From the NCBI GenBank assembly GCA_027490195.1, contig JAIXYN010000058.1, positions 62,001-126,000 on the forward strand: DNA of 64,000 nucleotides. The letters run 5' to 3'. The DNA is from Verrucomicrobiaceae bacterium. GTDB taxonomy: Bacteria > Verrucomicrobiota > Verrucomicrobiia > Verrucomicrobiales > Verrucomicrobiaceae. The notes below the pieces were generated by a model, which did not search any database, had not been told where the DNA came from, and worked only from the letters and a program-made list of their open reading frames with translations. Both the position numbers and the translations under genes were made by a program. This document shows positions 1-64,000 of the stretch, one piece after another. The first letter of the stretch is position 1, and each line of letters starts with the position of its first letter.

Positions 1-2
1 TC

Positions 3-308
3 GGTCAGATCGTGGCGATGGTGACGCGCATCTGCGGACTGTGGTGGGTGAATCCCTGCCGCATTCTACGGCGCTGTGATTCGGCGCATACGCACGGCTT
101 TGTCTATGGCACCCTGCCGGAGCACGCGGAGTGCGGCGAGGAACAGTTCGTCATTGAACACCGGCCCGATGGCAGTGTGTGGTATGTGATTCGTGCGTTT
201 TCACATCCACGGCATTGGATGGCGTGGCTCGGCTTTCCACTGGCACGGTGGTGGCAGTGCCGCTTTGTGAGGGATTCGCAAGCGAGGATGAAGGAGGCGT
301 CGGCATGA
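3..308 (+). CDS. DUF1990 family protein, C-terminal part (5' end outside window)
   Basis: The reading frame is open from the first complete codon of the window, so the start lies upstream and about 101 residues are visible. Residues such as GLWWVNPCRI, YGTLPEHAECGEEQF and WYVIRAFSHPRH match the conserved C-terminal half of the DUF1990 family, whose members are usually about 160-200 residues and have no established biochemical role. The stop codon overlaps the ATG of the next gene (ATGA, 305-308), indicating translational coupling. DUF1990 and YndJ-like genes are known neighbours or fusions in other bacteria, which supports both calls. The function is unknown. Confidence 0.75.
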   Translation, partial: GQIVAMVTRICGLWWVNPCRILRRCDSAHTHGFVYGTLPEHAECGEEQFVIEHRPDGSVWYVIRAFSHPRHWMAWLGFPLARWWQCRFVRDSQARMKEASA

Positions 309-1228
309 TGAACAGGTATGTCTATGCCTTTCAATATTGGATCAAACCGCTTGTCTTGTTCATAGCGGTGGTTCGTCTGCCGATAGACAAAGATATTTTC
401 GTGAAGGCGCTGCTGCTATTCTCTCCGCTGATGCTGATGCCCTTGTGGTCTGGCATGAGGTGTCCACGGCATAAACTTGAATATGCGGGGGCAGTTGCTA
501 TGGCGGGATCGTTCCATCTAATGCCTAGCATTGAGGCAGCCCTGTTAGCCTTGCCCTGGCTCGTGGCACGTTTGTTTGTGGTGAAAGATGTGGCAATGGA
601 ATGCCACCGAACGAGCCTGCCTTCGGCTGCAACCGCCTGCGTGCATGCGGCGGCAGTCTTCCCCGCAATCGGTGCCGCATGGATCGTGGCCCATCGGGCG
701 AACTGGACGCCGTGGGGTTTCGACCCGCTGATCGTGCTGCTCACGGCGGCGCATTTCCATCATGCGGGATTCACTCTGCCGCTGATGGCTGGGCTTAATG
801 CCAGGGATAATCCGGGCTGCTGGACGCGGTTTTCATGTGTGGCGATTTTACTCGGCGTGCCCTTGGTGGCCGTGGGCATCACCTGCACGCACCTTGGCGT
901 GCTGAAGTTTGTGGAGCCGTTCGGCGTGGCGGTTTTGGTGCTTGGCGCTCTGGGTGTCGCGGTATCACAGATTCGGCGCGGATTGGAGCGGCAGCGCTCG
1001 ATTTTGACAAGGATCGGCTTCGTCATTTCAGGCGTGTCACTATTCGCCGCTATGTTCTTGGCGCTCGGATTTGGCCTGCGCTATGTGATCCCGAACTTCG
1101 CGCTGACGATGCCGCAGATGTGGGCGATCCATGGGACGCTGAATGCGTTTGGTTTCGGACTGTGCGGGATCTTGGCGTGGCGGGGTGCGGTTAGCCCACG
1201 TCAGCCGATGAAGCCCTGCTGTGCGTAA
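305..1228 (+). CDS. YndJ-like multi-pass membrane protein
   Basis: A 307-residue, strongly hydrophobic protein with roughly eight to nine predicted membrane segments and short loops. The ATG at 305 is chosen because it overlaps the stop codon of the DUF1990 gene and gives a natural N-terminus; the frame is open further upstream, but only inside the DUF1990 gene. Composition and the DUF1990 neighbour fit the YndJ family, integral membrane proteins of unknown function. Conserved-looking His residues in loops (AAHFHHAGF, CTHLG) may matter for function; this is only an observation. The 3' end overlaps the end of the convergent DUF2442 gene by 28 bases. Confidence 0.65.
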   Translation: MMNRYVYAFQYWIKPLVLFIAVVRLPIDKDIFVKALLLFSPLMLMPLWSGMRCPRHKLEYAGAVAMAGSFHLMPSIEAALLALPWLVARLFVVKDVAMECHRTSLPSAATACVHAAAVFPAIGAAWIVAHRANWTPWGFDPLIVLLTAAHFHHAGFTLPLMAGLNARDNPGCWTRFSCVAILLGVPLVAVGITCTHLGVLKFVEPFGVAVLVLGALGVAVSQIRRGLERQRSILTRIGFVISGVSLFAAMFLALGFGLRYVIPNFALTMPQMWAIHGTLNAFGFGLCGILAWRGAVSPRQPMKPCCA

Positions 1229-1491
1229 CGGCGCAGGGTTTCGGGAGCGATGTCGTAGCCGTTCGGCCATGACATAATGCCATAAGCGAGAAAAGCTTCG
1301 GCAAACAATGCCGGATCAGATAGGGCACGCCTGAGCGGGCCTCCGTCATTACCGTATTCGGCGAAGTCGAGTTCGGTCACATAGCCATCACGAAACCGCA
1401 GACTGACGCGATGCGGACCAGTCACCTGCAAAGCAGCGACCTCGCATGCTTCGAGAGAAACGGTGGAAACGGACCGGCTGATCTCAGGCAT
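1201..1491 (-). CDS. DUF2442 domain-containing protein
   Basis: A 96-residue soluble protein. The segment GPHRVSLRFRDGYVTELDF followed by a short acidic stretch and PNGYDIAPETLRR is typical of the DUF2442 fold, a small alpha/beta domain often found in toxin-antitoxin-like or orphan contexts. The ATG at 1491 is preferred over a TTG six codons upstream. It lies 30 bases downstream of the NDH-2 fusion gene on the same strand, so it may be the last gene of that unit. No partner toxin is visible. The family call is good and the function is unknown. Confidence 0.7.
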   Translation of the reverse strand: MPEISRSVSTVSLEACEVAALQVTGPHRVSLRFRDGYVTELDFAEYGNDGGPLRRALSDPALFAEAFLAYGIMSWPNGYDIAPETLRRYAQQGFIG

Positions 1492-1521
1492 GCCAGACAG
1501 TGCGTGCAAAGGCCGCTTTGA

Positions 1522-3552
1522 TCAAGCCTCCTGAGCGGGCTGCTTGAGCAGATCAAACAGCGTGATCATGCCGAGGAGATGCTTCTGCTCATCCACGACG
1601 ACTGCCTTGCTGACGCCGCTGCGCATCAGTGTGCCGACGAGCACGGGAACGGGGGTGTCGGCGGTGATGCAGAAGGGTTTGGTGAGTGGCAGTGCTTGCA
1701 GCTTGTCCACGCAGGTGAGGCCGTGGTTTTTGAGCCATTCGTAGGCGACGGAACGACGCAGCAAGCCGATGACGCAACCATCTGTGGTGACGGGATAGGT
1801 GCTGTGTGGATGGGCCTGAAATTCGGCCACGGCATCCTGCACTGTCACGTTGGCATCAAGGAAGGCGATGTTGCGGGTCATGACATCCGCCGCGCAGGCT
1901 TTGCGGGTGGCTTCGGGAATCATGTCCACCGTCTGCTGGATTTCTTCCGGCAGGTGGTACTGTTGCGCGGTGCCACGGAAGAGGGCATCTAGTGAGCCGA
2001 TGCTTTTGGCGAGCGTCTTGAAAGTCTCGCCGTCGATGGCGACGAGTTCGCTGGATTCGGTAGCCTGGGCATCGAAACGCCAGATGCCGTCACTCAGCAG
2101 AGCGCGCTCACCGAAGTGCTCACCGGGTCCGGCGGATTTGACGAGCTGGCCTTGGGCGTCGGTGATGTTGACGTTGCCTTTTTTGACGGCGTAGAGGGAT
2201 TGCGCAGGTTCACCGGCATGGAACAGGGAATCTCCGGGCTCGAGGTGCATCTCACCGAGAGGCGAGGAGAAACTGGGCGTGAGCAGGTTGATGTCACGCG
2301 GGAAGAACAATTCGAAGGTCCACTCCGCCATGACGCGCAGCTTGCGGTCAAACCCCGGGAGTTTCATGAGGTAGATGCTGCGCCACATGAACCAGGCAAT
2401 GATGCCGGAGAAACGCATGCCAAACACCTGCGCGACCGCCTTGCGATGGCCGATGGTGGCGAGCTCGCCAAGGCCGGTGAAGCGAAACGGCTTCAAGGGA
2501 CGCCCGGCAAAGCTGGCGGCGATGTTTTTGGCGACGAGCGCTCCCTGGCGCATGGCGAATTGCGCGGTCTCGGGGCAGTTGCCACCGTCTGACTTGGGAA
2601 ACGCGGCGCAATCACCGGCCGACCATACATTTTTGAGGCCTTTGACCTGGCCGCTGGATTCGACGACGACCTTGCCGCGCTCCACGGGGAGCCCGCCGTT
2701 GTTGCCAAGTGCGGTAATCTGTGGATGGGGCGCATTGCCGACGGTACAAACCACGAGTGTGGCGGAAAGCGAGACGCCATCTCCCAACTGCACGGTGCGT
2801 GCCGTGACCGCGCGCACGCGGCTTTTGAAGATGATCTTTACGCCCATCTCGGTGAGGCATTTTCCGGTGTAGGTGCCGAGGTTGGCGCTGAGCATTCCCA
2901 GAAGGCGGTCGCCGCTGTGGATCAGCGTGACGCTGGGCTCATCGGGCTCGATGTTTTCGTAGAAGCGGCGTGCGCCCTGAATCAAATCCTGGATCTGCCC
3001 GGCGGTTTCCACCCCGGAATAACCGCCGCCGACGATGACGAAGGAGAGCAGTTCTTTGCGCAGCTTGGGGTTGGTGATGAGATTGGCTTCTTCCAAGCGG
3101 CTAATGATGGCGGCGCGCAGCTTCATGGCATCGCCGACGGTGCGCATGAGGTAAGCGTGCTCGCCCATGCCGGGAATGCGGCTGAGGTCTACCCCGGCGC
3201 CAGGTGCCAGCATGATGTGCTCAAAGCCCACTGTGACCTGTGGTGTAAACATGCCGCCGTTCAGCGTGATGATGCGGTTTTCAAGATCGATGTGGGTAAC
3301 CTCTCCTTTAAGTACCTCCGCGCCACGGCAGATCATGCGGATGGGATTGACCACGTGTTGCGGTGAGAGCGACCCGCCTGCGACTTCCGGCAGCATCGGC
3401 TGGAAGACCATGTGGTTCTCGCTGGCAATGATGCCCACGGTCATGTGGGCCACATCCTCAGTGAGCCGCAGCAGTTCGCGTGCACAGTACACGCCTGCAA
3501 ACCCTCCGCCGATGATGGCTACTTTGAAAATACGGTCGGGTTGCTTGGGCAT
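1522..3552 (-). CDS. type II NADH dehydrogenase fused to cyclic-nucleotide-binding and CBS domains
   Basis: A 676-residue fusion. Residues 1-420 form an NDH-2-like flavoprotein: FAD motif GGGFAG at 15-20, NAD motif GGGYSG at 175-180, the SAGDCA flavin motif at 311-316, and an amphipathic membrane-association segment near 380-420. Residues about 425-535 are a cyclic-nucleotide-binding domain in which the phosphate-cassette residues GERALLSDGIWR (481-492) keep the Gly-Glu and Arg. Residues 556-670 are a CBS pair. NDH-2 enzymes oxidise NADH and reduce quinone without pumping ions and are normally about 400-450 residues, so the 250-residue tail looks like a regulatory module for nucleotide signals. 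The potassium channel gene lies 54 bases upstream on the same strand. Confidence 0.85.
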   Translation of the reverse strand: MPKQPDRIFKVAIIGGGFAGVYCARELLRLTEDVAHMTVGIIASENHMVFQPMLPEVAGGSLSPQHVVNPIRMICRGAEVLKGEVTHIDLENRIITLNGGMFTPQVTVGFEHIMLAPGAGVDLSRIPGMGEHAYLMRTVGDAMKLRAAIISRLEEANLITNPKLRKELLSFVIVGGGYSGVETAGQIQDLIQGARRFYENIEPDEPSVTLIHSGDRLLGMLSANLGTYTGKCLTEMGVKIIFKSRVRAVTARTVQLGDGVSLSATLVVCTVGNAPHPQITALGNNGGLPVERGKVVVESSGQVKGLKNVWSAGDCAAFPKSDGGNCPETAQFAMRQGALVAKNIAASFAGRPLKPFRFTGLGELATIGHRKAVAQVFGMRFSGIIAWFMWRSIYLMKLPGFDRKLRVMAEWTFELFFPRDINLLTPSFSSPLGEMHLEPGDSLFHAGEPAQSLYAVKKGNVNITDAQGQLVKSAGPGEHFGERALLSDGIWRFDAQATESSELVAIDGETFKTLAKSIGSLDALFRGTAQQYHLPEEIQQTVDMIPEATRKACAADVMTRNIAFLDANVTVQDAVAEFQAHPHSTYPVTTDGCVIGLLRRSVAYEWLKNHGLTCVDKLQALPLTKPFCITADTPVPVLVGTLMRSGVSKAVVVDEQKHLLGMITLFDLLKQPAQEA

Positions 3553-3606
3553 GGTCCGCAGTGCAGACGCAGGCAGCGCGCCAGCTTGAGCGGAAAATGC
3601 TTTCTG

Positions 3607-4626
3607 TTAGGTCAAGGCGCGTCGAAGAACGCGCTTCATCACCACCAAGGCGTCCCCTGGCATGAGCATCGCAGAGGGGCTTGGATTTAGATCTGTGGCT
3701 CCCTCCTTGCGAAGGATGGCCACGGGCAGCATGCGGCCGGAGGTGCCGGTTTCGACATCGGAGATGCGCTTGTGCACCCACGGCGAGTCCGCGTGAATTT
3801 CGATTTCCTCCATGTCGAGGCCGAGTTCGGTGAGGTGGTGGTCAAAGTCGATGCTGGCTTTCGTTTTGCCGCCGATCAGGTCGCGTGTGTTTGGGTGCAG
3901 GATCAGGTGGGCGATGCGGTCCGCGCCGATGTGCGCGGGCAGCACGACGCGGTTGGCACCGGCCTGCAGCAGCTTGCGTTCGGTGGAGGGCACCTCACCG
4001 CGTGCGATGATTTGAATGGTGGGGTTCATGTTGCGCGCGCTGAGCGTGATGAAGACATTGGCAGCGTCGTTTGGCAGCACGGTGGCCAGCACCCGCGCGC
4101 GGCTGATGCCGGCGGCCTTCAGCACCGCTTCGTCGGTGGCCTCTCCCTGCATGGTGAGAAAGCCTGCGTCGCGCACCTCGGCCACGCGGTCTGTCGCCTG
4201 ATCGACAATGACAAAGGGGATGCCGCCTGCCTGCAACTGGGTGGCGATCATGCGGCCGATGCGACCGTAGCCGCAGATGATGGCGTGATTTTTGAGTTTT
4301 TCGATTTCGTTTTCCATGCGTTTGCCTCCCAAAGCTCGTTGAATCTGTGCCTCCGTCAGCCACTGTACTAAAGTGCCGGTGACAAAAATGATGCCGGTGC
4401 AGCCAAAGAGAATCAGCGTCACCGTCCACGCCCGCAGCCAGGGATCGGTGATGGGTACCACCTCGCTGTAACCGACGCTGAAGGCGGTGATGACGACCAT
4501 GTAGAACGAGTCATTCCACGACCACCCCGCCACCCTGTAGCCCACGGTGAAGACCGCCATGACCAAGCCGACGAAGGCAAAGGCATAGAAAACGTTGGTC
4601 TGCGGGCGGCTCTTGGAGATGGGCAT
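3607..4626 (-). CDS. two-TM potassium channel with RCK (TrkA-N/TrkA-C) domains
   Basis: A 339-residue protein. Two membrane segments (about 12-32 and 68-90) flank a pore loop with filter TAFSVGYSE (47-55), followed by a TrkA-N Rossmann domain with GYGRIG (119-124) and a TrkA-C domain near 255-335. This is the MthK/Kch-like architecture, a potassium channel gated by cytosolic ligands. The ATG at 4626 starts directly before the first membrane segment; an in-frame start at 4743 would add a proline-rich leader and run towards the divergent gene, so it is rejected. The filter has Ser where most channels have Gly (GYS rather than GYG). It is the likely first gene of a unit with the NDH-2 fusion. 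Confidence 0.85.
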   Translation of the reverse strand: MPISKSRPQTNVFYAFAFVGLVMAVFTVGYRVAGWSWNDSFYMVVITAFSVGYSEVVPITDPWLRAWTVTLILFGCTGIIFVTGTLVQWLTEAQIQRALGGKRMENEIEKLKNHAIICGYGRIGRMIATQLQAGGIPFVIVDQATDRVAEVRDAGFLTMQGEATDEAVLKAAGISRARVLATVLPNDAANVFITLSARNMNPTIQIIARGEVPSTERKLLQAGANRVVLPAHIGADRIAHLILHPNTRDLIGGKTKASIDFDHHLTELGLDMEEIEIHADSPWVHKRISDVETGTSGRMLPVAILRKEGATDLNPSPSAMLMPGDALVVMKRVLRRALT

Positions 4627-4757
4627 GTGGTCGGGCGGAGGAGAAAGAATAGCGGAAGGCGTGCCAGAAGCGGGGGGAGGTCGCCGCAGATGGTTTCTTA
4701 TGGGTGAAATGACGCGTGCACTTGGGACGTTTGCTTGCCACATTCCGACCCCAATCT

Positions 4758-5681
4758 ATGAAGCATCTGCTCACCGCCCTCCTTGCCTTTTCACTCCTCG
4801 GCTCCGCGTTTTCAGCGGACAAAAAATCCATCGTCATGATCGCGGGCAAGCCCTCCCATGGTCCGGGGCAGCATGAGCACAATGCAGGCATCCAGTTGCT
4901 GAAAAAGTGCCTGGAGCAGGGTGCGGCAGACCAGGTGGACGTCAAATTTCACCTGAATGGCGAGTGGCCCTCCCAGGAGGAGCTCTCCACTGCGGACACG
5001 GTCGTCATTTATTCGGACGGCGGCGGCGGACATCCGGCCCTGCAGGGCGACCGTCTGGCACAGCTGGACAAGGAAATGAAGCGCGGCTGCGGCTTCTTGA
5101 CGCTGCATTACGCGGTGGAGCCGACGATTGAAAAGGGTGGCAAGGAGTTCATCGACTGGATGGGCGGCTGCTTTGAGATCAACTGGAGCGTGAACCCACA
5201 CTGGGATGCGAACTTCAAGGAGCTGCCCGCGCACCCGATCAGTGAAGGCGTAAAGCCATTTGGCACGAACGATGAGTGGTATTTCTTCATGCGCTTCCGC
5301 CCGAACATGCAAGGCGTGACCCCCATTTTGAGCGATGTGGCTCCTGAATCGACGATGAGCCGTCCGGATGGCGCGCACAGCGGCAACCCGGCGGTGCGTG
5401 AGTCCGTGAAGAACAAGGATAAGCAGCATGTCGCCTGGGCTTGCGAGCGCGCAGACGGCGGCCGTGGCTTTGGCTTCACCGGCGGTCATTACCACAAGGG
5501 CTGGGCGAACAACGAACAGCGCAAGCTGGTGCTGAACGCGATCCTTTGGACCGCGAAGGCCAAGATCCCTGCGGATGGCGTGGCCTCGACCGTGACGGAG
5601 CAGGACATGACGGCCAATCTCGACCTCAAGCCCGGCCAGGGACTTCCCGAGAAGCCAAAACCAGCGCCGAAGGCTAAGTAA
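4758..5681 (+). CDS. secreted ThuA-domain protein (1)
   Basis: A 307-residue protein with an N-terminal signal peptide (about residues 1-20, ending SAFSA). The ThuA fold is a class I glutamine-amidotransferase-like domain first linked to trehalose utilisation. Visible hallmarks are IVMIAGKPSHGPGQHEH near the start, a GGGGHPAL turn, FLTLHYAVEP and FGFTGGHYHKGW near the C-terminus. The start at 4758 is chosen because it opens the signal peptide; fourteen codons upstream are in frame but not protein-like. The C-terminal tail is rich in Lys, Pro and Ala. It is followed after 18 bases by the sialidase-like gene. Catalytic activity of this family is not well defined, so only the fold is asserted. 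Confidence 0.85.
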   Translation: MKHLLTALLAFSLLGSAFSADKKSIVMIAGKPSHGPGQHEHNAGIQLLKKCLEQGAADQVDVKFHLNGEWPSQEELSTADTVVIYSDGGGGHPALQGDRLAQLDKEMKRGCGFLTLHYAVEPTIEKGGKEFIDWMGGCFEINWSVNPHWDANFKELPAHPISEGVKPFGTNDEWYFFMRFRPNMQGVTPILSDVAPESTMSRPDGAHSGNPAVRESVKNKDKQHVAWACERADGGRGFGFTGGHYHKGWANNEQRKLVLNAILWTAKAKIPADGVASTVTEQDMTANLDLKPGQGLPEKPKPAPKAK

Positions 5682-5699
5682 GCCACCTTTCAGACTTTC

Positions 5700-6914
5700 A
5701 TGAACCGCCGTCGTTTCCTGCAACAGAGCGCGGCGGGCATGCTGGCCGCCAATCTGGCCTCCGGGCAGTCAGCCTCCCCGCTGATCGCCTCCATGGATAA
5801 AATCACGCTCAAGCATGGGCGTGGTGGCAGCGGGCTGTCGTGGTTTCATCCACGGCCATGCTTGGTGCCGTCGAAGGACGGGCCGGTGGTGTTTATGACG
5901 ATGCAGGAAATTCGCGGCTCAGACTTCTTCCTGCCGGTGCACTGGATGGAATCGCGGGATCTGGGCCAAACATGGTCAGAACCGCAGCCAGTACCTCCGC
6001 TGGGCCGTGTGCCGACGACGGACGGTCGTGGCGATGAAGGCGTGTGCGACGTGGTGCCGCAGTATCATGCGAAAACCGGCAGCATTTTGGCGGTCGGTCA
6101 CAACGTCTTTTACAAAGGGCCGAAGTTTGACCGCAACCAGCCGCCGCGTTGTCCGGTCTATGCGGTTTACAAGGATGGCCGCTGGTCGGAACGCAAACGC
6201 CTGATCTGGGATGACCCGCGCGGAGCGAATATTTACACGAACAACTGCGGCCAGCGGGAGGTGCTCGAAGATGGCAGCATTGCTTTTGTCATGTCCTTTG
6301 GCGCGAAGCAAACCAGCCGCTCCGCCGCCGGGGTGCGCTGCTCGTTTGATGGCGAGATGCTGGCCATTCAGAAGGTGGGCCGTGAGATCAAACATGCAGC
6401 GGGCCGCGGGCTGCTGGAGCCATCGCTCGTGCGTTATCGCTCGAAGTTTTATGCCACTTTGCGGGCGGAGGACAATCGGGGGTATGTCGCCGCAAGTGAT
6501 GACGGGCTCGACTTCGAAGAGAAGCAGCCATGGTGCTGGGACGACGGCACACCGCTGGAAATGAGCACGACGCAGCAGCACTGGCTGACGCATAGCGAGG
6601 CGCTGCATCTGGTCTACACTCGCAAGGACGCCAGCAATGTGAAGGTGATACGCTGGCGCTCGCCGCTGTTCATGGCGCAGGTGGATCTGAAAACGCTGCG
6701 TCTCATCCGCGATACGGAGCGCATCGTGCTGCCACTGGAAGGCGATGGAGTTAATGCACCGGATGAAGTGCCGCTGATGGGCAATTTCCAGACCACCAAC
6801 ATCGCACCCGATGAATCTTGGGTGACTGATGGTGGCATGCTGCCAAAGCATGGCTTCAAAGGCGATTTGTTGCTGGGCAAGATCCGCTGGAGCAGGCCGA
6901 ACACTCTGGTGTGA
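5700..6914 (+). CDS. Tat-exported sialidase/BNR-like beta-propeller protein
   Basis: A 404-residue protein starting with a twin-arginine signal (RRRFLQQSAAG). The remainder resembles the six-bladed exo-alpha-sialidase-like fold: blocks such as HPRPCLVPSKDGPVVFMTMQ, ESRDLGQTWSEPQPVP and SFDGEMLAI recall BNR/Asp-box strands. Such proteins usually hydrolyse or bind glycans outside the cytoplasm. Substrate is not deducible, and classical sialidase catalytic residues were not individually assigned. It sits between a ThuA protein and a decayed CBS gene in a carbohydrate-oriented region. Confidence 0.7.
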   Translation: MNRRRFLQQSAAGMLAANLASGQSASPLIASMDKITLKHGRGGSGLSWFHPRPCLVPSKDGPVVFMTMQEIRGSDFFLPVHWMESRDLGQTWSEPQPVPPLGRVPTTDGRGDEGVCDVVPQYHAKTGSILAVGHNVFYKGPKFDRNQPPRCPVYAVYKDGRWSERKRLIWDDPRGANIYTNNCGQREVLEDGSIAFVMSFGAKQTSRSAAGVRCSFDGEMLAIQKVGREIKHAAGRGLLEPSLVRYRSKFYATLRAEDNRGYVAASDDGLDFEEKQPWCWDDGTPLEMSTTQQHWLTHSEALHLVYTRKDASNVKVIRWRSPLFMAQVDLKTLRLIRDTERIVLPLEGDGVNAPDEVPLMGNFQTTNIAPDESWVTDGGMLPKHGFKGDLLLGKIRWSRPNTLV

Positions 6915-6919
6915 TGCGA

Positions 6920-7278
6920 TCAGGCGGAGTAGCCGCTGGAGATGTAGGCATTGAGTTGCTTGATCGTCATGCGCAGAGTGGTGATGATCTATAGGCAGTT
7001 TGAAACGGTTTGATCGGGGTCCACAGTCACCGAGTCTCTGACCATGATGTCTCCGACAGGTGTTTCCTTGGATGATTTTCCATAGAGAGACACCTTGTCC
7101 AGGTAGTCACATTCTGAAATGATGCCGACGAGCCTGGTGCCTTCCATCACCGGCAGAGGGAGATGTTTTTCTCAGACATCATTTGAGTGGCCTGAAAGAC
7201 GGTGGCTGTCGGCGGGATGGTCCAGATGCCCCGGCCTTTGTGTTCCAACAGGGGCTTGGCGGCGGGTGAGATTCCCAT
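6920..7278 (-). pseudogene. decayed CBS-domain protein gene (frameshift plus internal deletion)
   Basis: Reading the minus strand from the ATG at 7278 gives GRGIWTIPPTATVFQATQMM, the start of a typical stand-alone CBS-pair protein. The frame breaks near 7150-7165 (stop at 7147-7149), but the expected continuation LPVMEGTRLVGIISECDYL and GKSSKETPVGDIMVRDSVTV follows in another frame. That frame reaches VSNCL and an in-frame TAG (6989-6991), skips most of the second CBS domain, then resumes with MTIKQLNAYISSGY and a TGA at 6920-6922, which looks like the normal C-terminus of this family. One frameshift and a deletion of roughly 35-45 codons therefore explain the locus. The rest of 6915-7425 shows no other gene. 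Confidence 0.75.
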
Positions 7279-7425
7279 TACTTTTAAGGTTGCTGGGGGC
7301 AGCTTCTGAAATTGGCGTCTGTTAACCAAGCTTCGTTTTCACCGGTTCAACTGGCAGGGGGAAAAGCGGTAATCAGCTAACCTTGGTGCTTGAGAACGAC
7401 TCCGCCCGTCGTTTCATGCGGTGCC

Positions 7426-8769
7426 ATGAGCACCCAACCCACGCCTCTCTCACGTCGCCGCTTCGTCGGTGCTGCCGGTCTCGTCGCCGGGAGCATGATC
7501 ACCCGCCCTCTGTTCGGCCAAAACGCCGCCAGCAACAAACTCAACGTCGCCCTCATCGGTGTGTGGGGTCGCGGTCTCGCACACTATGATTCCATCTCGG
7601 AGGAAAATGTCGTCGCATTGTGTGATATCAACGAGGCGCGCTTTCCTGATGCACTGAAGCGTTTCCCGAATGCCACGACGTACATCGACTGGCGCAAATG
7701 CCTTGATCACAAGGGCCTTGATGCCGTGGTCATTTGCACGCCGGACCACACGCATGCGTTCATCGCCAACTGGGCACTGAAGCGCAACCTGCATGTCTAC
7801 TGTGAGAAGCCGCTGGCCATCACCGTCGAGGAAGCGCGCATCGTGCGTGCGACCTGGGAGACGAAGAAAGACAAGCTGGCCACACAGGTGGGCATGCAGC
7901 GGCATGCGAACCCGAATTTCAACCGCGTGCGTGAACTCATTCGTGATGGTGCCATCGGTGAACTGAAAGCCGCCTATGCCTGGGGCAACCGCCAGATTCC
8001 CAAGCCCGGCTACTTCCCTGAGGAAGGCGCACCGCCCTCCACTTTCCACTACGATCTGTGGCTCGGCCCATCACCGTTCCATCCGTACAATCCGGCCTAT
8101 TTCTCTGGCGGAGCCGGCGCGAACTGCCTCTCCTGGAACATGTTCTGGGACTTCGGTGCCGGACAAATCGGTGACATGGGCAGCCACACGATGGATCTGC
8201 TCTGGAATGCCGTGGACGGTGGTCTGCCGACCTCAGCCGAGGCCAAGGGCGACGCTTACAACTCCGACGTGACGCCGGTGAAATGTGAATCGCACTTCGA
8301 ACTCCCCGCAAACGACTGGCGTGGCCCCATCACGGTCGCTTGGTATCAGGGCGGCGCGATGCCTAGCTCACCGAAGAAGCACATCGACCTGACGCAAATC
8401 GGTCATGGTGCGATGTTCAAAGGCACGAAGGGTTTCCTCATCGCTGACTTCGACTCACGTCTCATCCTGCCCTACGGCAACGATGCCGACATGAGCTACT
8501 ACAAGCCGCGCAAGAAGGAGGACATGCTGCCAGACCTCGGTCACTTCCAGAAGCAGTGGTTTGATGCCTGCCGCGATCCGAGCAAGCCCACCGCCTGCAA
8601 CTTTGGTTACAGCGCCAACATGATTGAGATGATGCTCCTCGGCCTCGTGGCTTACCGCACGGGCAAGAAGATCCAGTATGACGGCAAAACCGGTACCAGC
8701 CCGGATACACCCGAGGCGAACGCCTTCATGAAGAAGGAGTACCGCGACGGCTGGAACATCGACGGCTAA
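7426..8769 (+). CDS. Tat-exported Gfo/Idh/MocA family oxidoreductase
   Basis: A 447-residue protein. A twin-arginine leader ([10 protein letters not shown]) is followed by an NAD-binding Rossmann fold (ALIGVWGRG), the CTPDHTH segment and the family signature CEKPLAI, and then the C-terminal alpha/beta substrate domain (residues about 170-430). These enzymes oxidise or epimerise sugars or related polyols using tightly held nicotinamide cofactor. Tat export fits periplasmic sugar oxidation with a prebound cofactor, as in glucose-fructose oxidoreductase. The ATG at 7426 opens the Tat signal; an earlier in-frame ATG at 7390 adds unlikely residues. The next gene begins 6 bases after the stop. Confidence 0.9.
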
Positions 8770-8775
8770 ACGCGC

Positions 8776-10341
8776 ATGAATCAGTTCACGTCCATCAGCA
8801 TCGTCAGCCTGGTGCTGATGGGCGGTGTGCTGACCACTCCTTCGGCGGATTACTTTGACGAGACGAAGGCGACGACCGTTTTTGCATTCGACAGCGTCTC
8901 GATTCCCTACTCGCAGAATCTGCGGCTGGAGATGCGCCAGCCCAGGCGGCACCCGGACAATCCAGTGGTGAAGCGAGGTGAGCCGGGCACACCGGATGCA
9001 CTGGGGGTGCAGTTCTACGGCTCCATCATCAAAGAAAGCGGCAAGTTCCGCATGTGGTACGTCGCCTTTGATGACGACACCGAAAACAAAGTGGCTTCAG
9101 CGCGCTGGCGTGCAGCCTATGCGGAGAGCACGGATGGCTTGAACTGGACGAAGCCGAACCTCGGGCTCGTCGAATACAAGGGGAACAAGGAAAACAATCT
9201 CCTGCAGATGGGCGGAGGCCCCTGGGGCTTTGTGAACATCAAAGTGCTCAAAGACGATGCGGATCCCGATCCCGCCCGGCGCTACAAAATGACATCGCAT
9301 GTCTATTTCCGGTATCAATCGCGACTGGGAACATTACTGCCGTTTGTCAGTGCAGATGGTTATACCTGGAAGCCGGTGAAGGAGGTGAAGTCGGTGAAGG
9401 CCGAGCTCAAGAAGGAGGATCTGCTGCTGCCCTCCATTCATTTCGAACCCAGCGGCGGACTCTACCAATGGGATGGCATGTTTTACGCCTGCGGTCAGAA
9501 TGCCTTGAATGCCACGCGTCCGTATCAGGGGCGTGTGACGCGCATGTATCGCTCATCTGATTTTGTGCACTGGTTACCCACGCAGAGCATCGGCTTTGTG
9601 CGCGAGCCGCAGCACCAGGCGCTGGGTGCGGGCCGCAGTCTCGAGGGTGAGCAGACGCATGAAGGCATCAGCGTGTGGAACCGCCGGAATCTGCTGCTCG
9701 GTGTCGTCGGCCTGTGGCACGGCGCGAAGGAGTGGCGCGACATCTCCATTGATCTCGGCTTTGTGATCAGCAATGACGGCCTCAACTTCCGCGAGCCAGC
9801 TCATGAGTGGACCTTTCTCAAACGTGGTGAAGATGGCGCTTGGGATCAAGGCGGCCTGTTGCAGGGGCAGGGGTTTGAAAACATCGGCGACGAGACTTTC
9901 ATTTACTACGGTGCATGGGATCCACGCCACTGGAAGGATGCGCCGGAACGCGGGGGAGTCGGCATTGCCACGCTGCCGCGTGATCGTTTTGGGGATCTCG
10001 TCGTCGAAACGGTCGGCAAAGGTCCGGGCAACTACCAACTCCCAGAGATCACCAGCGAGTTCATCACTGCCGCGATGCCTGTGAAAAAGGGGCAGCAGTT
10101 TTTCGTCAATGCGGAAGGGCTCGGGCCTGATGCGGCTTTGAATATCGAACTCCTCAGCGCCAACGAGGTGCCGCTGCCGGGCTACACAAGCACCATTCGA
10201 AAGAACGGTTTTCAAACACCGGTGACATGGCAGGATGGCACGGGCGATCTGCCCGAACGCATTCGCATCCACGTGACCTTTGAGGGTAAGCGCAACACCG
10301 ACATTCGCTTCAGCGCCATGTATTTGAAACCAGCCGATTGA
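8776..10341 (+). CDS. secreted GH32/GH43-like five-bladed propeller protein
   Basis: A 521-residue protein with a hydrophobic N-terminal signal (about 1-24). Segments such as NPVVKRGEPGTPDA, GKFRMWYVAFDDD, AYAESTDGLNWTKPNLG and ISNDGLNFREP are typical of the glycosyl-hydrolase-family-32-like N-terminal propellers common in Planctomycetota and Verrucomicrobiota. A C-terminal beta-sandwich of about 100 residues (from near 430) follows. It probably acts on a polysaccharide outside the cytoplasm; the substrate and catalytic residues are not established. It is tightly linked to the oxidoreductase upstream and the truncated amidohydrolase downstream (8-base gap). Confidence 0.7.
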   Translation: MNQFTSISIVSLVLMGGVLTTPSADYFDETKATTVFAFDSVSIPYSQNLRLEMRQPRRHPDNPVVKRGEPGTPDALGVQFYGSIIKESGKFRMWYVAFDDDTENKVASARWRAAYAESTDGLNWTKPNLGLVEYKGNKENNLLQMGGGPWGFVNIKVLKDDADPDPARRYKMTSHVYFRYQSRLGTLLPFVSADGYTWKPVKEVKSVKAELKKEDLLLPSIHFEPSGGLYQWDGMFYACGQNALNATRPYQGRVTRMYRSSDFVHWLPTQSIGFVREPQHQALGAGRSLEGEQTHEGISVWNRRNLLLGVVGLWHGAKEWRDISIDLGFVISNDGLNFREPAHEWTFLKRGEDGAWDQGGLLQGQGFENIGDETFIYYGAWDPRHWKDAPERGGVGIATLPRDRFGDLVVETVGKGPGNYQLPEITSEFITAAMPVKKGQQFFVNAEGLGPDAALNIELLSANEVPLPGYTSTIRKNGFQTPVTWQDGTGDLPERIRIHVTFEGKRNTDIRFSAMYLKPAD

Positions 10342-10348
10342 TGCCCCC

Positions 10349-10549
10349 ATGAATCGCCGTCATTTTTTCAGTGCCACCGTCGCGGGCAGCGCCGCGGCAG
10401 CCGCTGCCGCACCACCTACAGGCATCATCGACTGCCAGAGCCACCTCTTCTTTCCCGAGGTGCTCAACATGATGCGGAAGCGTAAAACCGAACCGTGGGT
10501 GTATGACGAAAAGGGCACCGCGTTTCTCAAACTCTTTGGCCTGGTATGA
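10349..10549 (+). pseudogene. truncated amidohydrolase, N-terminal remnant
   Basis: A 66-codon frame with a twin-arginine leader (NRRHFFSATVAGS), then GIIDCQSHLFFPEVLNMM, which is the start of a metal-dependent amidohydrolase (amidohydrolase 2 type). Full-length relatives are about 300 or more residues, so only the first strand and helix remain. The stop overlaps the start of the next gene (ATGA at 10546-10549), so the remnant ends precisely at a functional junction, consistent with an internal deletion fusing the two loci. The short frame may still be translated and could couple translation to the next gene. The metal-binding and catalytic portions are absent. Confidence 0.7.
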
Positions 10550-11367
10550 ATGAAATGCATGCCAGCTCTCTCGGCATCATCGGCATGGGCCTGATGGGAA
10601 GTGCCGTGATGAAGATGACCGGAGCCACTCGCGGCTGGGACGCGGATGACTCCCGCTGCGTCAATGCGCCGACGGCCAACGATGTTTTCGGGCATTGCGC
10701 CGTTGTTTTCCTTTGTTTGCCGAACTCCAATATTGTGCGTGACGTACTTCGCGCTGCCGCCTTTAAGCCCGGCCAGATCATTATTGATACCAGCACTGGA
10801 GATCCGCGTGAGATGACCGCACTGGGAGCTGAACTGAACGCGCAAGGCGTGCATTATCTGGATGCGACGGTGTCCGGCAGCAGCGCACAGATGTTGCAGC
10901 GGGACGTGCTGGTCATGGTCGGCGGTGACACGGAAGTTTTCGAGCAATGTCGTGATTGGTTCGCTCATTTTGCCCGCGAGGTGATTCATGTGGGGCCGTG
11001 TGGCAGCGGAGCCAAGATGAAGCTGGCGACGAATCTCGTCCTGGGTCTCAATCGCGCTGCGTTGGCTGAAGGACTCGCATTTGCAGAGCAGCTGGATCTC
11101 GACCTCGCGCAAACGCTGGATGTAATGCGCCGCAGCATGGCCTACTCCCGCATCATGGATACGAAGGGAGAGAAGATGATCACGCAGGACTTCACGCCGC
11201 AGGCTAAACTTTCGCAGCATCTGAAGGATGTGCGACTCATGCTGGCTGCGAGTGCGATTCCACTGCCGTTGAGTGAAACGCATCGCGAGCTGCTCGAAAA
11301 GGCGGAGGCGCTTGGCTATGGCGAGGCGGACAACAGCGCAGTAATACAGGCCATTCTAAAACCATGA
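10546..11367 (+). CDS. NAD(P)-dependent beta-hydroxyacid dehydrogenase (3-hydroxyisobutyrate dehydrogenase family)
   Basis: A 273-residue cytoplasmic enzyme. The N-terminal Rossmann motif is GIIGMGLMGS; the substrate-binding signature appears as DATVSGSSAQM; and the catalytic-Lys segment is GSGAKMKLATN near residue 155. The all-alpha C-terminal domain occupies about 165-273. The family oxidises 3-hydroxyisobutyrate, tartronate semialdehyde and related acids. The ATG at 10546 or a second one three codons later could be used. The stop overlaps the MFS transporter start, suggesting that uptake and oxidation of one hydroxyacid-like compound are coupled. The exact substrate is not deducible. Confidence 0.85.
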   Translation: MNEMHASSLGIIGMGLMGSAVMKMTGATRGWDADDSRCVNAPTANDVFGHCAVVFLCLPNSNIVRDVLRAAAFKPGQIIIDTSTGDPREMTALGAELNAQGVHYLDATVSGSSAQMLQRDVLVMVGGDTEVFEQCRDWFAHFAREVIHVGPCGSGAKMKLATNLVLGLNRAALAEGLAFAEQLDLDLAQTLDVMRRSMAYSRIMDTKGEKMITQDFTPQAKLSQHLKDVRLMLAASAIPLPLSETHRELLEKAEALGYGEADNSAVIQAILKP

Positions 11368-12596
11368 ATGCAGCCCAACGCTACCTGGTGCTCGTCACCG
11401 TTTTTCTGGCACTCGTCTTTGATGGCGTGGAACTCGGCCTGATGCCGGTGGCTTCTCTGTCGGTATCAAAAAGCCTGCTCGGGTCCGGGTTTACTGCGGA
11501 ACTAGGCGGTGAATGGTTCGCGCGTTTCACTGCGGCGCTGATGCTCGGTGCCGCCATTGGCGGCATCGCGCTTGGCAGCTTTGGAGATCGTGTGGGGCGC
11601 ACGCGGGCCATGGGCGTGTGCATCCTGTTTTACTCCCTCTTTGCGGCGATGGGGGCCTATGCAGAGACGCAGGAGCAGATGCTGGCGCTACGTTTCCTTG
11701 TGGGACTGGGTGTTGGAGGCTTGTGGCCGAATGGCATCGCGCTCGTTTCGGAATGCTGGTCCAGTGCTTCACGCCCGCTGGTTTCAGGTGCGATGATGGC
11801 CGGGCTGAACTTTGGCATTCTGGCTCTCTCCCAGGTGGCACGCCAGTGGCACATCACGCCGGATTCGTGGCGCTGGGTGTTTCAGTTTGCAGGTCTGCCT
11901 GCGCTGCTGGGCGTCTTTGTGCTTTTGGTTGTGCCTGAATCGCCGAAGTGGCTCGCATCTCGTGGCATGGCAAAAGGTCCCATGACACCTTTGCGTGAAT
12001 TGTTTCAGCCCCAGTTGATCCGCTTTACTCTGGTGGGCATCTTGTTGAGCGCCATCCCCATGATTGGCGCGTGGTCGGCCAGCAAGTGGATGATTCCGTG
12101 GTCTGATAAGATCGCTGGTGCTGCGCATGGGGACTACAAGGCCGCAACGCAGGGCTGGTGGGCGCTGGGGGCCACCCTCGGCAGTTTGCTGGGCGGGCAG
12201 TTCGCGAACTGGCTCGGTCGCCGCCTGAGCTACTGCCTGATCAGTCTTGCCACGGTGAGCATCACCTTCGCGATGTTTCAATTGACCGCACCTCTGCAGG
12301 CTTCATTTCATACCATTGTTTGTGCGCAGGGCTTTGTCGCCACGTTGTTCTTTGGCTGGCTCGCCCTCTATCTGCCGGAGCTGTTTCCCACGCGGGTCCG
12401 TGCTACCGGCAGCGGACTGGCGTACAATTCCGGTCGCTTTGGCACCGCTCTCGGCGTGCTGGCTGCGGGATACCTTTTCAACGCGCTCGGCGGCGATTAC
12501 GCGCGCGTCGGCGCGATCTGTGCGTCGATCTACGCGCTGGGCATCTTTGTCATCTGGTGGGCGCCGGACACACAGACGCAAGAGTTGGCCGATTGA
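11364..12596 (+). CDS. MFS transporter, sugar/aromatic-acid symporter-like
   Basis: A 410-residue protein with about twelve membrane segments. The loop 2-3 signature GSFGDRVGRTRAMG is the MFS motif GxxxDRxGRR in variant form, and LPELFPTRVRATG in the second half is the equivalent motif of the metabolite:H+ symporter group. It probably imports an organic acid or sugar derivative from the periplasm. The start codon overlaps the stop of the dehydrogenase gene by four bases, so the two are co-translated and presumably share a substrate. A ceramidase-like gene follows after 19 bases. Confidence 0.88.
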   Translation: MNAAQRYLVLVTVFLALVFDGVELGLMPVASLSVSKSLLGSGFTAELGGEWFARFTAALMLGAAIGGIALGSFGDRVGRTRAMGVCILFYSLFAAMGAYAETQEQMLALRFLVGLGVGGLWPNGIALVSECWSSASRPLVSGAMMAGLNFGILALSQVARQWHITPDSWRWVFQFAGLPALLGVFVLLVVPESPKWLASRGMAKGPMTPLRELFQPQLIRFTLVGILLSAIPMIGAWSASKWMIPWSDKIAGAAHGDYKAATQGWWALGATLGSLLGGQFANWLGRRLSYCLISLATVSITFAMFQLTAPLQASFHTIVCAQGFVATLFFGWLALYLPELFPTRVRATGSGLAYNSGRFGTALGVLAAGYLFNALGGDYARVGAICASIYALGIFVIWWAPDTQTQELAD

Positions 12597-12615
12597 GTCC
12601 GCATTTGGCGACCGT

Positions 12616-14034
12616 ATGGAAAGGATGCGACCGCTTCTCTTCGCCCTCTGCACTCTCATTTCCACCATGTACGCGGCTGATCCCGCTCGTATTTTCAAGG
12701 CCGGAGCCGCCACCAGCAACATCACTCCCGAGCTTGGCAGCTCGATCAATGGGGGGTTTCAGGATGGCAAGGCGGTTTTCATCCACGATGAACTCAACGC
12801 ACGCTGCCTCGCGCTGGATGATGAGAAAACGAAGCTCGTGCTGGTGGTGGCAGACAGTTGTGTGATTGGCCGCGGTATTTTTGATGAAGCGAAGAAGATG
12901 GTGCACGAGGCCACGGCCTTGCCGTTGGAGAACATGCTTATGTCCGCTACGCATTCGCACTCCTGTGGTACCGCGCAGGCCGTGGGCCAGAGCGAGCCGA
13001 ACCCAATGTATCAGCGTTTCCTTGCCAGGCGCATCGCCGACGGCGTGCAGCGTGCGCTGAACAATCTCGCTCCCGCCAAAATCGCGTGGGGCAGCGTCAA
13101 TGTGCCGCAGCATGTGTACAATCGCCGCTGGAAAATGAAGCCCGGCGGCATACCTCCCACTCCGCACGGGGTCACGACTGATCAGGTGAAGACGAATCCT
13201 GGGATCAACAACTCGAACCTCCTTGAGCCCGCCGGCCCAACAGACCCGCAAGTGAGTTTCATCAGCTTACAATCAACGGAGGGAAAACCCATCGCGCTGT
13301 ATGCGAACTACTCGCTGCATTATGTGGGTGGTGTGGGCCCCGGCCATATTTCGGCGGACTACTTTGGTGCGTTTGCAAACCGCGTCGGTGAACTGCTCGG
13401 TGCAGAGCGGCTGGACCCGCCCTTCGTGGGCATCATGTCGAACGGCACCAGCGGCGACATCAACAACATAGACTTCCGTGGTGGTCAGGCCAAAGAGGGG
13501 CCGTATGGTCGAATCAAGATTGTGGCGAATGATGTGGCGCAGGCGGTCGCGGGTGCGTGCAAAACACTGACTTATCAAAACTGGGTACCACTGGGTGTCG
13601 CGCAGAAGGAGGTGAAGCTGGGCCTGCGCATTCCCACGAAGGAAGAAGTGGAGAAAGCAAGCGTGTTGACGAAGCAGTCGAAGCTCTTTCCACGCATGGA
13701 GACGATGGAGCAGGTGTATGCGCGTGAAACTGTGCTGCTGGCCGACTTTTCGAAGGAAGTCTCCGCGCCACTGCAGGTTCTCAAGATAGGCGAGCTGCGT
13801 GTCTCGGCGATTCCTGCCGAAGTCTTTGTGGAGATCGGTCTCGGATTGAAAAAGCGCCATCCGCAGACCTTCACGGTATCGATGGCCAATGCCTACCACG
13901 GTTATCTGCCAACGCCAGAGCAGCACAAGCTCGGTGGCTATGAAACCTGGCGTGCGAGGTCAGCGTGCCTTGAAGTCGATGCCTCGACGAAGATCGTTGC
14001 TGGGCTGGAGGAGTTGTTTTCGTCACTTCAATAA
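12616..14034 (+). CDS. secreted neutral/alkaline ceramidase-like enzyme (1)
   Basis: A 472-residue protein with a signal peptide (about 1-22, ending MYAADP). It matches the N-terminal domain of neutral/alkaline non-lysosomal ceramidases: GAATSNITPELG near the mature start, the metal-binding SATHSHSCG segment and NGTSGDINNIDF. These enzymes are zinc amidases that cleave N-acyl sphingosines, but the large family in Planctomycetota and Verrucomicrobiota may act on other amides or glycans. The ATG at 12616 is chosen; a second ATG at 12625 is possible. The C-terminal immunoglobulin-like domain of classical ceramidases is not evident. A ThuA gene starts 9 bases downstream. Confidence 0.78.
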   Translation: MERMRPLLFALCTLISTMYAADPARIFKAGAATSNITPELGSSINGGFQDGKAVFIHDELNARCLALDDEKTKLVLVVADSCVIGRGIFDEAKKMVHEATALPLENMLMSATHSHSCGTAQAVGQSEPNPMYQRFLARRIADGVQRALNNLAPAKIAWGSVNVPQHVYNRRWKMKPGGIPPTPHGVTTDQVKTNPGINNSNLLEPAGPTDPQVSFISLQSTEGKPIALYANYSLHYVGGVGPGHISADYFGAFANRVGELLGAERLDPPFVGIMSNGTSGDINNIDFRGGQAKEGPYGRIKIVANDVAQAVAGACKTLTYQNWVPLGVAQKEVKLGLRIPTKEEVEKASVLTKQSKLFPRMETMEQVYARETVLLADFSKEVSAPLQVLKIGELRVSAIPAEVFVEIGLGLKKRHPQTFTVSMANAYHGYLPTPEQHKLGGYETWRARSACLEVDASTKIVAGLEELFSSLQ

Positions 14035-14043
14035 TATCCTGTC

Positions 14044-14802
14044 ATGAAATCCATCCTGCTCTGCCTCGCACTGCTCACCTGCACCGCGTCTGCCGCGAAC
14101 ATCGTTATCATGACGGTCGAGGATCCCAACAATTATGAATCTCCGAGGACGATGCGTGAGTTCGCAGAGAAGGAGCTCCGGCCGCTGGGGCATCGCGTCA
14201 CGATCATCGATGGGGATAAGCCGCAGATGCATCACTTTGCAGGACTGGTAGAGGCGCTGAAGGATGCGGATCTGCTGGTGCTTTTCTCCCGCCGCCGCTT
14301 TCCGCCGAAAGAGCAAATGGCCGCGATTCGTGCACACCTCGCTGCTGGCAAGCCGCTGCTCGGCATCCGCACGGCGAACCATGCCTTTCTTCCCAAGCCC
14401 AATGAAGTCGTCGACCCGAACCTGGCTCCGTGGCCGGAATTCACACATGAAGTTCTGGGCGGCGAAAACACCGGCTATGAAATCAAGGGGCTGCCCTACG
14501 GTGTGAGCATCACTCCAGGTGCTGAATCAAGTGCGCTGGTCAAAGGTGTGAATGTGGCAAACATCCAAGGATATCAGTCGATGTACAAAGTGCTGCCACT
14601 GGCCGCCGATGCCACGCCAGTGCTCATTGGTACCGCTCAGGCCGGAGCCACCACACCACCACAACCGGTCGCGTGGACGCGCACTTACGGTGAAGGCAAA
14701 GCCCGCATCTTTTACACCAGCCTGGGTGCGCCAGAAGACATGCGCAGCGCCGATGTGCAGAGGCTGCTGCTCAATGCCGTTGCGTGGACCCTGCAGAAAT
14801 AA
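14044..14802 (+). CDS. secreted ThuA-domain protein (2)
   Basis: A 252-residue protein with a signal peptide (about 1-18, TASAA). The ThuA-type glutamine-amidotransferase fold starts at IVIMTVEDPNNYESP and includes LVLFSRRRFPPKEQM, the GIRTANHAF segment and FYTSLGAPEDM near the end. It is clearly paralogous to the gene at 17077-17847, sharing the RAHLA-GKPL core, which implies duplication inside this cluster. It sits between two ceramidase-like genes with gaps of 9 and 6 bases, so the three are very likely one transcript. The reaction is unknown. Confidence 0.85.
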   Translation: MKSILLCLALLTCTASAANIVIMTVEDPNNYESPRTMREFAEKELRPLGHRVTIIDGDKPQMHHFAGLVEALKDADLLVLFSRRRFPPKEQMAAIRAHLAAGKPLLGIRTANHAFLPKPNEVVDPNLAPWPEFTHEVLGGENTGYEIKGLPYGVSITPGAESSALVKGVNVANIQGYQSMYKVLPLAADATPVLIGTAQAGATTPPQPVAWTRTYGEGKARIFYTSLGAPEDMRSADVQRLLLNAVAWTLQK

Positions 14803-14808
14803 CGAATC

Positions 14809-16293
14809 ATGAAATTGATCTTCCTTCTCCTGCTCGTCAGCATTGCCACTGCCAGAGCTGAAATGCTCGCCGGTGTTGCCAAAGTTGATATCACAGACCG
14901 CACCGGTCCGGTGAATGATCCGTGCTTCGCCAAGGCGCTCGTGTTGAAAAGTGGCGGCACCACTGCGGTGCTGATCACACTGGATGCGGTGGCGGTGGGC
15001 GGCATTGGACGCGTCGGTAATGGCTTCATGGCCACCGTGCGTGCCGGTTTGCAGGAGTTGGGCATTCCGCCTTCGAATGTCGTGGTCAATGCCAGCCACT
15101 GTCACGGCATCGTGCGTGGTGATCTTGAGCCGCTCGTCATTCAGGCGGTGAAAACGGCCATGCAGAATCTTGTGCCTGTTAAAACGGGCAGCGGCCTGGG
15201 CTCGGAGACGCGCATCAGCGAAAACCGTCGGCTCAAGATGAAGGATGGCAGCACGGTGGACATGCGCCGTGCGTACTCAATGCCGCGTGATGAGGCTGTC
15301 GCCAGCGTGGGCCCCATCGACCCGCAGGTCGGCCTGCTGCGGCTGGATCGTTCCGATGGTACATCCCTGGCCGTGCTCTATCAGTTCGCCTGCCATCCGA
15401 TCATGAATCCGCCGAGCAAGGGTTGTTCTGCAGACTATCCAGGCTATGCTTCCAAGGTCATTGAGGAGGCGCTCGGCGGCGGCGCGATGGCCTTCTTCGT
15501 GCAGGGCTGCGGTGGCGACATCAATCCAGTGCGCTACAAGGAAGTCACGCGTACTGCTGATGCCGAACCGCTGGGCACCATGCTTGGCGCGACCGTTCTC
15601 GCTGCAGCACGGAAGATCGAAACCAAAGGCGATGGCGTTCTTAAAGTGAGCAATGCCACCATCGCGGTGCCACGCGCCGCAGATTACACCGCACGCATCA
15701 GCCGCATTGACGAGGAGCAGAAAAAACTCCTGGCGGCGCTCAAGCCCACGAACATCAACTTCAAAAGCTTTCTGCCGCTGCTGCTCCAGCACAAGCTCTG
15801 GCCGGACACGCCATCGCACTACTCGCAGAGCTATCTCCACGATCAGGCTCTTGATCGGAAAGCCATCTTACAGCTCGATGCTGACAACCGCCTGCTGGTG
15901 GAGAATTATCTCTCGAACATCGAAATCATGGAGCGGCTCACACGGTTGAATGCAAACATGGCGCTGCTGAAAATGCATCTCAAACAAACCCAGGCAGCAG
16001 GTGAAAAGACGCTGGATGCCGAGGTCTGCGGCCTGCGTGTGGGCGATTTCAAACTGGTAACGTTTCCTGGAGAAGTCACCGTGCAGGTGGGCCTGAACAT
16101 CAAGAAGGCCGCCGGAGATGTGAATGCTCATGTCTCCGGCTACACCAACGGCTACATCTGGTACACCCCCACCGTGGAGCAGCGCCTCAATCCCGGCTAC
16201 GCCCAGGAAGACTGCGACACGCTGGTGGCACCCGAGTGGCAGAAGATCTTCGAGACAAAGGCGCTCGAAGTGTTGACCAACCTCGACCGATAA
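14809..16293 (+). CDS. secreted neutral/alkaline ceramidase-like enzyme (2)
   Basis: A 494-residue protein with a signal peptide (about 1-17, TARAE). Ceramidase-family hallmarks are GVAKVDITDRTG, the metal-ligand-like NASHCHG and FVQGCGGDINP. The pattern of residues differs from the paralogue at 12616-14034, so it is not a recent duplicate. Residues 270-390 form a helical insertion with alternating charged residues. Expected to be a periplasmic or outer-membrane-facing amidase; the substrate is unknown. Gaps of 6 and 8 bases link it to the ThuA gene upstream and the LamG-like gene downstream. Confidence 0.75.
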   Translation: MKLIFLLLLVSIATARAEMLAGVAKVDITDRTGPVNDPCFAKALVLKSGGTTAVLITLDAVAVGGIGRVGNGFMATVRAGLQELGIPPSNVVVNASHCHGIVRGDLEPLVIQAVKTAMQNLVPVKTGSGLGSETRISENRRLKMKDGSTVDMRRAYSMPRDEAVASVGPIDPQVGLLRLDRSDGTSLAVLYQFACHPIMNPPSKGCSADYPGYASKVIEEALGGGAMAFFVQGCGGDINPVRYKEVTRTADAEPLGTMLGATVLAAARKIETKGDGVLKVSNATIAVPRAADYTARISRIDEEQKKLLAALKPTNINFKSFLPLLLQHKLWPDTPSHYSQSYLHDQALDRKAILQLDADNRLLVENYLSNIEIMERLTRLNANMALLKMHLKQTQAAGEKTLDAEVCGLRVGDFKLVTFPGEVTVQVGLNIKKAAGDVNAHVSGYTNGYIWYTPTVEQRLNPGYAQEDCDTLVAPEWQKIFETKALEVLTNLDR

Positions 16294-16301
16294 CTATCTC
16301 C

Positions 16302-17060
16302 ATGAGAGCCACCCTCACTTTTTTGTTATGCGCCTGGACCTGCGGCGCATTGGCGGCTGATGAACTGCCCAAGACGCTCATGACCCTGCGCGGAAAACTG
16401 CTGGTCAGCGAAGATTTCACACCGCCGCTCGCGCCGGTCACGGGCAAGCCCGTTGGTTTTGCCAGCGGGTTTACCGGTTGGCGGTACAATTCGGGACCAG
16501 TTGGTGGAAAGTCCGGACAGTGGAAGACAGCCGATGGTTGCTTTACCGGCGCTGAAAGTCCTTCTGCCAACCATCCGGCAACAGCGTCGTTTGGTTTTCA
16601 ATTCACCGACGCCATCATTCAATGCGAAGTGCGGTTGAACGATGTGCCTGATGAGGGGCGCAAGTATCGGTCCCTCTTTGTGAAGGCGACGGATGTGAAG
16701 GACTATGTAATTTCGCTCAGCATCGGCCCGGGTGGTCTCTTTTTAACGCCGTATGATGCCGAGCGCATCAATCCCGCCACCAAGCAGAGAGAGAAGGGGA
16801 CGACGAGCCGTGTCCCGGCTCAAGTCAAACTCAACGAATGGCATACGGTGGTTCTGGAGATCAAAGGCGATGAAGTGGTGGGCACGCTCGACGGCAAGAG
16901 CACCACCTTGAGCAACCCGCTCATCAGCGTGGCCAAGCACAGCATCATGCTGGGGGCCGGCACTGAGGCCAGTTTCCGCCATCTGCGCGTGTGGGAAGCT
17001 CTTCCAAACCCAGACTGGGCGGCGGCCAAAGCGGCCCTTCAAGCGGCATCGAAACCCTGA
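16302..17060 (+). CDS. secreted DUF1080/LamG-like concanavalin-fold protein (1)
   Basis: A 252-residue protein with a signal peptide (about 1-19, GALAA). The pattern GKLLVSEDF, QFTDAIIQCEVRLND, KSTTLSNPLI and FRHLRVWEALP is that of the concanavalin-like 3-keto-disaccharide hydrolase/DUF1080 group, which is common in this phylum and thought to act on carbohydrates. The ATG at 16302 opens the signal peptide; an earlier in-frame ATG lies within the ceramidase gene. It sits inside the ThuA-ceramidase run. Whether it is an enzyme or a binding module cannot be told from sequence. Confidence 0.7.
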   Translation: MRATLTFLLCAWTCGALAADELPKTLMTLRGKLLVSEDFTPPLAPVTGKPVGFASGFTGWRYNSGPVGGKSGQWKTADGCFTGAESPSANHPATASFGFQFTDAIIQCEVRLNDVPDEGRKYRSLFVKATDVKDYVISLSIGPGGLFLTPYDAERINPATKQREKGTTSRVPAQVKLNEWHTVVLEIKGDEVVGTLDGKSTTLSNPLISVAKHSIMLGAGTEASFRHLRVWEALPNPDWAAAKAALQAASKP

Positions 17061-17076
17061 ACAGACTTCAACTCTC

Positions 17077-17847
17077 ATGAGCCTATCCTTTGTTTTTCGC
17101 ACATTGTTGTTCGTCGCAGCCGTCTTCGGATGGCAATTGCAAGCGGCGGAACCACCTCACATCGTCATCATGATTGGCGAGGAGGAATATCACACCTGGG
17201 AATCCCTGCCCGAATTTGCGGCCAAAGAATTGAAGACCGCGCCTTATCGCGTCACCATCGTTCAGGCGGACGCTTCGGATAAGAACCAGTTTCCTGGGTT
17301 CGTGGAGGCCATGCGTGATGCGGATCTGCTCTTCATCAGTGTGCGGCGGCGCACGCCGACGACGGAGGTCATGAATGCGGTGCGTGCCCATCTTGCCTCA
17401 GGCAAGCCGCTGGTGGGACTCCGCACGGCCAGCCATTGCTTTGCCCTGCGTCCCAGGGAGCCCGAGCCCAAGGCGGGTCTGGAGAAATGGCAGGACTTTG
17501 ACCCGCAGGTGCTGGGCGGCAACTACACCGGCCACTATGGCAAAGACGCCGCCACCATCAGCTTGGTTCCGGGTGCGGAGGAGCATACCATTCTGCGAGG
17601 GGTCACCGTGACGGAACTCATCGGACACGGCGGTCTTTACAAAAACACCCCGCTGAGGACCGGGACCACACCGCTGCTCATGGGAACGCTGCCTGGTGCG
17701 GAAACGGAACCGGTCGCGTGGACTCATAACTACGGCGAGAAAAAGTCCCGCGTCTTTTACACCTCGCTGGGGCATTGGGATGACTTCAAGCGGCCCGCAT
17801 TCCGGCGCCTTTTGCTGAACGGCATCGCCTGGGCATTGGAGAAGTAA
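17077..17847 (+). CDS. secreted ThuA-domain protein (3)
   Basis: A 256-residue protein with a signal peptide (about 1-22, LQAAEP). The ThuA core reads IVIMIGEEEYHTWESLPEF, FISVRRRTPTTEVM, GLRTASHCFALRPREP and FYTSLGHWDDF. It is a paralogue of the 14044-14802 protein with similar length and the same order of motifs. It is separated from the LamG-like gene by 16 bases and followed by a 131-base spacer before the SDR gene, so it probably ends this secreted-enzyme unit. Confidence 0.85.
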   Translation: MSLSFVFRTLLFVAAVFGWQLQAAEPPHIVIMIGEEEYHTWESLPEFAAKELKTAPYRVTIVQADASDKNQFPGFVEAMRDADLLFISVRRRTPTTEVMNAVRAHLASGKPLVGLRTASHCFALRPREPEPKAGLEKWQDFDPQVLGGNYTGHYGKDAATISLVPGAEEHTILRGVTVTELIGHGGLYKNTPLRTGTTPLLMGTLPGAETEPVAWTHNYGEKKSRVFYTSLGHWDDFKRPAFRRLLLNGIAWALEK

Positions 17848-17878
17848 GGCATTTTTCTCCATCTCGCTCGCCCCATGC

Positions 17879-17904
17879 GGCCAATGACGAATCCTAAATT
17901 GGCC
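17879..17904. promoter_or_regulatory. short inverted repeat in the spacer before the SDR gene
   Basis: The spacer 17848-17978 contains GGCCAAT (17879-17885) and its exact complement ATTGGCC (17898-17904) separated by 12 bases. It could be an operator or a weak hairpin. A poor sigma-70-like pair (TTGAGC, then CATAGA after about 17 bases) lies just downstream. No other gene is seen in the spacer. Confidence 0.25.
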
Positions 17905-17978
17905 GTGTTGAAGCCTTGAGCATCGGCCTGGGCTCGCCATAGAAAAAGGCTCTTCAATCACCCCACCCAGCAAAGATC

Positions 17979-18785
17979 ATGCGACTTCACGACCAGGTCA
18001 TCCTCATCACCGGCAGCACCACCGGCATCGGCGAATTCATGGCGCGCCGCTTCGTCGCCGAAGGCGCCAAAGTCATCCTGCATGGCCGTGACGCCGCACG
18101 TGGGGAGGCTTTGTGCCAGGAACTCGGCAAGGACAAGGCGGCCTTCTGCCAGGGAGACCTCGCGAATGCCGATTATCCTGCCAAGCTGGCGGCGGATGCG
18201 ATTGCCGCCTTCGGCAAGGTCGATGCTTTGGTGAACAATGCAGCGCTGACCAATCGCGCTAAAATTGGCGAGACGGATGCAGCCATGTTTGACCGCATCA
18301 TCGCCGTGAATGCCCGTGCGCCGATGCTGCTGATCCGAGCCTTGCTGCCCGAATTGAAAAAGAACCAAGGCGTGGTGCTGAACATCGGCTCCGTGCTCGC
18401 CCATTGCGGTCAGGCGAATCTGCTGGCCTACTCGATGTCCAAGGGCGCGCTGATGACGATGACGCGTAATCTGGCCGACGCACTCGGCACCGACCGCGTG
18501 CGCGTGAACCAGCTCAACGTGGGCTGGACGCTCACCGAAAACGAATACCAGGTGAAGCTCGGCGACGGACTCGGAGAAGGCTGGCCGGATCGTCTGCCTG
18601 CTTATGCTGTGCCAATGGGCCGTTTGCTAATGCCGGAAGACATTGCTGCTGCTGCCGTTTACTGGGTCGGTCGCGAAAGCTTTCCCGTCACCGGCACCGT
18701 GGCCGAGCTGGAGCAGTATCCGCTCATTGGCCGCTACACGAATCACGAAGGAGACCCTCTCAAACAACAAGACCACACCAACTAA
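17979..18785 (+). CDS. SDR family oxidoreductase
   Basis: A 268-residue cytoplasmic short-chain dehydrogenase. The cofactor motif TGSTTGIG (11-18), the NNA motif in VNNAALTN, the active-site Ser in IGSVLAH and the YSMSK catalytic pair are all present in the usual order. The family carries out NAD(P)-dependent oxidation of alcohols, often sugars or sugar acids. It sits 6 bases upstream of a fumarylacetoacetate-hydrolase-family gene, a pairing seen in L-fucose, L-arabinose and related sugar-acid catabolic routes, so a sugar lactone or acid substrate is a reasonable inference. The gap of 131 bases upstream suggests its own promoter. Confidence 0.9.
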   Translation: MRLHDQVILITGSTTGIGEFMARRFVAEGAKVILHGRDAARGEALCQELGKDKAAFCQGDLANADYPAKLAADAIAAFGKVDALVNNAALTNRAKIGETDAAMFDRIIAVNARAPMLLIRALLPELKKNQGVVLNIGSVLAHCGQANLLAYSMSKGALMTMTRNLADALGTDRVRVNQLNVGWTLTENEYQVKLGDGLGEGWPDRLPAYAVPMGRLLMPEDIAAAAVYWVGRESFPVTGTVAELEQYPLIGRYTNHEGDPLKQQDHTN

Positions 18786-18791
18786 CCAACC

Positions 18792-19649
18792 ATGAAATTG
18801 ATCCGCTTCGGCAACGCAGGTGAAGAGAAACCCGGCCTGCAACTTGATGATGGCCGCCGCATTGATGCGAGCGCCTTTGGCAGCGACTACGATGAAAAAT
18901 TCTTCGGGGGCGATGGTCTTGAACGTCTGGCCGCCTGGGCCAAGGCCAACGCAGCCACTGCACCGACGGTCGCATCCGGCACACGTCTGGGCCCGTGCAT
19001 CGCACGTCCGAGCAAGATCATCTGCATCGGTCTGAACTACAGCGACCACGCCAAGGAAAGCGGCATGCCGATTCCGGCGGAGCCCATTGTGTTTTTCAAG
19101 GCCACCAGCGCCATTGTCGGCCCGAACGACAACGTGGTCATCCCGCGCAATTCGAAGAAGACCGACTGGGAAGTCGAACTCGCCTTCGTCATCGGCAAAA
19201 AGGCCAGCTATGTCTCCGAAGAGAACGCGCTGAGCCATGTGGCAGGCTACTGTGTGCACAATGACTATAGCGAGCGCGAATGGCAACTGGAGCGTGGCGG
19301 TCAGTGGGTCAAAGGCAAGAGCTGCGACACCTTTGCGCCCATCGGCCCCTTCCTCGCCACTAGCGATGAGATTCCTGATCCGCAGAATTTGAAGCTCTGG
19401 CTCAAGCTCAACGGCAAGACCATTCAGAACAGCAGCACTGCGCAGATGATCTTCGGCGTGAAGACGCTGGTGAGCTACCTGAGCCAGTTCATGAGCCTGC
19501 TGCCCGGAGACATCATCACCACCGGCACGCCTCCCGGCGTTGGTCTCGGTTTCAAGCCTGAGCCGCTTTTCATGAAGCCCGGCGATGTCATCGAACTCGG
19601 TGTCGAAGGCCTCGGCGAACAGGGGCAGACAGCTGTCGCGGCTGCCTGA
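18792..19649 (+). CDS. fumarylacetoacetate hydrolase family protein
   Basis: A 285-residue enzyme. Family features are IGLNYSDHAKESG, the metal-ligand EVELAFVIGK segment, a variant of the NDxxxR box (NDYSERE), and ITTGTPPGVGLG. FAH-family members hydrolyse or decarboxylate beta-keto or 2-keto-3-deoxy acids using a divalent metal. The N-terminal 70 residues form the usual small lid domain. It follows the SDR gene by 6 bases and ends 25 bases before a strong terminator, so it closes the plus-strand run. The exact substrate (for example 2,4-diketo-3-deoxy sugar acid or ureidoglycolate) cannot be fixed. Confidence 0.88.
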   Translation: MKLIRFGNAGEEKPGLQLDDGRRIDASAFGSDYDEKFFGGDGLERLAAWAKANAATAPTVASGTRLGPCIARPSKIICIGLNYSDHAKESGMPIPAEPIVFFKATSAIVGPNDNVVIPRNSKKTDWEVELAFVIGKKASYVSEENALSHVAGYCVHNDYSEREWQLERGGQWVKGKSCDTFAPIGPFLATSDEIPDPQNLKLWLKLNGKTIQNSSTAQMIFGVKTLVSYLSQFMSLLPGDIITTGTPPGVGLGFKPEPLFMKPGDVIELGVEGLGEQGQTAVAAA

Positions 19650-19674
19650 ATTCATTCAAAGCTTTAACTTATCT

Positions 19675-19704
19675 GGAGGCCGTTCGTCAGAACGGCCTCC
19701 TTTT
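19675..19704 (+). terminator. Rho-independent terminator after the FAH gene
   Basis: A ten-base perfect stem (GGAGGCCGTT, 19675-19684) with its complement AACGGCCTCC (19691-19700), a six-base loop and TTTT at 19701-19704. It lies 25 bases after the plus-strand stop at 19649 and immediately before the convergent minus-strand gene ending at 19714. Confidence 0.85.
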
Positions 19705-19713
19705 ATACACCGG

Positions 19714-22700
19714 TCACTCCACCTTCAGCACCCCATTCATCACCATCCAGTGCCCCGGGAAGGTGCAGAGGTAGGGGTAGTCGCCTTTCTCTTTCGGGGC
19801 GGTGATATGAATGGTGAAACTGGACTGAGGATTCGTCATGTCCGTGTAGGCCAGGACGTCGTCAGAGTCGGGTACGTAGTGTTTCGCCAGACCCTGCGTA
19901 TCGGTGATCATGAGATTGGCGAGGTTGCCGATTTTTTGCAGGGTGCCGGGCTTGGCGAGCATCCAGTTGTGCGGCACCACGTCCGGGTTCTTGAAGACGA
20001 TGGTGAGCTTTTCGCCTGCTTTGGCGGTGAGCTGCTTCTGCACGTATTGCAGGCCCAGCGCGGCTTCGATGTCGAGTTCACGCCCACCCTCGCCTTTGGC
20101 CCATGGGTTGAGTTTGGCAGGCTTGGGTGCTGCGAGACCGATCTGTGCGGCGTGGTTGGTCTTCGCGATCTTGGCGTAGCCAGGGAACTCGGTGAAGGCT
20201 TCAGCCAAAGCATGAGCGGTCATGAAGATGTCGTGACCTGTGCTTACTTGGAGATGAATCTGACTCGCGGTGACGATCTGCGGGATTTCGAGGAAGAGTG
20301 TCTTGCCGCCGTCGAGCTTCTGCACGCTGCGCACTTCCAGCGGATCATGGCCGGGGGTGTCAGGATACTTAACGGAATACTCGGGCGAGCCGTACTGCGG
20401 GCCGTAACGGTAGTTCCAGCACTGCGCAAAGCAGGTGGCGGCATCGGCTTCTTTCACGGGTTGGTTGAAGCGCAGCAGCACACCGTTGTCGCGAGCTTCG
20501 AAGCCAATGGGCACGGGTTTCTCGCCACCGGTGAAGCGCACGCGTTGGAAGCAGCCGTCCTTGGGCGTGTAGCTGCCCCAGCCCTGCATGCCGTTGACGT
20601 AGAGATGCCCATCGTTGGAATTGAAGCGTGCGCATTGCGGGCCGGAGTCGAAGTTGCCGCTGATCTTCACTGAGGCTGCCTGCCAGCGACCCTTGACATT
20701 CTGCCGCATCACGAGCCATGCGCCGCCACCGCCGGAGGAGAGGTGAACAAAATTGCCATCGCCTTTGAGGGCTGACCATTTCTCGCTCGTGATGAAGGCC
20801 TGACTGCTCGCGCTATTGTCCTCGCCACGTGGCATGTACATCAGCACCGGCTCGGGCGGCTGGCCGTTCTTCGGACCCCCAGCACCGAAGTGGGCGCCGA
20901 GGTTGTGATCCTGCTCAATTTGGAAGATGGAGGAAGCAGGTGTCCAGTCGCCCTCCTGCCCGCTGGTGGTGATGAAGCGGCCATCTGGTGAGATGCCGAG
21001 ACCATCGGGGTTGCGGAAGCCGGTGCCTAGGACTTCGAGCTTGTCGCGGCCCGTGATGCGGCACACGCCTTGATTACCGGAGGCGAAATACCAGCGGCCT
21101 TCTTTGTCGGTTTCGAGCCCGACGATGAAGTCGTGACCGCCGGGAGAGGTTTGCATCGCGTTCGTGACGCACTCGTAGAAGTCGGCCTCGTCATCGCCAT
21201 TGAGATCGTGCAGGCAGGTGATCTGATCGCGACCAAGGACGTAGAGTTTGTCCTTCACAATCTTCATGCCCAGCGGCTGGTTGAGGCCGGTGGCGAAGCG
21301 CTTCCAGCGTACCTTTTCGAGTTTCTCGTCGATGCCTTTCACCAGCCAGACTTCGCCGGTCATGGTGGCAATGGCGGCAGTGCCGTCGCTGAAGAAATCA
21401 TGCGCGGTGATGAAGAATAGCGTGCCGTAGGGATTTTCGAAAGGCAGTTCAATGGTGTCGGTGGCGAAGGGCTGTTGGGTTCCGAGCTTGCCTTGGGTTT
21501 CGATCCACTGCGGCCATTGGGCGGGTCCGCCTTTGATGAAAGGTTTCAGATCGGTGTCAGTATGATCACGACCCGAATCGAGATTCTCTTTGCCATCGAT
21601 GGAATAAGAGAAAATGACCTTTTTGCCGTGCCGATAAAAACCATGATATTGGTGAGCAGGTAGTTTCGGCGTTTCCCATTGCCCAATTTTTTTGCCATCC
21701 ATAGTACCGCCACCCATGAATCCGTGGCGTGCATCGCCGAGCTTGATAAAGCCGCCAGACCACACGAGGGGAAATGAGAGCGTCTCCGGGTCGAACACCG
21801 CCGACTTGTCGTCAAAGCGGACACACACCGCTTTCGGAAGCGTCAGCCCAGCGCCTTTGAAAACGCAACTGAAGACCGAACCGTGGTCGCTCTTTGCATA
21901 GCGATTGTCCTTCCACGTCACCTGATCGTTCTGATTGCCCCAGTGGCCTTGCTGGCCGCCATCGAGGCCGGGGAACTGCGGGATCAGTTCGGGCAGGGGC
22001 TTCTGCTTCATGAACTGCAGCGCCTGCTTGCCGTAGAAGTCGAAGACGCGCTCACGATTCACAAATTCCTGCCAGTGGACGTTGTCCTCGGGATGCAGCG
22101 GTTTGAGGTCGGGTTTGAAGGCGGCGGGCGGCGGGGCCTTGGGCGGCATGAGTGCTTCGAGATGATCGAAGTCCCACAGGCCGATGGTGTTGTCCATGCG
22201 CAGACGTGGAGCGGTGCCTTTGCGGGGCTTCATGACGCCGCGTGCGATGCGTACATCGTCAATGAGGCCGTCACAGCCGATGCTGCCATCGACGAGACTG
22301 CCGAAAGCAATGCCTCCCGCTTTGGGGGTGCCGGTGATGGGTTGCACCGGCTTTTCGAAGACCTGTTTGCCATCAATCCAAATCACGACGCTCTTCTCGT
22401 CGATGCTGGCGAGGATGTCGTGCCACTGGCCATCGCAGACATTCACCTGCGAGTCGAAGTCACCACCGCGTCCGGGCATGAAGAGCGCCAGCGTACCACG
22501 CTTCGCATGCGTGTAGAGCTCCCAATGTGTGGCGGACGATTTGGCGTCCGAGGCGATGAGGATGTTGTAGTGATCTTTGCCAGTCAGCTTGGCGCGGCAC
22601 TCGATGGTGAGCGGCAGAGCGCGGAAGGGCTCGTTGTCCTGCTCAAAGTAGCTGCCCTTCAGCGCCTCGCCGAATTCCTTGTTCAGGGAGGGCACGCCCT

Positions 22701-23652
22701 CGCCGGTCATGGCAGGTTTGGTGATGAAGCTGGTGGCGGCTGGCTTGTCGCTCCAGGTGCGATACTTCGGCTTCGGGCCGGGAGGATTGTCGTCGAGCTG
22801 CGGCACCAGCCAGGCGAGTCCGTCGAGGTTGTCGAGCAGGCGGCCTTCAGCGTCTTCGTTGGTGTGGTTCAAAATGCCGATGGGGCCGCTGTAACCGCTC
22901 GCACGCACGATGCGCAGCACCTTCACATCCTCGGTGCCGACACCCAACGGGAGAATCTTGCGCCCTTTGGCCTCGCCCTCGATGTCCATGCCATTGAGAT
23001 TGAAGCAAAGCAGATGCGGCAGCATGCGCGGCAGGACTTTGGCGAGACGATCCAGATGGCCATGGCCGTGATGCAGATTGTATACGATGCCCACGTTCTT
23101 GATGCCTTTGGCCTTCAGCGCCTCCACGATGGCAATGGCGTTTTCCGGCTCGCCATACCAAGCGCCATGATTGTAGAGCGCGATCTGGCAGCCCAGAGGT
23201 GCAGCGGCTTCGCAGATCGGCTTCAAGCGTTCGACTTCTTTTGCCACACGGGCCTGCTGATCCGCCTCGTCTTTGACCTGTATCGCACCGCCGTTGCCAT
23301 TCACCCAGAGCTGCGGATGCACGCCGTGACGTTTGAAGAGCTCCAGCGTCTGCTTCGCCTCATCGTTGAGTGAAGTGGGGAACCACCAGCCCATGAGCTC
23401 GATGTGGTGTTTTTTGAGCGCGTTCAGTTCGTCATCCCACTGCGGGATATGCTCCTTGCGGTAGTCATAGACGAATTTCTTCACGCCCATTTTCTCCAGC
23501 ATGGCTGCGCGCTCTTCCGGGCCGCGCTTGCCCGCATCAAACGGCACGATGCACCACGCGGCGAGATTGGATTTGTCGAAGAGGCTGTCGGCTGCCTGAG
23601 ATTGACCAAAGGCAGACGCAAAAAACGCTAAGGCTAGGAGGCGGGGTAGCAT
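19714..23652 (-). CDS. giant secreted protein: TIM barrel, LamG, DUF6797-like, propeller and azurin-like copper domain
   Basis: A 1312-residue protein with a signal peptide (about 1-20, SQAAD). In order: a sugar-isomerase/AP-endonuclease-2-like TIM barrel (about 25-290), a LamG-like concanavalin domain (about 345-480), a DUF6797-like segment (about 520-760), a beta-propeller with PQQ/NHL-like blades (about 760-1030), a beta-rich linker, and an azurin/plastocyanin-like cupredoxin (about 1195-1312). The cupredoxin keeps likely type I copper ligands in PHNW and CTFPGHW followed by Met. These domains usually occur in separate Planctomycetota/Verrucomicrobiota proteins. The gene is last in a minus-strand cluster, 9 bases after the DUF6807 gene. 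Redox coupling to carbohydrate turnover is an inference. Confidence 0.8.
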   Translation of the reverse strand: MLPRLLALAFFASAFGQSQAADSLFDKSNLAAWCIVPFDAGKRGPEERAAMLEKMGVKKFVYDYRKEHIPQWDDELNALKKHHIELMGWWFPTSLNDEAKQTLELFKRHGVHPQLWVNGNGGAIQVKDEADQQARVAKEVERLKPICEAAAPLGCQIALYNHGAWYGEPENAIAIVEALKAKGIKNVGIVYNLHHGHGHLDRLAKVLPRMLPHLLCFNLNGMDIEGEAKGRKILPLGVGTEDVKVLRIVRASGYSGPIGILNHTNEDAEGRLLDNLDGLAWLVPQLDDNPPGPKPKYRTWSDKPAATSFITKPAMTGEGVPSLNKEFGEALKGSYFEQDNEPFRALPLTIECRAKLTGKDHYNILIASDAKSSATHWELYTHAKRGTLALFMPGRGGDFDSQVNVCDGQWHDILASIDEKSVVIWIDGKQVFEKPVQPITGTPKAGGIAFGSLVDGSIGCDGLIDDVRIARGVMKPRKGTAPRLRMDNTIGLWDFDHLEALMPPKAPPPAAFKPDLKPLHPEDNVHWQEFVNRERVFDFYGKQALQFMKQKPLPELIPQFPGLDGGQQGHWGNQNDQVTWKDNRYAKSDHGSVFSCVFKGAGLTLPKAVCVRFDDKSAVFDPETLSFPLVWSGGFIKLGDARHGFMGGGTMDGKKIGQWETPKLPAHQYHGFYRHGKKVIFSYSIDGKENLDSGRDHTDTDLKPFIKGGPAQWPQWIETQGKLGTQQPFATDTIELPFENPYGTLFFITAHDFFSDGTAAIATMTGEVWLVKGIDEKLEKVRWKRFATGLNQPLGMKIVKDKLYVLGRDQITCLHDLNGDDEADFYECVTNAMQTSPGGHDFIVGLETDKEGRWYFASGNQGVCRITGRDKLEVLGTGFRNPDGLGISPDGRFITTSGQEGDWTPASSIFQIEQDHNLGAHFGAGGPKNGQPPEPVLMYMPRGEDNSASSQAFITSEKWSALKGDGNFVHLSSGGGGAWLVMRQNVKGRWQAASVKISGNFDSGPQCARFNSNDGHLYVNGMQGWGSYTPKDGCFQRVRFTGGEKPVPIGFEARDNGVLLRFNQPVKEADAATCFAQCWNYRYGPQYGSPEYSVKYPDTPGHDPLEVRSVQKLDGGKTLFLEIPQIVTASQIHLQVSTGHDIFMTAHALAEAFTEFPGYAKIAKTNHAAQIGLAAPKPAKLNPWAKGEGGRELDIEAALGLQYVQKQLTAKAGEKLTIVFKNPDVVPHNWMLAKPGTLQKIGNLANLMITDTQGLAKHYVPDSDDVLAYTDMTNPQSSFTIHITAPKEKGDYPYLCTFPGHWMVMNGVLKVE

Positions 23653-23661
23653 AAGGGAAGT

Positions 23662-24630
23662 TTACTTGGTGTTGGAATAGTTGGTCCACTGGGCCTCGAT
23701 CCATTTCGCATCGGGTGCGCCGTCAAAGACGAGGATGCGGTATTTGGAGATGTAGGGTTTGCCAGGCTCGATGGACCAGTCGCCATCTTGAGATGGGGCG
23801 ATACAGAGCTGTGGGTTTTTGGGATTGAGGCGCAGGGGCTGCGGGAAGCGAAAGTTTGAAGGGTGAATCAGGATCACCATACCAGTCGGTGCGCCATCGA
23901 CCTGACCGCCGATGTGAACCCATTTGCCCTTGGTGGAATCGCCTTTGGCGCGATCATGACCCTCGCTGGTGAGCATGGTCACAGCATCGACTGGATTCCA
24001 GGCTAGGTTGCCGCGCACGCCGAGACCACCGTAGTGGTACTTCGGCAGCTTGAGCGGCTTGTTGCCCGCGCAGGTCTGCGTGCTGGTGAGGTCGATGATG
24101 TTGGCGGGTGTGCCATCGATCTCCTTCTGCGCCACCGCGACCTCCCATGTTTCATTGAGCACTTTCGTATCGGGCGTGTGGCTGTGATCGAGTAACAGAT
24201 GCTGGCTGATGAAGCCGCCGCCGTCAGCGCCACCCCAGCTCTTGTCCAGTTTGGCGAAACGCACCTCGGCGAGGATCTGGTCGCCGCTTTTGTTCTTGCC
24301 GTCGCCTTTGCCCTGGTTCCAGAAATCGGGATGTGAATCGCCGAACTCGGTCTTCGTCCACGCCATCCATATCCCGCGATGCCAGCGGTGATCTTCAGGG
24401 TGATTACCCGTGACGAGCTTGCCACTGGGCGAATACACCGGATGCAGATGCGCGCCATGTTTGAAAACAGCAGACACACCTGCGGGCACCTCGCCCGCCT
24501 CCATTTGGTAATCACAGATCGTCTGCCCACCGCTGCTGAAGTGAAGGATGGAACCGAGCTTTTCCACCTGGATTTCGGCGGCAGATGATTGTGCGACTAA
24601 GAAGGCAGCAAGGAGAAGGGTTGGCTTCAT
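23662..24630 (-). CDS. secreted DUF6807 (PmoA-like) protein
   Basis: A 322-residue protein with a signal peptide (about 1-18, QSSAAE). HPVYSPSGKLVTGNHPEDH and HRGIWMAWTKTEFG are characteristic of the DUF6807 family, annotated as PmoA-like but without demonstrated methane-oxygenase activity. The fold is a galactose-mutarotase-like beta-sandwich, so a carbohydrate role is plausible. It lies 22 bases after the amidohydrolase gene and 9 bases before the giant azurin-tailed gene, in one cluster. Confidence 0.8.
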   Translation of the reverse strand: MKPTLLLAAFLVAQSSAAEIQVEKLGSILHFSSGGQTICDYQMEAGEVPAGVSAVFKHGAHLHPVYSPSGKLVTGNHPEDHRWHRGIWMAWTKTEFGDSHPDFWNQGKGDGKNKSGDQILAEVRFAKLDKSWGGADGGGFISQHLLLDHSHTPDTKVLNETWEVAVAQKEIDGTPANIIDLTSTQTCAGNKPLKLPKYHYGGLGVRGNLAWNPVDAVTMLTSEGHDRAKGDSTKGKWVHIGGQVDGAPTGMVILIHPSNFRFPQPLRLNPKNPQLCIAPSQDGDWSIEPGKPYISKYRILVFDGAPDAKWIEAQWTNYSNTK

Positions 24631-24652
24631 GACGATGGAACGGAGCGGTGCC

Positions 24653-25930
24653 TTACAAACTCGCAGGCTTTACAAGCGTCCCGGCCTTCACCGCGCCGCC
24701 CTGAATGACTGCAAGGAGGTTGTCTCGGTTCTCGAGAATGGAGATGTCTTTGAGCACGTCGCCTTTGACCACGAGGACATCGCCCAGTTTGCCTGCTTCG
24801 AGGGTGCCGATCTCCTTCTCGCGTCCCATCATTTTCGCGCCGCCGAGCGTGGCGCACTTGATGGTGTCGAGCGCGGAGAAGCCGACGTAATTGACGAAGA
24901 AGGTCAACTCCTGGGCGTAGGTGCCGTGCGGCGTCCAGGCAAAGCCATAGTCGCCACCGAGCCCCAGGGTTCCACCGGCCTTGAGGACTTTGCGGCAGCT
25001 TTCGGCACCCGCTTCGAGAGTTTCCTGGTGGCCGTCCAGCACACGCTGGGACAGGCCGAACTCCTTGCCGCGCTGAACGCTGAAGAGCTCGAAGCCGAGG
25101 CCGGGGCACATCGGGACATTGCGCTTGAGCAGTAGTTCAAGGCATTCGTCGTCCATGAAAGTTCCATGCTCAATAGCATCATAACCAGCCTTGAGCGCAT
25201 TGCGGATGCCCTCGGTGGCACGGCAGTGGCCGGTGACTTTGAGTCCGTGATTGTGCGCCGTGGCGACGACGGCGTGCATTTCTTCGAAGGTCATGCACAG
25301 CGTGTGATGGTCGTTGATGTCGGGAGAAGCCGCATCGCCTGTGGGATAGGTTTTCACCCACTCGATGCCATCTTTGACGAGTTTTCTCACGGCAGTGCGG
25401 GCCTGCTCAGGGCCATTCACGATGAAGACAATGCCCTCCATGCCGATGCGGCGGTAGTCAGGATTCCAGTCCATCAGCCCACCTGCGCCGCAGATTTCAC
25501 GGCCGCTGGCGGTCAGGCGCGGCCCAGGAATCATGTCCTCCTCGATGGCCCTCTTCATCCACACGTCGATGTTATGCAGGCAGCCGCCGCTGCGCGCCGC
25601 CGTATAGCCGCATTCCAGCGCGGTCTTCGCATTCACAGCCGATTGCAGCGTGACGTATTCCACGGGGAACTTGATGTCGAGATCCTGCAATTCGGACACA
25701 TTGAAATAGGTGAGATGAATGTGCGCCTCGATGAGTCCGGGCATGATGGTGCCGCCACCAGCATCGATGACGCGTGCGTCAGGAGTAGCCTGCGGTGCAT
25801 CCGCAGCGGTACCGGCATAGCTGATGATGCCATCGGTGATGATGACAGCGGCGTTTTGAACTGCCGGTTTGCCCGTGCCATCGACGAGTTGGCCATTTTT
25901 GATGACAGTGGTGCCTGGTTGGAGCTTCAT
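24653..25930 (-). CDS. amidohydrolase family protein (imidazolonepropionase-like)
   Basis: A 425-residue cytoplasmic TIM-barrel metal hydrolase. The N-terminal beta-sandwich (IKNGQLVDGTGKPA) is followed by the metal-ligand HxH in IEAHIHLTYF, His ligands in GHCRATEG and IEHGTFMDDE, and the Asp in GGDYGFAWTPHG. These are the standard positions for subtype I/III amidohydrolases, which cleave C-N bonds in cyclic amides or dipeptides. No signal peptide is seen. It starts 12 bases after the AraC-type regulator gene, making it the first enzyme of the cluster; the natural substrate is unknown. Confidence 0.88.
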   Translation of the reverse strand: MKLQPGTTVIKNGQLVDGTGKPAVQNAAVIITDGIISYAGTAADAPQATPDARVIDAGGGTIMPGLIEAHIHLTYFNVSELQDLDIKFPVEYVTLQSAVNAKTALECGYTAARSGGCLHNIDVWMKRAIEEDMIPGPRLTASGREICGAGGLMDWNPDYRRIGMEGIVFIVNGPEQARTAVRKLVKDGIEWVKTYPTGDAASPDINDHHTLCMTFEEMHAVVATAHNHGLKVTGHCRATEGIRNALKAGYDAIEHGTFMDDECLELLLKRNVPMCPGLGFELFSVQRGKEFGLSQRVLDGHQETLEAGAESCRKVLKAGGTLGLGGDYGFAWTPHGTYAQELTFFVNYVGFSALDTIKCATLGGAKMMGREKEIGTLEAGKLGDVLVVKGDVLKDISILENRDNLLAVIQGGAVKAGTLVKPASL

Positions 25931-25942
25931 GGTGGAGAGATG

Positions 25943-26755
25943 CTATCGCTTCGTCCGGTGCCGGGATAGAACAGAAACGGCAGGGCGTGGAATATTCGCG
26001 GCAGCGTATTTGTCGCGATACGCACCCGGTGTGAGGCCCGTGACACGGCGGAATTCGCGGGTGAGGTGGCTCTGGTCCGCGAAGCCACAGCGCAGGCTGA
26101 CAGCGGCAATGGATTCTCGCGTATCGACCAGCAACCGGCAGGCGGTCTGAATGCGCAGGCGCTTCAGGTACTGCTGCGGTGGCAGACCATATTCGCGGAG
26201 GAAGCTGCGCTCGAAGGCGCGTACGGACATACCAACGCTGCGCGCCATGTCGGCATTCGTCACGGATTCACCGAGGCGGCGGGTCATGAGCGCGATGACG
26301 ACACCGAGACGGATGTCGCTGCGCTGATCAATCTGCGCAGCATCCAAGGCGCGTGTGATACCTGCCGTGCCGACGATGCGGCCTCGGGCATTGCAGACGG
26401 GTCGTTTGGTGGTGAAACACCATGCCGCTGTGTGATCAAAACGGCCGACGAGTTCCAGGCGGCCCTGCACCGTTTGCCCGGCCAGCACTGCTTCATCGCC
26501 CGCACGGAAATGCGCCGCGAGATGTGGAGGGGAGAGATCATCGTCGGTCTTGCCGAGTACTTCATCCAGCTGATGCATGTCGTAGTTCAGCAGGAAGGTG
26601 CGGTTCACCCAGAGGTAGCGGCGTTTGGCATCTTTGATCCATGCTTGCACGTCCGGCAGTACGTCGAAAAGATCGCGCAGGGCATCGACGGGGGATGTGG
26701 CGGCGGCTTTGGCTTTCACAAGGCGGGGACTAATCAGAACGTGTTTCGATGACAC
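25943..26755 (-). CDS. PAS-AraC family transcriptional regulator
   Basis: A 270-residue protein starting at GTG (26755). Residues about 28-135 form a PAS-like sensor (LPDVQAWIKDAKRRYLWVN, the GRIVGTAGITR end strand). Residues about 160-258 are an AraC/XylS double helix-turn-helix (MSVRAFERSF, then SLRCGFADQSHLTREFRR). The regulator probably senses a small molecule through PAS and activates the genes that follow it, an amidohydrolase, a DUF6807 protein and the azurin-tailed protein. This is inferred only from order and spacing of 12 bases. The region upstream (26756-26773) is short, so the control site must overlap the end of the neighbouring unit. Confidence 0.88.
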   Translation of the reverse strand: MSSKHVLISPRLVKAKAAATSPVDALRDLFDVLPDVQAWIKDAKRRYLWVNRTFLLNYDMHQLDEVLGKTDDDLSPPHLAAHFRAGDEAVLAGQTVQGRLELVGRFDHTAAWCFTTKRPVCNARGRIVGTAGITRALDAAQIDQRSDIRLGVVIALMTRRLGESVTNADMARSVGMSVRAFERSFLREYGLPPQQYLKRLRIQTACRLLVDTRESIAAVSLRCGFADQSHLTREFRRVTGLTPGAYRDKYAAANIPRPAVSVLSRHRTKR

Positions 26756-26773
26756 GCTGAATCATCCAGGCAC

Positions 26774-26805
26774 AAAAAAAGCGGAGCCGCATGCCGCAGC
26801 TCCGC
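26774..26805 (-). terminator. Rho-independent terminator of the small Cys-rich gene
   Basis: On the minus strand, GCGGAGC pairs with GCTCCGC (26799-26805 and 26781-26787) around an 11-base loop and is followed by seven T residues (the A-run at 26774-26780). It lies just after the stop of the gene at 26833 and before the regulator gene. Confidence 0.8.
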
Positions 26806-26832
26806 TTGAGGGGTGAAATGAAAAGCTGCCGG

Positions 26833-27195
26833 TTACTGGCGCACTTCCTTGATGTGCTTGTCTGGTGCGGCGTCGAAAGCAGCCTTGCTGGCGGCATCGG
26901 CAAAGGCGACCGGACGGGTGTAGGTCACGGTGATGGAAGGGTCGGATTTCTTCTTGCTCAGCGGGCACTGGCCTGCGGTGGCACTGAGGATGTTATTGAG
27001 GTAGCCCTTGGGAGCAGCGGTGAACTGGGCTTTGCAGCGGTTGCAGCAGACGGCCACGGTCTTCGTATAGGTGCTGGTGATGGCCGGGCTCGCGGGCTTG
27101 CCGGAAATGGGGCAGACCGTGTTCAGCGGTTCGGCGGCAGGGGAAAGGCCAGCCAACAGGCTGAGCGCGGCGATGAGGGTAAGGATGTGTTTCAT
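26833..27195 (-). CDS. small secreted protein with YHS/TRASH-like halves
   Basis: A 120-residue protein with a signal peptide (about 1-22, LSPAAEP). The mature part has two similar halves. The first has CPISGKPASP, then VAVCCNRCKAQF; the second has CPLSKKKSDP, then VAFADAASKAAF. The C-P-[IL]-S-x-K pattern followed by a Cys-rich turn recalls YHS/TRASH metal-binding modules. In the second half the Cys-Cys-x-x-Cys cluster is replaced by Ala and Asp, so only the first half could bind metal in the usual way. The ATG at 27195 is used because it opens the signal; fifteen in-frame codons upstream are rejected. It is isolated between the TPR gene and a terminator. Confidence 0.65.
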   Translation of the reverse strand: MKHILTLIAALSLLAGLSPAAEPLNTVCPISGKPASPAITSTYTKTVAVCCNRCKAQFTAAPKGYLNNILSATAGQCPLSKKKSDPSITVTYTRPVAFADAASKAAFDAAPDKHIKEVRQ

Positions 27196-27279
27196 GATGG
27201 GCGTGGTGGAATAAGACGTCAGACCCGAATACGAATTCATGGATTCTCCGCAACTGAAACTTACGAGTTCCCAGATTCC

Positions 27280-29766
27280 TTACTTCGGCTGATACTTCGG
27301 ATAACGCTGCTGAAGCTGCTGCAGCATCTGCTTGGCTTTGACGGAGTCTCCTGCTTTCTCCAACACCTGGGCGGCTTTGTAGAGAGCATTAGGGGTGACG
27401 TCTGGGTCGTCGAAGAATTGGCTGGGAACGGCATATTTGGCGGCGCCGTCTTTCCATTTGCTCACGGCGGCATCTTTCTGGCCTTCAGCGGCGAGTTTGT
27501 CGCCCTGCGCGGCATAGATGTCGCCTTCCAGGATGAGGAGTTCGGCCTGGAGCCTGCCGTCTTTAACGACTTGGAGCGCGTCCTGGGCCACCTTGTCGGC
27601 TTCATCGAAGAGTCCTTTGCCCAGCAAGGCGCTGCCTTTGGTCAGCAGCGCACGTGAGCGGGTGGCGCTGTCGGGTTCAGATTTCAGGAAGTTGTCCGTG
27701 GCCTGAATGCTGGCGTCGTACTGCTGGTTCTGCAGCTGTGCCATGCCGAGGTAGTTCCACACGACAGGCTCGGTGTTTTCCGGGGTTTGCGGGGTGACGG
27801 CGAGTTCGAGGAAACGGGCGGCACGTTTGTAGTCGTCGCTGCTGTAGAGCTTGAGACCGAGCCATTTCAGAATGTTCGGGGGCACTAGGCCGCCGGGCTT
27901 GGACTGCAGGTAGCTATCGATGGTCTTGGCGAGGTTGTCAGCGTTCTGACGTGCGTAGTCGCAGAGGATGATCATCTGGCTCGATTTTTCGAGGTAGCCT
28001 TTGCTGTCGATCTCAATGGAACGGCGCAGGGCGGGCACAGCCTTGTCGTAGATCTTCTGGTCGAAATTGCCCCGACCAATGCCGTAGTAGGCCTGCGCAG
28101 CGGCGGTGGTGGTGGGGAATTTTTTCAGCAACGTTTCAAAGGCGGTGATCATGGCCTTGGGATCCTTTTGCTCCATCGCGATGAAGCCGAGCTGAAGCCA
28201 CGAAAGCTCGCAGGCGTCGGATTTGGGGAATTCCTTGGTGACGTGTTCAAAGTCAGCCTTCGCCTTGGGCAGATCGCGAGCTTCGCGGTTCGCAAGACCA
28301 CGGCGGGCGTAGGCCTTGGGGAGGAACTCGTGGGCTGGATTCTCGTTAATGAATCGGGTGAAGGTGCCCACGGCCTCCTGATTGCGTCCAGCCTCACTCT
28401 GTGCCCAGCCCATGTTGAAGAGCGTACCTGGGCGCAGTTTTTCGGGCAGCTTTTCGAGGCTGATTTCATTGTAGCTCAGCGACGCCTGTTGGTAGTCGCC
28501 TTTATTGAAGTAAAAATCGGCGCGGATCAGGCGTGCCAGAGAAAGGTATTCATGATCGGCGTGCTTCGGCGCCTGACGTGTGATGAATGCCGTGGCGAAC
28601 TCGCCCAGGTCTTTGTCATTCAGCAGGTAAAAACAGTACAGCTTCCAGTATCCAGAACTGAAGGCTTCCTCGGTATCGGCATGATACTGTTCAATGAGCA
28701 GGTACACTTCCACAGCACGGGCATAGCTCTTTCGCATGCGGTAGGCGTGGCCGACGAGCAGCAGCATCTTGGCACGCGCGGCTCCTTGGGGCAGGACCTC
28801 GGAGTTCTTATTGTAGTAGTCGATGACGCCGTCGTAATCGCCCTTGGCATAGAGTGCTTGAATAATGCCAACAAGGGAGATGCCACGGTTTTGCTCGCTT
28901 GTTTCCGGCATGCGCAGCGCCTTTTCAAACATCGCGATGGACTCTTCCGGCTTCTTAAGCTCGGCATAGAGCACTGCCGCGCGGATGCTGGCCTCGGCGA
29001 TGATCGCACGGTCGGCGCTGGTCTTGACGAGCTCGTCAAAAATAGGCAAGGCCTCGGTCTTTTTGTCCTGACCGAGGTAGAGGCTGCCGAGCGTGAGCAG
29101 CGACGTTTCGCGGTAAGGGTTGTCCGCTTTCACCGCGATCACACTGGTCAGGGCGGCGGTCTGCTTGGCCTTGTCCCCGACCATTTCGTAGGCGCGGCTT
29201 TTGTTGTAGGCGGCAGCCAGCCGGACGGCAGAGCTCTTGGTTTTGGTTTCAGCAAAGCTGAAAAATTTGGCCGAGTCAGCAAACTTGGAGTCGTTGAACA
29301 TCATCGCACCCAGGCGATAGGCGCAGGAGGGGGCTCCCTCGCTTTCTGGGTAGCGGTTCACGACTTCCTCATAAAAACCCGCAGCCTGCTTGAGCTGGTT
29401 TTGCTTCATGTAGCACTCGCCAACGCGGTAGAGTGCATCCGGCACCTGCCTGCCACTGGGATATTGCTGCAGGTACTTCGCATACGACTGCCCAGCCATG
29501 CTCCACTCCTCGCGGTCATACGCCAGCGTGGCAAAGTCGAACATGTCATCATCAGGCCCCTTGGTCTTCGGCTGTGGCGCATCCGGCACAGGCTGCGCCT
29601 TCGGTGGGCTCACAGGAATGGCCTTCGGCACATCATCTTCCACTGGCAGGGCACGCGGTGGGGCGGGTTGCTGCGCCATGGACGAAAACGCCAGCAGGCA
29701 GAAAAGCGCTGGAATGAAACGGGGCGCATGGCTGCGCGAGGCGGTTGGGAACTTCGCGGCGGTCAT
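27280..29766 (-). CDS. large TPR-repeat protein of the ExbB/ExbD cluster
   Basis: An 828-residue protein starting at ATG 29766, with a hydrophobic leader (about 15-30, FIPALFCLLAFSSMAQQ) and a proline-rich spacer to about residue 70. The rest is made of many tetratricopeptide-like helical repeats, for example YAKYLQQYPSG, YEEVVNRYPESE and FLKSEPDSATRSR. The architecture suits a periplasmic scaffold that assembles with an envelope energy-transduction complex. It begins one base after the exbD stop, so it is co-transcribed with exbB and exbD. The specific partner is not deducible. Confidence 0.85.
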   Translation of the reverse strand: MTAAKFPTASRSHAPRFIPALFCLLAFSSMAQQPAPPRALPVEDDVPKAIPVSPPKAQPVPDAPQPKTKGPDDDMFDFATLAYDREEWSMAGQSYAKYLQQYPSGRQVPDALYRVGECYMKQNQLKQAAGFYEEVVNRYPESEGAPSCAYRLGAMMFNDSKFADSAKFFSFAETKTKSSAVRLAAAYNKSRAYEMVGDKAKQTAALTSVIAVKADNPYRETSLLTLGSLYLGQDKKTEALPIFDELVKTSADRAIIAEASIRAAVLYAELKKPEESIAMFEKALRMPETSEQNRGISLVGIIQALYAKGDYDGVIDYYNKNSEVLPQGAARAKMLLLVGHAYRMRKSYARAVEVYLLIEQYHADTEEAFSSGYWKLYCFYLLNDKDLGEFATAFITRQAPKHADHEYLSLARLIRADFYFNKGDYQQASLSYNEISLEKLPEKLRPGTLFNMGWAQSEAGRNQEAVGTFTRFINENPAHEFLPKAYARRGLANREARDLPKAKADFEHVTKEFPKSDACELSWLQLGFIAMEQKDPKAMITAFETLLKKFPTTTAAAQAYYGIGRGNFDQKIYDKAVPALRRSIEIDSKGYLEKSSQMIILCDYARQNADNLAKTIDSYLQSKPGGLVPPNILKWLGLKLYSSDDYKRAARFLELAVTPQTPENTEPVVWNYLGMAQLQNQQYDASIQATDNFLKSEPDSATRSRALLTKGSALLGKGLFDEADKVAQDALQVVKDGRLQAELLILEGDIYAAQGDKLAAEGQKDAAVSKWKDGAAKYAVPSQFFDDPDVTPNALYKAAQVLEKAGDSVKAKQMLQQLQQRYPKYQPK

Positions 29767-29767
29767 C

Positions 29768-30211
29768 TCACTTGGGCGTGGCAGCAGGTTGGTCGGCGTC
29801 GGGTTTGCGCGTGGCAAAGGCGATGTTCCAGATGCCAGCCTTCTGGCAGGTGTCCAACACGCGGATCACGTTCTGGTAAGGGGTGCCTTCGTCACCCCGC
29901 AGGATCACGGCCTGATCCTTGTAGAGCGAGACGATGTTCTTCAGTTTCACCAGCAGTTCGTCGGTGTTGAATTTCTGGCCGTTGACGAGGATCTCGCCGT
30001 CTTTTTTGATGTTGATGATGATCTCGCCCACGTTGCGGGTTTCCTTCTCCTTGCCCTCGTCGGCGGCAGGCACGCTTACGTCCATGACCTGCTCCTCCTT
30101 GGCATATTGGAAGGTCACGGCAAAGAAAATGACGAGCAGGAACAGCACGTCCACCAGCGGCGCAAGCTGCATGGGCGAGGGTTCGATGGAATGCTGTTTT
30201 CTGAAATTCAT
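29768..30211 (-). CDS. exbD: ExbD/TolR-type biopolymer transport protein
   Basis: A 147-residue protein with a short cytoplasmic N-terminus, one membrane helix (about 16-36) containing the conserved Asp in PLVDVLFLLVIFF, and a periplasmic domain. The Asp in the membrane helix is the key proton-pathway residue of the ExbD/TolR family. ExbB-ExbD uses proton flow to energise outer-membrane transport. The ATG at 30211 is used; an upstream start at 30289 would cover the inverted-repeat spacer. It lies one base before the TPR gene and 141 bases after exbB. Confidence 0.9.
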   Translation of the reverse strand: MNFRKQHSIEPSPMQLAPLVDVLFLLVIFFAVTFQYAKEEQVMDVSVPAADEGKEKETRNVGEIIINIKKDGEILVNGQKFNTDELLVKLKNIVSLYKDQAVILRGDEGTPYQNVIRVLDTCQKAGIWNIAFATRKPDADQPAATPK

Positions 30212-30235
30212 GTCAGGAAGATTGCGAAGCGGGCC

Positions 30236-30346
30236 AATGACGAAATCAGAATGACGAATGACGAATGTGCCAGCCAATACCGGCAGCACCTTTTGTCGTT
30301 CGAGCTTCGGATTTCATTCGTCATTCCTCATTCTGGTTTCGTCATT
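30236..30346. repeat. 32-base inverted repeat in the exbB-exbD spacer
   Basis: The left arm (30236-30267) and the right arm (30315-30346) are complementary at 30 of 32 positions; each arm contains GACGAATGACGAATG-like units. The loop holds a smaller TGCC/GGCA pair. This would form a long hairpin in the exbB-exbD mRNA. Similar short GAATGACGAATGACGAA units are scattered in related genomes by general knowledge, so it looks like an interspersed element rather than a gene-specific terminator. Confidence 0.8.
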
Positions 30347-30352
30347 TTCATT

Positions 30353-31165
30353 CTACTGACCGGAGACGGCGCGTGCGGCACGCTTGTACTGCACCGCCAG
30401 CAGGGCCATCAGATGGGTCGTCGCAGCTTCCATTTCGGAGATCAGGCGGTTCACCTTGCCGCGGAAGATGGCGTAAAACATCAGGGCGGGAATACCAATG
30501 ACGAGACCCGAGGCCGTGCAGAGCAGGGCTTCGGACACCCCTTGGGCGAGGCCGAGCTGGTTGGAGCCACCGACGCCCTTGCCTGAGATTTCATGGAAAG
30601 TCGTGATCATGCCCAGCGTCGTGCCGAGCAGGCCGAGCATGGGAGCGATGGCGCCAACGTCTCCCAAGTAGGCGATGCGGGCCAGCAGCAGGCTGGACTG
30701 GCGGTTGCCTTCGGCCTCGGTGACTTCCTTGACCTCTTCAAAGCTCGCGGTCGGGTTGCGCGTGGCGAAGTCGAGCGTCTTTGAGGTAATGCGTGCGATG
30801 CACTCGTTGCGGCGGTTGCACACCGCCAGCAGCCCGAGGTAGTCCTGCTTGCGGATCAGGGCGTCCGCCGAGTTCATGAAGGCATCGCTCACCACGGTGC
30901 CCTGCCGCACCGTGAAGGCGAACAGCACAATCATGAAAAAAGCGATCATCGATAGGACGATCAGCGGGTAGGCCATCACCCCGGTGCGCTTGACGAAACC
31001 GTTGAAGGTCAGCACATCGCCATAGGGATTGTCTTCCTCTATGGCGGCGGTGGTCACGGTGACACCAGAAGCGGGAGGCGCAGGCTGCTGGGCCTGAGCT
31101 TTAAGGGTCATCGTGAAGACGAGTGCCACCAGCACGGCTAGGGCGAAGAAGATTTTTCGATGCAT
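30353..31165 (-). CDS. exbB: MotA/TolQ/ExbB proton channel family protein with signal-like N-terminus
   Basis: A 270-residue protein. An N-terminal signal-like helix (about 5-24) with AQAQQ cleavage region precedes a proline-rich periplasmic stretch, then three membrane segments (about 63-85, 175-200 and 215-240). The family core is visible in YLGDVGAIAPMLGLLGTT (proton channel) and EALLCTASGLVIGIPALM. It would form the stator with ExbD and drive transport or envelope remodelling. The extra exported N-terminus is known from Planctomycetota-type ExbB but not from E. coli ExbB. It is followed by the 141-base repeat spacer and exbD. Confidence 0.88.
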   Translation of the reverse strand: MHRKIFFALAVLVALVFTMTLKAQAQQPAPPASGVTVTTAAIEEDNPYGDVLTFNGFVKRTGVMAYPLIVLSMIAFFMIVLFAFTVRQGTVVSDAFMNSADALIRKQDYLGLLAVCNRRNECIARITSKTLDFATRNPTASFEEVKEVTEAEGNRQSSLLLARIAYLGDVGAIAPMLGLLGTTLGMITTFHEISGKGVGGSNQLGLAQGVSEALLCTASGLVIGIPALMFYAIFRGKVNRLISEMEAATTHLMALLAVQYKRAARAVSGQ

Positions 31166-31231
31166 GAGGTAACAACTGTAAACGTGTGCGCCAGCCTTGC
31201 AAGGGGCCGGTGGTTGGCTTTCCTGGCCCGG

Positions 31232-32674
31232 TCAGGCCAGCAATTCCCGCACCACTTTGCACTCGTTCACGCCTGTGAGGCGGAAATCGAGCCCGGCGTA
31301 CTTGTAGGTGAACTTTTCGTGATCGAAGCCCAAAATGCGCAGGATTGTGGCGTGCAGATCATGCACATGCACCGGGTTTTCCTGCGCGGCGAAGCCAAAT
31401 TCATCGGTCGAGCCATGCGTGTAGCCACCCCGCACCCCACCCCCCGCCAGCCACATGGTGAAGCCGTAGTGGTTGTGGTCGCGGCCGTGCTGCTTGCCCG
31501 CGTTGGCCCCTGGCGACGGCAGTTCCACCGCCGGGGTACGGCCAAATTCGCCCCCCCACATCATCAGGGTGTCATCCCACAGCCCGCGCTGCTTGAGGTC
31601 GCTCATGAACGCGGCCATCGCCCCGTCCGTCTGCTGGCCGAGCTTCCGGTGATCAAGAATTTCGTCGTGATTGTCCCACGGCTGGCCCGCGCCGGTCCAC
31701 AGCTGGATGAAGCGCACCCCGCGCTCCAGCAACCGCCGGGCGATCAGGCACTGGCGGCCAAAAGCGTGGTCGCCATACATCTTCCGCATCGACTCCGGTT
31801 CCTTCATGATGTCAAAGGCGTCCGTGGCCTCCATCTGCATGCGGTAGGCCAGTTCGTAGCTCTGCACGCGGGCCTCGAGCTGCTGGTCGCGGTCCTGCTG
31901 CACCAGATTGCGCTGGTTCAGCTCCTGCAGCAGGTCCAGTTGGCGGCGCTGCTGCTTCAGATCGAGCGAGCCGTTCTTGATGAACTCCACGAGTTTTTCG
32001 ACGCGCGTGTCCTCCGTATTAATATAGGCCCCTTGGTAGGCGCTGGGTAGGAAGGCCGACTGCCAGTTCTTCGTCCGCCGCGTCGGCATGCCGCCGGGGC
32101 ACATGGCAATGTAGCCGGGCAGATTGTGATTTTCACTGCCCAGACCGTAGGTCACCCACGAGCCCATCGTTGGGCGGTTCAGGCGGCCTTCGCCGCTGTT
32201 CATCAGGCCAAGGGAAGGCTCATGGTTCGGCACGTCCGCGTGCATCGAGCGGATCACGCAGAGGTCATCCGCAAAAGCACCGGTCTTCTCAAAGATTTCG
32301 CTCACCTCGAGGCCGCACTGACCACGCTTGGTAAATTTGAAGGGAGATTTGAAGCCGGCTCCGGTCGGGCGCTCGGTTTTGAGCACGTTCGGCAGCGCTT
32401 TGCCGTCGTATTTGTCCAGCATCGGCTTCGGGTCGAAGGTGTCGACGTGGGACGGCCCGCCGTTCATGAAGAAATGAACCACCCGTTTCGCCTTCGGCTC
32501 AAAGTGCGGACGCTTCACCGCCATCGGGTCCATCGTCGCAGCAGACGCCTGCGGTGTGAACAGTGAGCCGGCCGCCATCGTGCCAAAGCCCATGCCGACA
32601 CGCTGCAGCAGCTCGCGGCGCGTCAAAAACGCATGCTCCAGATTCGGGGCATGATGTGAAAAGATAGAACTCAT
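31232..32674 (-). CDS. DUF1501 domain-containing protein
   Basis: A 480-residue protein. A leader with TRRELLQRVGMGFG (possible Tat-like signal) is followed by the sulfatase-like alkaline-phosphatase fold of DUF1501: FFMNGGPSHVDTFDPKPM, GYIAMCPGGMP, and HGRDHNHYGFTMWLAGGGV near residue 395. These proteins accompany DUF1549/DUF1553 or DUF1592 cytochrome proteins in Planctomycetota and Verrucomicrobiota. Here the expected DUF1553 partner is about 5 kb away on the same strand, and the DUF1592 gene is divergent. Function is unproven; a hydrolase role is inferred from the fold. It begins 140 bases from the divergent DUF1592 gene start. Confidence 0.88.
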   Translation of the reverse strand: MSSIFSHHAPNLEHAFLTRRELLQRVGMGFGTMAAGSLFTPQASAATMDPMAVKRPHFEPKAKRVVHFFMNGGPSHVDTFDPKPMLDKYDGKALPNVLKTERPTGAGFKSPFKFTKRGQCGLEVSEIFEKTGAFADDLCVIRSMHADVPNHEPSLGLMNSGEGRLNRPTMGSWVTYGLGSENHNLPGYIAMCPGGMPTRRTKNWQSAFLPSAYQGAYINTEDTRVEKLVEFIKNGSLDLKQQRRQLDLLQELNQRNLVQQDRDQQLEARVQSYELAYRMQMEATDAFDIMKEPESMRKMYGDHAFGRQCLIARRLLERGVRFIQLWTGAGQPWDNHDEILDHRKLGQQTDGAMAAFMSDLKQRGLWDDTLMMWGGEFGRTPAVELPSPGANAGKQHGRDHNHYGFTMWLAGGGVRGGYTHGSTDEFGFAAQENPVHVHDLHATILRILGFDHEKFTYKYAGLDFRLTGVNECKVVRELLA

Positions 32675-32814
32675 GGGGGTATGAATGATACGTCTCGGCA
32701 GGGGCATGCTTTCGCTTGATTCCCTGGGCGAGATTTATAGCACAGGAAAGCGCAAAAAAGGAGCGGAAGCTGCTGATTAAAATCCATCCTTTGCTCGTAT
32801 CATTTGTCCCCCCA

Positions 32815-35800
32815 ATGTCCCTGAATCCACGCCATTTTGCTCTGGCCGCCTTTGTCGTCGGCTCGTTGTCCCTTCCCGCAGCTCCCGCGTGGAAGGACGC
32901 CGAGGTCGTTTTGAAGGCTAAATGCTACGAGTGCCACAACCCCAAAAAGACCAAGGGCGACGTCGATTTGCAGCAGTTTGCGGCGGATCCACAGCTCGCC
33001 AAGCATTTTGAAGTGTGGCTCAAAGTCAAAGACACCATCGAAAACGGTGACATGCCGCCGCCAAAAGCGCACCAGATGAGCGACCAGGAGCACAAGGCGC
33101 TCCTCGGCTGGGTGAATGGCGAACTCGACGCTCTGGCAGCCGCCCAGTCGGGCGATCCCGGCCCCGTGACCATGCGTCGGCTGACGAATGCCGAGTACGA
33201 CTACTCCATTCGCGACCTCACCGGACGCGATTACGCCCTCGCCAAAGAATTCCAAACCGATGGCGGCGGTGGTGAAGGCTTCACCAACACGGGCGACGTG
33301 CTTTTCATGAGCCCGACGGCCATCGACAAGTATTTCGCGGCGGCACGCAAGCTCGCAGACTATGCCACCATCATGCCGGGCACCGGCATCGTGTTTAACT
33401 CGGCACGCATCGGCCTTCGAGGGCCGGAGCAGGTCAAAGCACAGGCACAGCAGGGCCTCTATGTGTGGTATCAGCAGAAAGCAGCGCCGCACCTGCCGAA
33501 GGATGACGAAGACATGCGCGAGGCCGATTACATGCTCGCCTGCTGGAAGCACAAGCACGCCAAGACGCCGCTCGACCAGCTCGCGAAAGAAATGAAGCTC
33601 AGCATTCACTTCCTGAGCAACTGGTGGAACCTCGTGAACAGCGTGGAGCCGAAAAGCCGTTTCCTCGATCTCACCCGCGTGGCCTGGTGTGAGCTGCCCG
33701 CCGATGAAAAAACGGCGCATGAGCGCATCAAGGCCATTGAGGCGGACAGACTCTCCTGGAACAACCCCAAGCGTCCCGGCAGTGGCATCCAGCGCCAGCA
33801 GCAGGACAGCGACGGCATTCGCCCCTACCCGATGCAGACCTCCGTGAATGGCAAAACGCACGTTCATCTCTGCTTTGGCGACATTGGCGACGGCAACAAG
33901 GGCGACATCGCACTCGTGACCTACATTGAGGTCAGCGTTGGCAAACAGAAGCTCAACTACTTCCATTGGCTGAACCAGACGCTCGATGAAAAGAAAAAGC
34001 TGGCTGCTGCAAACCCACCGCCGCCGAATCTCGACGCGCTGAAGGCCCGCATTGCCGAGCTGGAAAAAATGCGTGCCGCCTATGGAAAGCACCCGCAGCC
34101 CGGCCGCAAGATCGAGCCACATGTGCTCGCCTTTGCCGCGCCTGCTGTTTTCACCCTGCCGCTGCCGGAAGGTGCACACTGGCTAAAGGTGGACACTCGC
34201 CTCGACATGGAAAACCCTGAAGTCGATGCAGCCACCATTCAGTGGACCATGACCACCGGGACGCCGCGCGACGTGACCAAGATCATCCCCGGCGTCCTCA
34301 CCATCTGGAAACGCGGCACCAAAGCCTCCGCAGAGACGATGAACGACTTCAACAAGATGAAGACCGCCTTCCCGGACATGTTTGAGCGCCGGCTCGAAGA
34401 GGTCGCTAGCAATCTGTACCGCGGCGGCAAGCCCAACTACACCGTTTACTACTTCAGCGACGATCAACTCGGCTCGCTCCTCGGCGAGAAGGATAAAAGG
34501 TTCCTCGACTACATGAAGAAGGACTGGGGCTACACCGCCACCGGCGGCAACCTCAAACCCCAGCAGCAACAAGAATACAACAGCCTGATGGTCGGCCACC
34601 TGCACTACTTTGCCAGCCTCGCCTGGCGCCGCCCGCTCACGGGTGAAGACAACCGCAAGCTCGACAGCCTCTACTACGACGGCCTCAAGAAGGACCTCGA
34701 CCGCGAATCCGCTGCTCGTGAAGTCCTCGTCTTCATCCTTGTCTCGCCGCACTTCCTTTTCAAAGCCGAGACCCTCCCACTCCCTCCAGCTGCGCCGCCG
34801 CCCGGCAGCCCAGCGCTAGCTGCACCCGCCATCGCTAGCAGCAGCGACGTGGCATTGAATGCTCAGCAGCTTGCCGCGCGGCTCTCCTATTTTCTCTGGG
34901 CTTCCACGCCTGACCTTGAGCTCCGTAAAGCCGCCGATGACGGCAGCCTGCTCAAGCCCGAAGTCCTCGCCGCACAGACAAAACGCATGTTGCGCGATCC
35001 GAAGGCCTCCGCGCTTGCCAAAGAGTTCGCCGGCCAGTGGCTCAAGTTCAACGGCTTTGACGAGAAGAGCACCGTCGATGAGAAAAAGTATCCTGAGTTC
35101 ACCACCGAACTCCGCAACGACATGCAGCGCGAGACCACCGAGTTCTTCGCGCATCTCGTACGCGATGACCGCAGCGTCGGTGACATCATCGGTGGCGACT
35201 ATTCCTTCCTCAACGAGCGCCTCGCCAAATTCTACGGCGTTCCCGGCGTCACCGGCGGTGAATTCCGCGAGGTCAAAGTCGGGCAGCAGCATCGCGGCGG
35301 TCTGCTTGGCATGGGTGCTATTTTGACGAAGACTTCGCGTCCGAATCGCACAAGTCCCGTGGTGCGCGGTGACTATCTCTATCAGGTCGTGCTCGGGTTC
35401 AGTTCACCGCCGCCACCACCGAATGTTCCCCAGCTTCCTGACAGCGCCGTGAAACCCGCCTCATTGCGCGAAGCCCTCATGATTCACCGCACCGATGCCG
35501 CCTGCGCCGTCTGTCATGAGCGCATTGATCCCCTCGGCTTCGCGCTCGAAAGCTTCGACCCCATTGGTCGCTTCCGCGTCGCTGATGAGACTGGTGGCAA
35601 GATCGATGATACGGGTGAACTCAAAGACGGCACCAAATTCCAAGGGCTCGCCGGACTGCGTGACTACCTCAAAAAGAACGAAACCAATTTCAACGCGCAG
35701 TTTTGCCGCAAGCTCCTCGGCTACGCGCTGGGCCGCCAGACAATGCCCAGCGACAAAGCCCTGCTCCTGCACATGCAGGCCGCACTCAAGCAGAACAACG

Positions 35801-35886
35801 GCAAGTTCTCCGCCGCTGTGCTCGACGTCGTCAACAGCCGCCAGTTCCTCAATCGCCGCAGCGAACCCGCCGTGGCTAATAATTAA
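32815..35886 (+). CDS. PSCyt1-DUF1587-DUF1595-DUF1592-DUF1588-DUF1585 protein
   Basis: A 1023-residue secreted protein (signal about 1-22). A Planctomycete-type heme c motif CYECH is at about 37-41, then DUF1587 (about 120-180), a long variable middle, DUF1595/DUF1592 (about 610-810), DUF1588 with a second motif CAVCHERIDP near 898, and DUF1585 at the C-terminus. The set is characteristic of the family and of unknown function, though the heme motifs imply electron transfer linked to a hydrolase partner. The ATG at 32815 is used; the open frame upstream is not protein-like. Its stop overlaps the next gene by one base. Confidence 0.92.
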   Translation: MSLNPRHFALAAFVVGSLSLPAAPAWKDAEVVLKAKCYECHNPKKTKGDVDLQQFAADPQLAKHFEVWLKVKDTIENGDMPPPKAHQMSDQEHKALLGWVNGELDALAAAQSGDPGPVTMRRLTNAEYDYSIRDLTGRDYALAKEFQTDGGGGEGFTNTGDVLFMSPTAIDKYFAAARKLADYATIMPGTGIVFNSARIGLRGPEQVKAQAQQGLYVWYQQKAAPHLPKDDEDMREADYMLACWKHKHAKTPLDQLAKEMKLSIHFLSNWWNLVNSVEPKSRFLDLTRVAWCELPADEKTAHERIKAIEADRLSWNNPKRPGSGIQRQQQDSDGIRPYPMQTSVNGKTHVHLCFGDIGDGNKGDIALVTYIEVSVGKQKLNYFHWLNQTLDEKKKLAAANPPPPNLDALKARIAELEKMRAAYGKHPQPGRKIEPHVLAFAAPAVFTLPLPEGAHWLKVDTRLDMENPEVDAATIQWTMTTGTPRDVTKIIPGVLTIWKRGTKASAETMNDFNKMKTAFPDMFERRLEEVASNLYRGGKPNYTVYYFSDDQLGSLLGEKDKRFLDYMKKDWGYTATGGNLKPQQQQEYNSLMVGHLHYFASLAWRRPLTGEDNRKLDSLYYDGLKKDLDRESAAREVLVFILVSPHFLFKAETLPLPPAAPPPGSPALAAPAIASSSDVALNAQQLAARLSYFLWASTPDLELRKAADDGSLLKPEVLAAQTKRMLRDPKASALAKEFAGQWLKFNGFDEKSTVDEKKYPEFTTELRNDMQRETTEFFAHLVRDDRSVGDIIGGDYSFLNERLAKFYGVPGVTGGEFREVKVGQQHRGGLLGMGAILTKTSRPNRTSPVVRGDYLYQVVLGFSSPPPPPNVPQLPDSAVKPASLREALMIHRTDAACAVCHERIDPLGFALESFDPIGRFRVADETGGKIDDTGELKDGTKFQGLAGLRDYLKKNETNFNAQFCRKLLGYALGRQTMPSDKALLLHMQAALKQNNGKFSAAVLDVVNSRQFLNRRSEPAVANN

Positions 35887-36596
35887 TGAAATTAGTCCTC
35901 CGAGCCTTCGAAGTTTTGTCATGGTCGGTACTGCTCCTGTGCGGTTCGTCATGTGCGATTCCTTGGGGTAATCTGCCCTCGACAACTTACCGGGGCAGAG
36001 TCGTGCATGACGAACTTGGGACAGGCATTGCAAATGCCACTATCACAGCATCTCGACCCTGCGTTCGAAGCAGCCTATGGCCAATGATTCGGCCTGAGGA
36101 GATCGCCACTACGAAAAGCGATGAGCATGGATTTTTTTCAATGACGACAAGTAAGGGTTATGCCACGCAGATCATGACCCGTTCCAGCGATCTGAAACTG
36201 TTTGGTCGCATTGAACTTTCGCGCAAACATGCCGATCCGCTTGAGCTACGAGTGAGCGCGGAACTGCAATCTATTGCCCATTACAACTTTGGGGGAAGTC
36301 CAGTGGATGGAAACTCACTACCTTCAAAGACCGCCGAAGCCGCTATTAGACGCTTGGTGAGGTACATTTCGGCTCATCCGGGCGCGTCTCTCAAATCCTT
36401 GAGTCAGTACAACAAGCAAGGGGTAATCTCAGACAGTGAATTATCAGTTTTTGAGTCTGCACCTGTTCACTATTTCGGTCCTCATTCTCTGGTCGAATAT
36501 CAGTGGGGACGCCAAGCGTTCTTGATAACTGATCAAAACACCCAAATTCGTTTCGTTTCGCCGCGTATATCTTTAACAGAAAGCATCCCCCTATGA
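35886..36596 (+). CDS. hypothetical lipoprotein with carboxypeptidase-regulatory-like domain
   Basis: A 236-residue protein. The N-terminus has a lipobox (GSSC at about 20-23), and STTYRGRVVHDELGTGIAN resembles the start of a CarboxypepD_reg-like beta-sandwich. Residues 130-236 form no recognised domain. The gene overlaps the DUF1592 stop by one base and the DUF1552 start by four bases, so it is tightly coupled to both. Its base composition looks AT-richer than its neighbours and it is unrelated to them, so it appears to be an insertion into a normally two-gene unit. Function is not known. Confidence 0.6.
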   Translation: MKLVLRAFEVLSWSVLLLCGSSCAIPWGNLPSTTYRGRVVHDELGTGIANATITASRPCVRSSLWPMIRPEEIATTKSDEHGFFSMTTSKGYATQIMTRSSDLKLFGRIELSRKHADPLELRVSAELQSIAHYNFGGSPVDGNSLPSKTAEAAIRRLVRYISAHPGASLKSLSQYNKQGVISDSELSVFESAPVHYFGPHSLVEYQWGRQAFLITDQNTQIRFVSPRISLTESIPL

Positions 36597-37912
36597 ACCT
36601 TTCCCGTCGCAAATTTCTCCGTGGCACCGGTGTCGCCCTTGGCCTGCCGTGGTTTGAATCGATCAGCTCCTTCGGCGCCGAAGCGGTCAAGAACAACACC
36701 GCTCCACGCCGTCTCGCCGTGTGCTTCACCGGTAACGGGGTCAATCCACACCACTGGGGTGCCACGCAGGGCCCTGCTGGCATGGAGTTCATGAAATCGC
36801 TCTCGCCGCTGGAGCCGCTGAAGAAGCACATCAGCGTCTTCAAAGGCCTGTGGAATCCGACCACCGTGGAAGGTGAAGGCGGTCACTATCCGAAGATGAA
36901 CGTGCTCTGCGGTCTCAAGGTGAAGAAGACCACCACCGACGTCGAAGTCGGCACCACAATGGACCAGCTCGTCGCGGCACAAACGGGCAAATTCACACCC
37001 ATGCCAAGCGTCGTGCTCGGCACCGAGCGCCCCAGCTACAGCACGGATTCCGGCTTCACCTCGATCTACTCCGCCTATATTTCCTGGAGCACACCCACCA
37101 CCCCTGCACCGAAGGAAATCTTCCCGCAGCAGGCTTTTGACCAGCTCTTTGACGACGGCAGCAAACGCAAGCGTGACAAGAGCATCCTCGACCTCGTGCT
37201 CGAAGACGCCGGTGCGCTGAAGCCCAAGCTCAGCCAGCGCGACAAACAGAAGCTCGACGAATACCTCACCTCCGTGCGTGAGATCGAGCAGCGCGTGGAA
37301 CTGGCCGAAAAAATCAGCCAGGCCGAAACCAGCGGTGCTGGCTGGCAGCCCACCGTGAAGGTGCCCACCATGCAGCGTCCCGGTGCCGGTATCCCCACCA
37401 GCGCGGAAGATCATCTGCGCCTCATGTTCGACATCATGCTCCTCGCCTTCCAGATGGACCGCACCCGCGTGGCCACGTTCATGATGAACAACGACCTCTC
37501 CAACATGCGCTTCCCCAGCCTGGAAGGCATCAGCGGCGGCATTCACGAGCTCTCCCACCACGCCAATGACGAGCACCGCCTCGACATGTACCAGCGCGTG
37601 AACCAGCACCAGGTGAAGCTCTGGGGCGAGTTCCTCGGCAAAATGCAGGCCACCAACGAAGGCGAGCGCACCCTGCTCGAAAACAGCATGATCATGCTCA
37701 CCAGCAGCCTCTTCGATGGCAACGCCCACGATTCACGCCAGCTCCCCGTCGTCCTCGCCGGCGGCGGTGGCGGCACCATCCAGGGCGGCCGTCTCCACGA
37801 CCTCAGCGCCGACCCCAATCGCAAACTCTGCCGCCTCCACATCGCTCTCATGGACCGCATGGGCCTCCATGTGGGCCACTTCGGCGATGCGGAGAACGCG
37901 CTGGCGATTTAG
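36593..37912 (+). CDS. DUF1552 domain-containing protein with Tat-like leader
   Basis: A 439-residue protein. It starts with SRRKFLRGTGVALG, a twin-arginine leader, then CFTGNGVNPHHWG and KGLWNPTTVEGEGGHY, typical of DUF1552. This family is the standard partner of DUF1592 proteins and is thought to have an alkaline-phosphatase-like fold like DUF1501. Residues LSHHANDEHRLDMY and MLTSSLFDGNAHD carry candidate metal ligands. The start overlaps the lipoprotein stop, so the original DUF1592-DUF1552 pair remains in one operon despite the insertion. Function is unknown. Confidence 0.9.
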   Translation: MNLSRRKFLRGTGVALGLPWFESISSFGAEAVKNNTAPRRLAVCFTGNGVNPHHWGATQGPAGMEFMKSLSPLEPLKKHISVFKGLWNPTTVEGEGGHYPKMNVLCGLKVKKTTTDVEVGTTMDQLVAAQTGKFTPMPSVVLGTERPSYSTDSGFTSIYSAYISWSTPTTPAPKEIFPQQAFDQLFDDGSKRKRDKSILDLVLEDAGALKPKLSQRDKQKLDEYLTSVREIEQRVELAEKISQAETSGAGWQPTVKVPTMQRPGAGIPTSAEDHLRLMFDIMLLAFQMDRTRVATFMMNNDLSNMRFPSLEGISGGIHELSHHANDEHRLDMYQRVNQHQVKLWGEFLGKMQATNEGERTLLENSMIMLTSSLFDGNAHDSRQLPVVLAGGGGGTIQGGRLHDLSADPNRKLCRLHIALMDRMGLHVGHFGDAENALAI

Positions 37913-37952
37913 TCAGGCTGTCTCTCTGGATCGCTTCTGGCGAAGTGCAGCC

Positions 37953-40900
37953 TCACTCCTTCGTGATCGTCTCATCAAGGTTCAGCAGCACGCGCGCGAT
38001 CAAAGTATGCGAGTCGATTTCACCCGCCTTGGGCTGGTGTCGCTTGAGCATGTCCATCAGCAAAGCCATTTCTTTCGCAGTCGGCTGGCGGCCCGTGCAG
38101 AGCTGAAAACCGTAGGCAATGTGGGAGGCATCATCGCTGCCACCCTCTTTCCACATGCGTTCGCCCAAGGCTTTGGCGGCGGCCATGCTCATCGTTTCAT
38201 TCAGCGTCATCAGAGCCTGCAGCGGCGTGTTGCTCTTGGAGCGGCGGATGCACGCGCTCTCCCCATTCGGTACATCAAAAGTGCTCAAAAACGGATACGG
38301 CGTGCTGCGGCGGCGGAAGACATACACGCTGCGGCGGAACTGGCTCTCATCCTCATCCACCTTCCACGGGAAGGGCGCGTAGCTCGCGGGCTTTTCAAAC
38401 AAATGCGCCGGTGCAGGCGGCATCACGGGGCGGCCACCGATGGTAGGATTGAGCAGACCGCTCGCGGCAAGCTGGATGTCGCGTACGACTTCCCCCTCCA
38501 CACGGAAGCGCGGGCCACGCGCCAGCAGGCGGTTGTAGGGGTCACGCTCCAAAAGCTCAGGCGTCACCTTGCTGGACTGCTGATAAGTCTCGCTGCTGGT
38601 GATGAGGCGCAGCAGATGCTTCGTGCTCCAGCCGTGCTCCATGAAATCGACCGCAAGCCAGTCGAGCAACGCAGGATGGCTCGGCGGCGAGCCCTGCGTG
38701 CCGAAATCTTCAGCGGTCTCCACCAGCCCCGTGCCAAAGCAGGCCTGCCAAACGCGGTTCACATAAGCACGGGCGGTGGTGGGTGATTTTTTATCCACCA
38801 GCCATTTGGCAAAAGTCAGGCGCGATCCATCCGCATTCTTCGGCAGCGGATTCAGCACGGCAGGCACCCCGGCGGTCACGCGGTTGTCTGGCTTGAGAAA
38901 ATCGCCGCGCTTGAGCACCGAGGTCATGCGCGGTTCCGCGCGCGGGTCCAGCGTCAGGGTGGTGGTTCCTTCGGGGTGCTGCTTCCAGACCGATTCAATT
39001 TCGTCATTCACCGGCTGCCACTCGGCCACGGTGGTGCGGAAGGAGGTGAACTCGGACTTCTTTCCATAGAGCGGATCAGCCTCGGCATTTGGCGCATCCG
39101 TCACACTGATGCGATACCGCCCGAGGTTCATCGTCTGCAGATCATCGCTGTTCCAGCCGCCATGCTTCATGCTTAGTGTCACGCTCAGTTCGCTGTCAGG
39201 CTTGAGTTCGACCGGCTTCTCCAAAACGAAGACCGCATTGCGCGGCACATTGCGCCGTCCAGGTCCGGCATTAATACCCCAGGCAGTGTCCGCTTTACCA
39301 TCAATCGCATACGCGATTGGCCCCGTGACACGCTTGTCTTTCGTCAGATCCTGATCGCGCGCAAAGGGGGCGAGCGGCGAGTTTTCCGGCTCGCCATAGT
39401 CGGCGGTGGCTTTGACAAACTTCAGCTTCGTCATCTTGCCGTCGATCTTCATCTCGGCGCTGAACTCCGTCAGCGCCGCCGTGCCTTTTTGCGAACGTCC
39501 CGGGCCATACGCAGGCAGATTGGGGTCATTCATCAGTTCAAGGCGGAAGGCGCTGATGGTGCGTGGCGCATTCTGCTGTAGTGCGACCGTCCCGGTTGCA
39601 CTCGGCAAGCCAGAGGCTTGCCCTACCGACTTCACCGCAAACTTCACATCACCCTTCGTCGGCGCGTAACCTTGCGCGAGGATGCTCCCATCTGGCTGTC
39701 GCAGCGCCTTCTCTCCCCCTGAGGGATCGTCCTCAAAGGCCAGCGTATGCCACTGCGGCTGCGCAGCTTTCACACCCGCCACCCACGCGTTCATCCTATC
39801 CTGCCAGTCAGCGTGATCATGCTTCAGCTTTGCTTCCAGCTCGGCCGTGCGCGTGAGCACCTGCGCGCGCTGCATCTGCTCGCTGGCGGTGTACACCACG
39901 CGCCAGGGCTCGTTGTCATTGTTGAGGAAGGCAAACATGCGGTAGTACTCCTCCTGCGAGATAGGGTCGTACTTGTGGTTGTGGCACTGCGTGCAGCCAA
40001 TGGTGAGCCCAAGCACGCTTTTGCCGATCGTGTCCATGCGGTCAAACATTGACTCCATGCGGAACTGCTCCGGGTCCACACCACCCTCCTCATTCACCAT
40101 CGTGTTGCGCAGGAATCCGGTGGCCACGATCTGGTCCTGCGTGGCCTGGGGCAACTCGTCTCCGGCAAGCTGCTGAATGATGAACTGATCATACGGCAGG
40201 TCGCGGTTGTAGGCGCTGATGACCCAGTCACGGTAAAACCAAATGAAGCGCATCGGGTCCTTTTCGTAGCCATTGCTGTCCGCGTAATGCGCCGCATCCA
40301 GCCAGTGCCGCGCCCAGCGTTCCCCGAAGTGCTGGCTGCCGAGCAGCGCAGACGCCACACGCTGAATGCTCGCAGCAGGGTCTTTGCGGTACGCAGTGGC
40401 AAAGGTTCGGATCTCCAGCGGCGTCGGCGGCAAACCCGTGAGATCCAGGTGAAGTCGGCGCAGCAGCGTTTCAGGGGCTGCTGGGGGCGAAGGCTGCAGC
40501 CCTTCCTTCGCCAGACGCTCACGGATGAAAGCATCGATGGGATGCTTCGCCGTCGCAGGCACGGGTGGCCGCACGGGCGGCTTGAAGGCCCAGTGGTCGG
40601 TCTTCCGCTCGATGCTCACACTCGCGCTGTCAGGCCAGACGGCCCCGGCATTGATCCACTCCTTCAGCTTCCCGATCTCCTCCGCACTCAGCGGGTCACC
40701 CTTGCGCGGCATGCGCATTTTCGGGTTCGTGCCCAGCACCGCGTGCATCAGGCGGCTGTCATCCGCTTTGCCGGGGACAATGGCCACGCCAAAGTCGCCG
40801 CCCTTCAGCGCGCTCGGTTTGTTGTCCAGCCGAAAGGCCGCCTCCTGCTTATGTCCGCCATGGCATTGGTAGCAGTGCTCGCTGAAGATCGGCTGGATGT

Positions 40901-40997
40901 CCCGCACGAAATCGACCGCCGCAGAGGCAGGTGCGGTCATTAGCAGCAGGAGAAGGGCAGGGGAGCTTTTCACGAGATAATTACGCACATCCTGCAT
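37953..40997 (-). CDS. PSCyt1-DUF1549-DUF1553 domain protein
   Basis: A 1014-residue secreted protein (signal about 1-26, SASAA). It has a Planctomycete-type cytochrome motif CYQCH near 41-45 (FSEHCYQCHGGHK), a DUF1549 domain (about 150-355, with RWARHWLDAAHYADS) and a DUF1553 domain (about 730-985). Residues about 480-700 are a variable beta-rich segment, which contains the GQASGLPS linker discussed under repeats. These proteins are usually next to a DUF1501 gene; here the nearest DUF1501 gene is about 5 kb away. It is convergent with the DUF1552 gene, with 40 bases between the stops. Function is unknown but heme-linked. Confidence 0.92.
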   Translation of the reverse strand: MQDVRNYLVKSSPALLLLLMTAPASAAVDFVRDIQPIFSEHCYQCHGGHKQEAAFRLDNKPSALKGGDFGVAIVPGKADDSRLMHAVLGTNPKMRMPRKGDPLSAEEIGKLKEWINAGAVWPDSASVSIERKTDHWAFKPPVRPPVPATAKHPIDAFIRERLAKEGLQPSPPAAPETLLRRLHLDLTGLPPTPLEIRTFATAYRKDPAASIQRVASALLGSQHFGERWARHWLDAAHYADSNGYEKDPMRFIWFYRDWVISAYNRDLPYDQFIIQQLAGDELPQATQDQIVATGFLRNTMVNEEGGVDPEQFRMESMFDRMDTIGKSVLGLTIGCTQCHNHKYDPISQEEYYRMFAFLNNDNEPWRVVYTASEQMQRAQVLTRTAELEAKLKHDHADWQDRMNAWVAGVKAAQPQWHTLAFEDDPSGGEKALRQPDGSILAQGYAPTKGDVKFAVKSVGQASGLPSATGTVALQQNAPRTISAFRLELMNDPNLPAYGPGRSQKGTAALTEFSAEMKIDGKMTKLKFVKATADYGEPENSPLAPFARDQDLTKDKRVTGPIAYAIDGKADTAWGINAGPGRRNVPRNAVFVLEKPVELKPDSELSVTLSMKHGGWNSDDLQTMNLGRYRISVTDAPNAEADPLYGKKSEFTSFRTTVAEWQPVNDEIESVWKQHPEGTTTLTLDPRAEPRMTSVLKRGDFLKPDNRVTAGVPAVLNPLPKNADGSRLTFAKWLVDKKSPTTARAYVNRVWQACFGTGLVETAEDFGTQGSPPSHPALLDWLAVDFMEHGWSTKHLLRLITSSETYQQSSKVTPELLERDPYNRLLARGPRFRVEGEVVRDIQLAASGLLNPTIGGRPVMPPAPAHLFEKPASYAPFPWKVDEDESQFRRSVYVFRRRSTPYPFLSTFDVPNGESACIRRSKSNTPLQALMTLNETMSMAAAKALGERMWKEGGSDDASHIAYGFQLCTGRQPTAKEMALLMDMLKRHQPKAGEIDSHTLIARVLLNLDETITKE
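39604..39622. repeat. REP-like palindrome inside the DUF1549/DUF1553 gene
   Basis: GGCAAGCC, a three-base AGA loop and GGCTTGCC form a perfect eight-base stem. On the coding strand it is preceded by GTAG. It encodes the peptide GQASGLPS. The GTAGGGC start recurs at 60281, where the palindrome is intergenic. Confidence 0.7.
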
Positions 40998-41050
40998 GCG
41001 AAATCAGCGCCTGCCGCATGGAGAATGCTGTCGGGCAGGAGCTTCGTCGC

Positions 41051-42238
41051 TCAGCGGACTTCGACTCCTGTCCTCGGAGGTAATGGATCTGGGGAAACCG
41101 CCCGGCGGCTGTCCATCCTGACTTCGGAGGCATCAGCCACAGCGGATGCTTTTTTGCCACTCATGGCGGAGGCTGAGTACACTCCGGGCACGAATTTCTG
41201 AATGACGGACCAGACGAAAAATCCGACCACCGTGAGTGCGGCGATCTTTAACAGCACTGTGGCCAGCACACGGCTGCGGGACGGTTTTTTTGGGACGGCT
41301 GCCAGTGGAAGTGAGGCAGCAGCAGGCACTGATGCAGCTTTGGTCAAAACGGGCCGGGGCTTCAGCGACTTGGATGTGAGATGCGTTGTCTTGGCACCCG
41401 GTGCCATCACAGGGGGCTGCTTGGTCTCGTAGGTGCTGCCTTCAGGCATGCTCTGTAGCAGTACTTTCAGCGCCAGCGACACCGACTTTGGGCGCTGCTG
41501 TGGCACCAGGCTCAGCAGCCATGCCAGCCAGTCGCGCAGCGGCTGGTCCAGGTCCGGCCGCAGATGCTCCAGCAGTTCGCAGGCGTCAAAGGCCTGCCAG
41601 TCCTGCAAGATTTCCTCCACCGTTGTTCCCAGTGTCGGTGAGGTGTTTGTGGCGATGCAGAACAAACTGCCCGCCGCCGTGAACAGATCGCTCTGCATCG
41701 TCGGTGCGCCGCCCGCGTGAAGCTCCGGTGCACGAAACCACAGCGTCTCCGGCGGCTGGGTCTGCCGGGCTAGTGAGAGGCCCCAGTCCTGCACCTGGAG
41801 AAACAAACCGCCACCGGGATGATCAGCGATGATGAGATTGCTCGGCTTGGGGTCGCCGTGGGGCTGCCGCAGTTCCTCACCCACCTGCAGCGCCTGCATG
41901 AGCTGCACCGCCAGCATCCGCACATCCTTGGGCGAAGGTCTGTGCTCGGCGTCAAAGGACCGGCCATTCATTCCGGGCATGAATTCAGAAACGAAGGCAA
42001 ACTCATCCTCCGTGGGCAGCAGCGTGATGAGACGCGCAATGTGCGGATGCCGCATCTGCATGAGTGAGGGAGCCATCTGCTGGATGCGATCCCGATCCAG
42101 CGGACACACCGTTTCGTGGTCCTCCAGCAGCGCTTTGATCAGCACCTTGCGCCCCGTCCTCGGCTCCACTCCGCGATAGACTTTGGCAGAGGGCCCTGCG
42201 GCGATGATCTTTTCGGGCTGAAACTGGTCGGGGTGCAT
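41051..42238 (-). CDS. membrane-anchored Ser/Thr kinase-like protein (possible pseudokinase)
   Basis: A 395-residue protein. Residues about 8-265 have a eukaryotic-like kinase fold: Lys35 (VLIKALL) is the likely VAIK lysine, HGDPKPSN (127-134) is the catalytic-loop equivalent, and DWG (151-153) replaces DFG. The glycine loop reads IAAGPSAKV and lacks the usual GxGxxG, so weak or absent catalysis is possible. A proline- and alanine-rich linker leads to one membrane helix near 335-355 and a short C-terminal extracytoplasmic tail. The ATG at 42238 is chosen over a TTG three codons upstream. It is divergent from proC, 100 bases apart. Confidence 0.75.
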   Translation of the reverse strand: MHPDQFQPEKIIAAGPSAKVYRGVEPRTGRKVLIKALLEDHETVCPLDRDRIQQMAPSLMQMRHPHIARLITLLPTEDEFAFVSEFMPGMNGRSFDAEHRPSPKDVRMLAVQLMQALQVGEELRQPHGDPKPSNLIIADHPGGGLFLQVQDWGLSLARQTQPPETLWFRAPELHAGGAPTMQSDLFTAAGSLFCIATNTSPTLGTTVEEILQDWQAFDACELLEHLRPDLDQPLRDWLAWLLSLVPQQRPKSVSLALKVLLQSMPEGSTYETKQPPVMAPGAKTTHLTSKSLKPRPVLTKAASVPAAASLPLAAVPKKPSRSRVLATVLLKIAALTVVGFFVWSVIQKFVPGVYSASAMSGKKASAVADASEVRMDSRRAVSPDPLPPRTGVEVR

Positions 42239-42338
42239 TGTTAACAACGATTTCGATCATCATCGCAAAATCCGGTGGCCAAACGCAAGACAAGATTGGC
42301 GTACTTGCACCTCGCCGCATCTGCCCCAAAGTCGCCCC

Positions 42339-43142
42339 ATGATGAAACTCGGACTCATAGGCTGTGGAAAAATGGGCGGCGCTCTCCTGCGCGGCGTGGA
42401 GCAGGCGCTTGGCAAATCCAGCCTCAATGTGGCCCTCAGCGATGTCATGCCCGAGGCCGTGAACGCCCTCCGCAAATGCCTCGCCTGCAAAACCATCACC
42501 GGCACCCCTGCGGAAGTGGCGGCAGCATCAGACGTCATCATCCTCGCCGTGAAACCCGGCGATATGAAGCCCCTGTGCGAGGCCCTCTCCCAGGTCAAAG
42601 GCTCGCGCCTCTACCTCAGCATCGCCGCAGGCATCTCATTGGCCAATCTTGAAACTTGGCTCGGCGGCAAGCAGCGCGTCATTCGCAGCATGCCCAACAC
42701 TCCGGCCCTCGTCGGCAAAGGAGCCGCTGCCTTCGCACGCGGCAGCAAGGCCACCCCCAAGGACGCCGCCCTCGCGGACAAGATTCTCGGAGCCGTCGGC
42801 ACTGCGGATGAAGTCGCCGAAAAGCTGCTCGATGCCGTCACCGGCCTCTCCGGCAGCGGCCCCGCCTATGTTTACACCGTCATCGAAGCACTCGCCGACG
42901 GCGGCGTCCTCATGGGCCTGCCACGCGCAGCCGCTCTGCGCCTCGCGGCTCAAACCGTCGCCGGTGCCGCAGAAATGGTCCTCACCAGCGGCAAACACCC
43001 CGCGTCCCTGCGCGATGAAGTCACCAGCCCCGGCGGCACCACCATCGCCGGCCTCGAAAAACTCGAGCAGCACGGCCTCCGCAACGCCATGATCCAAGCC
43101 GTCCGCGCCGCCACCGAAAAAAGCAAAGCGCTCGGGGTCTAG
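42339..43142 (+). CDS. proC: pyrroline-5-carboxylate reductase
   Basis: A 267-residue cytoplasmic enzyme. The N-terminal NAD(P) motif is GLIGCGKMGG; the conserved segments AVKPGDM, MPNTPALVGKGA, GLSGSGPAYVY and SPGGTTIAGL are all present in order. ProC makes proline from pyrroline-5-carboxylate. Length and motifs are as expected, with no truncation. The start may be the first or second of two adjacent ATGs. It is a stand-alone gene followed by the repeat-rich spacer 43143-43606. Confidence 0.95.
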   Translation: MMKLGLIGCGKMGGALLRGVEQALGKSSLNVALSDVMPEAVNALRKCLACKTITGTPAEVAAASDVIILAVKPGDMKPLCEALSQVKGSRLYLSIAAGISLANLETWLGGKQRVIRSMPNTPALVGKGAAAFARGSKATPKDAALADKILGAVGTADEVAEKLLDAVTGLSGSGPAYVYTVIEALADGGVLMGLPRAAALRLAAQTVAGAAEMVLTSGKHPASLRDEVTSPGGTTIAGLEKLEQHGLRNAMIQAVRAATEKSKALGV

Positions 43143-43161
43143 GCCAGGCCTCCGGGAAGCA

Positions 43162-43183
43162 CGATAGGCACTCCTGCCTGTCG
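43162..43183. repeat. REP-like palindrome (copy 1), intergenic
   Basis: CGATAGGCA, a CTCC loop and TGCCTGTCG pair over nine bases with one G-T wobble. The core AGGCACTCCTGCCTG is shared with the palindrome at 47881 inside the TIR-NACHT gene. Confidence 0.65.
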
Positions 43184-43332
43184 ATCAGCGCCCCCGCAAG
43201 CTCCCTCGCCTACGCTCCGCCTCAACCCAGCCGCCAGCAAGATCAGTCCAAAGCCCGGCGGCGTTCGAAAACCCGTGCTGACTGGCCCCAAGTCATTGCC
43301 ATTCACGGCAGGCAGGCATCATCCCCTCCGAA

Positions 43333-43425
43333 AGCCCGTAGGGCTGGCACAACGGTAGCCGTGGGTGCCAACCCACGGAACCGCATCATCCATGTTTCCC
43401 AAATATCGTGGAACCGCGTAGCGGT
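43333..43425. repeat. cluster of three palindromes in the proC-downstream spacer
   Basis: Three hairpins occur in 93 bases: AGCCC-GTA-GGGCT (43333-43345), CCGTGGGT-GCCA-ACCCACGG (43359-43378) and ACCGC-GTA-GCGGT (43413-43425). The first and third are each followed by TGGCACAA-like bases, so they are a degenerate direct repeat as well. The spacer 43143-43606 otherwise shows no gene. The pattern resembles REP/RAYT-type elements. Confidence 0.65.
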
Positions 43426-43606
43426 GGCACAAAACGCCGCCATACCCATGGGCAAGTCAAGGTCGTGGCCAGACCAGCAGGAAAGAGAACCAAGACCTAG
43501 CAAACCTGAGCGCAACGGCCGAGAACCACCGTAAGGCAGCCAGACGAAGTCAAACAGACAGGCCAATCCGCCCACCGCACTCCCCAACCCACCGCCTGCG
43601 CTAAAA

Positions 43607-43969
43607 TCAAAACGCCGGCTTGAAATACCCCAGATACGCCAGCGCAGCACCCACGATCGCAGCGATCAGCACCACCAGCGGCGCGGCGATCACACGGCGC
43701 TTTGCCAGCACCGGCAGGAAGCCCAGCACCAGCCAGAGCACCATCTTCGCGATCACCCAAGGCTGCGTGTAAAGGGAAGGCGACCCCTCAGGCAGTCCCT
43801 TGGACATCTTCGCCAGCATGCCAAAGGCAGAGACGAAGCTGATCACCAGACCAATGCCATGCCACATCATGGCCTTCTTGGCACCTTCGCTGGAGAACAG
43901 ACCGCCAAAGCCAATGAAAACAAGGATCAGGCCGATGAGATGCAGGTAATGATAGAACGGGAGAGACAT
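43607..43969 (-). CDS. small four-helix membrane protein
   Basis: A 120-residue protein with about four membrane segments (roughly 8-23, 30-50, 70-88 and 95-113). It begins MSLPFYHYLHLIG, where His residues sit at the membrane edge, and a conserved-looking loop KKAMMWHGIGL precedes helix two. This pattern is like small SirB- or heme-associated membrane proteins, but no family is claimed. The ATG at 43969 is used; an earlier in-frame start adds non-hydrophobic residues. It is followed by the repeat-rich spacer and precedes nothing on the same strand, so it is probably monocistronic. Confidence 0.55.
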   Translation of the reverse strand: MSLPFYHYLHLIGLILVFIGFGGLFSSEGAKKAMMWHGIGLVISFVSAFGMLAKMSKGLPEGSPSLYTQPWVIAKMVLWLVLGFLPVLAKRRVIAAPLVVLIAAIVGAALAYLGYFKPAF

Positions 43970-44100
43970 GGCGGACTCTGTGGCCCAAAGAACCGCCTCA
44001 CACAAGTGCCGTAATGGTCAGAAATCAAAGTTGCCTTGTTGCGCCGCAACAAGGGCAGGATCCCCCGGTCCCACCCCTCCCACAGGCACCGGCCCATCCC

Positions 44101-47100
44101 TCAATCCTCCATCCCCGGAATCGGCCCAAACACCTCCGCCGGCAGCCGCCGAATAAACCGCCCCTTCGCATCCCTCTCCTCCCACCCCAGCCACCGCCAC
44201 GCCTCCGGCGTGGCATGGAGGATTTCGGTGCCGTCTCCGCTGATGACGGCGGATTGAAGCTCGGGGAGGCTGTGCAACGTCCTGAGGCACTTGCCAGTGG
44301 TAGCATCCCAGACTTTAATGGTGTTGTCAGCAGCCCCTGAGACTAGGCGAGATCCATCGGGACTCCAAGCGCAACACCAAACGGAACTGAGATGCCCACC
44401 AAGGGTAAAAAGTTCTTTGCCTGTGGCGGCATCCCAGATCTTGAGTGTCTTGTCAGCTGAGCCAGAAAGAACGTGAGTTGCGTCGGGACTCCATGCGCAG
44501 CACCAGACGGAATTCGTATGTCCATTGAGGCTTATGAGTTCTTTGCCAGAAGATGCATCCCAGAGCTTGAGTGCCTTGTCCCAAGAACCTGAAAGAAAGC
44601 GAGAGCCATCGGGACTCCATGCACAGCAACTGATGTGATTTGTATGCCCCGTGAGACTGAGTAGTTCTTTGCCAGAGATTGTATCCCAAAGCTTGAGTGT
44701 CTTATCATCGGAACCGGAGAGCAGTCGGAAACTGTCGGAACTCCATGCGCAACATCTGATGCCACGGGTATGCCCCGTGAGACTGAGGAGTTCTTTGCCA
44801 GAGGCTGCATCCCAGAGCTTAAGCGTACTGTCCCAAGCGACGGAGAGTAAGCGAGAGCCATCAGGACTCCAAGAGCAACATTTGATAAGAAAAGCATGAG
44901 TTTTGAGGCTGAAGAGTTCTTTGCCAGTGTTGGTATCCCAGAGCTGGAGTGTGCTATCAGCGGAACCGGAGAACAGGCGAGAGCCATCGGGATTCCAGGC
45001 ACAGAACCTGATGGAGCTCGTGTGAGCGTTTAGGCTGAGGAACTCTTTGCCGGTGGTAGTATCCCAGACTCTGAGTGTTTTATCATCTGATCCTGTTAGC
45101 AGGCGTGTGCTGTCAGGATTCCAAGCACAACATCTGAAGGCATTCGCATAAGCATCGAGGCTGAGGAGTTCCTGACCAGTGATTGCATCCCAAATCTTGA
45201 GTGTATGATCCCAAGAGCCAGAGAGAATATGAGAACCATCGGGACTCCAAGAGCAGCAACTGACGGCATTCGCATGAGCAGTTAGAGTTAGGAGTTTCCT
45301 CCCGCTAGTGGCATCCCAAATCTTGAGGGTGTTGTCATCGGAGCCTGACAGCAGGCGGGATCCATCGGGACTCCATGCGCAGGACCAGACAGAATTCTTA
45401 TGAGCGTCTATACTGAGGAGTTCTTTGCCGGTGGCAGCATCCCAAATTTTGAGGGTGTTGTCATCGGAGCCTGAAAGCAGACGGGATCCATTGGGGCTCC
45501 AAGCGCAACATCTGATGTTAAGCGCGTGGCCTGTGACATTAAGGAGTTCCTTGCCAGTGATTGCATCCCAGACCTTCAGGGTTTTATCCCAGGAACTGGA
45601 TAGAATGCGGGAACCGTCGGGGCTCCACGCACAGTGCCAGACAGAATCCTTATGAGTGTCGATGCAGAGGAGCTCCCTACCGCTAGTGGCATCCCAAAGT
45701 TTGAGGGTATGATCAGCGGAACCGGAGAGCAGACGAGAGCCATCTGGGCTCCAGGCACAGCACCAGACGACATTTTTATGAGCATTGATGCTGAGAAGTT
45801 CCCTCCCTGTAGTGGCATCCCAAAGCTTGAGAGTGTTGTCCTCACAGCCGGAGAGCAGGCGAGAGCCATCTGGGCTCCAAACACAGCACGAGGCGACACT
45901 CGCAGGAGCGTCGATGCTGAGGAGTTCCCTCCCGGTGGTGGCATCCCAGATTTTCATCGTGCCATCTGCCGATAAAGAGGCCACGGCCGTGCCTCGAGAA
46001 TTCCATACACAAGCGCTTATCGAGTCGCGATGTCCAGAATATGCGAATAATTGGGACATGCTCTGTACAGGGCGCGGTACGGCGGGAAGAGGTAGGCCGG
46101 TAATATGAACCTTTAGCAATTCGGCTAGATCGAGGGCTGTTTCCTCGGCCAAGACATGATCGAGGCTTCCGTGTCGCCATTGCAACCCCGCCATATCGGC
46201 CTCAATAAGCTTCGTACGCGTTGCATTCACCCACAGGAACAATGCCTGCCGCGCCTCCAGTCCAGACAGGTCCGATTCCGCAAGATCGACGAACTCAACA
46301 CGCGCACGATTGAGCCGTGCACCTTGCAGATTCGCACCCCGCAGGTTCAGCGGGCGGTCTTTGCTGTAGCCCTTGATGTGCCATTCGTCGAAATCAGCGC
46401 CGGCCAGATTCACCTGCTGCGGCTGCGGCTCGGGATGCCCATGCTTGATGGCCTCCAGCCAGTACTTGAACGCGAGGCAGGCCGCAGACAAGCAAGTGCC
46501 CCCAAGGATGCGCTCCAGCGAGCCGATGGCCACACTCGAAGGATTCGTCGCAAGAATCTGCCCAAGGAAATCCAGCGTCTCCAGCGACACCATCGGCATG
46601 TCCCACTCAGCATCCGCCTTGTCCGCCAAAGCTCGGAAGAGGTGGCTCGCGAGAAAGAATTCCTGCAAAGACGTGTGGGCAAAGCGGAAGTGCTTCGCTT
46701 CCGTATCTGGCCGCAGCACAAAGGTGGCGGTGCGCAGATCTTCCTTCAGCAGGGCGCGATCCTTGTTCGCATAAGCCGAAGCGATGGCAGGGTTCTGGTG
46801 CAGAAACTCATCAAACCATTCCTCCAAACGGTCCGCGTCCCACTGCTTCTCGCCACTGCGCCAGAGGGCGGCGGCCAGCGCTTCCATGAGGCGGCGCTTG
46901 TGCATGGCATCGAGGTGGTGCTTGCCATCATCGCGGCTCAACCACGAACGCACCACGAGATCGTACAGACGTGCCGCATTGACGGTTTCCCCGCGCATCT
47001 GCAACGCCTCCAGTTCACCCAGCCGCCCGCTGATGAGGCTGAGCAGGTAAGGACGCTCGGCAAGATCACGTAGATTGTGAATGGAAGCGATGAGTTCAAA

Positions 47101-48864
47101 GGCTTCGCCACCGCGTTTCTCATCGCCTAGGAAGGACGTGAGGTAACCACGAATCTGCGCTTCATCAAAAGGCAGCAGGCAGAACGCCGGATACTGGCTG
47201 CGATCTAGGCCCTCGCGATCCTCGCCCGTGAGCATGGCATTCTGACTCCACACATCACGGAAGTAATGACTGCGGCAGGACAGCAGCATCTTGCCTTTGC
47301 AAGTGGCGGCTTGGCCATGGGACAGCATGGCCTGCGGCAGCACAGACCACAGCGTACGAATGAAATCCCGCGCACGGTTCTGGGTGAGGTGCACGATTTT
47401 TTCATCCAGACCATCGAAGATGATCAGCGCACCCTCCTCTCGCACCAGCCGCAGCAGATCAGCCGCCGTGACAATACGATCCGTGACACGCCAAGAACGC
47501 TGGATGACGCTGGTCAGCAGCTCTTCAATGTTCGGCACGCTGTCTGGCTGGCCGCTGGCCACGTAGTCGCGCAGATCAATATAGATGGGCAGCGGAAATT
47601 TCCCCGGCTCCTTCTGGCGCTTCTCAAGCAACTGCCGCGTGAACTGCTTCAGCGTCGTGGTCTTGCCAATGCCGACCTCTCCCAGCAGCGCAAAGAACGG
47701 CGACCCCTCCGCCCTCACCGCCCAGGCTTCCAGTTCATCCAAGGCGTCGCGGGCCTCGCCCAGATTCGCCCGCGCCGCATCAATCGACTCCCGCTGCGAG
47801 AGATGGTGCATGTATCCTTTGGTGCGTTGGAAGTGCCGCGTCTCCTCCAGAGGAGGCATGTAGCGCTGGAGATCAGGTGATGCAGGCACTCCTGCCTGCA
47901 CTTCGCACGTCTCCTCGTCCTCGCTGCGGACGGGAGTGCCCACATCACTTTCAGTGCTGGCGGCGAAGGTAATGTCGAGACGCTTCTGGATGGCGAGGAA
48001 GAGCTGATGGGCAAATTCGCGCTTCTTGGCCGAACCTGACATCTCCTCGTAAAAGCGAGTGATGTCGTTCTTCAGGGGCAGACGGAAAATCTGATGTTCT
48101 TCGAGTCCCAGCAGCTCCTGCTCTTGAAAGTCCACTTTGATCAGGCCCACGGGAAGGATGGGCTTTTTGTCCTGCATGAAGTGCGGCAATTCATGCTCCT
48201 TGATGTATTTTCGGTTCAGGAACTCCGGCCCAACGAGCAAGAGGCCAAAGTCTGAGGCGTGAAGCGCCGCCTGGATGCGCTCATGCCAGCGATCTCCAAC
48301 GGTGGTGTCCTGATCCATCCAAAGCTCGACTTCGTAGCGCTTGGAGCAGCCAAACTGGCTTTTAAGTTCGTCCACAAGGTTGTCCACCAGGTCTTTGTTG
48401 GCCCGCGCATAGGAGACGAAGAAGCGGACGAAGATTTTCTTCCCCTCCATGGCTGTGCCCGTGGTGGCAATGCCTTTGGACGGGATGAAAGGTTTTCCCT
48501 CGATGTCCGCCGTCATCTGCTGGGAAAAGCGGGTGGCGCGCAGCACCGCCCCATCCGGCCCAGTAAACCACACCACACGTTCCTCCGGTGGGCTCTTCTT
48601 TTTGGTATCGACCTTGAAGCACAGTCCCAGAGCCTCCCCCACTTCATTGAGGCGATTGCGCAGCCGGGTCAGGTTGGCCAACGCGGTCTGAGTGTCCTCG
48701 CCATAAAAGAGCGTGCTCAGCACGTCCGAGAGTCGCGTTTTCTCCGCTACCGCGAGCTTGAGCAGCCTCAGGAGCCTGTCCCGGTCGGATTTCCCCAGCT
48801 CCTCCAGCCATGGCTTCGCCGCTTCCCGGAGGGAGTCACCAAACAAGGTCACATTCAGGCTCAT
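44101..48864 (-). CDS. STAND NTPase: winged-helix-like, TIR, NACHT, pentapeptide and WD40 protein
   Basis: A 1587-residue protein. Residues 1-130 resemble a winged-helix domain. A TIR domain (about 147-295) has FVSYARANKD, DRWHERI and KYIKEHELPHF, where Glu225 is the candidate NADase glutamate. A linker (about 296-380) precedes the NACHT NTPase: Walker A GEVGIGKT (395-402), Walker B LIIFDGLDE (480-488). A helical region, then pentapeptide-like repeats (about 835-880), leads to fourteen WD40 repeats (about 935-1525). The architecture is that of a STAND switch in which the propellers sense a ligand and TIR is the effector, as in known bacterial anti-phage STAND proteins. No partner gene is seen. 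The linker carries a REP-like insertion (47881-47900). Confidence 0.85.
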   Translation of the reverse strand: MSLNVTLFGDSLREAAKPWLEELGKSDRDRLLRLLKLAVAEKTRLSDVLSTLFYGEDTQTALANLTRLRNRLNEVGEALGLCFKVDTKKKSPPEERVVWFTGPDGAVLRATRFSQQMTADIEGKPFIPSKGIATTGTAMEGKKIFVRFFVSYARANKDLVDNLVDELKSQFGCSKRYEVELWMDQDTTVGDRWHERIQAALHASDFGLLLVGPEFLNRKYIKEHELPHFMQDKKPILPVGLIKVDFQEQELLGLEEHQIFRLPLKNDITRFYEEMSGSAKKREFAHQLFLAIQKRLDITFAASTESDVGTPVRSEDEETCEVQAGVPASPDLQRYMPPLEETRHFQRTKGYMHHLSQRESIDAARANLGEARDALDELEAWAVRAEGSPFFALLGEVGIGKTTTLKQFTRQLLEKRQKEPGKFPLPIYIDLRDYVASGQPDSVPNIEELLTSVIQRSWRVTDRIVTAADLLRLVREEGALIIFDGLDEKIVHLTQNRARDFIRTLWSVLPQAMLSHGQAATCKGKMLLSCRSHYFRDVWSQNAMLTGEDREGLDRSQYPAFCLLPFDEAQIRGYLTSFLGDEKRGGEAFELIASIHNLRDLAERPYLLSLISGRLGELEALQMRGETVNAARLYDLVVRSWLSRDDGKHHLDAMHKRRLMEALAAALWRSGEKQWDADRLEEWFDEFLHQNPAIASAYANKDRALLKEDLRTATFVLRPDTEAKHFRFAHTSLQEFFLASHLFRALADKADAEWDMPMVSLETLDFLGQILATNPSSVAIGSLERILGGTCLSAACLAFKYWLEAIKHGHPEPQPQQVNLAGADFDEWHIKGYSKDRPLNLRGANLQGARLNRARVEFVDLAESDLSGLEARQALFLWVNATRTKLIEADMAGLQWRHGSLDHVLAEETALDLAELLKVHITGLPLPAVPRPVQSMSQLFAYSGHRDSISACVWNSRGTAVASLSADGTMKIWDATTGRELLSIDAPASVASCCVWSPDGSRLLSGCEDNTLKLWDATTGRELLSINAHKNVVWCCAWSPDGSRLLSGSADHTLKLWDATSGRELLCIDTHKDSVWHCAWSPDGSRILSSSWDKTLKVWDAITGKELLNVTGHALNIRCCAWSPNGSRLLSGSDDNTLKIWDAATGKELLSIDAHKNSVWSCAWSPDGSRLLSGSDDNTLKIWDATSGRKLLTLTAHANAVSCCSWSPDGSHILSGSWDHTLKIWDAITGQELLSLDAYANAFRCCAWNPDSTRLLTGSDDKTLRVWDTTTGKEFLSLNAHTSSIRFCAWNPDGSRLFSGSADSTLQLWDTNTGKELFSLKTHAFLIKCCSWSPDGSRLLSVAWDSTLKLWDAASGKELLSLTGHTRGIRCCAWSSDSFRLLSGSDDKTLKLWDTISGKELLSLTGHTNHISCCAWSPDGSRFLSGSWDKALKLWDASSGKELISLNGHTNSVWCCAWSPDATHVLSGSADKTLKIWDAATGKELFTLGGHLSSVWCCAWSPDGSRLVSGAADNTIKVWDATTGKCLRTLHSLPELQSAVISGDGTEILHATPEAWRWLGWEERDAKGRFIRRLPAEVFGPIPGMED
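44296..46060 (-). repeat. fourteen 126-base tandem repeats encoding WD40 blades
   Basis: The C-terminal part of the STAND gene repeats every 42 codons. Each unit reads approximately CCAWSPDGSRLLSGS, then TLKxWDAxTGKELLSL and a closing His. Fourteen WD units are countable, enough for two seven-bladed propellers, with a fifteenth degenerate unit. Neighbouring units are very similar in DNA as well as protein, so unequal recombination is likely. Confidence 0.9.
47881..47900. repeat. REP-like palindrome (copy 2), inside the STAND gene
   Basis: TGCAGGCA, a CTCC loop and TGCCTGCA form a perfect eight-base stem. The core is shared with the intergenic copy at 43162-43183. It encodes the VQAGVPAS part of the linker between the TIR and NACHT domains. 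Confidence 0.75.
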
Positions 48865-48948
48865 TTGGAGGATTAAACCCGATCAGTGGAGGTGCGGCAA
48901 CAATTTTGGAGGATTGCGCTCACATTTTGGATGAATCATTGGAATGAT
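48863..48948 (-). promoter_or_regulatory. direct repeats and palindrome upstream of the STAND gene
   Basis: Seen on the plus strand, TTTGGAGGATT starts at 48865 beside the start codon and recurs at 48905-48915, with a weaker TTTTGGATGAAT at 48925-48936. A perfect palindrome ATCATT-GG-AATGAT follows at 48935-48948. Spacing of about 40 bases between the two best copies puts both in the likely promoter or leader. No Shine-Dalgarno sequence precedes the ATG; CCTCC, its complement, is there instead. Confidence 0.4.
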
Positions 48949-48973
48949 CGGCAGATGAGGTGCCCCCAAATGA

Positions 48974-49042
48974 GCCTACGGAACACACGGAAGCCTACGT
49001 CCACCCTTTTGGTTTTCCGTGCATTCCGTGTGTTCCGTAGGC
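48974..49042. repeat. 19-base perfect inverted repeat
   Basis: Left arm 48974-48992 and right arm 49024-49042 are exact complements over 19 bases; each contains the ACGGAACACACGGAA unit or its complement. A 31-base loop separates them. It lies between the divergent STAND promoter and the sulfite-reductase terminator and encodes no protein. Confidence 0.8.
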
Positions 49043-49070
49043 CCCCCTCTGATCCCTGAACTGTCAGCAC

Positions 49071-49101
49071 AAAAAAGGCGGTCCGCAATTTGCGGGCCGC
49101 C
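49071..49101 (-). terminator. Rho-independent terminator of the sulfite reductase gene
   Basis: On the minus strand, GGCGGCCCGCA pairs with TGCGGACCGCC around a short AAT loop, with one central mismatch, and six T residues follow (A-run at 49071-49076). It lies 26 bases after the stop codon at 49127. Confidence 0.8.
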
Positions 49102-49126
49102 TCGAATTCGATGCTTTTTCGGAGGA

Positions 49127-50923
49127 TTAACCTGCCTCAGCAGCCGTCGTCTTGGCTTCAGCCAGCTTGGCGGCACGTTCAGCCAGTTCGATGTGGAACT
49201 GCTCTGGCGTCGGGGCCTCTCCCGTGGTGCGGGTGCGGGCGAACCAGTCGGCGAAGATTTCGCCGTCCTTGCGCTCCGCTTTGAATGCTTCCAGGAAGGC
49301 GCGCACCTTCACCGGCACTTCTTCACCGAGGACCGTCTTGTACTCCAGGCCAGCCAGGCGGTTGCCGCGGATGCTGCCACCCACAAACATCGCGTACTTG
49401 TTCGGCGAGCGACCCACAAAGCCGAAGTCGGCGTTGTAAGGGCGGCCGCAGCCGTTCGGGCAGCCCGTCATGCGGAAGAGGATCGGCTCGTCTTCGAGAC
49501 CCAGTTCACGCAGGGATTCGTCGATCTTGTCCATGAAGCCCGGCAGCGCACGCTCGGACTCACTCAGGGCCAAGCCGCAGGTCGGCAGGGCCACACATGC
49601 GTGGGCCACTTTGCGGGCGCGGGTCATGCCGTCGGCATGGATGACTCCGTGCTTGGCCAGAATGGCATCCACGGCGTCCTTTTGATCGGGTGCCACGTCA
49701 GCAATGATCATGTTCGTGTTCGGCGTCACGATCAGCGGCAGGTCCAGCTCTTTGCAGAGATCCACGAAGGCGCTGCGGTATTGCGGGCCGTTTTCACGGT
49801 CCACAATGCGGCCCATGCTCACATGCACGGCGCAGTAGAGCTTGCCGTCACCCTGTTCGTGCCAGCCGAGCTTGTCCTCCACGCTGTCAAAGTGGAGCTC
49901 CTTCGGCGGGAATGTTTCGATGCCCGGCAGGCGGCGCACCACTTCGGCGCGGAAGCCGTCCAGGCCCATGGTCTGCACGGTGTACTTCATACGCGCGTTT
50001 TTGCGCTCGGTGCGGTTGCCATGGTCACGCTGGGTGGTCACGACAGCCTCGATCGCATCCACCACGTTCGCGCGCTTCGCATACAGCAGCGGCTGCCCGA
50101 GGAAGGGGCGGGTGCTGAGCTGGCCGTGGCTCATGCCAAAGCCGCCACCGACCGTAAGGGTATAGCCTTCGACGGCACCGTCCACCACGTGCGGCACCAG
50201 GCCCAGGTCCTGGGAGTAGATGTCCGCATCGTTGCAGGGCTGGATGGCCACGCCGATCTTAAATTTACGTGGCAGATAGACCTTGCCGTAGATGGGGTCA
50301 TCACCCTCAGGGGCTTTCGTCGCCTCACGCACGGCCGGGTTCACCTCCGGATCTTGGATCCAGTTGGGCTCCAGCTTCTCTCCGTCCAGCCAGATGTCGG
50401 CATAGGCCTGACTGCGCCACAGAAAGCGCTGGCTGATTTCTTCCGTAAGCGTCTGAGTGTCAGCATGCACAGCGTCCTTGATCGGAGCCGCCGGGCCCAT
50501 GGTGTTGCGTACCACGTCACCGCAGGCACCCATGGTGCTCAGGCCGCTGTGGCAGACATTGGAAATGACTTCCTTCAGGCCGCCTTTGAGCACGCCATGG
50601 AGCTGAATGCCCTGACGGTTGGTCAGGCGCATGTTGCCGAAAGCCTTCTCGCACAGGTCGTCATGGATGAGCCACTGCTTCGCGGTGATGCGGCCACCAG
50701 GCATCTTGCTGCGGATCATGAAGCTCCAGGCTTTGTCCAGCTTGGCCTTGGTGCGTTCGGCGCGCACATCGCGGTCATCCTGCTGGTAGGAACCGTGGTG
50801 CTTGAGCAGGATGTTGGAGTCCTCCGGGATGTTCGGGGTGCTGGTATCAGCGAACTGCTCGGCTAGGTGGCCACGGAGGCCTTCTGAGGCGAGTTTGATG
50901 TCTTCGACGGAGGCTTTGCTCAT
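49127..50923 (-). CDS. cysI: NADPH-dependent assimilatory sulfite reductase hemoprotein subunit
   Basis: A 598-residue protein. The duplicated nitrite/sulfite reductase fold is complete: RLTNRQGIQLHG and CHSGLSTMGACGD in the first half; VALPTCGLALSE and TGCPNGCGRPY, the cluster and siroheme Cys ligands, near 465-515. It reduces sulfite to sulfide for cysteine synthesis, with electrons from a flavoprotein partner that is not in this window. Extra C-terminal residues are rich in Ala and Glu. The start at 50923 is close to the divergent lipoprotein gene (137 bases). It is monocistronic and ends at a terminator. Confidence 0.92.
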   Translation of the reverse strand: MSKASVEDIKLASEGLRGHLAEQFADTSTPNIPEDSNILLKHHGSYQQDDRDVRAERTKAKLDKAWSFMIRSKMPGGRITAKQWLIHDDLCEKAFGNMRLTNRQGIQLHGVLKGGLKEVISNVCHSGLSTMGACGDVVRNTMGPAAPIKDAVHADTQTLTEEISQRFLWRSQAYADIWLDGEKLEPNWIQDPEVNPAVREATKAPEGDDPIYGKVYLPRKFKIGVAIQPCNDADIYSQDLGLVPHVVDGAVEGYTLTVGGGFGMSHGQLSTRPFLGQPLLYAKRANVVDAIEAVVTTQRDHGNRTERKNARMKYTVQTMGLDGFRAEVVRRLPGIETFPPKELHFDSVEDKLGWHEQGDGKLYCAVHVSMGRIVDRENGPQYRSAFVDLCKELDLPLIVTPNTNMIIADVAPDQKDAVDAILAKHGVIHADGMTRARKVAHACVALPTCGLALSESERALPGFMDKIDESLRELGLEDEPILFRMTGCPNGCGRPYNADFGFVGRSPNKYAMFVGGSIRGNRLAGLEYKTVLGEEVPVKVRAFLEAFKAERKDGEIFADWFARTRTTGEAPTPEQFHIELAERAAKLAEAKTTAAEAG

Positions 50924-51060
50924 AAAAGGGTGGTTTGGGGGGCTGCCAGTCTCGGCTAGGATACCTTGAATGCAAGTGGTTGAGGCTGGGGAGTCATTCT
51001 GAAAATCATGCTACGGGATGCGTGACAAACGGGCACAAAAGGGATTACACTCCCTTTGGA

Positions 51061-51921
51061 ATGAGCAGGTCCCATTTTTGGAAGCTTCAAACAGCGGCAG
51101 TTCTGCTGCCGCTGCTGGGCAGTTGCGTCAAAAAAAGCGAATACGATGCCCTGCAGATCGAGAACCAGACTCTGCAGACGCGCGTGGATGAGACCAACCA
51201 TCTCCTAGTGCAGTCACAAGCCGATGTGGCTGCGCTGCAGGCACAGATGCAGCAATGGGTGGCGGTAGAGACAACTCTGAAAAAAACCCAGTCCGAGCTC
51301 ACGCAGTCACAGGCTGAGTTCAAGGCTTTGAAAACCCAGTTTGACCAGTTCCGCACCCAGCGCCGCAGCGCCATGGTGGGAAAGAAGTTTCCCGTGCTGA
51401 CCCTGGACGATGGCAAAGTGCTGCGCGACGCAGAAATCACGGCTGTCACCGCCGAAAATCTCTCCATCCGCCACGCCGATGGCCAGATCAAAGTCGCCCT
51501 GGCCAGAACCACGCCTGATCTGCGTTGGGAAGCCTGCTACGATCCCCTAGAGGCCCGGGAGAAGTCGCGTGAAAATCTGCTCGTCCAAGCTCGGGACATG
51601 CAGGCCCGAGAGCAAAACAGTCCGCCCCAGACTCCGGCCCCATCAGCAGACCTGCCTGTAGGCAACGTGGTGGAGGTGCTGCGCAAGCAGCTTGTCTCCC
51701 AGCGGCAAACCTTGAACTCGGAGTTTCAGGCCCTTGCCGCCAAGAACCCCGCCGCCATGCGCGGTGTGGACTGGAATTTCTCCCGACCGGAGGCCAGTCC
51801 GCTGCTCAATACGCTCTCCGGCAGCCGTGCCGTACTGGGCATCAGCCGCCTGCAATCCCAGCGAAATGCCATTCTGGTCACGCTCCAGCAATTGACTGAA
51901 CTCGACCCGGCAGCTCGCTGA
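51061..51921 (+). CDS. coiled-coil lipoprotein of unknown function
   Basis: A 286-residue protein. The N-terminus has a signal with lipobox (LLGSC near 18-22). Residues 30-105 form a strong coiled coil with heptads rich in Gln, Ala and Leu (for example VAALQAQMQQWVAVE). A compact middle segment, GKKFPVLTLDDGKVLRDAEI, resembles a small beta-barrel like SH3-type domains. The C-terminus (about 235-286) is helical. The ATG at 51061 is chosen because it opens the lipoprotein signal. It is divergent from cysI. No family is recognised; an envelope scaffold is plausible. Confidence 0.65.
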   Translation: MSRSHFWKLQTAAVLLPLLGSCVKKSEYDALQIENQTLQTRVDETNHLLVQSQADVAALQAQMQQWVAVETTLKKTQSELTQSQAEFKALKTQFDQFRTQRRSAMVGKKFPVLTLDDGKVLRDAEITAVTAENLSIRHADGQIKVALARTTPDLRWEACYDPLEAREKSRENLLVQARDMQAREQNSPPQTPAPSADLPVGNVVEVLRKQLVSQRQTLNSEFQALAAKNPAAMRGVDWNFSRPEASPLLNTLSGSRAVLGISRLQSQRNAILVTLQQLTELDPAAR

Positions 51922-51972
51922 ACGCACGGAATCCATAAAATAATCTAGGCAAACAGCCCGTTTGATCGTTCC

Positions 51973-52548
51973 ATGTCGCACTCAACCATGAAATTCAGCC
52001 TCCTCTTCGCTCTTGTCCTGACCACCACCGCTGCTTCGGCGGTCGATTATAAAACGCAGATCGCCCCGATCTTCCGCAATAAGTGCTACGCCTGCCACAG
52101 CACCACAAAGAAGGTCAAAGGCAAGCTCGCCCTCGATGATGACAAGCTGCCCGAGCAGATCGGCGCCGGAAAAAACATCATTCCCGGCGAAGCCATGAAG
52201 AGCACCATGTTCGTCAATTGCACCCTGCCTGACGATGACGCCGATGTGATGCCCCCTGAAGGCAAGAACAAGCTCACCGCCGCCGAACTCGACCTCTTCA
52301 AAGCCTGGATCACCGAAGGTGCCAGCCTCACCGGCGGTGGCGCAGCACCCGCAACTGCCATGCCCGCCGCGGCTGGCGGCGCCCTCAAATGGACCAACAC
52401 CGAAGGCAAAACCATCGAGGCCGAATTCATGGGATTGGAAGGCGACAGCGTGCTGCTCAAAATTCCATCCACCGGCACCACTCACATTCTGCCACTGAGC
52501 AAGCTCTCTGCTGAAAGCCAAGCCCAAGCCAAAGCCGCAGTGAAATAA
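51973..52548 (+). CDS. secreted PSCyt1 cytochrome c plus SHD1 domain protein
   Basis: A 191-residue protein with a signal peptide (about 6-28, SAVDYK). A Planctomycete-type heme c motif CYACH (near 38-42) is followed by the conserved tail KGKLALDD and DVMPPEGK. A low-complexity Gly-Ala linker leads to an SHD1-like (SLA1 homology 1) domain in the last 60 residues, with WTNTEGKTIEAEFMG. The gene starts 3 bases upstream of nothing else and its stop is 2 bases from the next gene, which begins with the same SHD1 domain. Two start codons (51973 and 51988) are possible. Confidence 0.85.
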   Translation: MSHSTMKFSLLFALVLTTTAASAVDYKTQIAPIFRNKCYACHSTTKKVKGKLALDDDKLPEQIGAGKNIIPGEAMKSTMFVNCTLPDDDADVMPPEGKNKLTAAELDLFKAWITEGASLTGGGAAPATAMPAAAGGALKWTNTEGKTIEAEFMGLEGDSVLLKIPSTGTTHILPLSKLSAESQAQAKAAVK

Positions 52549-52550
52549 CC

Positions 52551-53906
52551 ATGAAGCGCGCGTGGTGCATGGCCGCATTCAGCCTCTCGCTGCTTACCGG
52601 TGCAGCAGCGGCGGAGATGCGTGTCTGGACAAACACCAGCGGCCAGCTCATCGAGGCTGAAATGGTGGGCGTGAATGCCGCGAAGCGTGCGGTCCAAGTT
52701 CGCTTGAAAAACGGCGCTGAGTTTGAGATTGCCATCGACAATCTCAGCCCGCCTGACAAGGCCTATGCCAAAGACCATTGGGTGGCCATGCAGAATGCTC
52801 CGGCAAGCACCGCCCCCGGTGGCACTTCGGAAGCCTCTCTCAAAAACCTCCCTGAATCCTTCCGTTCCCGTTTTGCTTCCGCGACTCGCCTTGAAGCAAT
52901 CCGCCGGGGCGGAGGGACTCCTGAGATGGATGCGGCCGTGGTGACTTCCCTGAATCTGTTTAAGACCCGCCAGAACCCCGATGGCTCCTGGGGCCGCAGC
53001 AACAAAGGCGCGATGACCGGCTTTGTGCTCCAGTGCTTCCTCGGCCACGGTGAGACACCGGATTCTGCCGAGTATGGAGACTCCGTGATGAAGGGGCTGA
53101 TGTACTTGATCACCCTCGCTAAACAGAACCCCAGCGGCATTTTTTCCTCAAACTGGGGCGGAAAAACGACGGGAGGATTGGGAGGCGCTGGAACTTACGA
53201 GCATGCCATCGCCACCTTGGCAGTCGGCGAGGCCTACGTCACGGCACGAGTGGGCAGCAAAAGTCTTCCAGGTCTGCGTGAGTCCTTTGAAACAGCCATC
53301 AAGACGATCATCAGCCAGCAGACCAGTCGCGGCTCCTGGGCCTACGGCGGCGAAACCATCGTTTACAATCCAGGCAGCGGCTCGGATCTCTCATTGGCCA
53401 ACTGGCATTTCCAGGCGCTCAATGTCGCCAAGGCCACCGGCCTGAAAATAGACGGGCTCCACTCCTGCATCAAAAAAGCCCTCTCATACATCGAATCCAC
53501 CCAAACCAAAGAAGGCGGATTCGGCGGTGCCTTCCGTGACGCGCACTACAACCAATGGAGCCTCAGCGGCGGAGCCACGGCAGGCCACATCATGCTGACG
53601 GGGAAAAGCACACCAGCCGCTAAAAAGGGTGTCAATTTCATCTCAGGCTTCCTCCAGGCCGAGCCACCGGACTGGGAGAAAAACTGCAATCTCTACTGCT
53701 GGCATGGCTATAGCAATGCGCTCTTCCTCAACGGCGGGGCCGAGTGGACGACCTTCGCCTCTCAAGTCATGCCACAAATCCTCGCTGCCCAGCAGCCGGA
53801 CGGCTCCTTCAATCACGGCCGTCCCAGTTGGCCTGCCGGTGATGCAGCCGATGCCACCTATCGTCAGGCCCTTTGCACCTTGATTCTCGAAACCTTCTAC
53901 CGCTGA
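52551..53906 (+). CDS. SHD1 domain plus prenyltransferase/squalene-cyclase-fold protein
   Basis: A 451-residue secreted protein (signal about 1-21). Residues about 24-80 are an SHD1-like domain (RVWTNTSGQLIEAEMVG). After a short linker, residues about 125-451 form repeated QW-type motifs such as NPDGSWG, RGSWAYGG, EGGFGGAF and DGSFNHG, which mark the alpha/alpha-toroid of the terpene cyclase/prenyltransferase superfamily. The catalytic DxDD-type Asp cluster of squalene cyclases was not seen, so this is probably a binding or scaffold toroid rather than a cyclase. It is only 2 bases from the PSCyt1-SHD1 gene. Confidence 0.8.
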   Translation: MKRAWCMAAFSLSLLTGAAAAEMRVWTNTSGQLIEAEMVGVNAAKRAVQVRLKNGAEFEIAIDNLSPPDKAYAKDHWVAMQNAPASTAPGGTSEASLKNLPESFRSRFASATRLEAIRRGGGTPEMDAAVVTSLNLFKTRQNPDGSWGRSNKGAMTGFVLQCFLGHGETPDSAEYGDSVMKGLMYLITLAKQNPSGIFSSNWGGKTTGGLGGAGTYEHAIATLAVGEAYVTARVGSKSLPGLRESFETAIKTIISQQTSRGSWAYGGETIVYNPGSGSDLSLANWHFQALNVAKATGLKIDGLHSCIKKALSYIESTQTKEGGFGGAFRDAHYNQWSLSGGATAGHIMLTGKSTPAAKKGVNFISGFLQAEPPDWEKNCNLYCWHGYSNALFLNGGAEWTTFASQVMPQILAAQQPDGSFNHGRPSWPAGDAADATYRQALCTLILETFYR

Positions 53907-53920
53907 GCCTGCGGTAGAAT

Positions 53921-55018
53921 TCAGGCCAGGACAAACATCGTCTCCGCCACCCGCTGGCCATTGATCTGCAACTCCACTCGGTGCCTGCCTGGGTAATGTT
54001 TGCGCGTCGTGAAATCACGCACCACCTGCGATTTGACGAGTTCGATTTCAGCATGCGCCGGCAGGTCGATCTCAGTCCACTTGAAGACCTTCTCCGCGCT
54101 CCCTCCGCTCGCCTTCACGTAATGCACCACGTAGTCGATGGCGAGTCGCTGCGAACGACTGGACGTGGAAGTCAGCGCTGCCTTCAACGTAAGCCGCTGA
54201 CCAAGCTCCAGTCGTGAAGGAGAAGCAGCCAGCTTCGCCGTGACCTCCGCCTTTTTGCCAAACCCAAACAGCTTCAGCGCACGCGGATGCCCGCGCTTGA
54301 TCAGCGTTCGGCAGGCATGCTTCGCGATCCACTGCAGATGCTCACGTTCAAGATCCCACGCTTCAAGCCGCTGCAAAACATAGTCGTGATGATCCTTCGT
54401 GATGTCATTCAAATGATTGGCCACTGATCGCCGCACAAACAGTGAGTCATCATCCTTCAGCGCCTCCAGAATCTTCGCCGTGGGCTCGGGGTCGCGCACC
54501 AGCGTCTGCAAACGCATGCCCCAGGGCAGGCGCGGCCGCGATCCCTCGCTGGCGAGACGGCGCACCTTCTCATCAGGGTCGGCAGTCCACGCGTGCATCA
54601 TTTGCAAAGCACGTTGTTGATCCGCCAGAATGAAGGGTCTCACCGCAAACTCCGCCGAGCCGAAGACCGTGAAAAACCTCAGCGCCTCCATCGAAAAATC
54701 GAAATCATCAAGGCCGTAAGTCGCCACGAAGTCGCCGAGAAAAACCGTCACAAACTCATGCCCAATGCGCGGTGCCAGCTTCTGTAGCGCCCGGACCTTT
54801 TGCTGATACGTCCCCGGTAGCGCTGCATCCACGGCCACCGCGCACTGATGCACGCGCTGCATCAGGCTGCGGCCTTCAAGCCCATCCAGCACCGTCTTCA
54901 TGAAATCATCCGCACGAAATTTCGGCGCGATGCTGGCGAGTTCCTTGGCGATGGCCCGATAGCGGGCGGCATCAAACCATTCTTTGAGCTGCGGTGGGGA
55001 GTCGGGTTCAGGAGGCAT
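53921..55018 (-). CDS. alkC: AlkC-type DNA alkylation repair protein with Ig-like C-terminal domain
   Basis: A 365-residue protein. Residues about 15-250 form HEAT-like helical repeats; FVRRSVANHLNDITKDH and the flanking GSRPRLPWGMRL are hallmarks of the AlkC/AlkD alkylpurine DNA glycosylase superfamily. Residues about 262-365 are a beta-sandwich of the kind seen in AlkC-alpha proteins, where an Ig-like domain contacts DNA. The family excises N3-alkylated purines without base flipping. The ATG at 55018 is chosen. The gene lies 13 bases downstream of the DUF1080 gene on the same strand. Confidence 0.82.
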   Translation of the reverse strand: MPPEPDSPPQLKEWFDAARYRAIAKELASIAPKFRADDFMKTVLDGLEGRSLMQRVHQCAVAVDAALPGTYQQKVRALQKLAPRIGHEFVTVFLGDFVATYGLDDFDFSMEALRFFTVFGSAEFAVRPFILADQQRALQMMHAWTADPDEKVRRLASEGSRPRLPWGMRLQTLVRDPEPTAKILEALKDDDSLFVRRSVANHLNDITKDHHDYVLQRLEAWDLEREHLQWIAKHACRTLIKRGHPRALKLFGFGKKAEVTAKLAASPSRLELGQRLTLKAALTSTSSRSQRLAIDYVVHYVKASGGSAEKVFKWTEIDLPAHAEIELVKSQVVRDFTTRKHYPGRHRVELQINGQRVAETMFVLA

Positions 55019-55031
55019 AATCAGCAAGGTT

Positions 55032-55682
55032 TCAAGGCAGCGTCTTGATTCGAATATCTTTGAAGTAAAACACACTCCCCGGATCATGCGCCTGCAGGGC
55101 GATGCCGCCGCCCTGCGGATCAAACAAGCGTCCGGCACGTTCCGGCGGGCGTGTGACATTGTCCGGCTCGGTGTAGTCCACCGCCTGCTTCTCGTTTACG
55201 TGGATCATGATTCGCTTGCCACTCACCGTGATGCGAATTCGAAACCACTGGCTCTCATCGACCGGCGATTGCGCAAGATCAACCACCGCATACAGGCTGC
55301 CGGTCTTGCGTTTCTCCTTGGCAGTGCTGTTGAGCTGGATCTCGTAGCCCTTCGCCAGATGCAGCGCGCTGTCTCGCGTGGTCATGTCCGTATGAATAAA
55401 GATGCCTGAGTTGGAATTCGGCTCGCTGCGGCAGGTCGCTTCAAGCACAAAATTCTTGAAGCGCATGAAGCCGCTTTTCGAGTCGCCCGCATAAAACAGA
55501 TGCGCGCTGGGCTTGGTGGCACGCGCTCGGATGGCCCCATCCACCACGGAGAAAGATTCCGGCATGACGTTGGCCCGCCAGCCAGTCAGATCCCGGCCGT
55601 TGAACAGTGTATGCCACTCCTCGGCGCCACACAGGCACGTGGCTGGAAGCAGCAGGGCTAGCAAGAGAATTCGGCGCAGCAT
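55032..55682 (-). CDS. secreted DUF1080 protein (3-keto-disaccharide hydrolase-like) (2)
   Basis: A 216-residue protein with a signal peptide (about 1-19, TCLCGAEE). WHTLFNGRDLTGWRA, FVLEATCRSEPNSNSGIFIH and GGGIALQAHDPGSVFYFKDI are textbook DUF1080 blocks, a concanavalin fold acting on 3-keto-disaccharides or related glycosides in some members. The ATG at 55682 begins the signal peptide. The divergent aminotransferase gene starts 53 bases away, so the promoters overlap. Confidence 0.9.
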   Translation of the reverse strand: MLRRILLLALLLPATCLCGAEEWHTLFNGRDLTGWRANVMPESFSVVDGAIRARATKPSAHLFYAGDSKSGFMRFKNFVLEATCRSEPNSNSGIFIHTDMTTRDSALHLAKGYEIQLNSTAKEKRKTGSLYAVVDLAQSPVDESQWFRIRITVSGKRIMIHVNEKQAVDYTEPDNVTRPPERAGRLFDPQGGGIALQAHDPGSVFYFKDIRIKTLP

Positions 55683-55735
55683 ATGGGTCAGATTGGTTGG
55701 TTGCACGTTGGCGGCTTCTCGCCCAAATCGCAAGG

Positions 55736-56893
55736 ATGCCTGCAACTTCCCGCCGCCTCCACGCCTTCACCGAATCCGTCATTCGCGCCATGACGCGTCT
55801 CTCGAACCAGCATGGCGCGATCAATCTTTCCCAGGGCTTCCCCGACTTCAATCCACCGGAGGAACTCCTCGCTGCATTGGAGCGCGCCACCCGTGGCCCC
55901 TTTCATCAATACGCCGTGACCTGGGGTGCTCCGCGCTTCCGCCAGGCGCTCGCCAAAAAGATCACCCATTTCTCCGGCACCCCCGTTGATCCGGACCAAA
56001 ACCTCGTCGTCACCTGCGGCAGCACCGAGGCCATGATGTGCGCCATGATGACCTGCTGCGAGCCAGGCGACAAAGTCATCGTCTTCTCCCCTTTCTACGA
56101 GAACTACGCCGCAGACGCCATCCTCTCCGGTGCCGAGCCCATCTACGTCCCGCTGCGCCCCCCGCAGTTCGGCTTTGATCCCGATGAACTCGCACGCGCC
56201 TTTGCGCAGGGAGCCAAGGCCATCATCGTCTGTAATCCCTCCAACCCCACCGGCAAGGTCTTCACCCGCGCCGAGTTGCAGATGATCCTCGATCTCGCCG
56301 AAAAGCACGATGCCTTCGTCATCACCGACGAACCCTATGAGCACATCGTCTATGCCCCGCATGAGCACGTGTACATGCACTCTCTTCCCGGTGCCGCAGA
56401 GCGCGTGATCGTCTGCAATTCCCTCTCCAAAACCTACTCCATCACCGGCTGGCGCTTGGGCTACGTGCAGGCTGCCCCGCACATCATTGCCCAGGCGCGC
56501 AAGGTGCACGATTTCCTCACCGTCGGTGCCGCCGCACCGCTGCAGGAGGCCGCCGTCGCCGGACTCGAACTCCCCGACAGCTACTACCACGGCCTGCGCG
56601 ATCTCTACACCGAGAAGCGCGACGTCTTCCTCAACCACCTCCGCGCCACCGGCCTCCCATTCACCGAACCCCACGGCGCTTACTACGTCCTCATGGACAT
56701 CTCATCCCTCGGCTTCCCCACCGACACCGAAGCTGCCGAATGGTTCGTCCGCGAAGTCGGCGTCGCCGGCGTCCCCGGCTCCAGCTTCTTCCGCGAACCC
56801 GAACACCGCTTCATCCGCTTTCATTACGCCAAGCAGGTGGAGACGCTCAACGCGGCAGGAGAGAAACTGCTGAGAGTGAAGCAGGGGAGGTGA
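55736..56893 (+). CDS. class I/II pyridoxal-phosphate aminotransferase
   Basis: A 385-residue cytoplasmic enzyme. NLSQGFPDFNPPEEL at the N-terminus, ITDEPYEHIVY with the cofactor-binding Asp and Tyr, and SLSKTYSITGWRLGYV with the cofactor Lys and Arg are all present. These enzymes transfer an amino group from a donor such as aspartate or glutamate; substrate is not deducible. Closest in pattern to the aspartate/kynurenine aminotransferase group. The ATG at 55736 follows an AAGG and gives the normal length. It is divergent from the DUF1080 gene. Confidence 0.9.
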   Translation: MPATSRRLHAFTESVIRAMTRLSNQHGAINLSQGFPDFNPPEELLAALERATRGPFHQYAVTWGAPRFRQALAKKITHFSGTPVDPDQNLVVTCGSTEAMMCAMMTCCEPGDKVIVFSPFYENYAADAILSGAEPIYVPLRPPQFGFDPDELARAFAQGAKAIIVCNPSNPTGKVFTRAELQMILDLAEKHDAFVITDEPYEHIVYAPHEHVYMHSLPGAAERVIVCNSLSKTYSITGWRLGYVQAAPHIIAQARKVHDFLTVGAAAPLQEAAVAGLELPDSYYHGLRDLYTEKRDVFLNHLRATGLPFTEPHGAYYVLMDISSLGFPTDTEAAEWFVREVGVAGVPGSSFFREPEHRFIRFHYAKQVETLNAAGEKLLRVKQGR

Positions 56894-56905
56894 CACAAAC
56901 GCCTG

Positions 56906-57292
56906 CTAGCCGTTTGTGTCATTGAAGAGTTGGCCGAGTTCTTGGTTCGCCTTAGCTGCGCCTGTCCGATAGATCTGCGCCAAACGTGGTGAAATGGAAC
57001 ATCGCCTCGGATGAAAGCCGACCCAATGCGGGAAAAGTCGGAGACCAAGCTGCCACTCATCGGCGAAGCGCCACTGCTCGCCGAGTATAAGTCCGGTGCG
57101 ATGATGGAATAAAGGACGTAAAGCCGAGATGACTCGTGTTGGTGTGGACTGGGTTGTCTCGTCAGGCCACACAAGCGCATCGGACATAATCTCGTAAAAT
57201 GGACGTGCGAAGCAACGACGCGCCCGAATCGCGCCGAGATGCTCGGAATACAGACGAAGCGTCTCAGTGGGATTATTCTGATCTTCATTCAT
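56906..57292 (-). CDS. hypothetical protein
   Basis: A 128-residue protein beginning MNEDQNNPTETLRLY and rich in Arg, Phe and Trp. Segments such as LFHHRTGLILGEQWRFADEW and LFPHWVGFHPRRC suggest a small folded domain, but no family is recognised. The ATG at 57292 is chosen; the open frame extends to 57601 through a region that belongs to the next gene in another frame. It ends 12 bases from the aminotransferase stop, convergent to it. The membrane gene upstream (57324-57617) is on the same strand with a 31-base gap, so the two may form a unit. Confidence 0.45.
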   Translation of the reverse strand: MNEDQNNPTETLRLYSEHLGAIRARRCFARPFYEIMSDALVWPDETTQSTPTRVISALRPLFHHRTGLILGEQWRFADEWQLGLRLFPHWVGFHPRRCSISPRLAQIYRTGAAKANQELGQLFNDTNG

Positions 57293-57323
57293 AGGAGACG
57301 TGTGACGACCATAATGCCCAAGC

Positions 57324-57617
57324 TCAGCGACGGCAGATGCTGGCACGATAGCTGCGTAAAAATGCATGGAAGCAATAGAAGACCACACCCCAGAAAAGGA
57401 ACATGAGGAGGAATGCTTGTGGTCCATCGAGAAAGCTTTGGGGTGGAATCCAAATAAATGGCGCGGTAAGAATGCCCGAGATAACGCCACATATTTTGGT
57501 GAGAGCGGTCTCCTGCTGCCTGCTGACGATGGGAACCCAGCCGATGGCAGTGACAACAATATATAGAGCGAAGGCCACCAATGACCAAATAAGGATTCCA
57601 AAGACGTGGGTCTTCAT
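57324..57617 (-). CDS. small membrane protein, possibly 5'-truncated
   Basis: A 97-residue protein with three hydrophobic segments (about 7-27, 38-56 and 66-88). The ATG at 57617 is the only available start. In-frame codons upstream of it read protein-like (SAAYRRRTEGYVQGRNTP) back to a TGA, with no start codon, which hints that the gene has lost its original 5' end. No family is recognised. It is followed by the 56906-57292 hypothetical gene. The stretch 57618-57797 holds nothing else recognisable. Confidence 0.45.
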   Translation of the reverse strand: MKTHVFGILIWSLVAFALYIVVTAIGWVPIVSRQQETALTKICGVISGILTAPFIWIPPQSFLDGPQAFLLMFLFWGVVFYCFHAFLRSYRASICRR

Positions 57618-57797
57618 GGGCGTGTTGCGCCCCTGAACATAACCTTCGGTTCGGCGGCGATAGGCGGCTGACTGCTCGGGTGTGCGCCCAAGTAGGGAGG
57701 GATCGTCGTCTCAATGTAAACCGTCTGCATCTGAATAATGATACTCCCGGTCGATCACTCGTAAAGCGGGCAAAAAACCAGATGCTAGAACTGAACT

Positions 57798-58493
57798 TTA
57801 CAAGTTCGCCGCATAAGCCTGCAGCTCCCGATACTCCACCAAAATCCGCTTCACCGCCGCCACCGTCGCTTTTACCTGCGCGTCCATCGGTGCCAGTGCT
57901 GGCGTCTCAAACACGATCTCCAGCGCATGCGGACGCTGCTCCGGAGGAGCACTGAGGATGCCCAGATAGCCTTCCTTGATGATGCCGCGTGAGGCCAGGA
58001 ATCCATCGATGATATGCTGCTCGTTGCGCGGTAAAAACTCACTCGCGGCCTGCAGCGCAGGTTCCAGCAGATGCTCGCTTAGCAGCGCACCGCTGACGAA
58101 TCCATAGCAGCCATCGGAAGTGTCATCGGAGTGCAACGAGATGATCCCGTCATAGCGCTCACGCCGCAGCTCGGCTTCCAAAAAGACGACCTCCGGCTCG
58201 GTGGATCCAAACCAAAACTCACGGTTCAGATCCAGCCCACTGTGGCTGTGCCGCGTGCCCAGCGTGCGGCCCGATGGATTGCAGATCGGAAAGAAGTGCA
58301 GCTCATAGTCATGCAACTCCTCCGGCCTCTCGGCGGCCCATGCGATGAGCTCATGGGTGGCCAGCGTCCCCGCCTCCTCGTCCCCATGAATGCCGGCAAA
58401 GATGCCGATCTTGATGCCATGTCCCGTTTTCACGGGCTTGCTGACACTCTTCGGGAGGAAGCCGCCTGGTTCTGGAGAATCCGTTTCAGTCAT
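57798..58493 (-). CDS. M14 zinc carboxypeptidase/aspartoacylase-like protein
   Basis: A 231-residue protein using the ATG at 58493. IFAGIHGDEEAG holds the zinc-binding His-x-x-Glu, PICNPSG and GLDLNREFW are the next conserved blocks, and LHSDDTS carries the third zinc His. This is the succinylglutamate desuccinylase/aspartoacylase-like branch of M14, which cleaves acyl-amino acids or peptides. The frame stays open to 58709 and the extra residues (LKTELESLPLPSHLQTI) look like the expected N-terminus, so a non-ATG start upstream is possible. That region overlaps the promoter of the divergent acetylesterase gene. Confidence 0.75.
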   Translation of the reverse strand: MTETDSPEPGGFLPKSVSKPVKTGHGIKIGIFAGIHGDEEAGTLATHELIAWAAERPEELHDYELHFFPICNPSGRTLGTRHSHSGLDLNREFWFGSTEPEVVFLEAELRRERYDGIISLHSDDTSDGCYGFVSGALLSEHLLEPALQAASEFLPRNEQHIIDGFLASRGIIKEGYLGILSAPPEQRPHALEIVFETPALAPMDAQVKATVAAVKRILVEYRELQAYAANL

Positions 58494-58693
58494 CAAGTCT
58501 TCGGCAACGCTGCCACATCGAGTGGCTGCGATGGTTTGCAAATGGGATGGGAGGGGCAAGCTTTCAAGTTCTGTCTTTAATCCTGTTTCCTCCTCAGGGC
58601 GGTGATGACATCTGACCTTTGATTCAGCGAGCGTCAAAAGATTTGAAAAGCCCGCCTCGGGCTGCGTTTCCTCCTTCCAGTTTTTACCCATCC

Positions 58694-60256
58694 ATGAGAC
58701 TCCTCTCACTTACCACCCTCCTCGCCGCGCTGGCGTTCACCGCCCGCGCTGAACTCAAACTCCCCGCCATCATTGGCGACAACATGGTGCTGCAGCAAAA
58801 GCAGACCAATCCGCTCTGGGGATGGGATGCTCCCGGCACCGAAGTGACCGTGAAATTTGGAGATCAAACCAAGACCGCCAAAGCCGGCACCGATGGCAAA
58901 TGGACCTTGAAACTCGATCCCGTGCCTGCAAACGCCAAACCCGCAACGATTTCGATCAAAGGCACCACCGCCAAGGAACTCAAAAACGTGCTCGTCGGCG
59001 AGGTTTGGATCTGCTCCGGTCAGTCCAACATGCAGTGGAATGTCGGCTCTAGCTGGGACGCCGATCTGGAAATCGCCACCGCGAAGTATCCCAACATCCG
59101 CCTCATCACGGTGCCAAACGTGGGCACTCAGGAGCCCCAGCAGGATTTCAAGGGCGAGTGGAAAGAGTGCTCGCCGGAAACAGTGGGCGGCTTCAGCGCC
59201 GTCGGCTTTTTCTATGGCCGCGTCCTGCACAACACACTGGATGTCCCAGTGGGCCTGATCAACAACGCCTGGGGTGGCAGTGCCTGCGAGGCCTGGGTGA
59301 ATCGCGGCGAACTCGAAAAAGACCCACGCTTCAAGCTGCTGATGGACAACACGAAGAAGAACGAGTCTTCGCTCACTTCCCCCGCAGCCAAGGCCAAGTA
59401 TGACGCCGCTCTCGCCAACTGGCAGAAGCAGGCAGATGATGCCAAGAAAGCGGGCAAGCCCTTCACCACCCGTGCTCCTGGCGCACCTACAGCTTGGCTT
59501 AGCGGCAATGCCCGCCCCGGCAACATCTACAACGGCGCATTACTTCCCACCATTGGCTACGGCATCAAAGGTGCCATCTGGTATCAGGGCGAAAGCAACG
59601 CAGGACGCGCCTATGAGTACGCCAGCCTCTTCCCCTTCATGATTCAGAACTGGCGCAATGAATGGAAGCAGGGAGATTTCCCTTTCTACTGGGTGCAGCT
59701 GGCTGACTTCATGGCCGAAAAAACCGACGCCGAGCAGGCCACCGCCAGCTCATGGGCAGAACTGCGCGAAAGCCAGACCAAAACTCAGGACGCCATCAAA
59801 AATGGCGGTCAGGCCGTCATCATTGACCTCGGTGAAGCCAATGACATTCACCCCAAGAACAAGCGCGACGTAGCCGAGCGCCTCGCCCGTCTGGCCTTGG
59901 TCAAGGACTACGGCATGAAGCTCCCGTATCGCAGCCCCGAGTTCAAATCCGCCGAGTTCGCAGGAGGCAAAGCCACCGTCACGCTCGACACCTTCGGCGG
60001 CAGCCTCCGCACGGTCGACATCAGCGAAGTGAAGGGCTTTGTGGTCTGCGGCGAAGACAAAAAATGGGCCTGGGCAGAGGCGAAAATCATCGGCAAAGAC
60101 AAGCTCGAAGTCAGCGCCAAGGGCGTCGCCAAACCCGTGGCCGTCCGCTACGCATGGTCCGACAATCCTGTCTGCAATCTCTACAGCACCGACGGCCTGC
60201 CAGTGACACCCTTCCGCAGCGACAGCTTCGAGATGCTCACCAAGCCAAAGCCGTAA
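58694..60256 (+). CDS. secreted sialate O-acetylesterase-like protein (SASA family)
   Basis: A 520-residue protein with a signal peptide (about 1-19, TARAE). The catalytic Ser is in CSGQSNMQW (near 105), WYQGESNA is the second conserved block, and the His is in NDIHPKNK near 400. The N-terminal about 90 residues form a beta-sandwich typical of these esterases. It removes O-acetyl groups from sugars, possibly sialic acids or plant-type glycans. The ATG at 58694 starts the signal. It is divergent from the M14 gene and followed by the REP-like palindrome at 60287. Confidence 0.88.
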   Translation: MRLLSLTTLLAALAFTARAELKLPAIIGDNMVLQQKQTNPLWGWDAPGTEVTVKFGDQTKTAKAGTDGKWTLKLDPVPANAKPATISIKGTTAKELKNVLVGEVWICSGQSNMQWNVGSSWDADLEIATAKYPNIRLITVPNVGTQEPQQDFKGEWKECSPETVGGFSAVGFFYGRVLHNTLDVPVGLINNAWGGSACEAWVNRGELEKDPRFKLLMDNTKKNESSLTSPAAKAKYDAALANWQKQADDAKKAGKPFTTRAPGAPTAWLSGNARPGNIYNGALLPTIGYGIKGAIWYQGESNAGRAYEYASLFPFMIQNWRNEWKQGDFPFYWVQLADFMAEKTDAEQATASSWAELRESQTKTQDAIKNGGQAVIIDLGEANDIHPKNKRDVAERLARLALVKDYGMKLPYRSPEFKSAEFAGGKATVTLDTFGGSLRTVDISEVKGFVVCGEDKKWAWAEAKIIGKDKLEVSAKGVAKPVAVRYAWSDNPVCNLYSTDGLPVTPFRSDSFEMLTKPKP

Positions 60257-60280
60257 CAGGCAGGCTTTGCCCAGCGCGAG

Positions 60281-60304
60281 GTAGGGCGGCTTGTCCTCAA
60301 GCCG
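60281..60304. repeat. REP-like palindrome after the acetylesterase gene
   Basis: GTAGGG is followed by CGGCTTG, a TCCT loop and CAAGCCG (60287-60304), a perfect seven-base stem. The GTAGGGC start is shared with the palindrome in the DUF1549/DUF1553 gene. It is 31 bases after the stop codon at 60256. Confidence 0.65.
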
Positions 60305-60374
60305 TCGCCGGGCGTCTCCACGCTCACTTTCCGCAAACCAGTTTTGGTAAACGCCATCCCATGAATCCCAGAGT

Positions 60375-60402
60375 CCCTCGGCCTAAAAGCCGGGGGATTC
60401 TT
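60375..60402 (+). terminator. possible terminator of the acetylesterase gene
   Basis: CCCTCGGC (60375-60382) pairs with GCCGGGGG (60389-60396) with one G-T pair around CTAAAA, followed by a T-rich ATTCTT. It lies about 120 bases after the stop, past the REP-like palindrome. Confidence 0.4.
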
Positions 60403-61288
60403 ATTTGGGTGCAACGGCGGCCCAGGTGGCACGAAACGGCCAGGAGATGACAGCAAAGACTGCGCCGACCACTCCGGCAATCAATTGCGCTGGCAGGAGC
60501 AGCAGGCGCATCACCGGGTGCAGCATGCCTTTGATCGAAGAGTTTTTCTCATAGGCCAGATGCAGCACAATGATGCCGATGATGCCCGCAAATTTGACCG
60601 CCTTGGCGATGTGGTAATGCCCACCCGCCTCACTGATGAGACTGAAGCCTCCGATTTCGAGGACTTGCTTGACGCTTTGGTCCCACAAGAGTTCCAGCCC
60701 GAGCAGCAGGCCCACGAAGCCCACCAGTAAAAACGCGGTGTGCTCCAGCCATGGCTGCCTTTCGAGCAGCTTGATGCAGTATCCCGCCACCAGACGCAGC
60801 GTGATAATGCCCAGTGTCACGCCAACATAAACAAGCACCTTGCTGTCACGCGCAAAGGCCACAGCAGCGACGACGTTGTCAAAGCTCAGGCTCAGATCGA
60901 GAAATGCGATCATCGCGATCGTTTTGGCGAAGCTCTGTGGGATCGCTTTCTTACCACCAGTTTCATCCGAATCCGCTTCCTCCTGGTCCGCAAAATGAGA
61001 GCACATCAGCCACACGAGGTAGAGAGAGCCCAGCAGCATCAGCCAGTGGTTGCCCATGATGAGGCTGGTGGTGAGCAGGGCCACGATGCGAAAGCCATAG
61101 GCCCCGATGTAGCCGATGTTCATTGCCATCTTGCGCTCCTTTTCTTCGAGATGGGAAGCCATCGCAGCAATCGCCAGCGCATTGTCCACCGAGAGCAGCC
61201 CCTCGATCACGATCAAGGCCAGCACCACTGGGATGCCGTCTTTGACTGTTGTCCAGACGTCAGTGGCGGCGAGAAATTCGATTATCAT
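60401..61288 (-). CDS. terC: TerC family integral membrane protein
   Basis: A 295-residue protein with about nine membrane segments. The paired acidic motifs of TerC are visible: GLLSVDNALAIA near 32-43 and DLSLSFDNVVAAVAF near 130-144, both containing membrane Asp-Asn pairs that may coordinate metal. A cytoplasmic linker (ADQEEADSDETGGKK) separates the halves. TerC proteins are linked to metal efflux and resistance to tellurite and pore-forming stress. It is convergent with the acetylesterase gene; the terminator 61343-61379 of the TPR gene lies just upstream. Confidence 0.88.
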   Translation of the reverse strand: MIIEFLAATDVWTTVKDGIPVVLALIVIEGLLSVDNALAIAAMASHLEEKERKMAMNIGYIGAYGFRIVALLTTSLIMGNHWLMLLGSLYLVWLMCSHFADQEEADSDETGGKKAIPQSFAKTIAMIAFLDLSLSFDNVVAAVAFARDSKVLVYVGVTLGIITLRLVAGYCIKLLERQPWLEHTAFLLVGFVGLLLGLELLWDQSVKQVLEIGGFSLISEAGGHYHIAKAVKFAGIIGIIVLHLAYEKNSSIKGMLHPVMRLLLLPAQLIAGVVGAVFAVISWPFRATWAAVAPK

Positions 61289-61342
61289 CAGCCTGTATGA
61301 TGGAGGACACGCTCCGTCTTTCCAGTACCATTTGGCGGCAAA

Positions 61343-61379
61343 GAAAAAACACCCCGTTTCGGAATGCGAAACGGGGTGT
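61343..61379 (-). terminator. Rho-independent terminator of the TPR gene
   Basis: A perfect thirteen-base stem: ACACCCCGTTTCG (61349-61361) with its complement (61367-61379), a five-base loop and, on the minus strand, TTTTTT (A-run at 61344-61349). It lies 26 bases after the stop of the gene at 61406. Confidence 0.9.
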
Positions 61380-61405
61380 CAAAAAGGGGTAACCCAAAAA
61401 ATCAG

Positions 61406-62773
61406 TTACGAGTAGGAGGACTCCACCCGTTTTGCCACGTCCTTGTAGCCGTAGTCGGCGTTGTAGATTTCCTTCAGCGCATCCAGGCTTCCCGCCTTGT
61501 CGCCCATCTTTTCCAGCACGTTGGCCAGCTCATAGAGCACTTCCTTTTTGGTGGCGTCCATGACGAGCAGCTCCTTGGAGGCATCCATGAACGAAGTCTT
61601 GGCCAGATCGTTCATGTTCTTGCGCTCAAAGCAGCGTCCCAGCATAAGGATCGCCTTGATGCGCAGGTTCGGGCTCGACTTCGCCTGCTGGAGCTCAGGG
61701 AGCGCCTCACCAAACATGCCAGCGTTAAAGTAAGCCTGGCCCAGCTCATAGCGCAGTGCTTTGTCAGTCGGGTTGCGGTCCACTCGGGTCTTGGCTTCGC
61801 TGATCACGACACTGGCACGCTGGCGGCGGATTTCGGCCAGCTGAGCGCGCTTGTCATCAATGTCGGGCGCATCGGGATCGGTTTCGATTTCACGCTCGTA
61901 ATCCGCAATCTTCTGGTCCTGCACCTTGTCTCGCAGGATCTCCACCTTGCGCTGAAGCGCGACGTCACCTGTGTTCAGCGTGAGGGCGTAATCGTAGAAC
62001 ATCAGTGCAGTCTCAAGGTGGCCGAGACGCTCGTACAGATCCGACATGCGTTTGACGACGGCGATGTTCGTCTGATCAGCGTTGTACAGATTGATGGCTT
62101 TCTCGAGGGCCTGGTCCATCTGATCCTGCGTCATGCCTTGACGGGATTCCATTTCCAGGTCGATGGCCTCGCTGGAGTTCTTCATCGCATCCTTGAAATT
62201 GGACGAGCCCCAGCCCTGATTTTTGATGGAACCTTGCGCGGCTGCATTCTTTTCGCCCTGCGTGGCTTCCATGTCACGTGGGTTGACCTTCAAGATCGCA
62301 TTGTAGGTGGCAGCGGCTTTTTCTGGCAGACCCACCGCCATGTAGTGCTGCGCCAGCTTGTGCATGTTTTTGGTGTTCTCAGGATGCCCGCCGCGGATGG
62401 TCTCCAGAGCAAACGATGCCAGTTCCGGGAACTGCAGCTTCATCGCCAGATCAAAGAGCTGCTCATTCGCGTTGAGATTGAAAGGGTCCTTGCGGAACAC
62501 GTTTTCTTCCATGTCGGCGATGGTCTCAACCGGCTCTTTTTTGGAGCTGGGCTTGAAACCACCCAGGCCGAAGCTGAACTTTTTGCCACTGCCGGCGACT
62601 TCACCTTCAGCGCTGCGCAGCAGCTTGCGGCCATCCAGAAATCCGACGTTGGCTGTCACGATGGGCAGAACTTGGTCGATCACGTAATCCCAGTTTTTCC
62701 GCTCAGCGGAAATGAGGGCTTTTTTCCAAAGGGCTTGATACTTGGGGTCGAGTTCGGCTTCCTGAACGATCAT
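61406..62773 (-). CDS. TPR-repeat protein
   Basis: A 455-residue soluble protein without a signal. Tetratricopeptide-like helical repeats occur throughout, such as HYMAVGLPEKAAATYNAIL, DLYERLGHLETALMFYDYAL and RYELGQAYFNAGMFGEALP. A basic-to-acidic linker with DPDAPDIDDKRAQLAEI interrupts them. It is likely a cytoplasmic scaffold. The ATG at 62773 is used. It follows a tiny membrane-protein gene by 44 bases and ends at a strong terminator, so the two probably form one transcript. Confidence 0.85.
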   Translation of the reverse strand: MIVQEAELDPKYQALWKKALISAERKNWDYVIDQVLPIVTANVGFLDGRKLLRSAEGEVAGSGKKFSFGLGGFKPSSKKEPVETIADMEENVFRKDPFNLNANEQLFDLAMKLQFPELASFALETIRGGHPENTKNMHKLAQHYMAVGLPEKAAATYNAILKVNPRDMEATQGEKNAAAQGSIKNQGWGSSNFKDAMKNSSEAIDLEMESRQGMTQDQMDQALEKAINLYNADQTNIAVVKRMSDLYERLGHLETALMFYDYALTLNTGDVALQRKVEILRDKVQDQKIADYEREIETDPDAPDIDDKRAQLAEIRRQRASVVISEAKTRVDRNPTDKALRYELGQAYFNAGMFGEALPELQQAKSSPNLRIKAILMLGRCFERKNMNDLAKTSFMDASKELLVMDATKKEVLYELANVLEKMGDKAGSLDALKEIYNADYGYKDVAKRVESSYS

Positions 62774-62817
62774 AATGCTGGGTGTTCTTGACGTGTTTGA
62801 ATGTAAGTGGGCGGCGG

Positions 62818-62979
62818 TTATTTCTTCCCGCCGCCAAACCATGCGGCAATGCCACGCAGCTCCGCTCCCGTTCCTTCCGTCAGGCCCTTCATGCTGAATC
62901 CGTGCTCAAAGAGCACCATCCAGACAAAAGTAGCGACGAGGAAAGCGAGGGTCCAGAGGACTTTGGAGAGAATGCGCAT
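62818..62979 (-). CDS. 53-residue single-pass membrane protein
   Basis: ATG at 62979 to TAA at 62818. The sequence begins MRILSKVLWTLAFLVA; one membrane helix spans about residues 8-25. The soluble tail reads GLTEGTGAELRGIAAW and ends in GGGKK. It is short but has a coding-like third-position bias by eye and sits 44 bases upstream of the TPR gene on the same strand. It may anchor or partner the TPR protein. No family is recognised. Confidence 0.55.
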   Translation of the reverse strand: MRILSKVLWTLAFLVATFVWMVLFEHGFSMKGLTEGTGAELRGIAAWFGGGKK

Positions 62980-63060
62980 GCCAGAATTTTGAATACTCTA
63001 TGAAGAAAAGGGGGGCATCGTCCAGCACGGAGTTGCTCAGATGAAAAATGGCAGGCGGCT

Positions 63061-64000
63061 TCATTCCTTTTCAAACAGCAGCCGCAGACTGTTCAGACAC
63101 ACCACCACCGTGCTGCCCTCATGCGTCAAAACACCCAAGGTGAGTGGTACGATGCCGAACAGTGACGCCACCGCCATGACCACCACACTGCCGAGGGAAA
63201 TGATCAGGTTCTGCTGAATGATGCGCCGCGCCCGCTGGCTGATCCGCCTTGCGGAGAGCAGTTTTTCGATCTTGTCCTGCATCAGCACCACGTCGCTCTG
63301 CTCCAGAGCGGCGTCGCTGCCACGCGCCCCCATGGCCACGGAGACGTAGGCTGCCGCCAGACTCGGCGCGTCGTTCACGCCATCCCCGATCATCGCCACC
63401 TTGTGGCCCGCCAGCGTCAGTTCGCGGATCGCAGCCACCTTGTCCTCTGGGTGCAAACCCGCGCGCACTTCGGAAATGCCGAGTTTCTCCCCCACCTCAA
63501 TCGCCGCCGCTCGGCGGTCACCCGTCAGCATGATCGTGCGCACGCCTTCGGCGGCCAGCTTTTCCAGCACGGCCCGGCTGCCGGCGCGGATTTCATCCTT
63601 GAGCAGCACCCGGCCCACGATCTGCTCATGCAGCACCCAGACCTCGCTGAAACCCAGCGGCGCATCCGGCACACCCGCCAGCACCTCTCCCAAAGCGCTG
63701 TCTTTGACGAGTTCGCGTCGTCCCACGTAGCTCAGCCCTTCAGCCGTGCGCCCACGCAGACCCTGGCCGGTGATCGACTGAAACTCCGCCAGTTTTTCTA
63801 CCACGATTCCCTGCGCCTGTGCGAATTGCGTGATCGATCGCGCGATGGGATGGTTCGAATTCGCCTCCAGGCTCGCGGCGATTCGCAGCACATCCTGCTC
63901 CCGGCCGGCGGGAAAGCTTTCGATCTTCGTCACCTTCAGTTCGCCTTCCGTGAGCGTCCCCGTCTTGTCCATCGCGATGACATCCACCTCCGCCAGCTTT
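63061..64000 (-). CDS. P1B-type heavy-metal ATPase, C-terminal half (5' end outside window)
   Basis: The frame is open to the window edge, so the N-terminus, the first six membrane helices and the CPx/SPC motif are not visible. The 312 residues seen include DKTGTLT (phosphorylation), SNHPIA (the P1B HP signature), TGDRRAA, GDGVNDAPSLAAA (hinge) and the last two membrane helices. HEGSTVVVCLNSLRLL in the final helix matches the HEG[GS]T motif reported for the P1B-4 group, which exports Co, Zn or Fe(II). Transport direction and metal are inferred from family only. Confidence 0.88.
   Translation of the reverse strand, partial: KLAEVDVIAMDKTGTLTEGELKVTKIESFPAGREQDVLRIAASLEANSNHPIARSITQFAQAQGIVVEKLAEFQSITGQGLRGRTAEGLSYVGRRELVKDSALGEVLAGVPDAPLGFSEVWVLHEQIVGRVLLKDEIRAGSRAVLEKLAAEGVRTIMLTGDRRAAAIEVGEKLGISEVRAGLHPEDKVAAIRELTLAGHKVAMIGDGVNDAPSLAAAYVSVAMGARGSDAALEQSDVVLMQDKIEKLLSARRISQRARRIIQQNLIISLGSVVVMAVASLFGIVPLTLGVLTHEGSTVVVCLNSLRLLFEKE

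Follow-up and report, generated by a model that had tools for sequence, protein, structure and literature searches.

The fusion gene and its relatives

The window, the whole stretch of 64,000 nucleotides that was analysed, carries on its minus strand a gene with an intact frame of 1312 codons starting at an ATG, according to the ORF listing of the window. The features of this gene, from the N-terminus of its product onwards, its copper-ligand codons and the adjacent genes are as follows.

19714..23652, minus strand: fusion gene, 1312 amino acids, stop included (ORF list, ATG start)
23593..23652, minus strand: N-terminus resembling a signal peptide, residues 1-20 (boundary set by eye)
22783..23571, minus strand: xylose-isomerase-like TIM barrel, about residues 28-290, usual metal-ligand positions replaced
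22231..22650, minus strand: LamG (concanavalin-like) domain, residues 335-474 (Pfam)
21580..21801, minus strand: DUF6797, residues 618-691 (Pfam)
20527..21471, minus strand: propeller, about residues 728-1042 (229-543 of the structure model)
20158..20511, minus strand: conserved, strand-rich stretch C-terminal to the propeller, about residues 1048-1165
19717..20088, minus strand: auracyanin/azurin-type cupredoxin, residues 1189-1312
19969..19971, minus strand: codon of copper ligand His1228 (PHNW)
19765..19767, minus strand: codon of copper ligand Cys1296 (CTFPGHW)
19750..19752, minus strand: codon of copper ligand His1301 (CTFPGHW)
19738..19740, minus strand: codon of the axial copper ligand Met1305
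23662..24630, minus strand: DUF6807 gene, 9 bp upstream of the fusion gene, same strand
24653..25930, minus strand: amidohydrolase gene, same strand as the fusion gene
25943..26755, minus strand: PAS/AraC-type regulator gene, same strand as the fusion gene

Four Pfam domains were above their curated cut-offs, namely Laminin_G_3 (residues 335-474, 48.3 bits), DUF6797 (PF20601; residues 618-691, 44.9 bits against 24.9) Copper-bind (residues 1196-1312, 37.7 bits) and AP_endonuc_2 (PF01261; residues 97-260, 31.7 against 31.1 bits). The propeller gave profile matches below cut-off only, to DUF7133 and TIGR02604, the model of PVC-type heme-binding CxxCH proteins (27.9 bits, cut-off 122.2), and was evident in the structure model. 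Pfam matches, structure model and intact frame together confirm the initial annotation, which had placed barrel, LamG, DUF6797, propeller and copper domain in one chain. The product is one long, secreted-looking chain; its N-terminus, read from the sequence by eye, resembles a signal peptide.

Relatives were taken as the best 80 of 567 found with two search patterns, both of which lie in the barrel, and the set thus gives no measure of forms without it. Full length was defined as reaching residue 1310 with a start by residue 60, which held for 64 of the 80; the remaining 16 end early and were left out. These 64 are mostly from Verrucomicrobiota, with three planctomycete records, and LamG is missing in four of them. 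The protein aligned as one piece, from residue 1-21 to residue 1311-1312 with no internal stop, in 32 of 56 genomes (the window's own included), and 89 six-block frames were counted across genomes and, separately, 101 azurin frames, three of the latter with CxxCH; both counts include duplicates, since the genome sets overlap. The fusion is therefore not rare in its lineage, contrary to the earlier description of it as rarely assembled. The propeller family is patchy in the phylum, as a search with the propeller alignment found it in 4/145 genomes at E <= 1e-10 (the window's own included) and a DUF6797 search in 24/288. In the open-licence papers searched we found no description of the fusion and no paper on DUF6797.

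Barrels that stand alone occur in relatives, and the window's genome also has separate azurins, as would be expected if a sequencing or assembly error had fused separate genes. The 64 full-length frames, found on named contigs of other genomes, and the uninterrupted form in 32/56 genomes refute such an artefact, named earlier as what would overturn the proposal, and we give it practically no credence.

The cupredoxin and the electron carriers of sister propellers

The type-1 copper ligand order H-C-H-M of azurin (TIGR02695) is present in the cupredoxin, and H1228, C1296, H1301 and M1305 were each found in 64/64 full-length relatives (from the best 80 of 567), and the type-1 copper site is intact in sequence, as had been claimed. 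The best PDB sequence match of the domain was auracyanin A (2aan), with which its model compared at Z 18.6 and 1.5 A over 118 residues (36% identity). The cupredoxin fold, the H-C-H-M ligands and the C-x4-H-x3-M loop are common to auracyanin A, azurin and the window protein, whereas in the latter the cupredoxin is the C-terminal domain of a 1312-residue chain. The azurin equivalog TIGR02695 scored 41.9 bits, under its cut-off of 105.1. The MGHN tetrapeptide, almost perfectly conserved in the azurins of most groups according to PMC8779525, is absent, with VPHN at that place and P1227 replacing the Gly of the motif. The earlier azurin label is therefore corrected: the domain lies closer to auracyanin A than to true azurins. 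No CxxCH heme motif was found in the window protein.

The carriers of sister proteins were surveyed in 43 DUF6797 frames, mostly the best-scoring places of the phylum search rather than all of them, two of which come from the window's genome. CxxCH without azurin was found in 28 frames, neither in 14 and azurin without CxxCH in one; azurin-branch members are under-represented in this sample because their DUF6797 match is split and scores low, and a divergent cupredoxin could escape the azurin model, which was built from the azurin branch. The sister propellers differ in their carrier: some have a single heme c motif, placed at one end or the other, some a pentaheme fused to the chain, and others are directly followed by a pentaheme gene. 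The last arrangement, a five-CxxCH gene 11-81 bp downstream on the same strand, occurred in 5 of the 14 carrier-less frames and in 0/29 fetched loci of the other classes. Identity between these genes and the pentaheme tails fused to four other frames is 29-35%. The remaining 9/14 had no pentaheme gene within about 4 kb on each side, less at contig ends.

In a tree of 64 propellers, all 21 azurin carriers fell into one branch (100/99) together with a single carrier of CxxCH, L020. Two of the 66 candidate rows had been left out, L161 having no propeller hit and L033 falling under the score limit; L028, L170 and L191 were flagged for long branches and nine rows for odd composition. L020 has the order barrel-DUF6797-propeller, and its CxxCH tail begins where the azurin would. 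Taken by itself, this tail gave an end-to-end alignment with cytochrome c-552 (1a56; E 0.0044); its Pfam scores stay under cut-off (Cytochrome_CBB3 16.4, cut-off 27; Cytochrom_C 13.7, cut-off 21.3). Three planctomycete members carry an azurin plus a CxxCH segment. In L103 this segment passed the Cytochrom_C cut-off (25.7, cut-off 21.3) and in L114 that of TIGR02603 (80.2, cut-off 68.15); in L105 it stayed below (Cytochrom_C 14.2, cut-off 21.3).

Comparison of these sequences shows the electron-carrier module to be interchangeable in the DUF6797-propeller family. Since the sister propellers bear heme c in its stead, an electron-transfer role is indicated for the copper domain. The azurin is most readily understood as an exchangeable outlet for electrons, which looks to have taken the place of the heme carriers that sister proteins have.

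Barrel, propeller and candidate redox domain

Structure comparison gave a barrel fold over about residues 22-293, with Z of about 20 against xylose-isomerase-like barrels, among them IolI (1i60), UlaE (3cqi) and YcjR (6wn6). Catalytic members of this family have four metal ligands, E, D, H and E. Unlike in those three enzymes, these positions are replaced in the window protein, whose barrel is in addition fused to a redox chain: in an alignment with MJ1311 the ligands were not kept, Y160, N192, N218/N220 and L261 standing there instead. Replacement of the first and last ligands was seen again against the genome's own 306-aa barrel, that of the middle two being less certain. The fold itself holds, and the replaced metal site rules out a canonical sugar isomerase. 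As members of this superfamily are not known to be oxidoreductases, and as the metal-ligand positions are replaced, the view of the barrel as source of the electrons is not supported. Of the earlier idea that the protein passes electrons from sugar oxidation, the part of the copper domain is thus upheld by comparison with the heme c sisters, and that of the isomerase-like barrel as electron source is not.

The propeller has the stronger claim to be the redox domain. Its residues H840, R880, N881, P882 and R942 were each found in 64/64 full-length relatives (from the best 80 of 567). A periplasmic aldose dehydrogenase that depends on imported PQQ and has its own azurin would agree with the fold matches of the propeller model to the PQQ sugar dehydrogenases 2ism (Z 19.4; E 3.3e-12 and first rank in Foldseek) and 3a9g (Z 18.8). 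Equally high scores go to unrelated propellers, however, and the fold match is unspecific because PknD and designed Pizza propellers take the highest Z values. Likewise, the RNP motif (R880-N881-P882) is common to GSDH proteins, but it is the only motif aligned in a weak profile alignment (111 columns, probability 16), and with E allowed up to 1 the window protein still had no Pfam GSDH (PF07995) match. PqqC (TIGR02111) was found in 0/56 related genomes; with none of 14 named controls positive either, these results alone prove little. A search of 387 genomes of the phylum supplied the positive control (6 over cut-off, 8 at E <= 0.001). PqqE (TIGR02109) had no match over cut-off in the window's genome, and likewise none in the control genomes. 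On both counts home-made PQQ was rejected as unlikely. Import is possible, as PMC12124388 describes five Verrucomicrobia genomes that have a PQQ importer and no PQQ synthesis genes. All in all, we regard a PQQ-dependent dehydrogenase of this kind as unlikely.

Electrons might also flow in the reverse direction, from the cupredoxin to a site of reduction or oxygen activation that lies in the propeller or in the barrel. Nitrous oxide reductase also combines a propeller with a cupredoxin, and such reductases stood high in Foldseek for these two domains (E down to 4.5e-11). The corresponding rows had TM-scores <0.3 and 26-30 A rmsd, which speaks against a common whole-chain arrangement, and a nitrous-oxide-reductase-like architecture was accordingly rejected. 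The barrel residues H162, H194, H195, H197 and H263, which could belong to such a site, were found in 64/64 full-length relatives (from the best 80 of 567) and also in A1, a relative collected ahead of the pattern scan; the conservation at 191-197 and 214-222 is, however, partly by construction, those motifs being the search patterns. Reverse flow seems to us decidedly improbable.

The first half of the barrel exists in two old versions, which are scattered over the propeller tree. With barrel types assigned by a gap at residues 92-93, the version changed once on the barrel tree (split 100/100) and 10 times, at least 7 of them forced, on a quick propeller tree with SH-aLRT support only. This scatter suggests that a specificity module has been exchanged repeatedly. 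Low identity alone was not counted as exchange, because the DUF6797 stretch (about 650-710) was likewise poorly conserved in most pairs shown in the pairwise identity comparison; the two barrel clades were counted.

Proposed function, related systems and neighbouring genes

We consider it probable, with some reserve, that the protein is a secreted DUF6797-propeller redox protein of PVC bacteria with an interchangeable carrier, in which oxidation at the propeller delivers electrons to the cupredoxin. The propeller, or a pocket formed with DUF6797, would oxidise a small, probably carbohydrate-like substrate, and its electrons would pass to the fused cupredoxin, whose acceptor would be a cytochrome or an oxidase of the periplasm. 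LamG may hold carbohydrate, and the barrel may bind or process substrate or product and set the specificity, which would explain the two scattered versions of its first half.

The window protein is a variant within an already known, uncharacterised PVC redox-propeller family. With the PVC-type CxxCH proteins (TIGR02604/TIGR02603; DUF6797, DUF7133) it shares the propeller superfamily, DUF6797, a carrier fused to the propeller, and LamG, ThuA or GDSL modules ahead of the propeller, whereas its carrier is a type-1 copper domain without CxxCH. In the AA12 quinohemoprotein pyranose dehydrogenase of Coprinopsis cinerea a dehydrogenase is fused to an electron carrier (PMC4332668), a principle to which we liken the window protein. 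The fungal enzyme has a propeller fold and uses heme b and PQQ, the window protein copper. Verrucomicrobiota and Planctomycetes are described as having many large multidomain PSCyt-domain proteins of uncharacterised reaction (PMC5615132).

The only assayed relative found in the open-licence literature is the verrucomicrobial Lac161_ORF7, reported as a lactose hydrolase/beta-galactosidase (PMC5342196). It is likened to the window protein by its TIGR02604 domain and fused carrier, not by sequence, and has HEAT repeats and a cytochrome c where the window protein has barrel, DUF6797 and azurin. As the purified protein hydrolysed lactose, and as LamG and sugar-type neighbour genes are present here, the fusion could be a glycoside-cleaving enzyme whose cupredoxin only senses, stores or shields copper or docks the protein itself, with no electron flow linked to turnover. 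We hold this for a less probable alternative, since the pairing of the propeller family with heme c in several layouts and the cytochrome-like tail in the azurin's place in one azurin-branch member are better explained by electron transfer than by a structural role.

An extended form of the electron-transfer reading, an oxidative saccharide machine in one chain, appears quite unlikely as a whole. The propeller would oxidise a sugar ring position and the azurin take the electrons out, and the barrel, with LamG or with neighbouring 3-keto-disaccharide-hydrolase-like or DUF6807 proteins, would cleave or hydrate the keto-sugar; the exchangeable half-barrel would choose the sugar, and the carrier (azurin, mono-heme or pentaheme) the respiratory partner. 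If true, the abundant, uncharacterised PVC propeller-carrier proteins would have one function in common. Whatever that function is, a single propeller family occurs here with blue copper, a single heme or five hemes as its carrier, either within the chain or encoded by an adjacent gene. To this come one natural azurin-to-heme-like replacement (L020) and a substrate-side barrel in two exchanged versions. With these natural variants, both electron transfer and the choice of substrate can be tested directly on recombinant proteins, and the set includes the gene of a cultured, named strain, Prosthecobacter (Brevifollis) gellanilyticus NBRC 108608 (L043).

Among the best 80 of 567 related loci, a DUF6807 gene was on the strand of the fusion gene in 21, relatives of the amidohydrolase were near it in 24, and relatives of the PAS/AraC-type regulator, some of them distant (36-53% identity), in 22. 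A 3-keto-disaccharide-hydrolase-like protein is also encoded in the neighbourhood. Convergent to the fusion gene lie rhamnose-type neighbours, an SDR gene and a relative of 2,4-didehydro-3-deoxy-L-rhamnonate hydrolase (370.6 bits, cut-off 500), each found in 9 of the same 80 loci; given their orientation and this frequency they were not used for naming the substrate. In a scan of 19400 to 27000, uninformative on both counts, sigma-70-like promoters numbered 0 (2.1 expected by chance) and terminator-like sites 7 (6.5 expected).

Domain composition and spread of the fusion gene

The ORF listing of the window contains a single unbroken frame for the 1312-residue protein:

19714-23652, minus strand, fusion gene (xylose-isomerase-like barrel, LamG, DUF6797, propeller, strand-rich segment and auracyanin/azurin-type cupredoxin)

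The domain order proposed in the initial annotation is present in this one uninterrupted frame. LamG, DUF6797 and Copper-bind exceeded their curated Pfam cut-offs, the xylose-isomerase-like barrel only barely. AlphaFold2 models were built on 54-sequence alignments in two pieces, residues 20-500 (mean pLDDT 92.6) and 500-1312 (mean pLDDT 89.9, pTM 0.80); the orientation of the barrel relative to LamG is uncertain because the pTM of the first piece is 0.63. By structure comparison, the barrel model resembles IolI, UlaE and related proteins (Z about 20). The C-terminal model contains the propeller, which matched best PknD and the designed Pizza propellers (Z about 21), with Z of 19.4 for 2ism and 18.8 for 3a9g, and the cupredoxin model resembles auracyanin A (Z 18.6, 1.5 Å, 36% identity).

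A match at E <= 0.001 was found in 49 of the 56 genomes searched, the window's own included. A single alignment piece spans residue 1-21 through 1311-1312 in 32 of these 56 genomes. The named-genome scan gave full-length frames in 64 of 80 loci (the best 80 of 567 relatives). The assembly, which had been thought rare, is an ordinary occurrence in its lineage, yet it is informative as a so far uncharacterised variant among PVC propeller-carrier proteins. Judged by record titles, hosts among the 80 loci include Prosthecobacter, other Verrucomicrobiales bins and Opitutae bins, together with Brevifollis gellanilyticus NBRC 108608 (now Prosthecobacter) and Verrucomicrobium sp. BvORR106 and BvORR034; the titles of three host records lie outside Verrucomicrobiota (Planctomycetales, Blastopirellula, Isosphaeraceae). 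Barrel and azurin occur in all 64 full-length frames from these best 80 loci and LamG in 60, the frames without it being L103, L105, L114 and L115. The copper ligands, originally described as intact, are all preserved in 64/64, as is each of the propeller residues H840, R880, N881, P882 and R942.

Metal site and proposed exchange of the barrel

Judged from its sequence, the barrel is no standard isomerase. Profile alignment to MJ1311 (E 7.3e-5) places Y160, N192, N220 (or N218) and L261 at the E-D-H-E metal-ligand positions. Y160 and L261 recur when a 306-residue barrel of the window's genome is aligned, the middle two positions being less certain. The motifs YNH and NLNGM are found in stand-alone barrels of relatives (L143-L146), and in the related genome G025 such a barrel, L143, is the immediate upstream neighbour of the fusion gene.

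Two barrel types exist among the relatives and are split by a single 100/100 branch in the barrel tree (1 change), whereas the same label requires 10 changes on the propeller tree (a quick tree), at least 7 of them forced by well-supported branches. Between the related protein L044 and the window protein, identity reaches 91% in the propeller and 64% in the barrel; in 60-residue windows, it is 38-64% for those centred at 50-170 and 82-93% at 230-260. The simplest reading would be that the 5' part of the gene, coding for the first half of the barrel, has been exchanged repeatedly, which may alter specificity. Both types of first half (22783-23571; loci L036-L115) were seen scattered over the propeller tree.

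Electron carriers of DUF6797 propellers

The two other DUF6797 propeller proteins of the window's genome carry cytochrome c, not azurin; in one protein it precedes the propeller, in the other it follows. Among 43 DUF6797 frames, 28 contain CxxCH (heme c) without azurin, 14 neither and one azurin alone. Five of the 14 carrier-less frames (L165, L186, L189, L190, L194) are followed on the same strand, 11-81 bp downstream, by a gene that encodes five CxxCH motifs and is 29-35% identical to the fused five-heme tails of L167, L168, L171 and L188; no such gene was found within the fetched stretch of the remaining nine or in the 29 fetched loci of other frame classes. In a 64-row tree, 21 azurin carriers and one CxxCH carrier, L020, form one branch of 22 rows (support 100/99). 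L020 consists of barrel, DUF6797 and propeller, then an 89-residue tail at the expected azurin start with the motifs CKACH and, later, PPMPP. This tail is under the Pfam cut-offs in a profile search; its residues 22-87 align with cytochrome c-552 (1a56, E 0.0044), and other c-551/c-552 cytochromes align weakly. The top-listed row, a connected cytochrome c555 trimer, has an E of 4.9e-8 that sums three copies, each insignificant alone.

The planctomycete orthologues L103, L105 and L114 carry, besides the C-terminal azurin, a segment with CxxCH that lies after the barrel and before DUF6797, and might form a one-chain heme-copper relay. The segment is over the curated cut-off in L103 (Cytochrom_C) and L114 (TIGR02603) and under it in L105 (Pfam only); CxxCH arose by chance in 4 of 1000 shufflings of L114. 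An excerpt of PMC8779525 deems a planctomycete azurin match there likely contamination or wrong annotation. Counting that of the fusion protein, the window's genome has seven azurin-like domains; five lie in frames of at least 574 residues. In relatives, azurin is also found at the end of DUF7133 propellers that have GDSL or ThuA domains. Adjacent long frames each with a terminal azurin (L138, L139, L148, L150) occur in two relatives as well as in the window's genome.

The recurrent pairing of these propellers with redox carriers would be hard to explain unless the copper domain acts as an exchangeable electron carrier, though it does not prove electron flow. The electron transfer originally proposed, from sugar oxidation, survives in part: carriers are swapped among sister propellers, and the likelier donor is the propeller, not the barrel. 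Since the propeller is common to these forms, it would be the likeliest redox partner; sugar is a plausible, unproven substrate. PQQ as the propeller cofactor, as in a GSDH-type dehydrogenase, is likewise unproven: the Pfam search gave no GSDH match on the fusion protein, the RNP motif alone aligned in the GSDH profile alignment, and PqqC was found in 0 of 56 related genomes, although 6 of 387 genomes searched in the phylum exceed the cut-off of the same model. Five Verrucomicrobia genomes are reported, in an excerpt of PMC12124388, with a PQQ importer but without PQQ synthesis. A catalytic part that is a hydrolase, next to a non-catalytic copper domain, is kept alive by Lac161_ORF7, the sole assayed relative found (by its TIGR02604 domain), which hydrolysed lactose (excerpt of PMC5342196).

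Gene neighbourhood

A DUF6807 gene precedes the fusion gene with a gap of 9 bp, and amidohydrolase and AraC-type regulator genes lie upstream on the same strand. Among the best 80 of 567 relatives, a DUF6807 gene shares the strand of the fusion gene in 21 loci, upstream in 15 and downstream in six (L045, L077, L079, L088, L089, L095), and relatives of the amidohydrolase (24/80) and the regulator (22/80), not all orthologous, are nearby. Five DUF6807 matches were counted across the window's genome. Sulfatase, DUF1501, PSCyt2, AXE1 esterase and Gfo/Idh families recur around other orthologues. Further features of the window are:

17979-19649, SDR gene and a gene related to 2,4-didehydro-3-deoxy-L-rhamnonate hydrolase, both convergent to the fusion gene (each nearby in 9 of the best 80 of 567 relatives)
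12316-17847, plus strand, gene cluster that comprises two ThuA genes, a ceramidase-like gene (14809), another with a very weak ceramidase match (12316) and, under cut-off, a 3-keto-disaccharide-hydrolase-like gene
44101-48864, minus strand, long frame of 1587 residues
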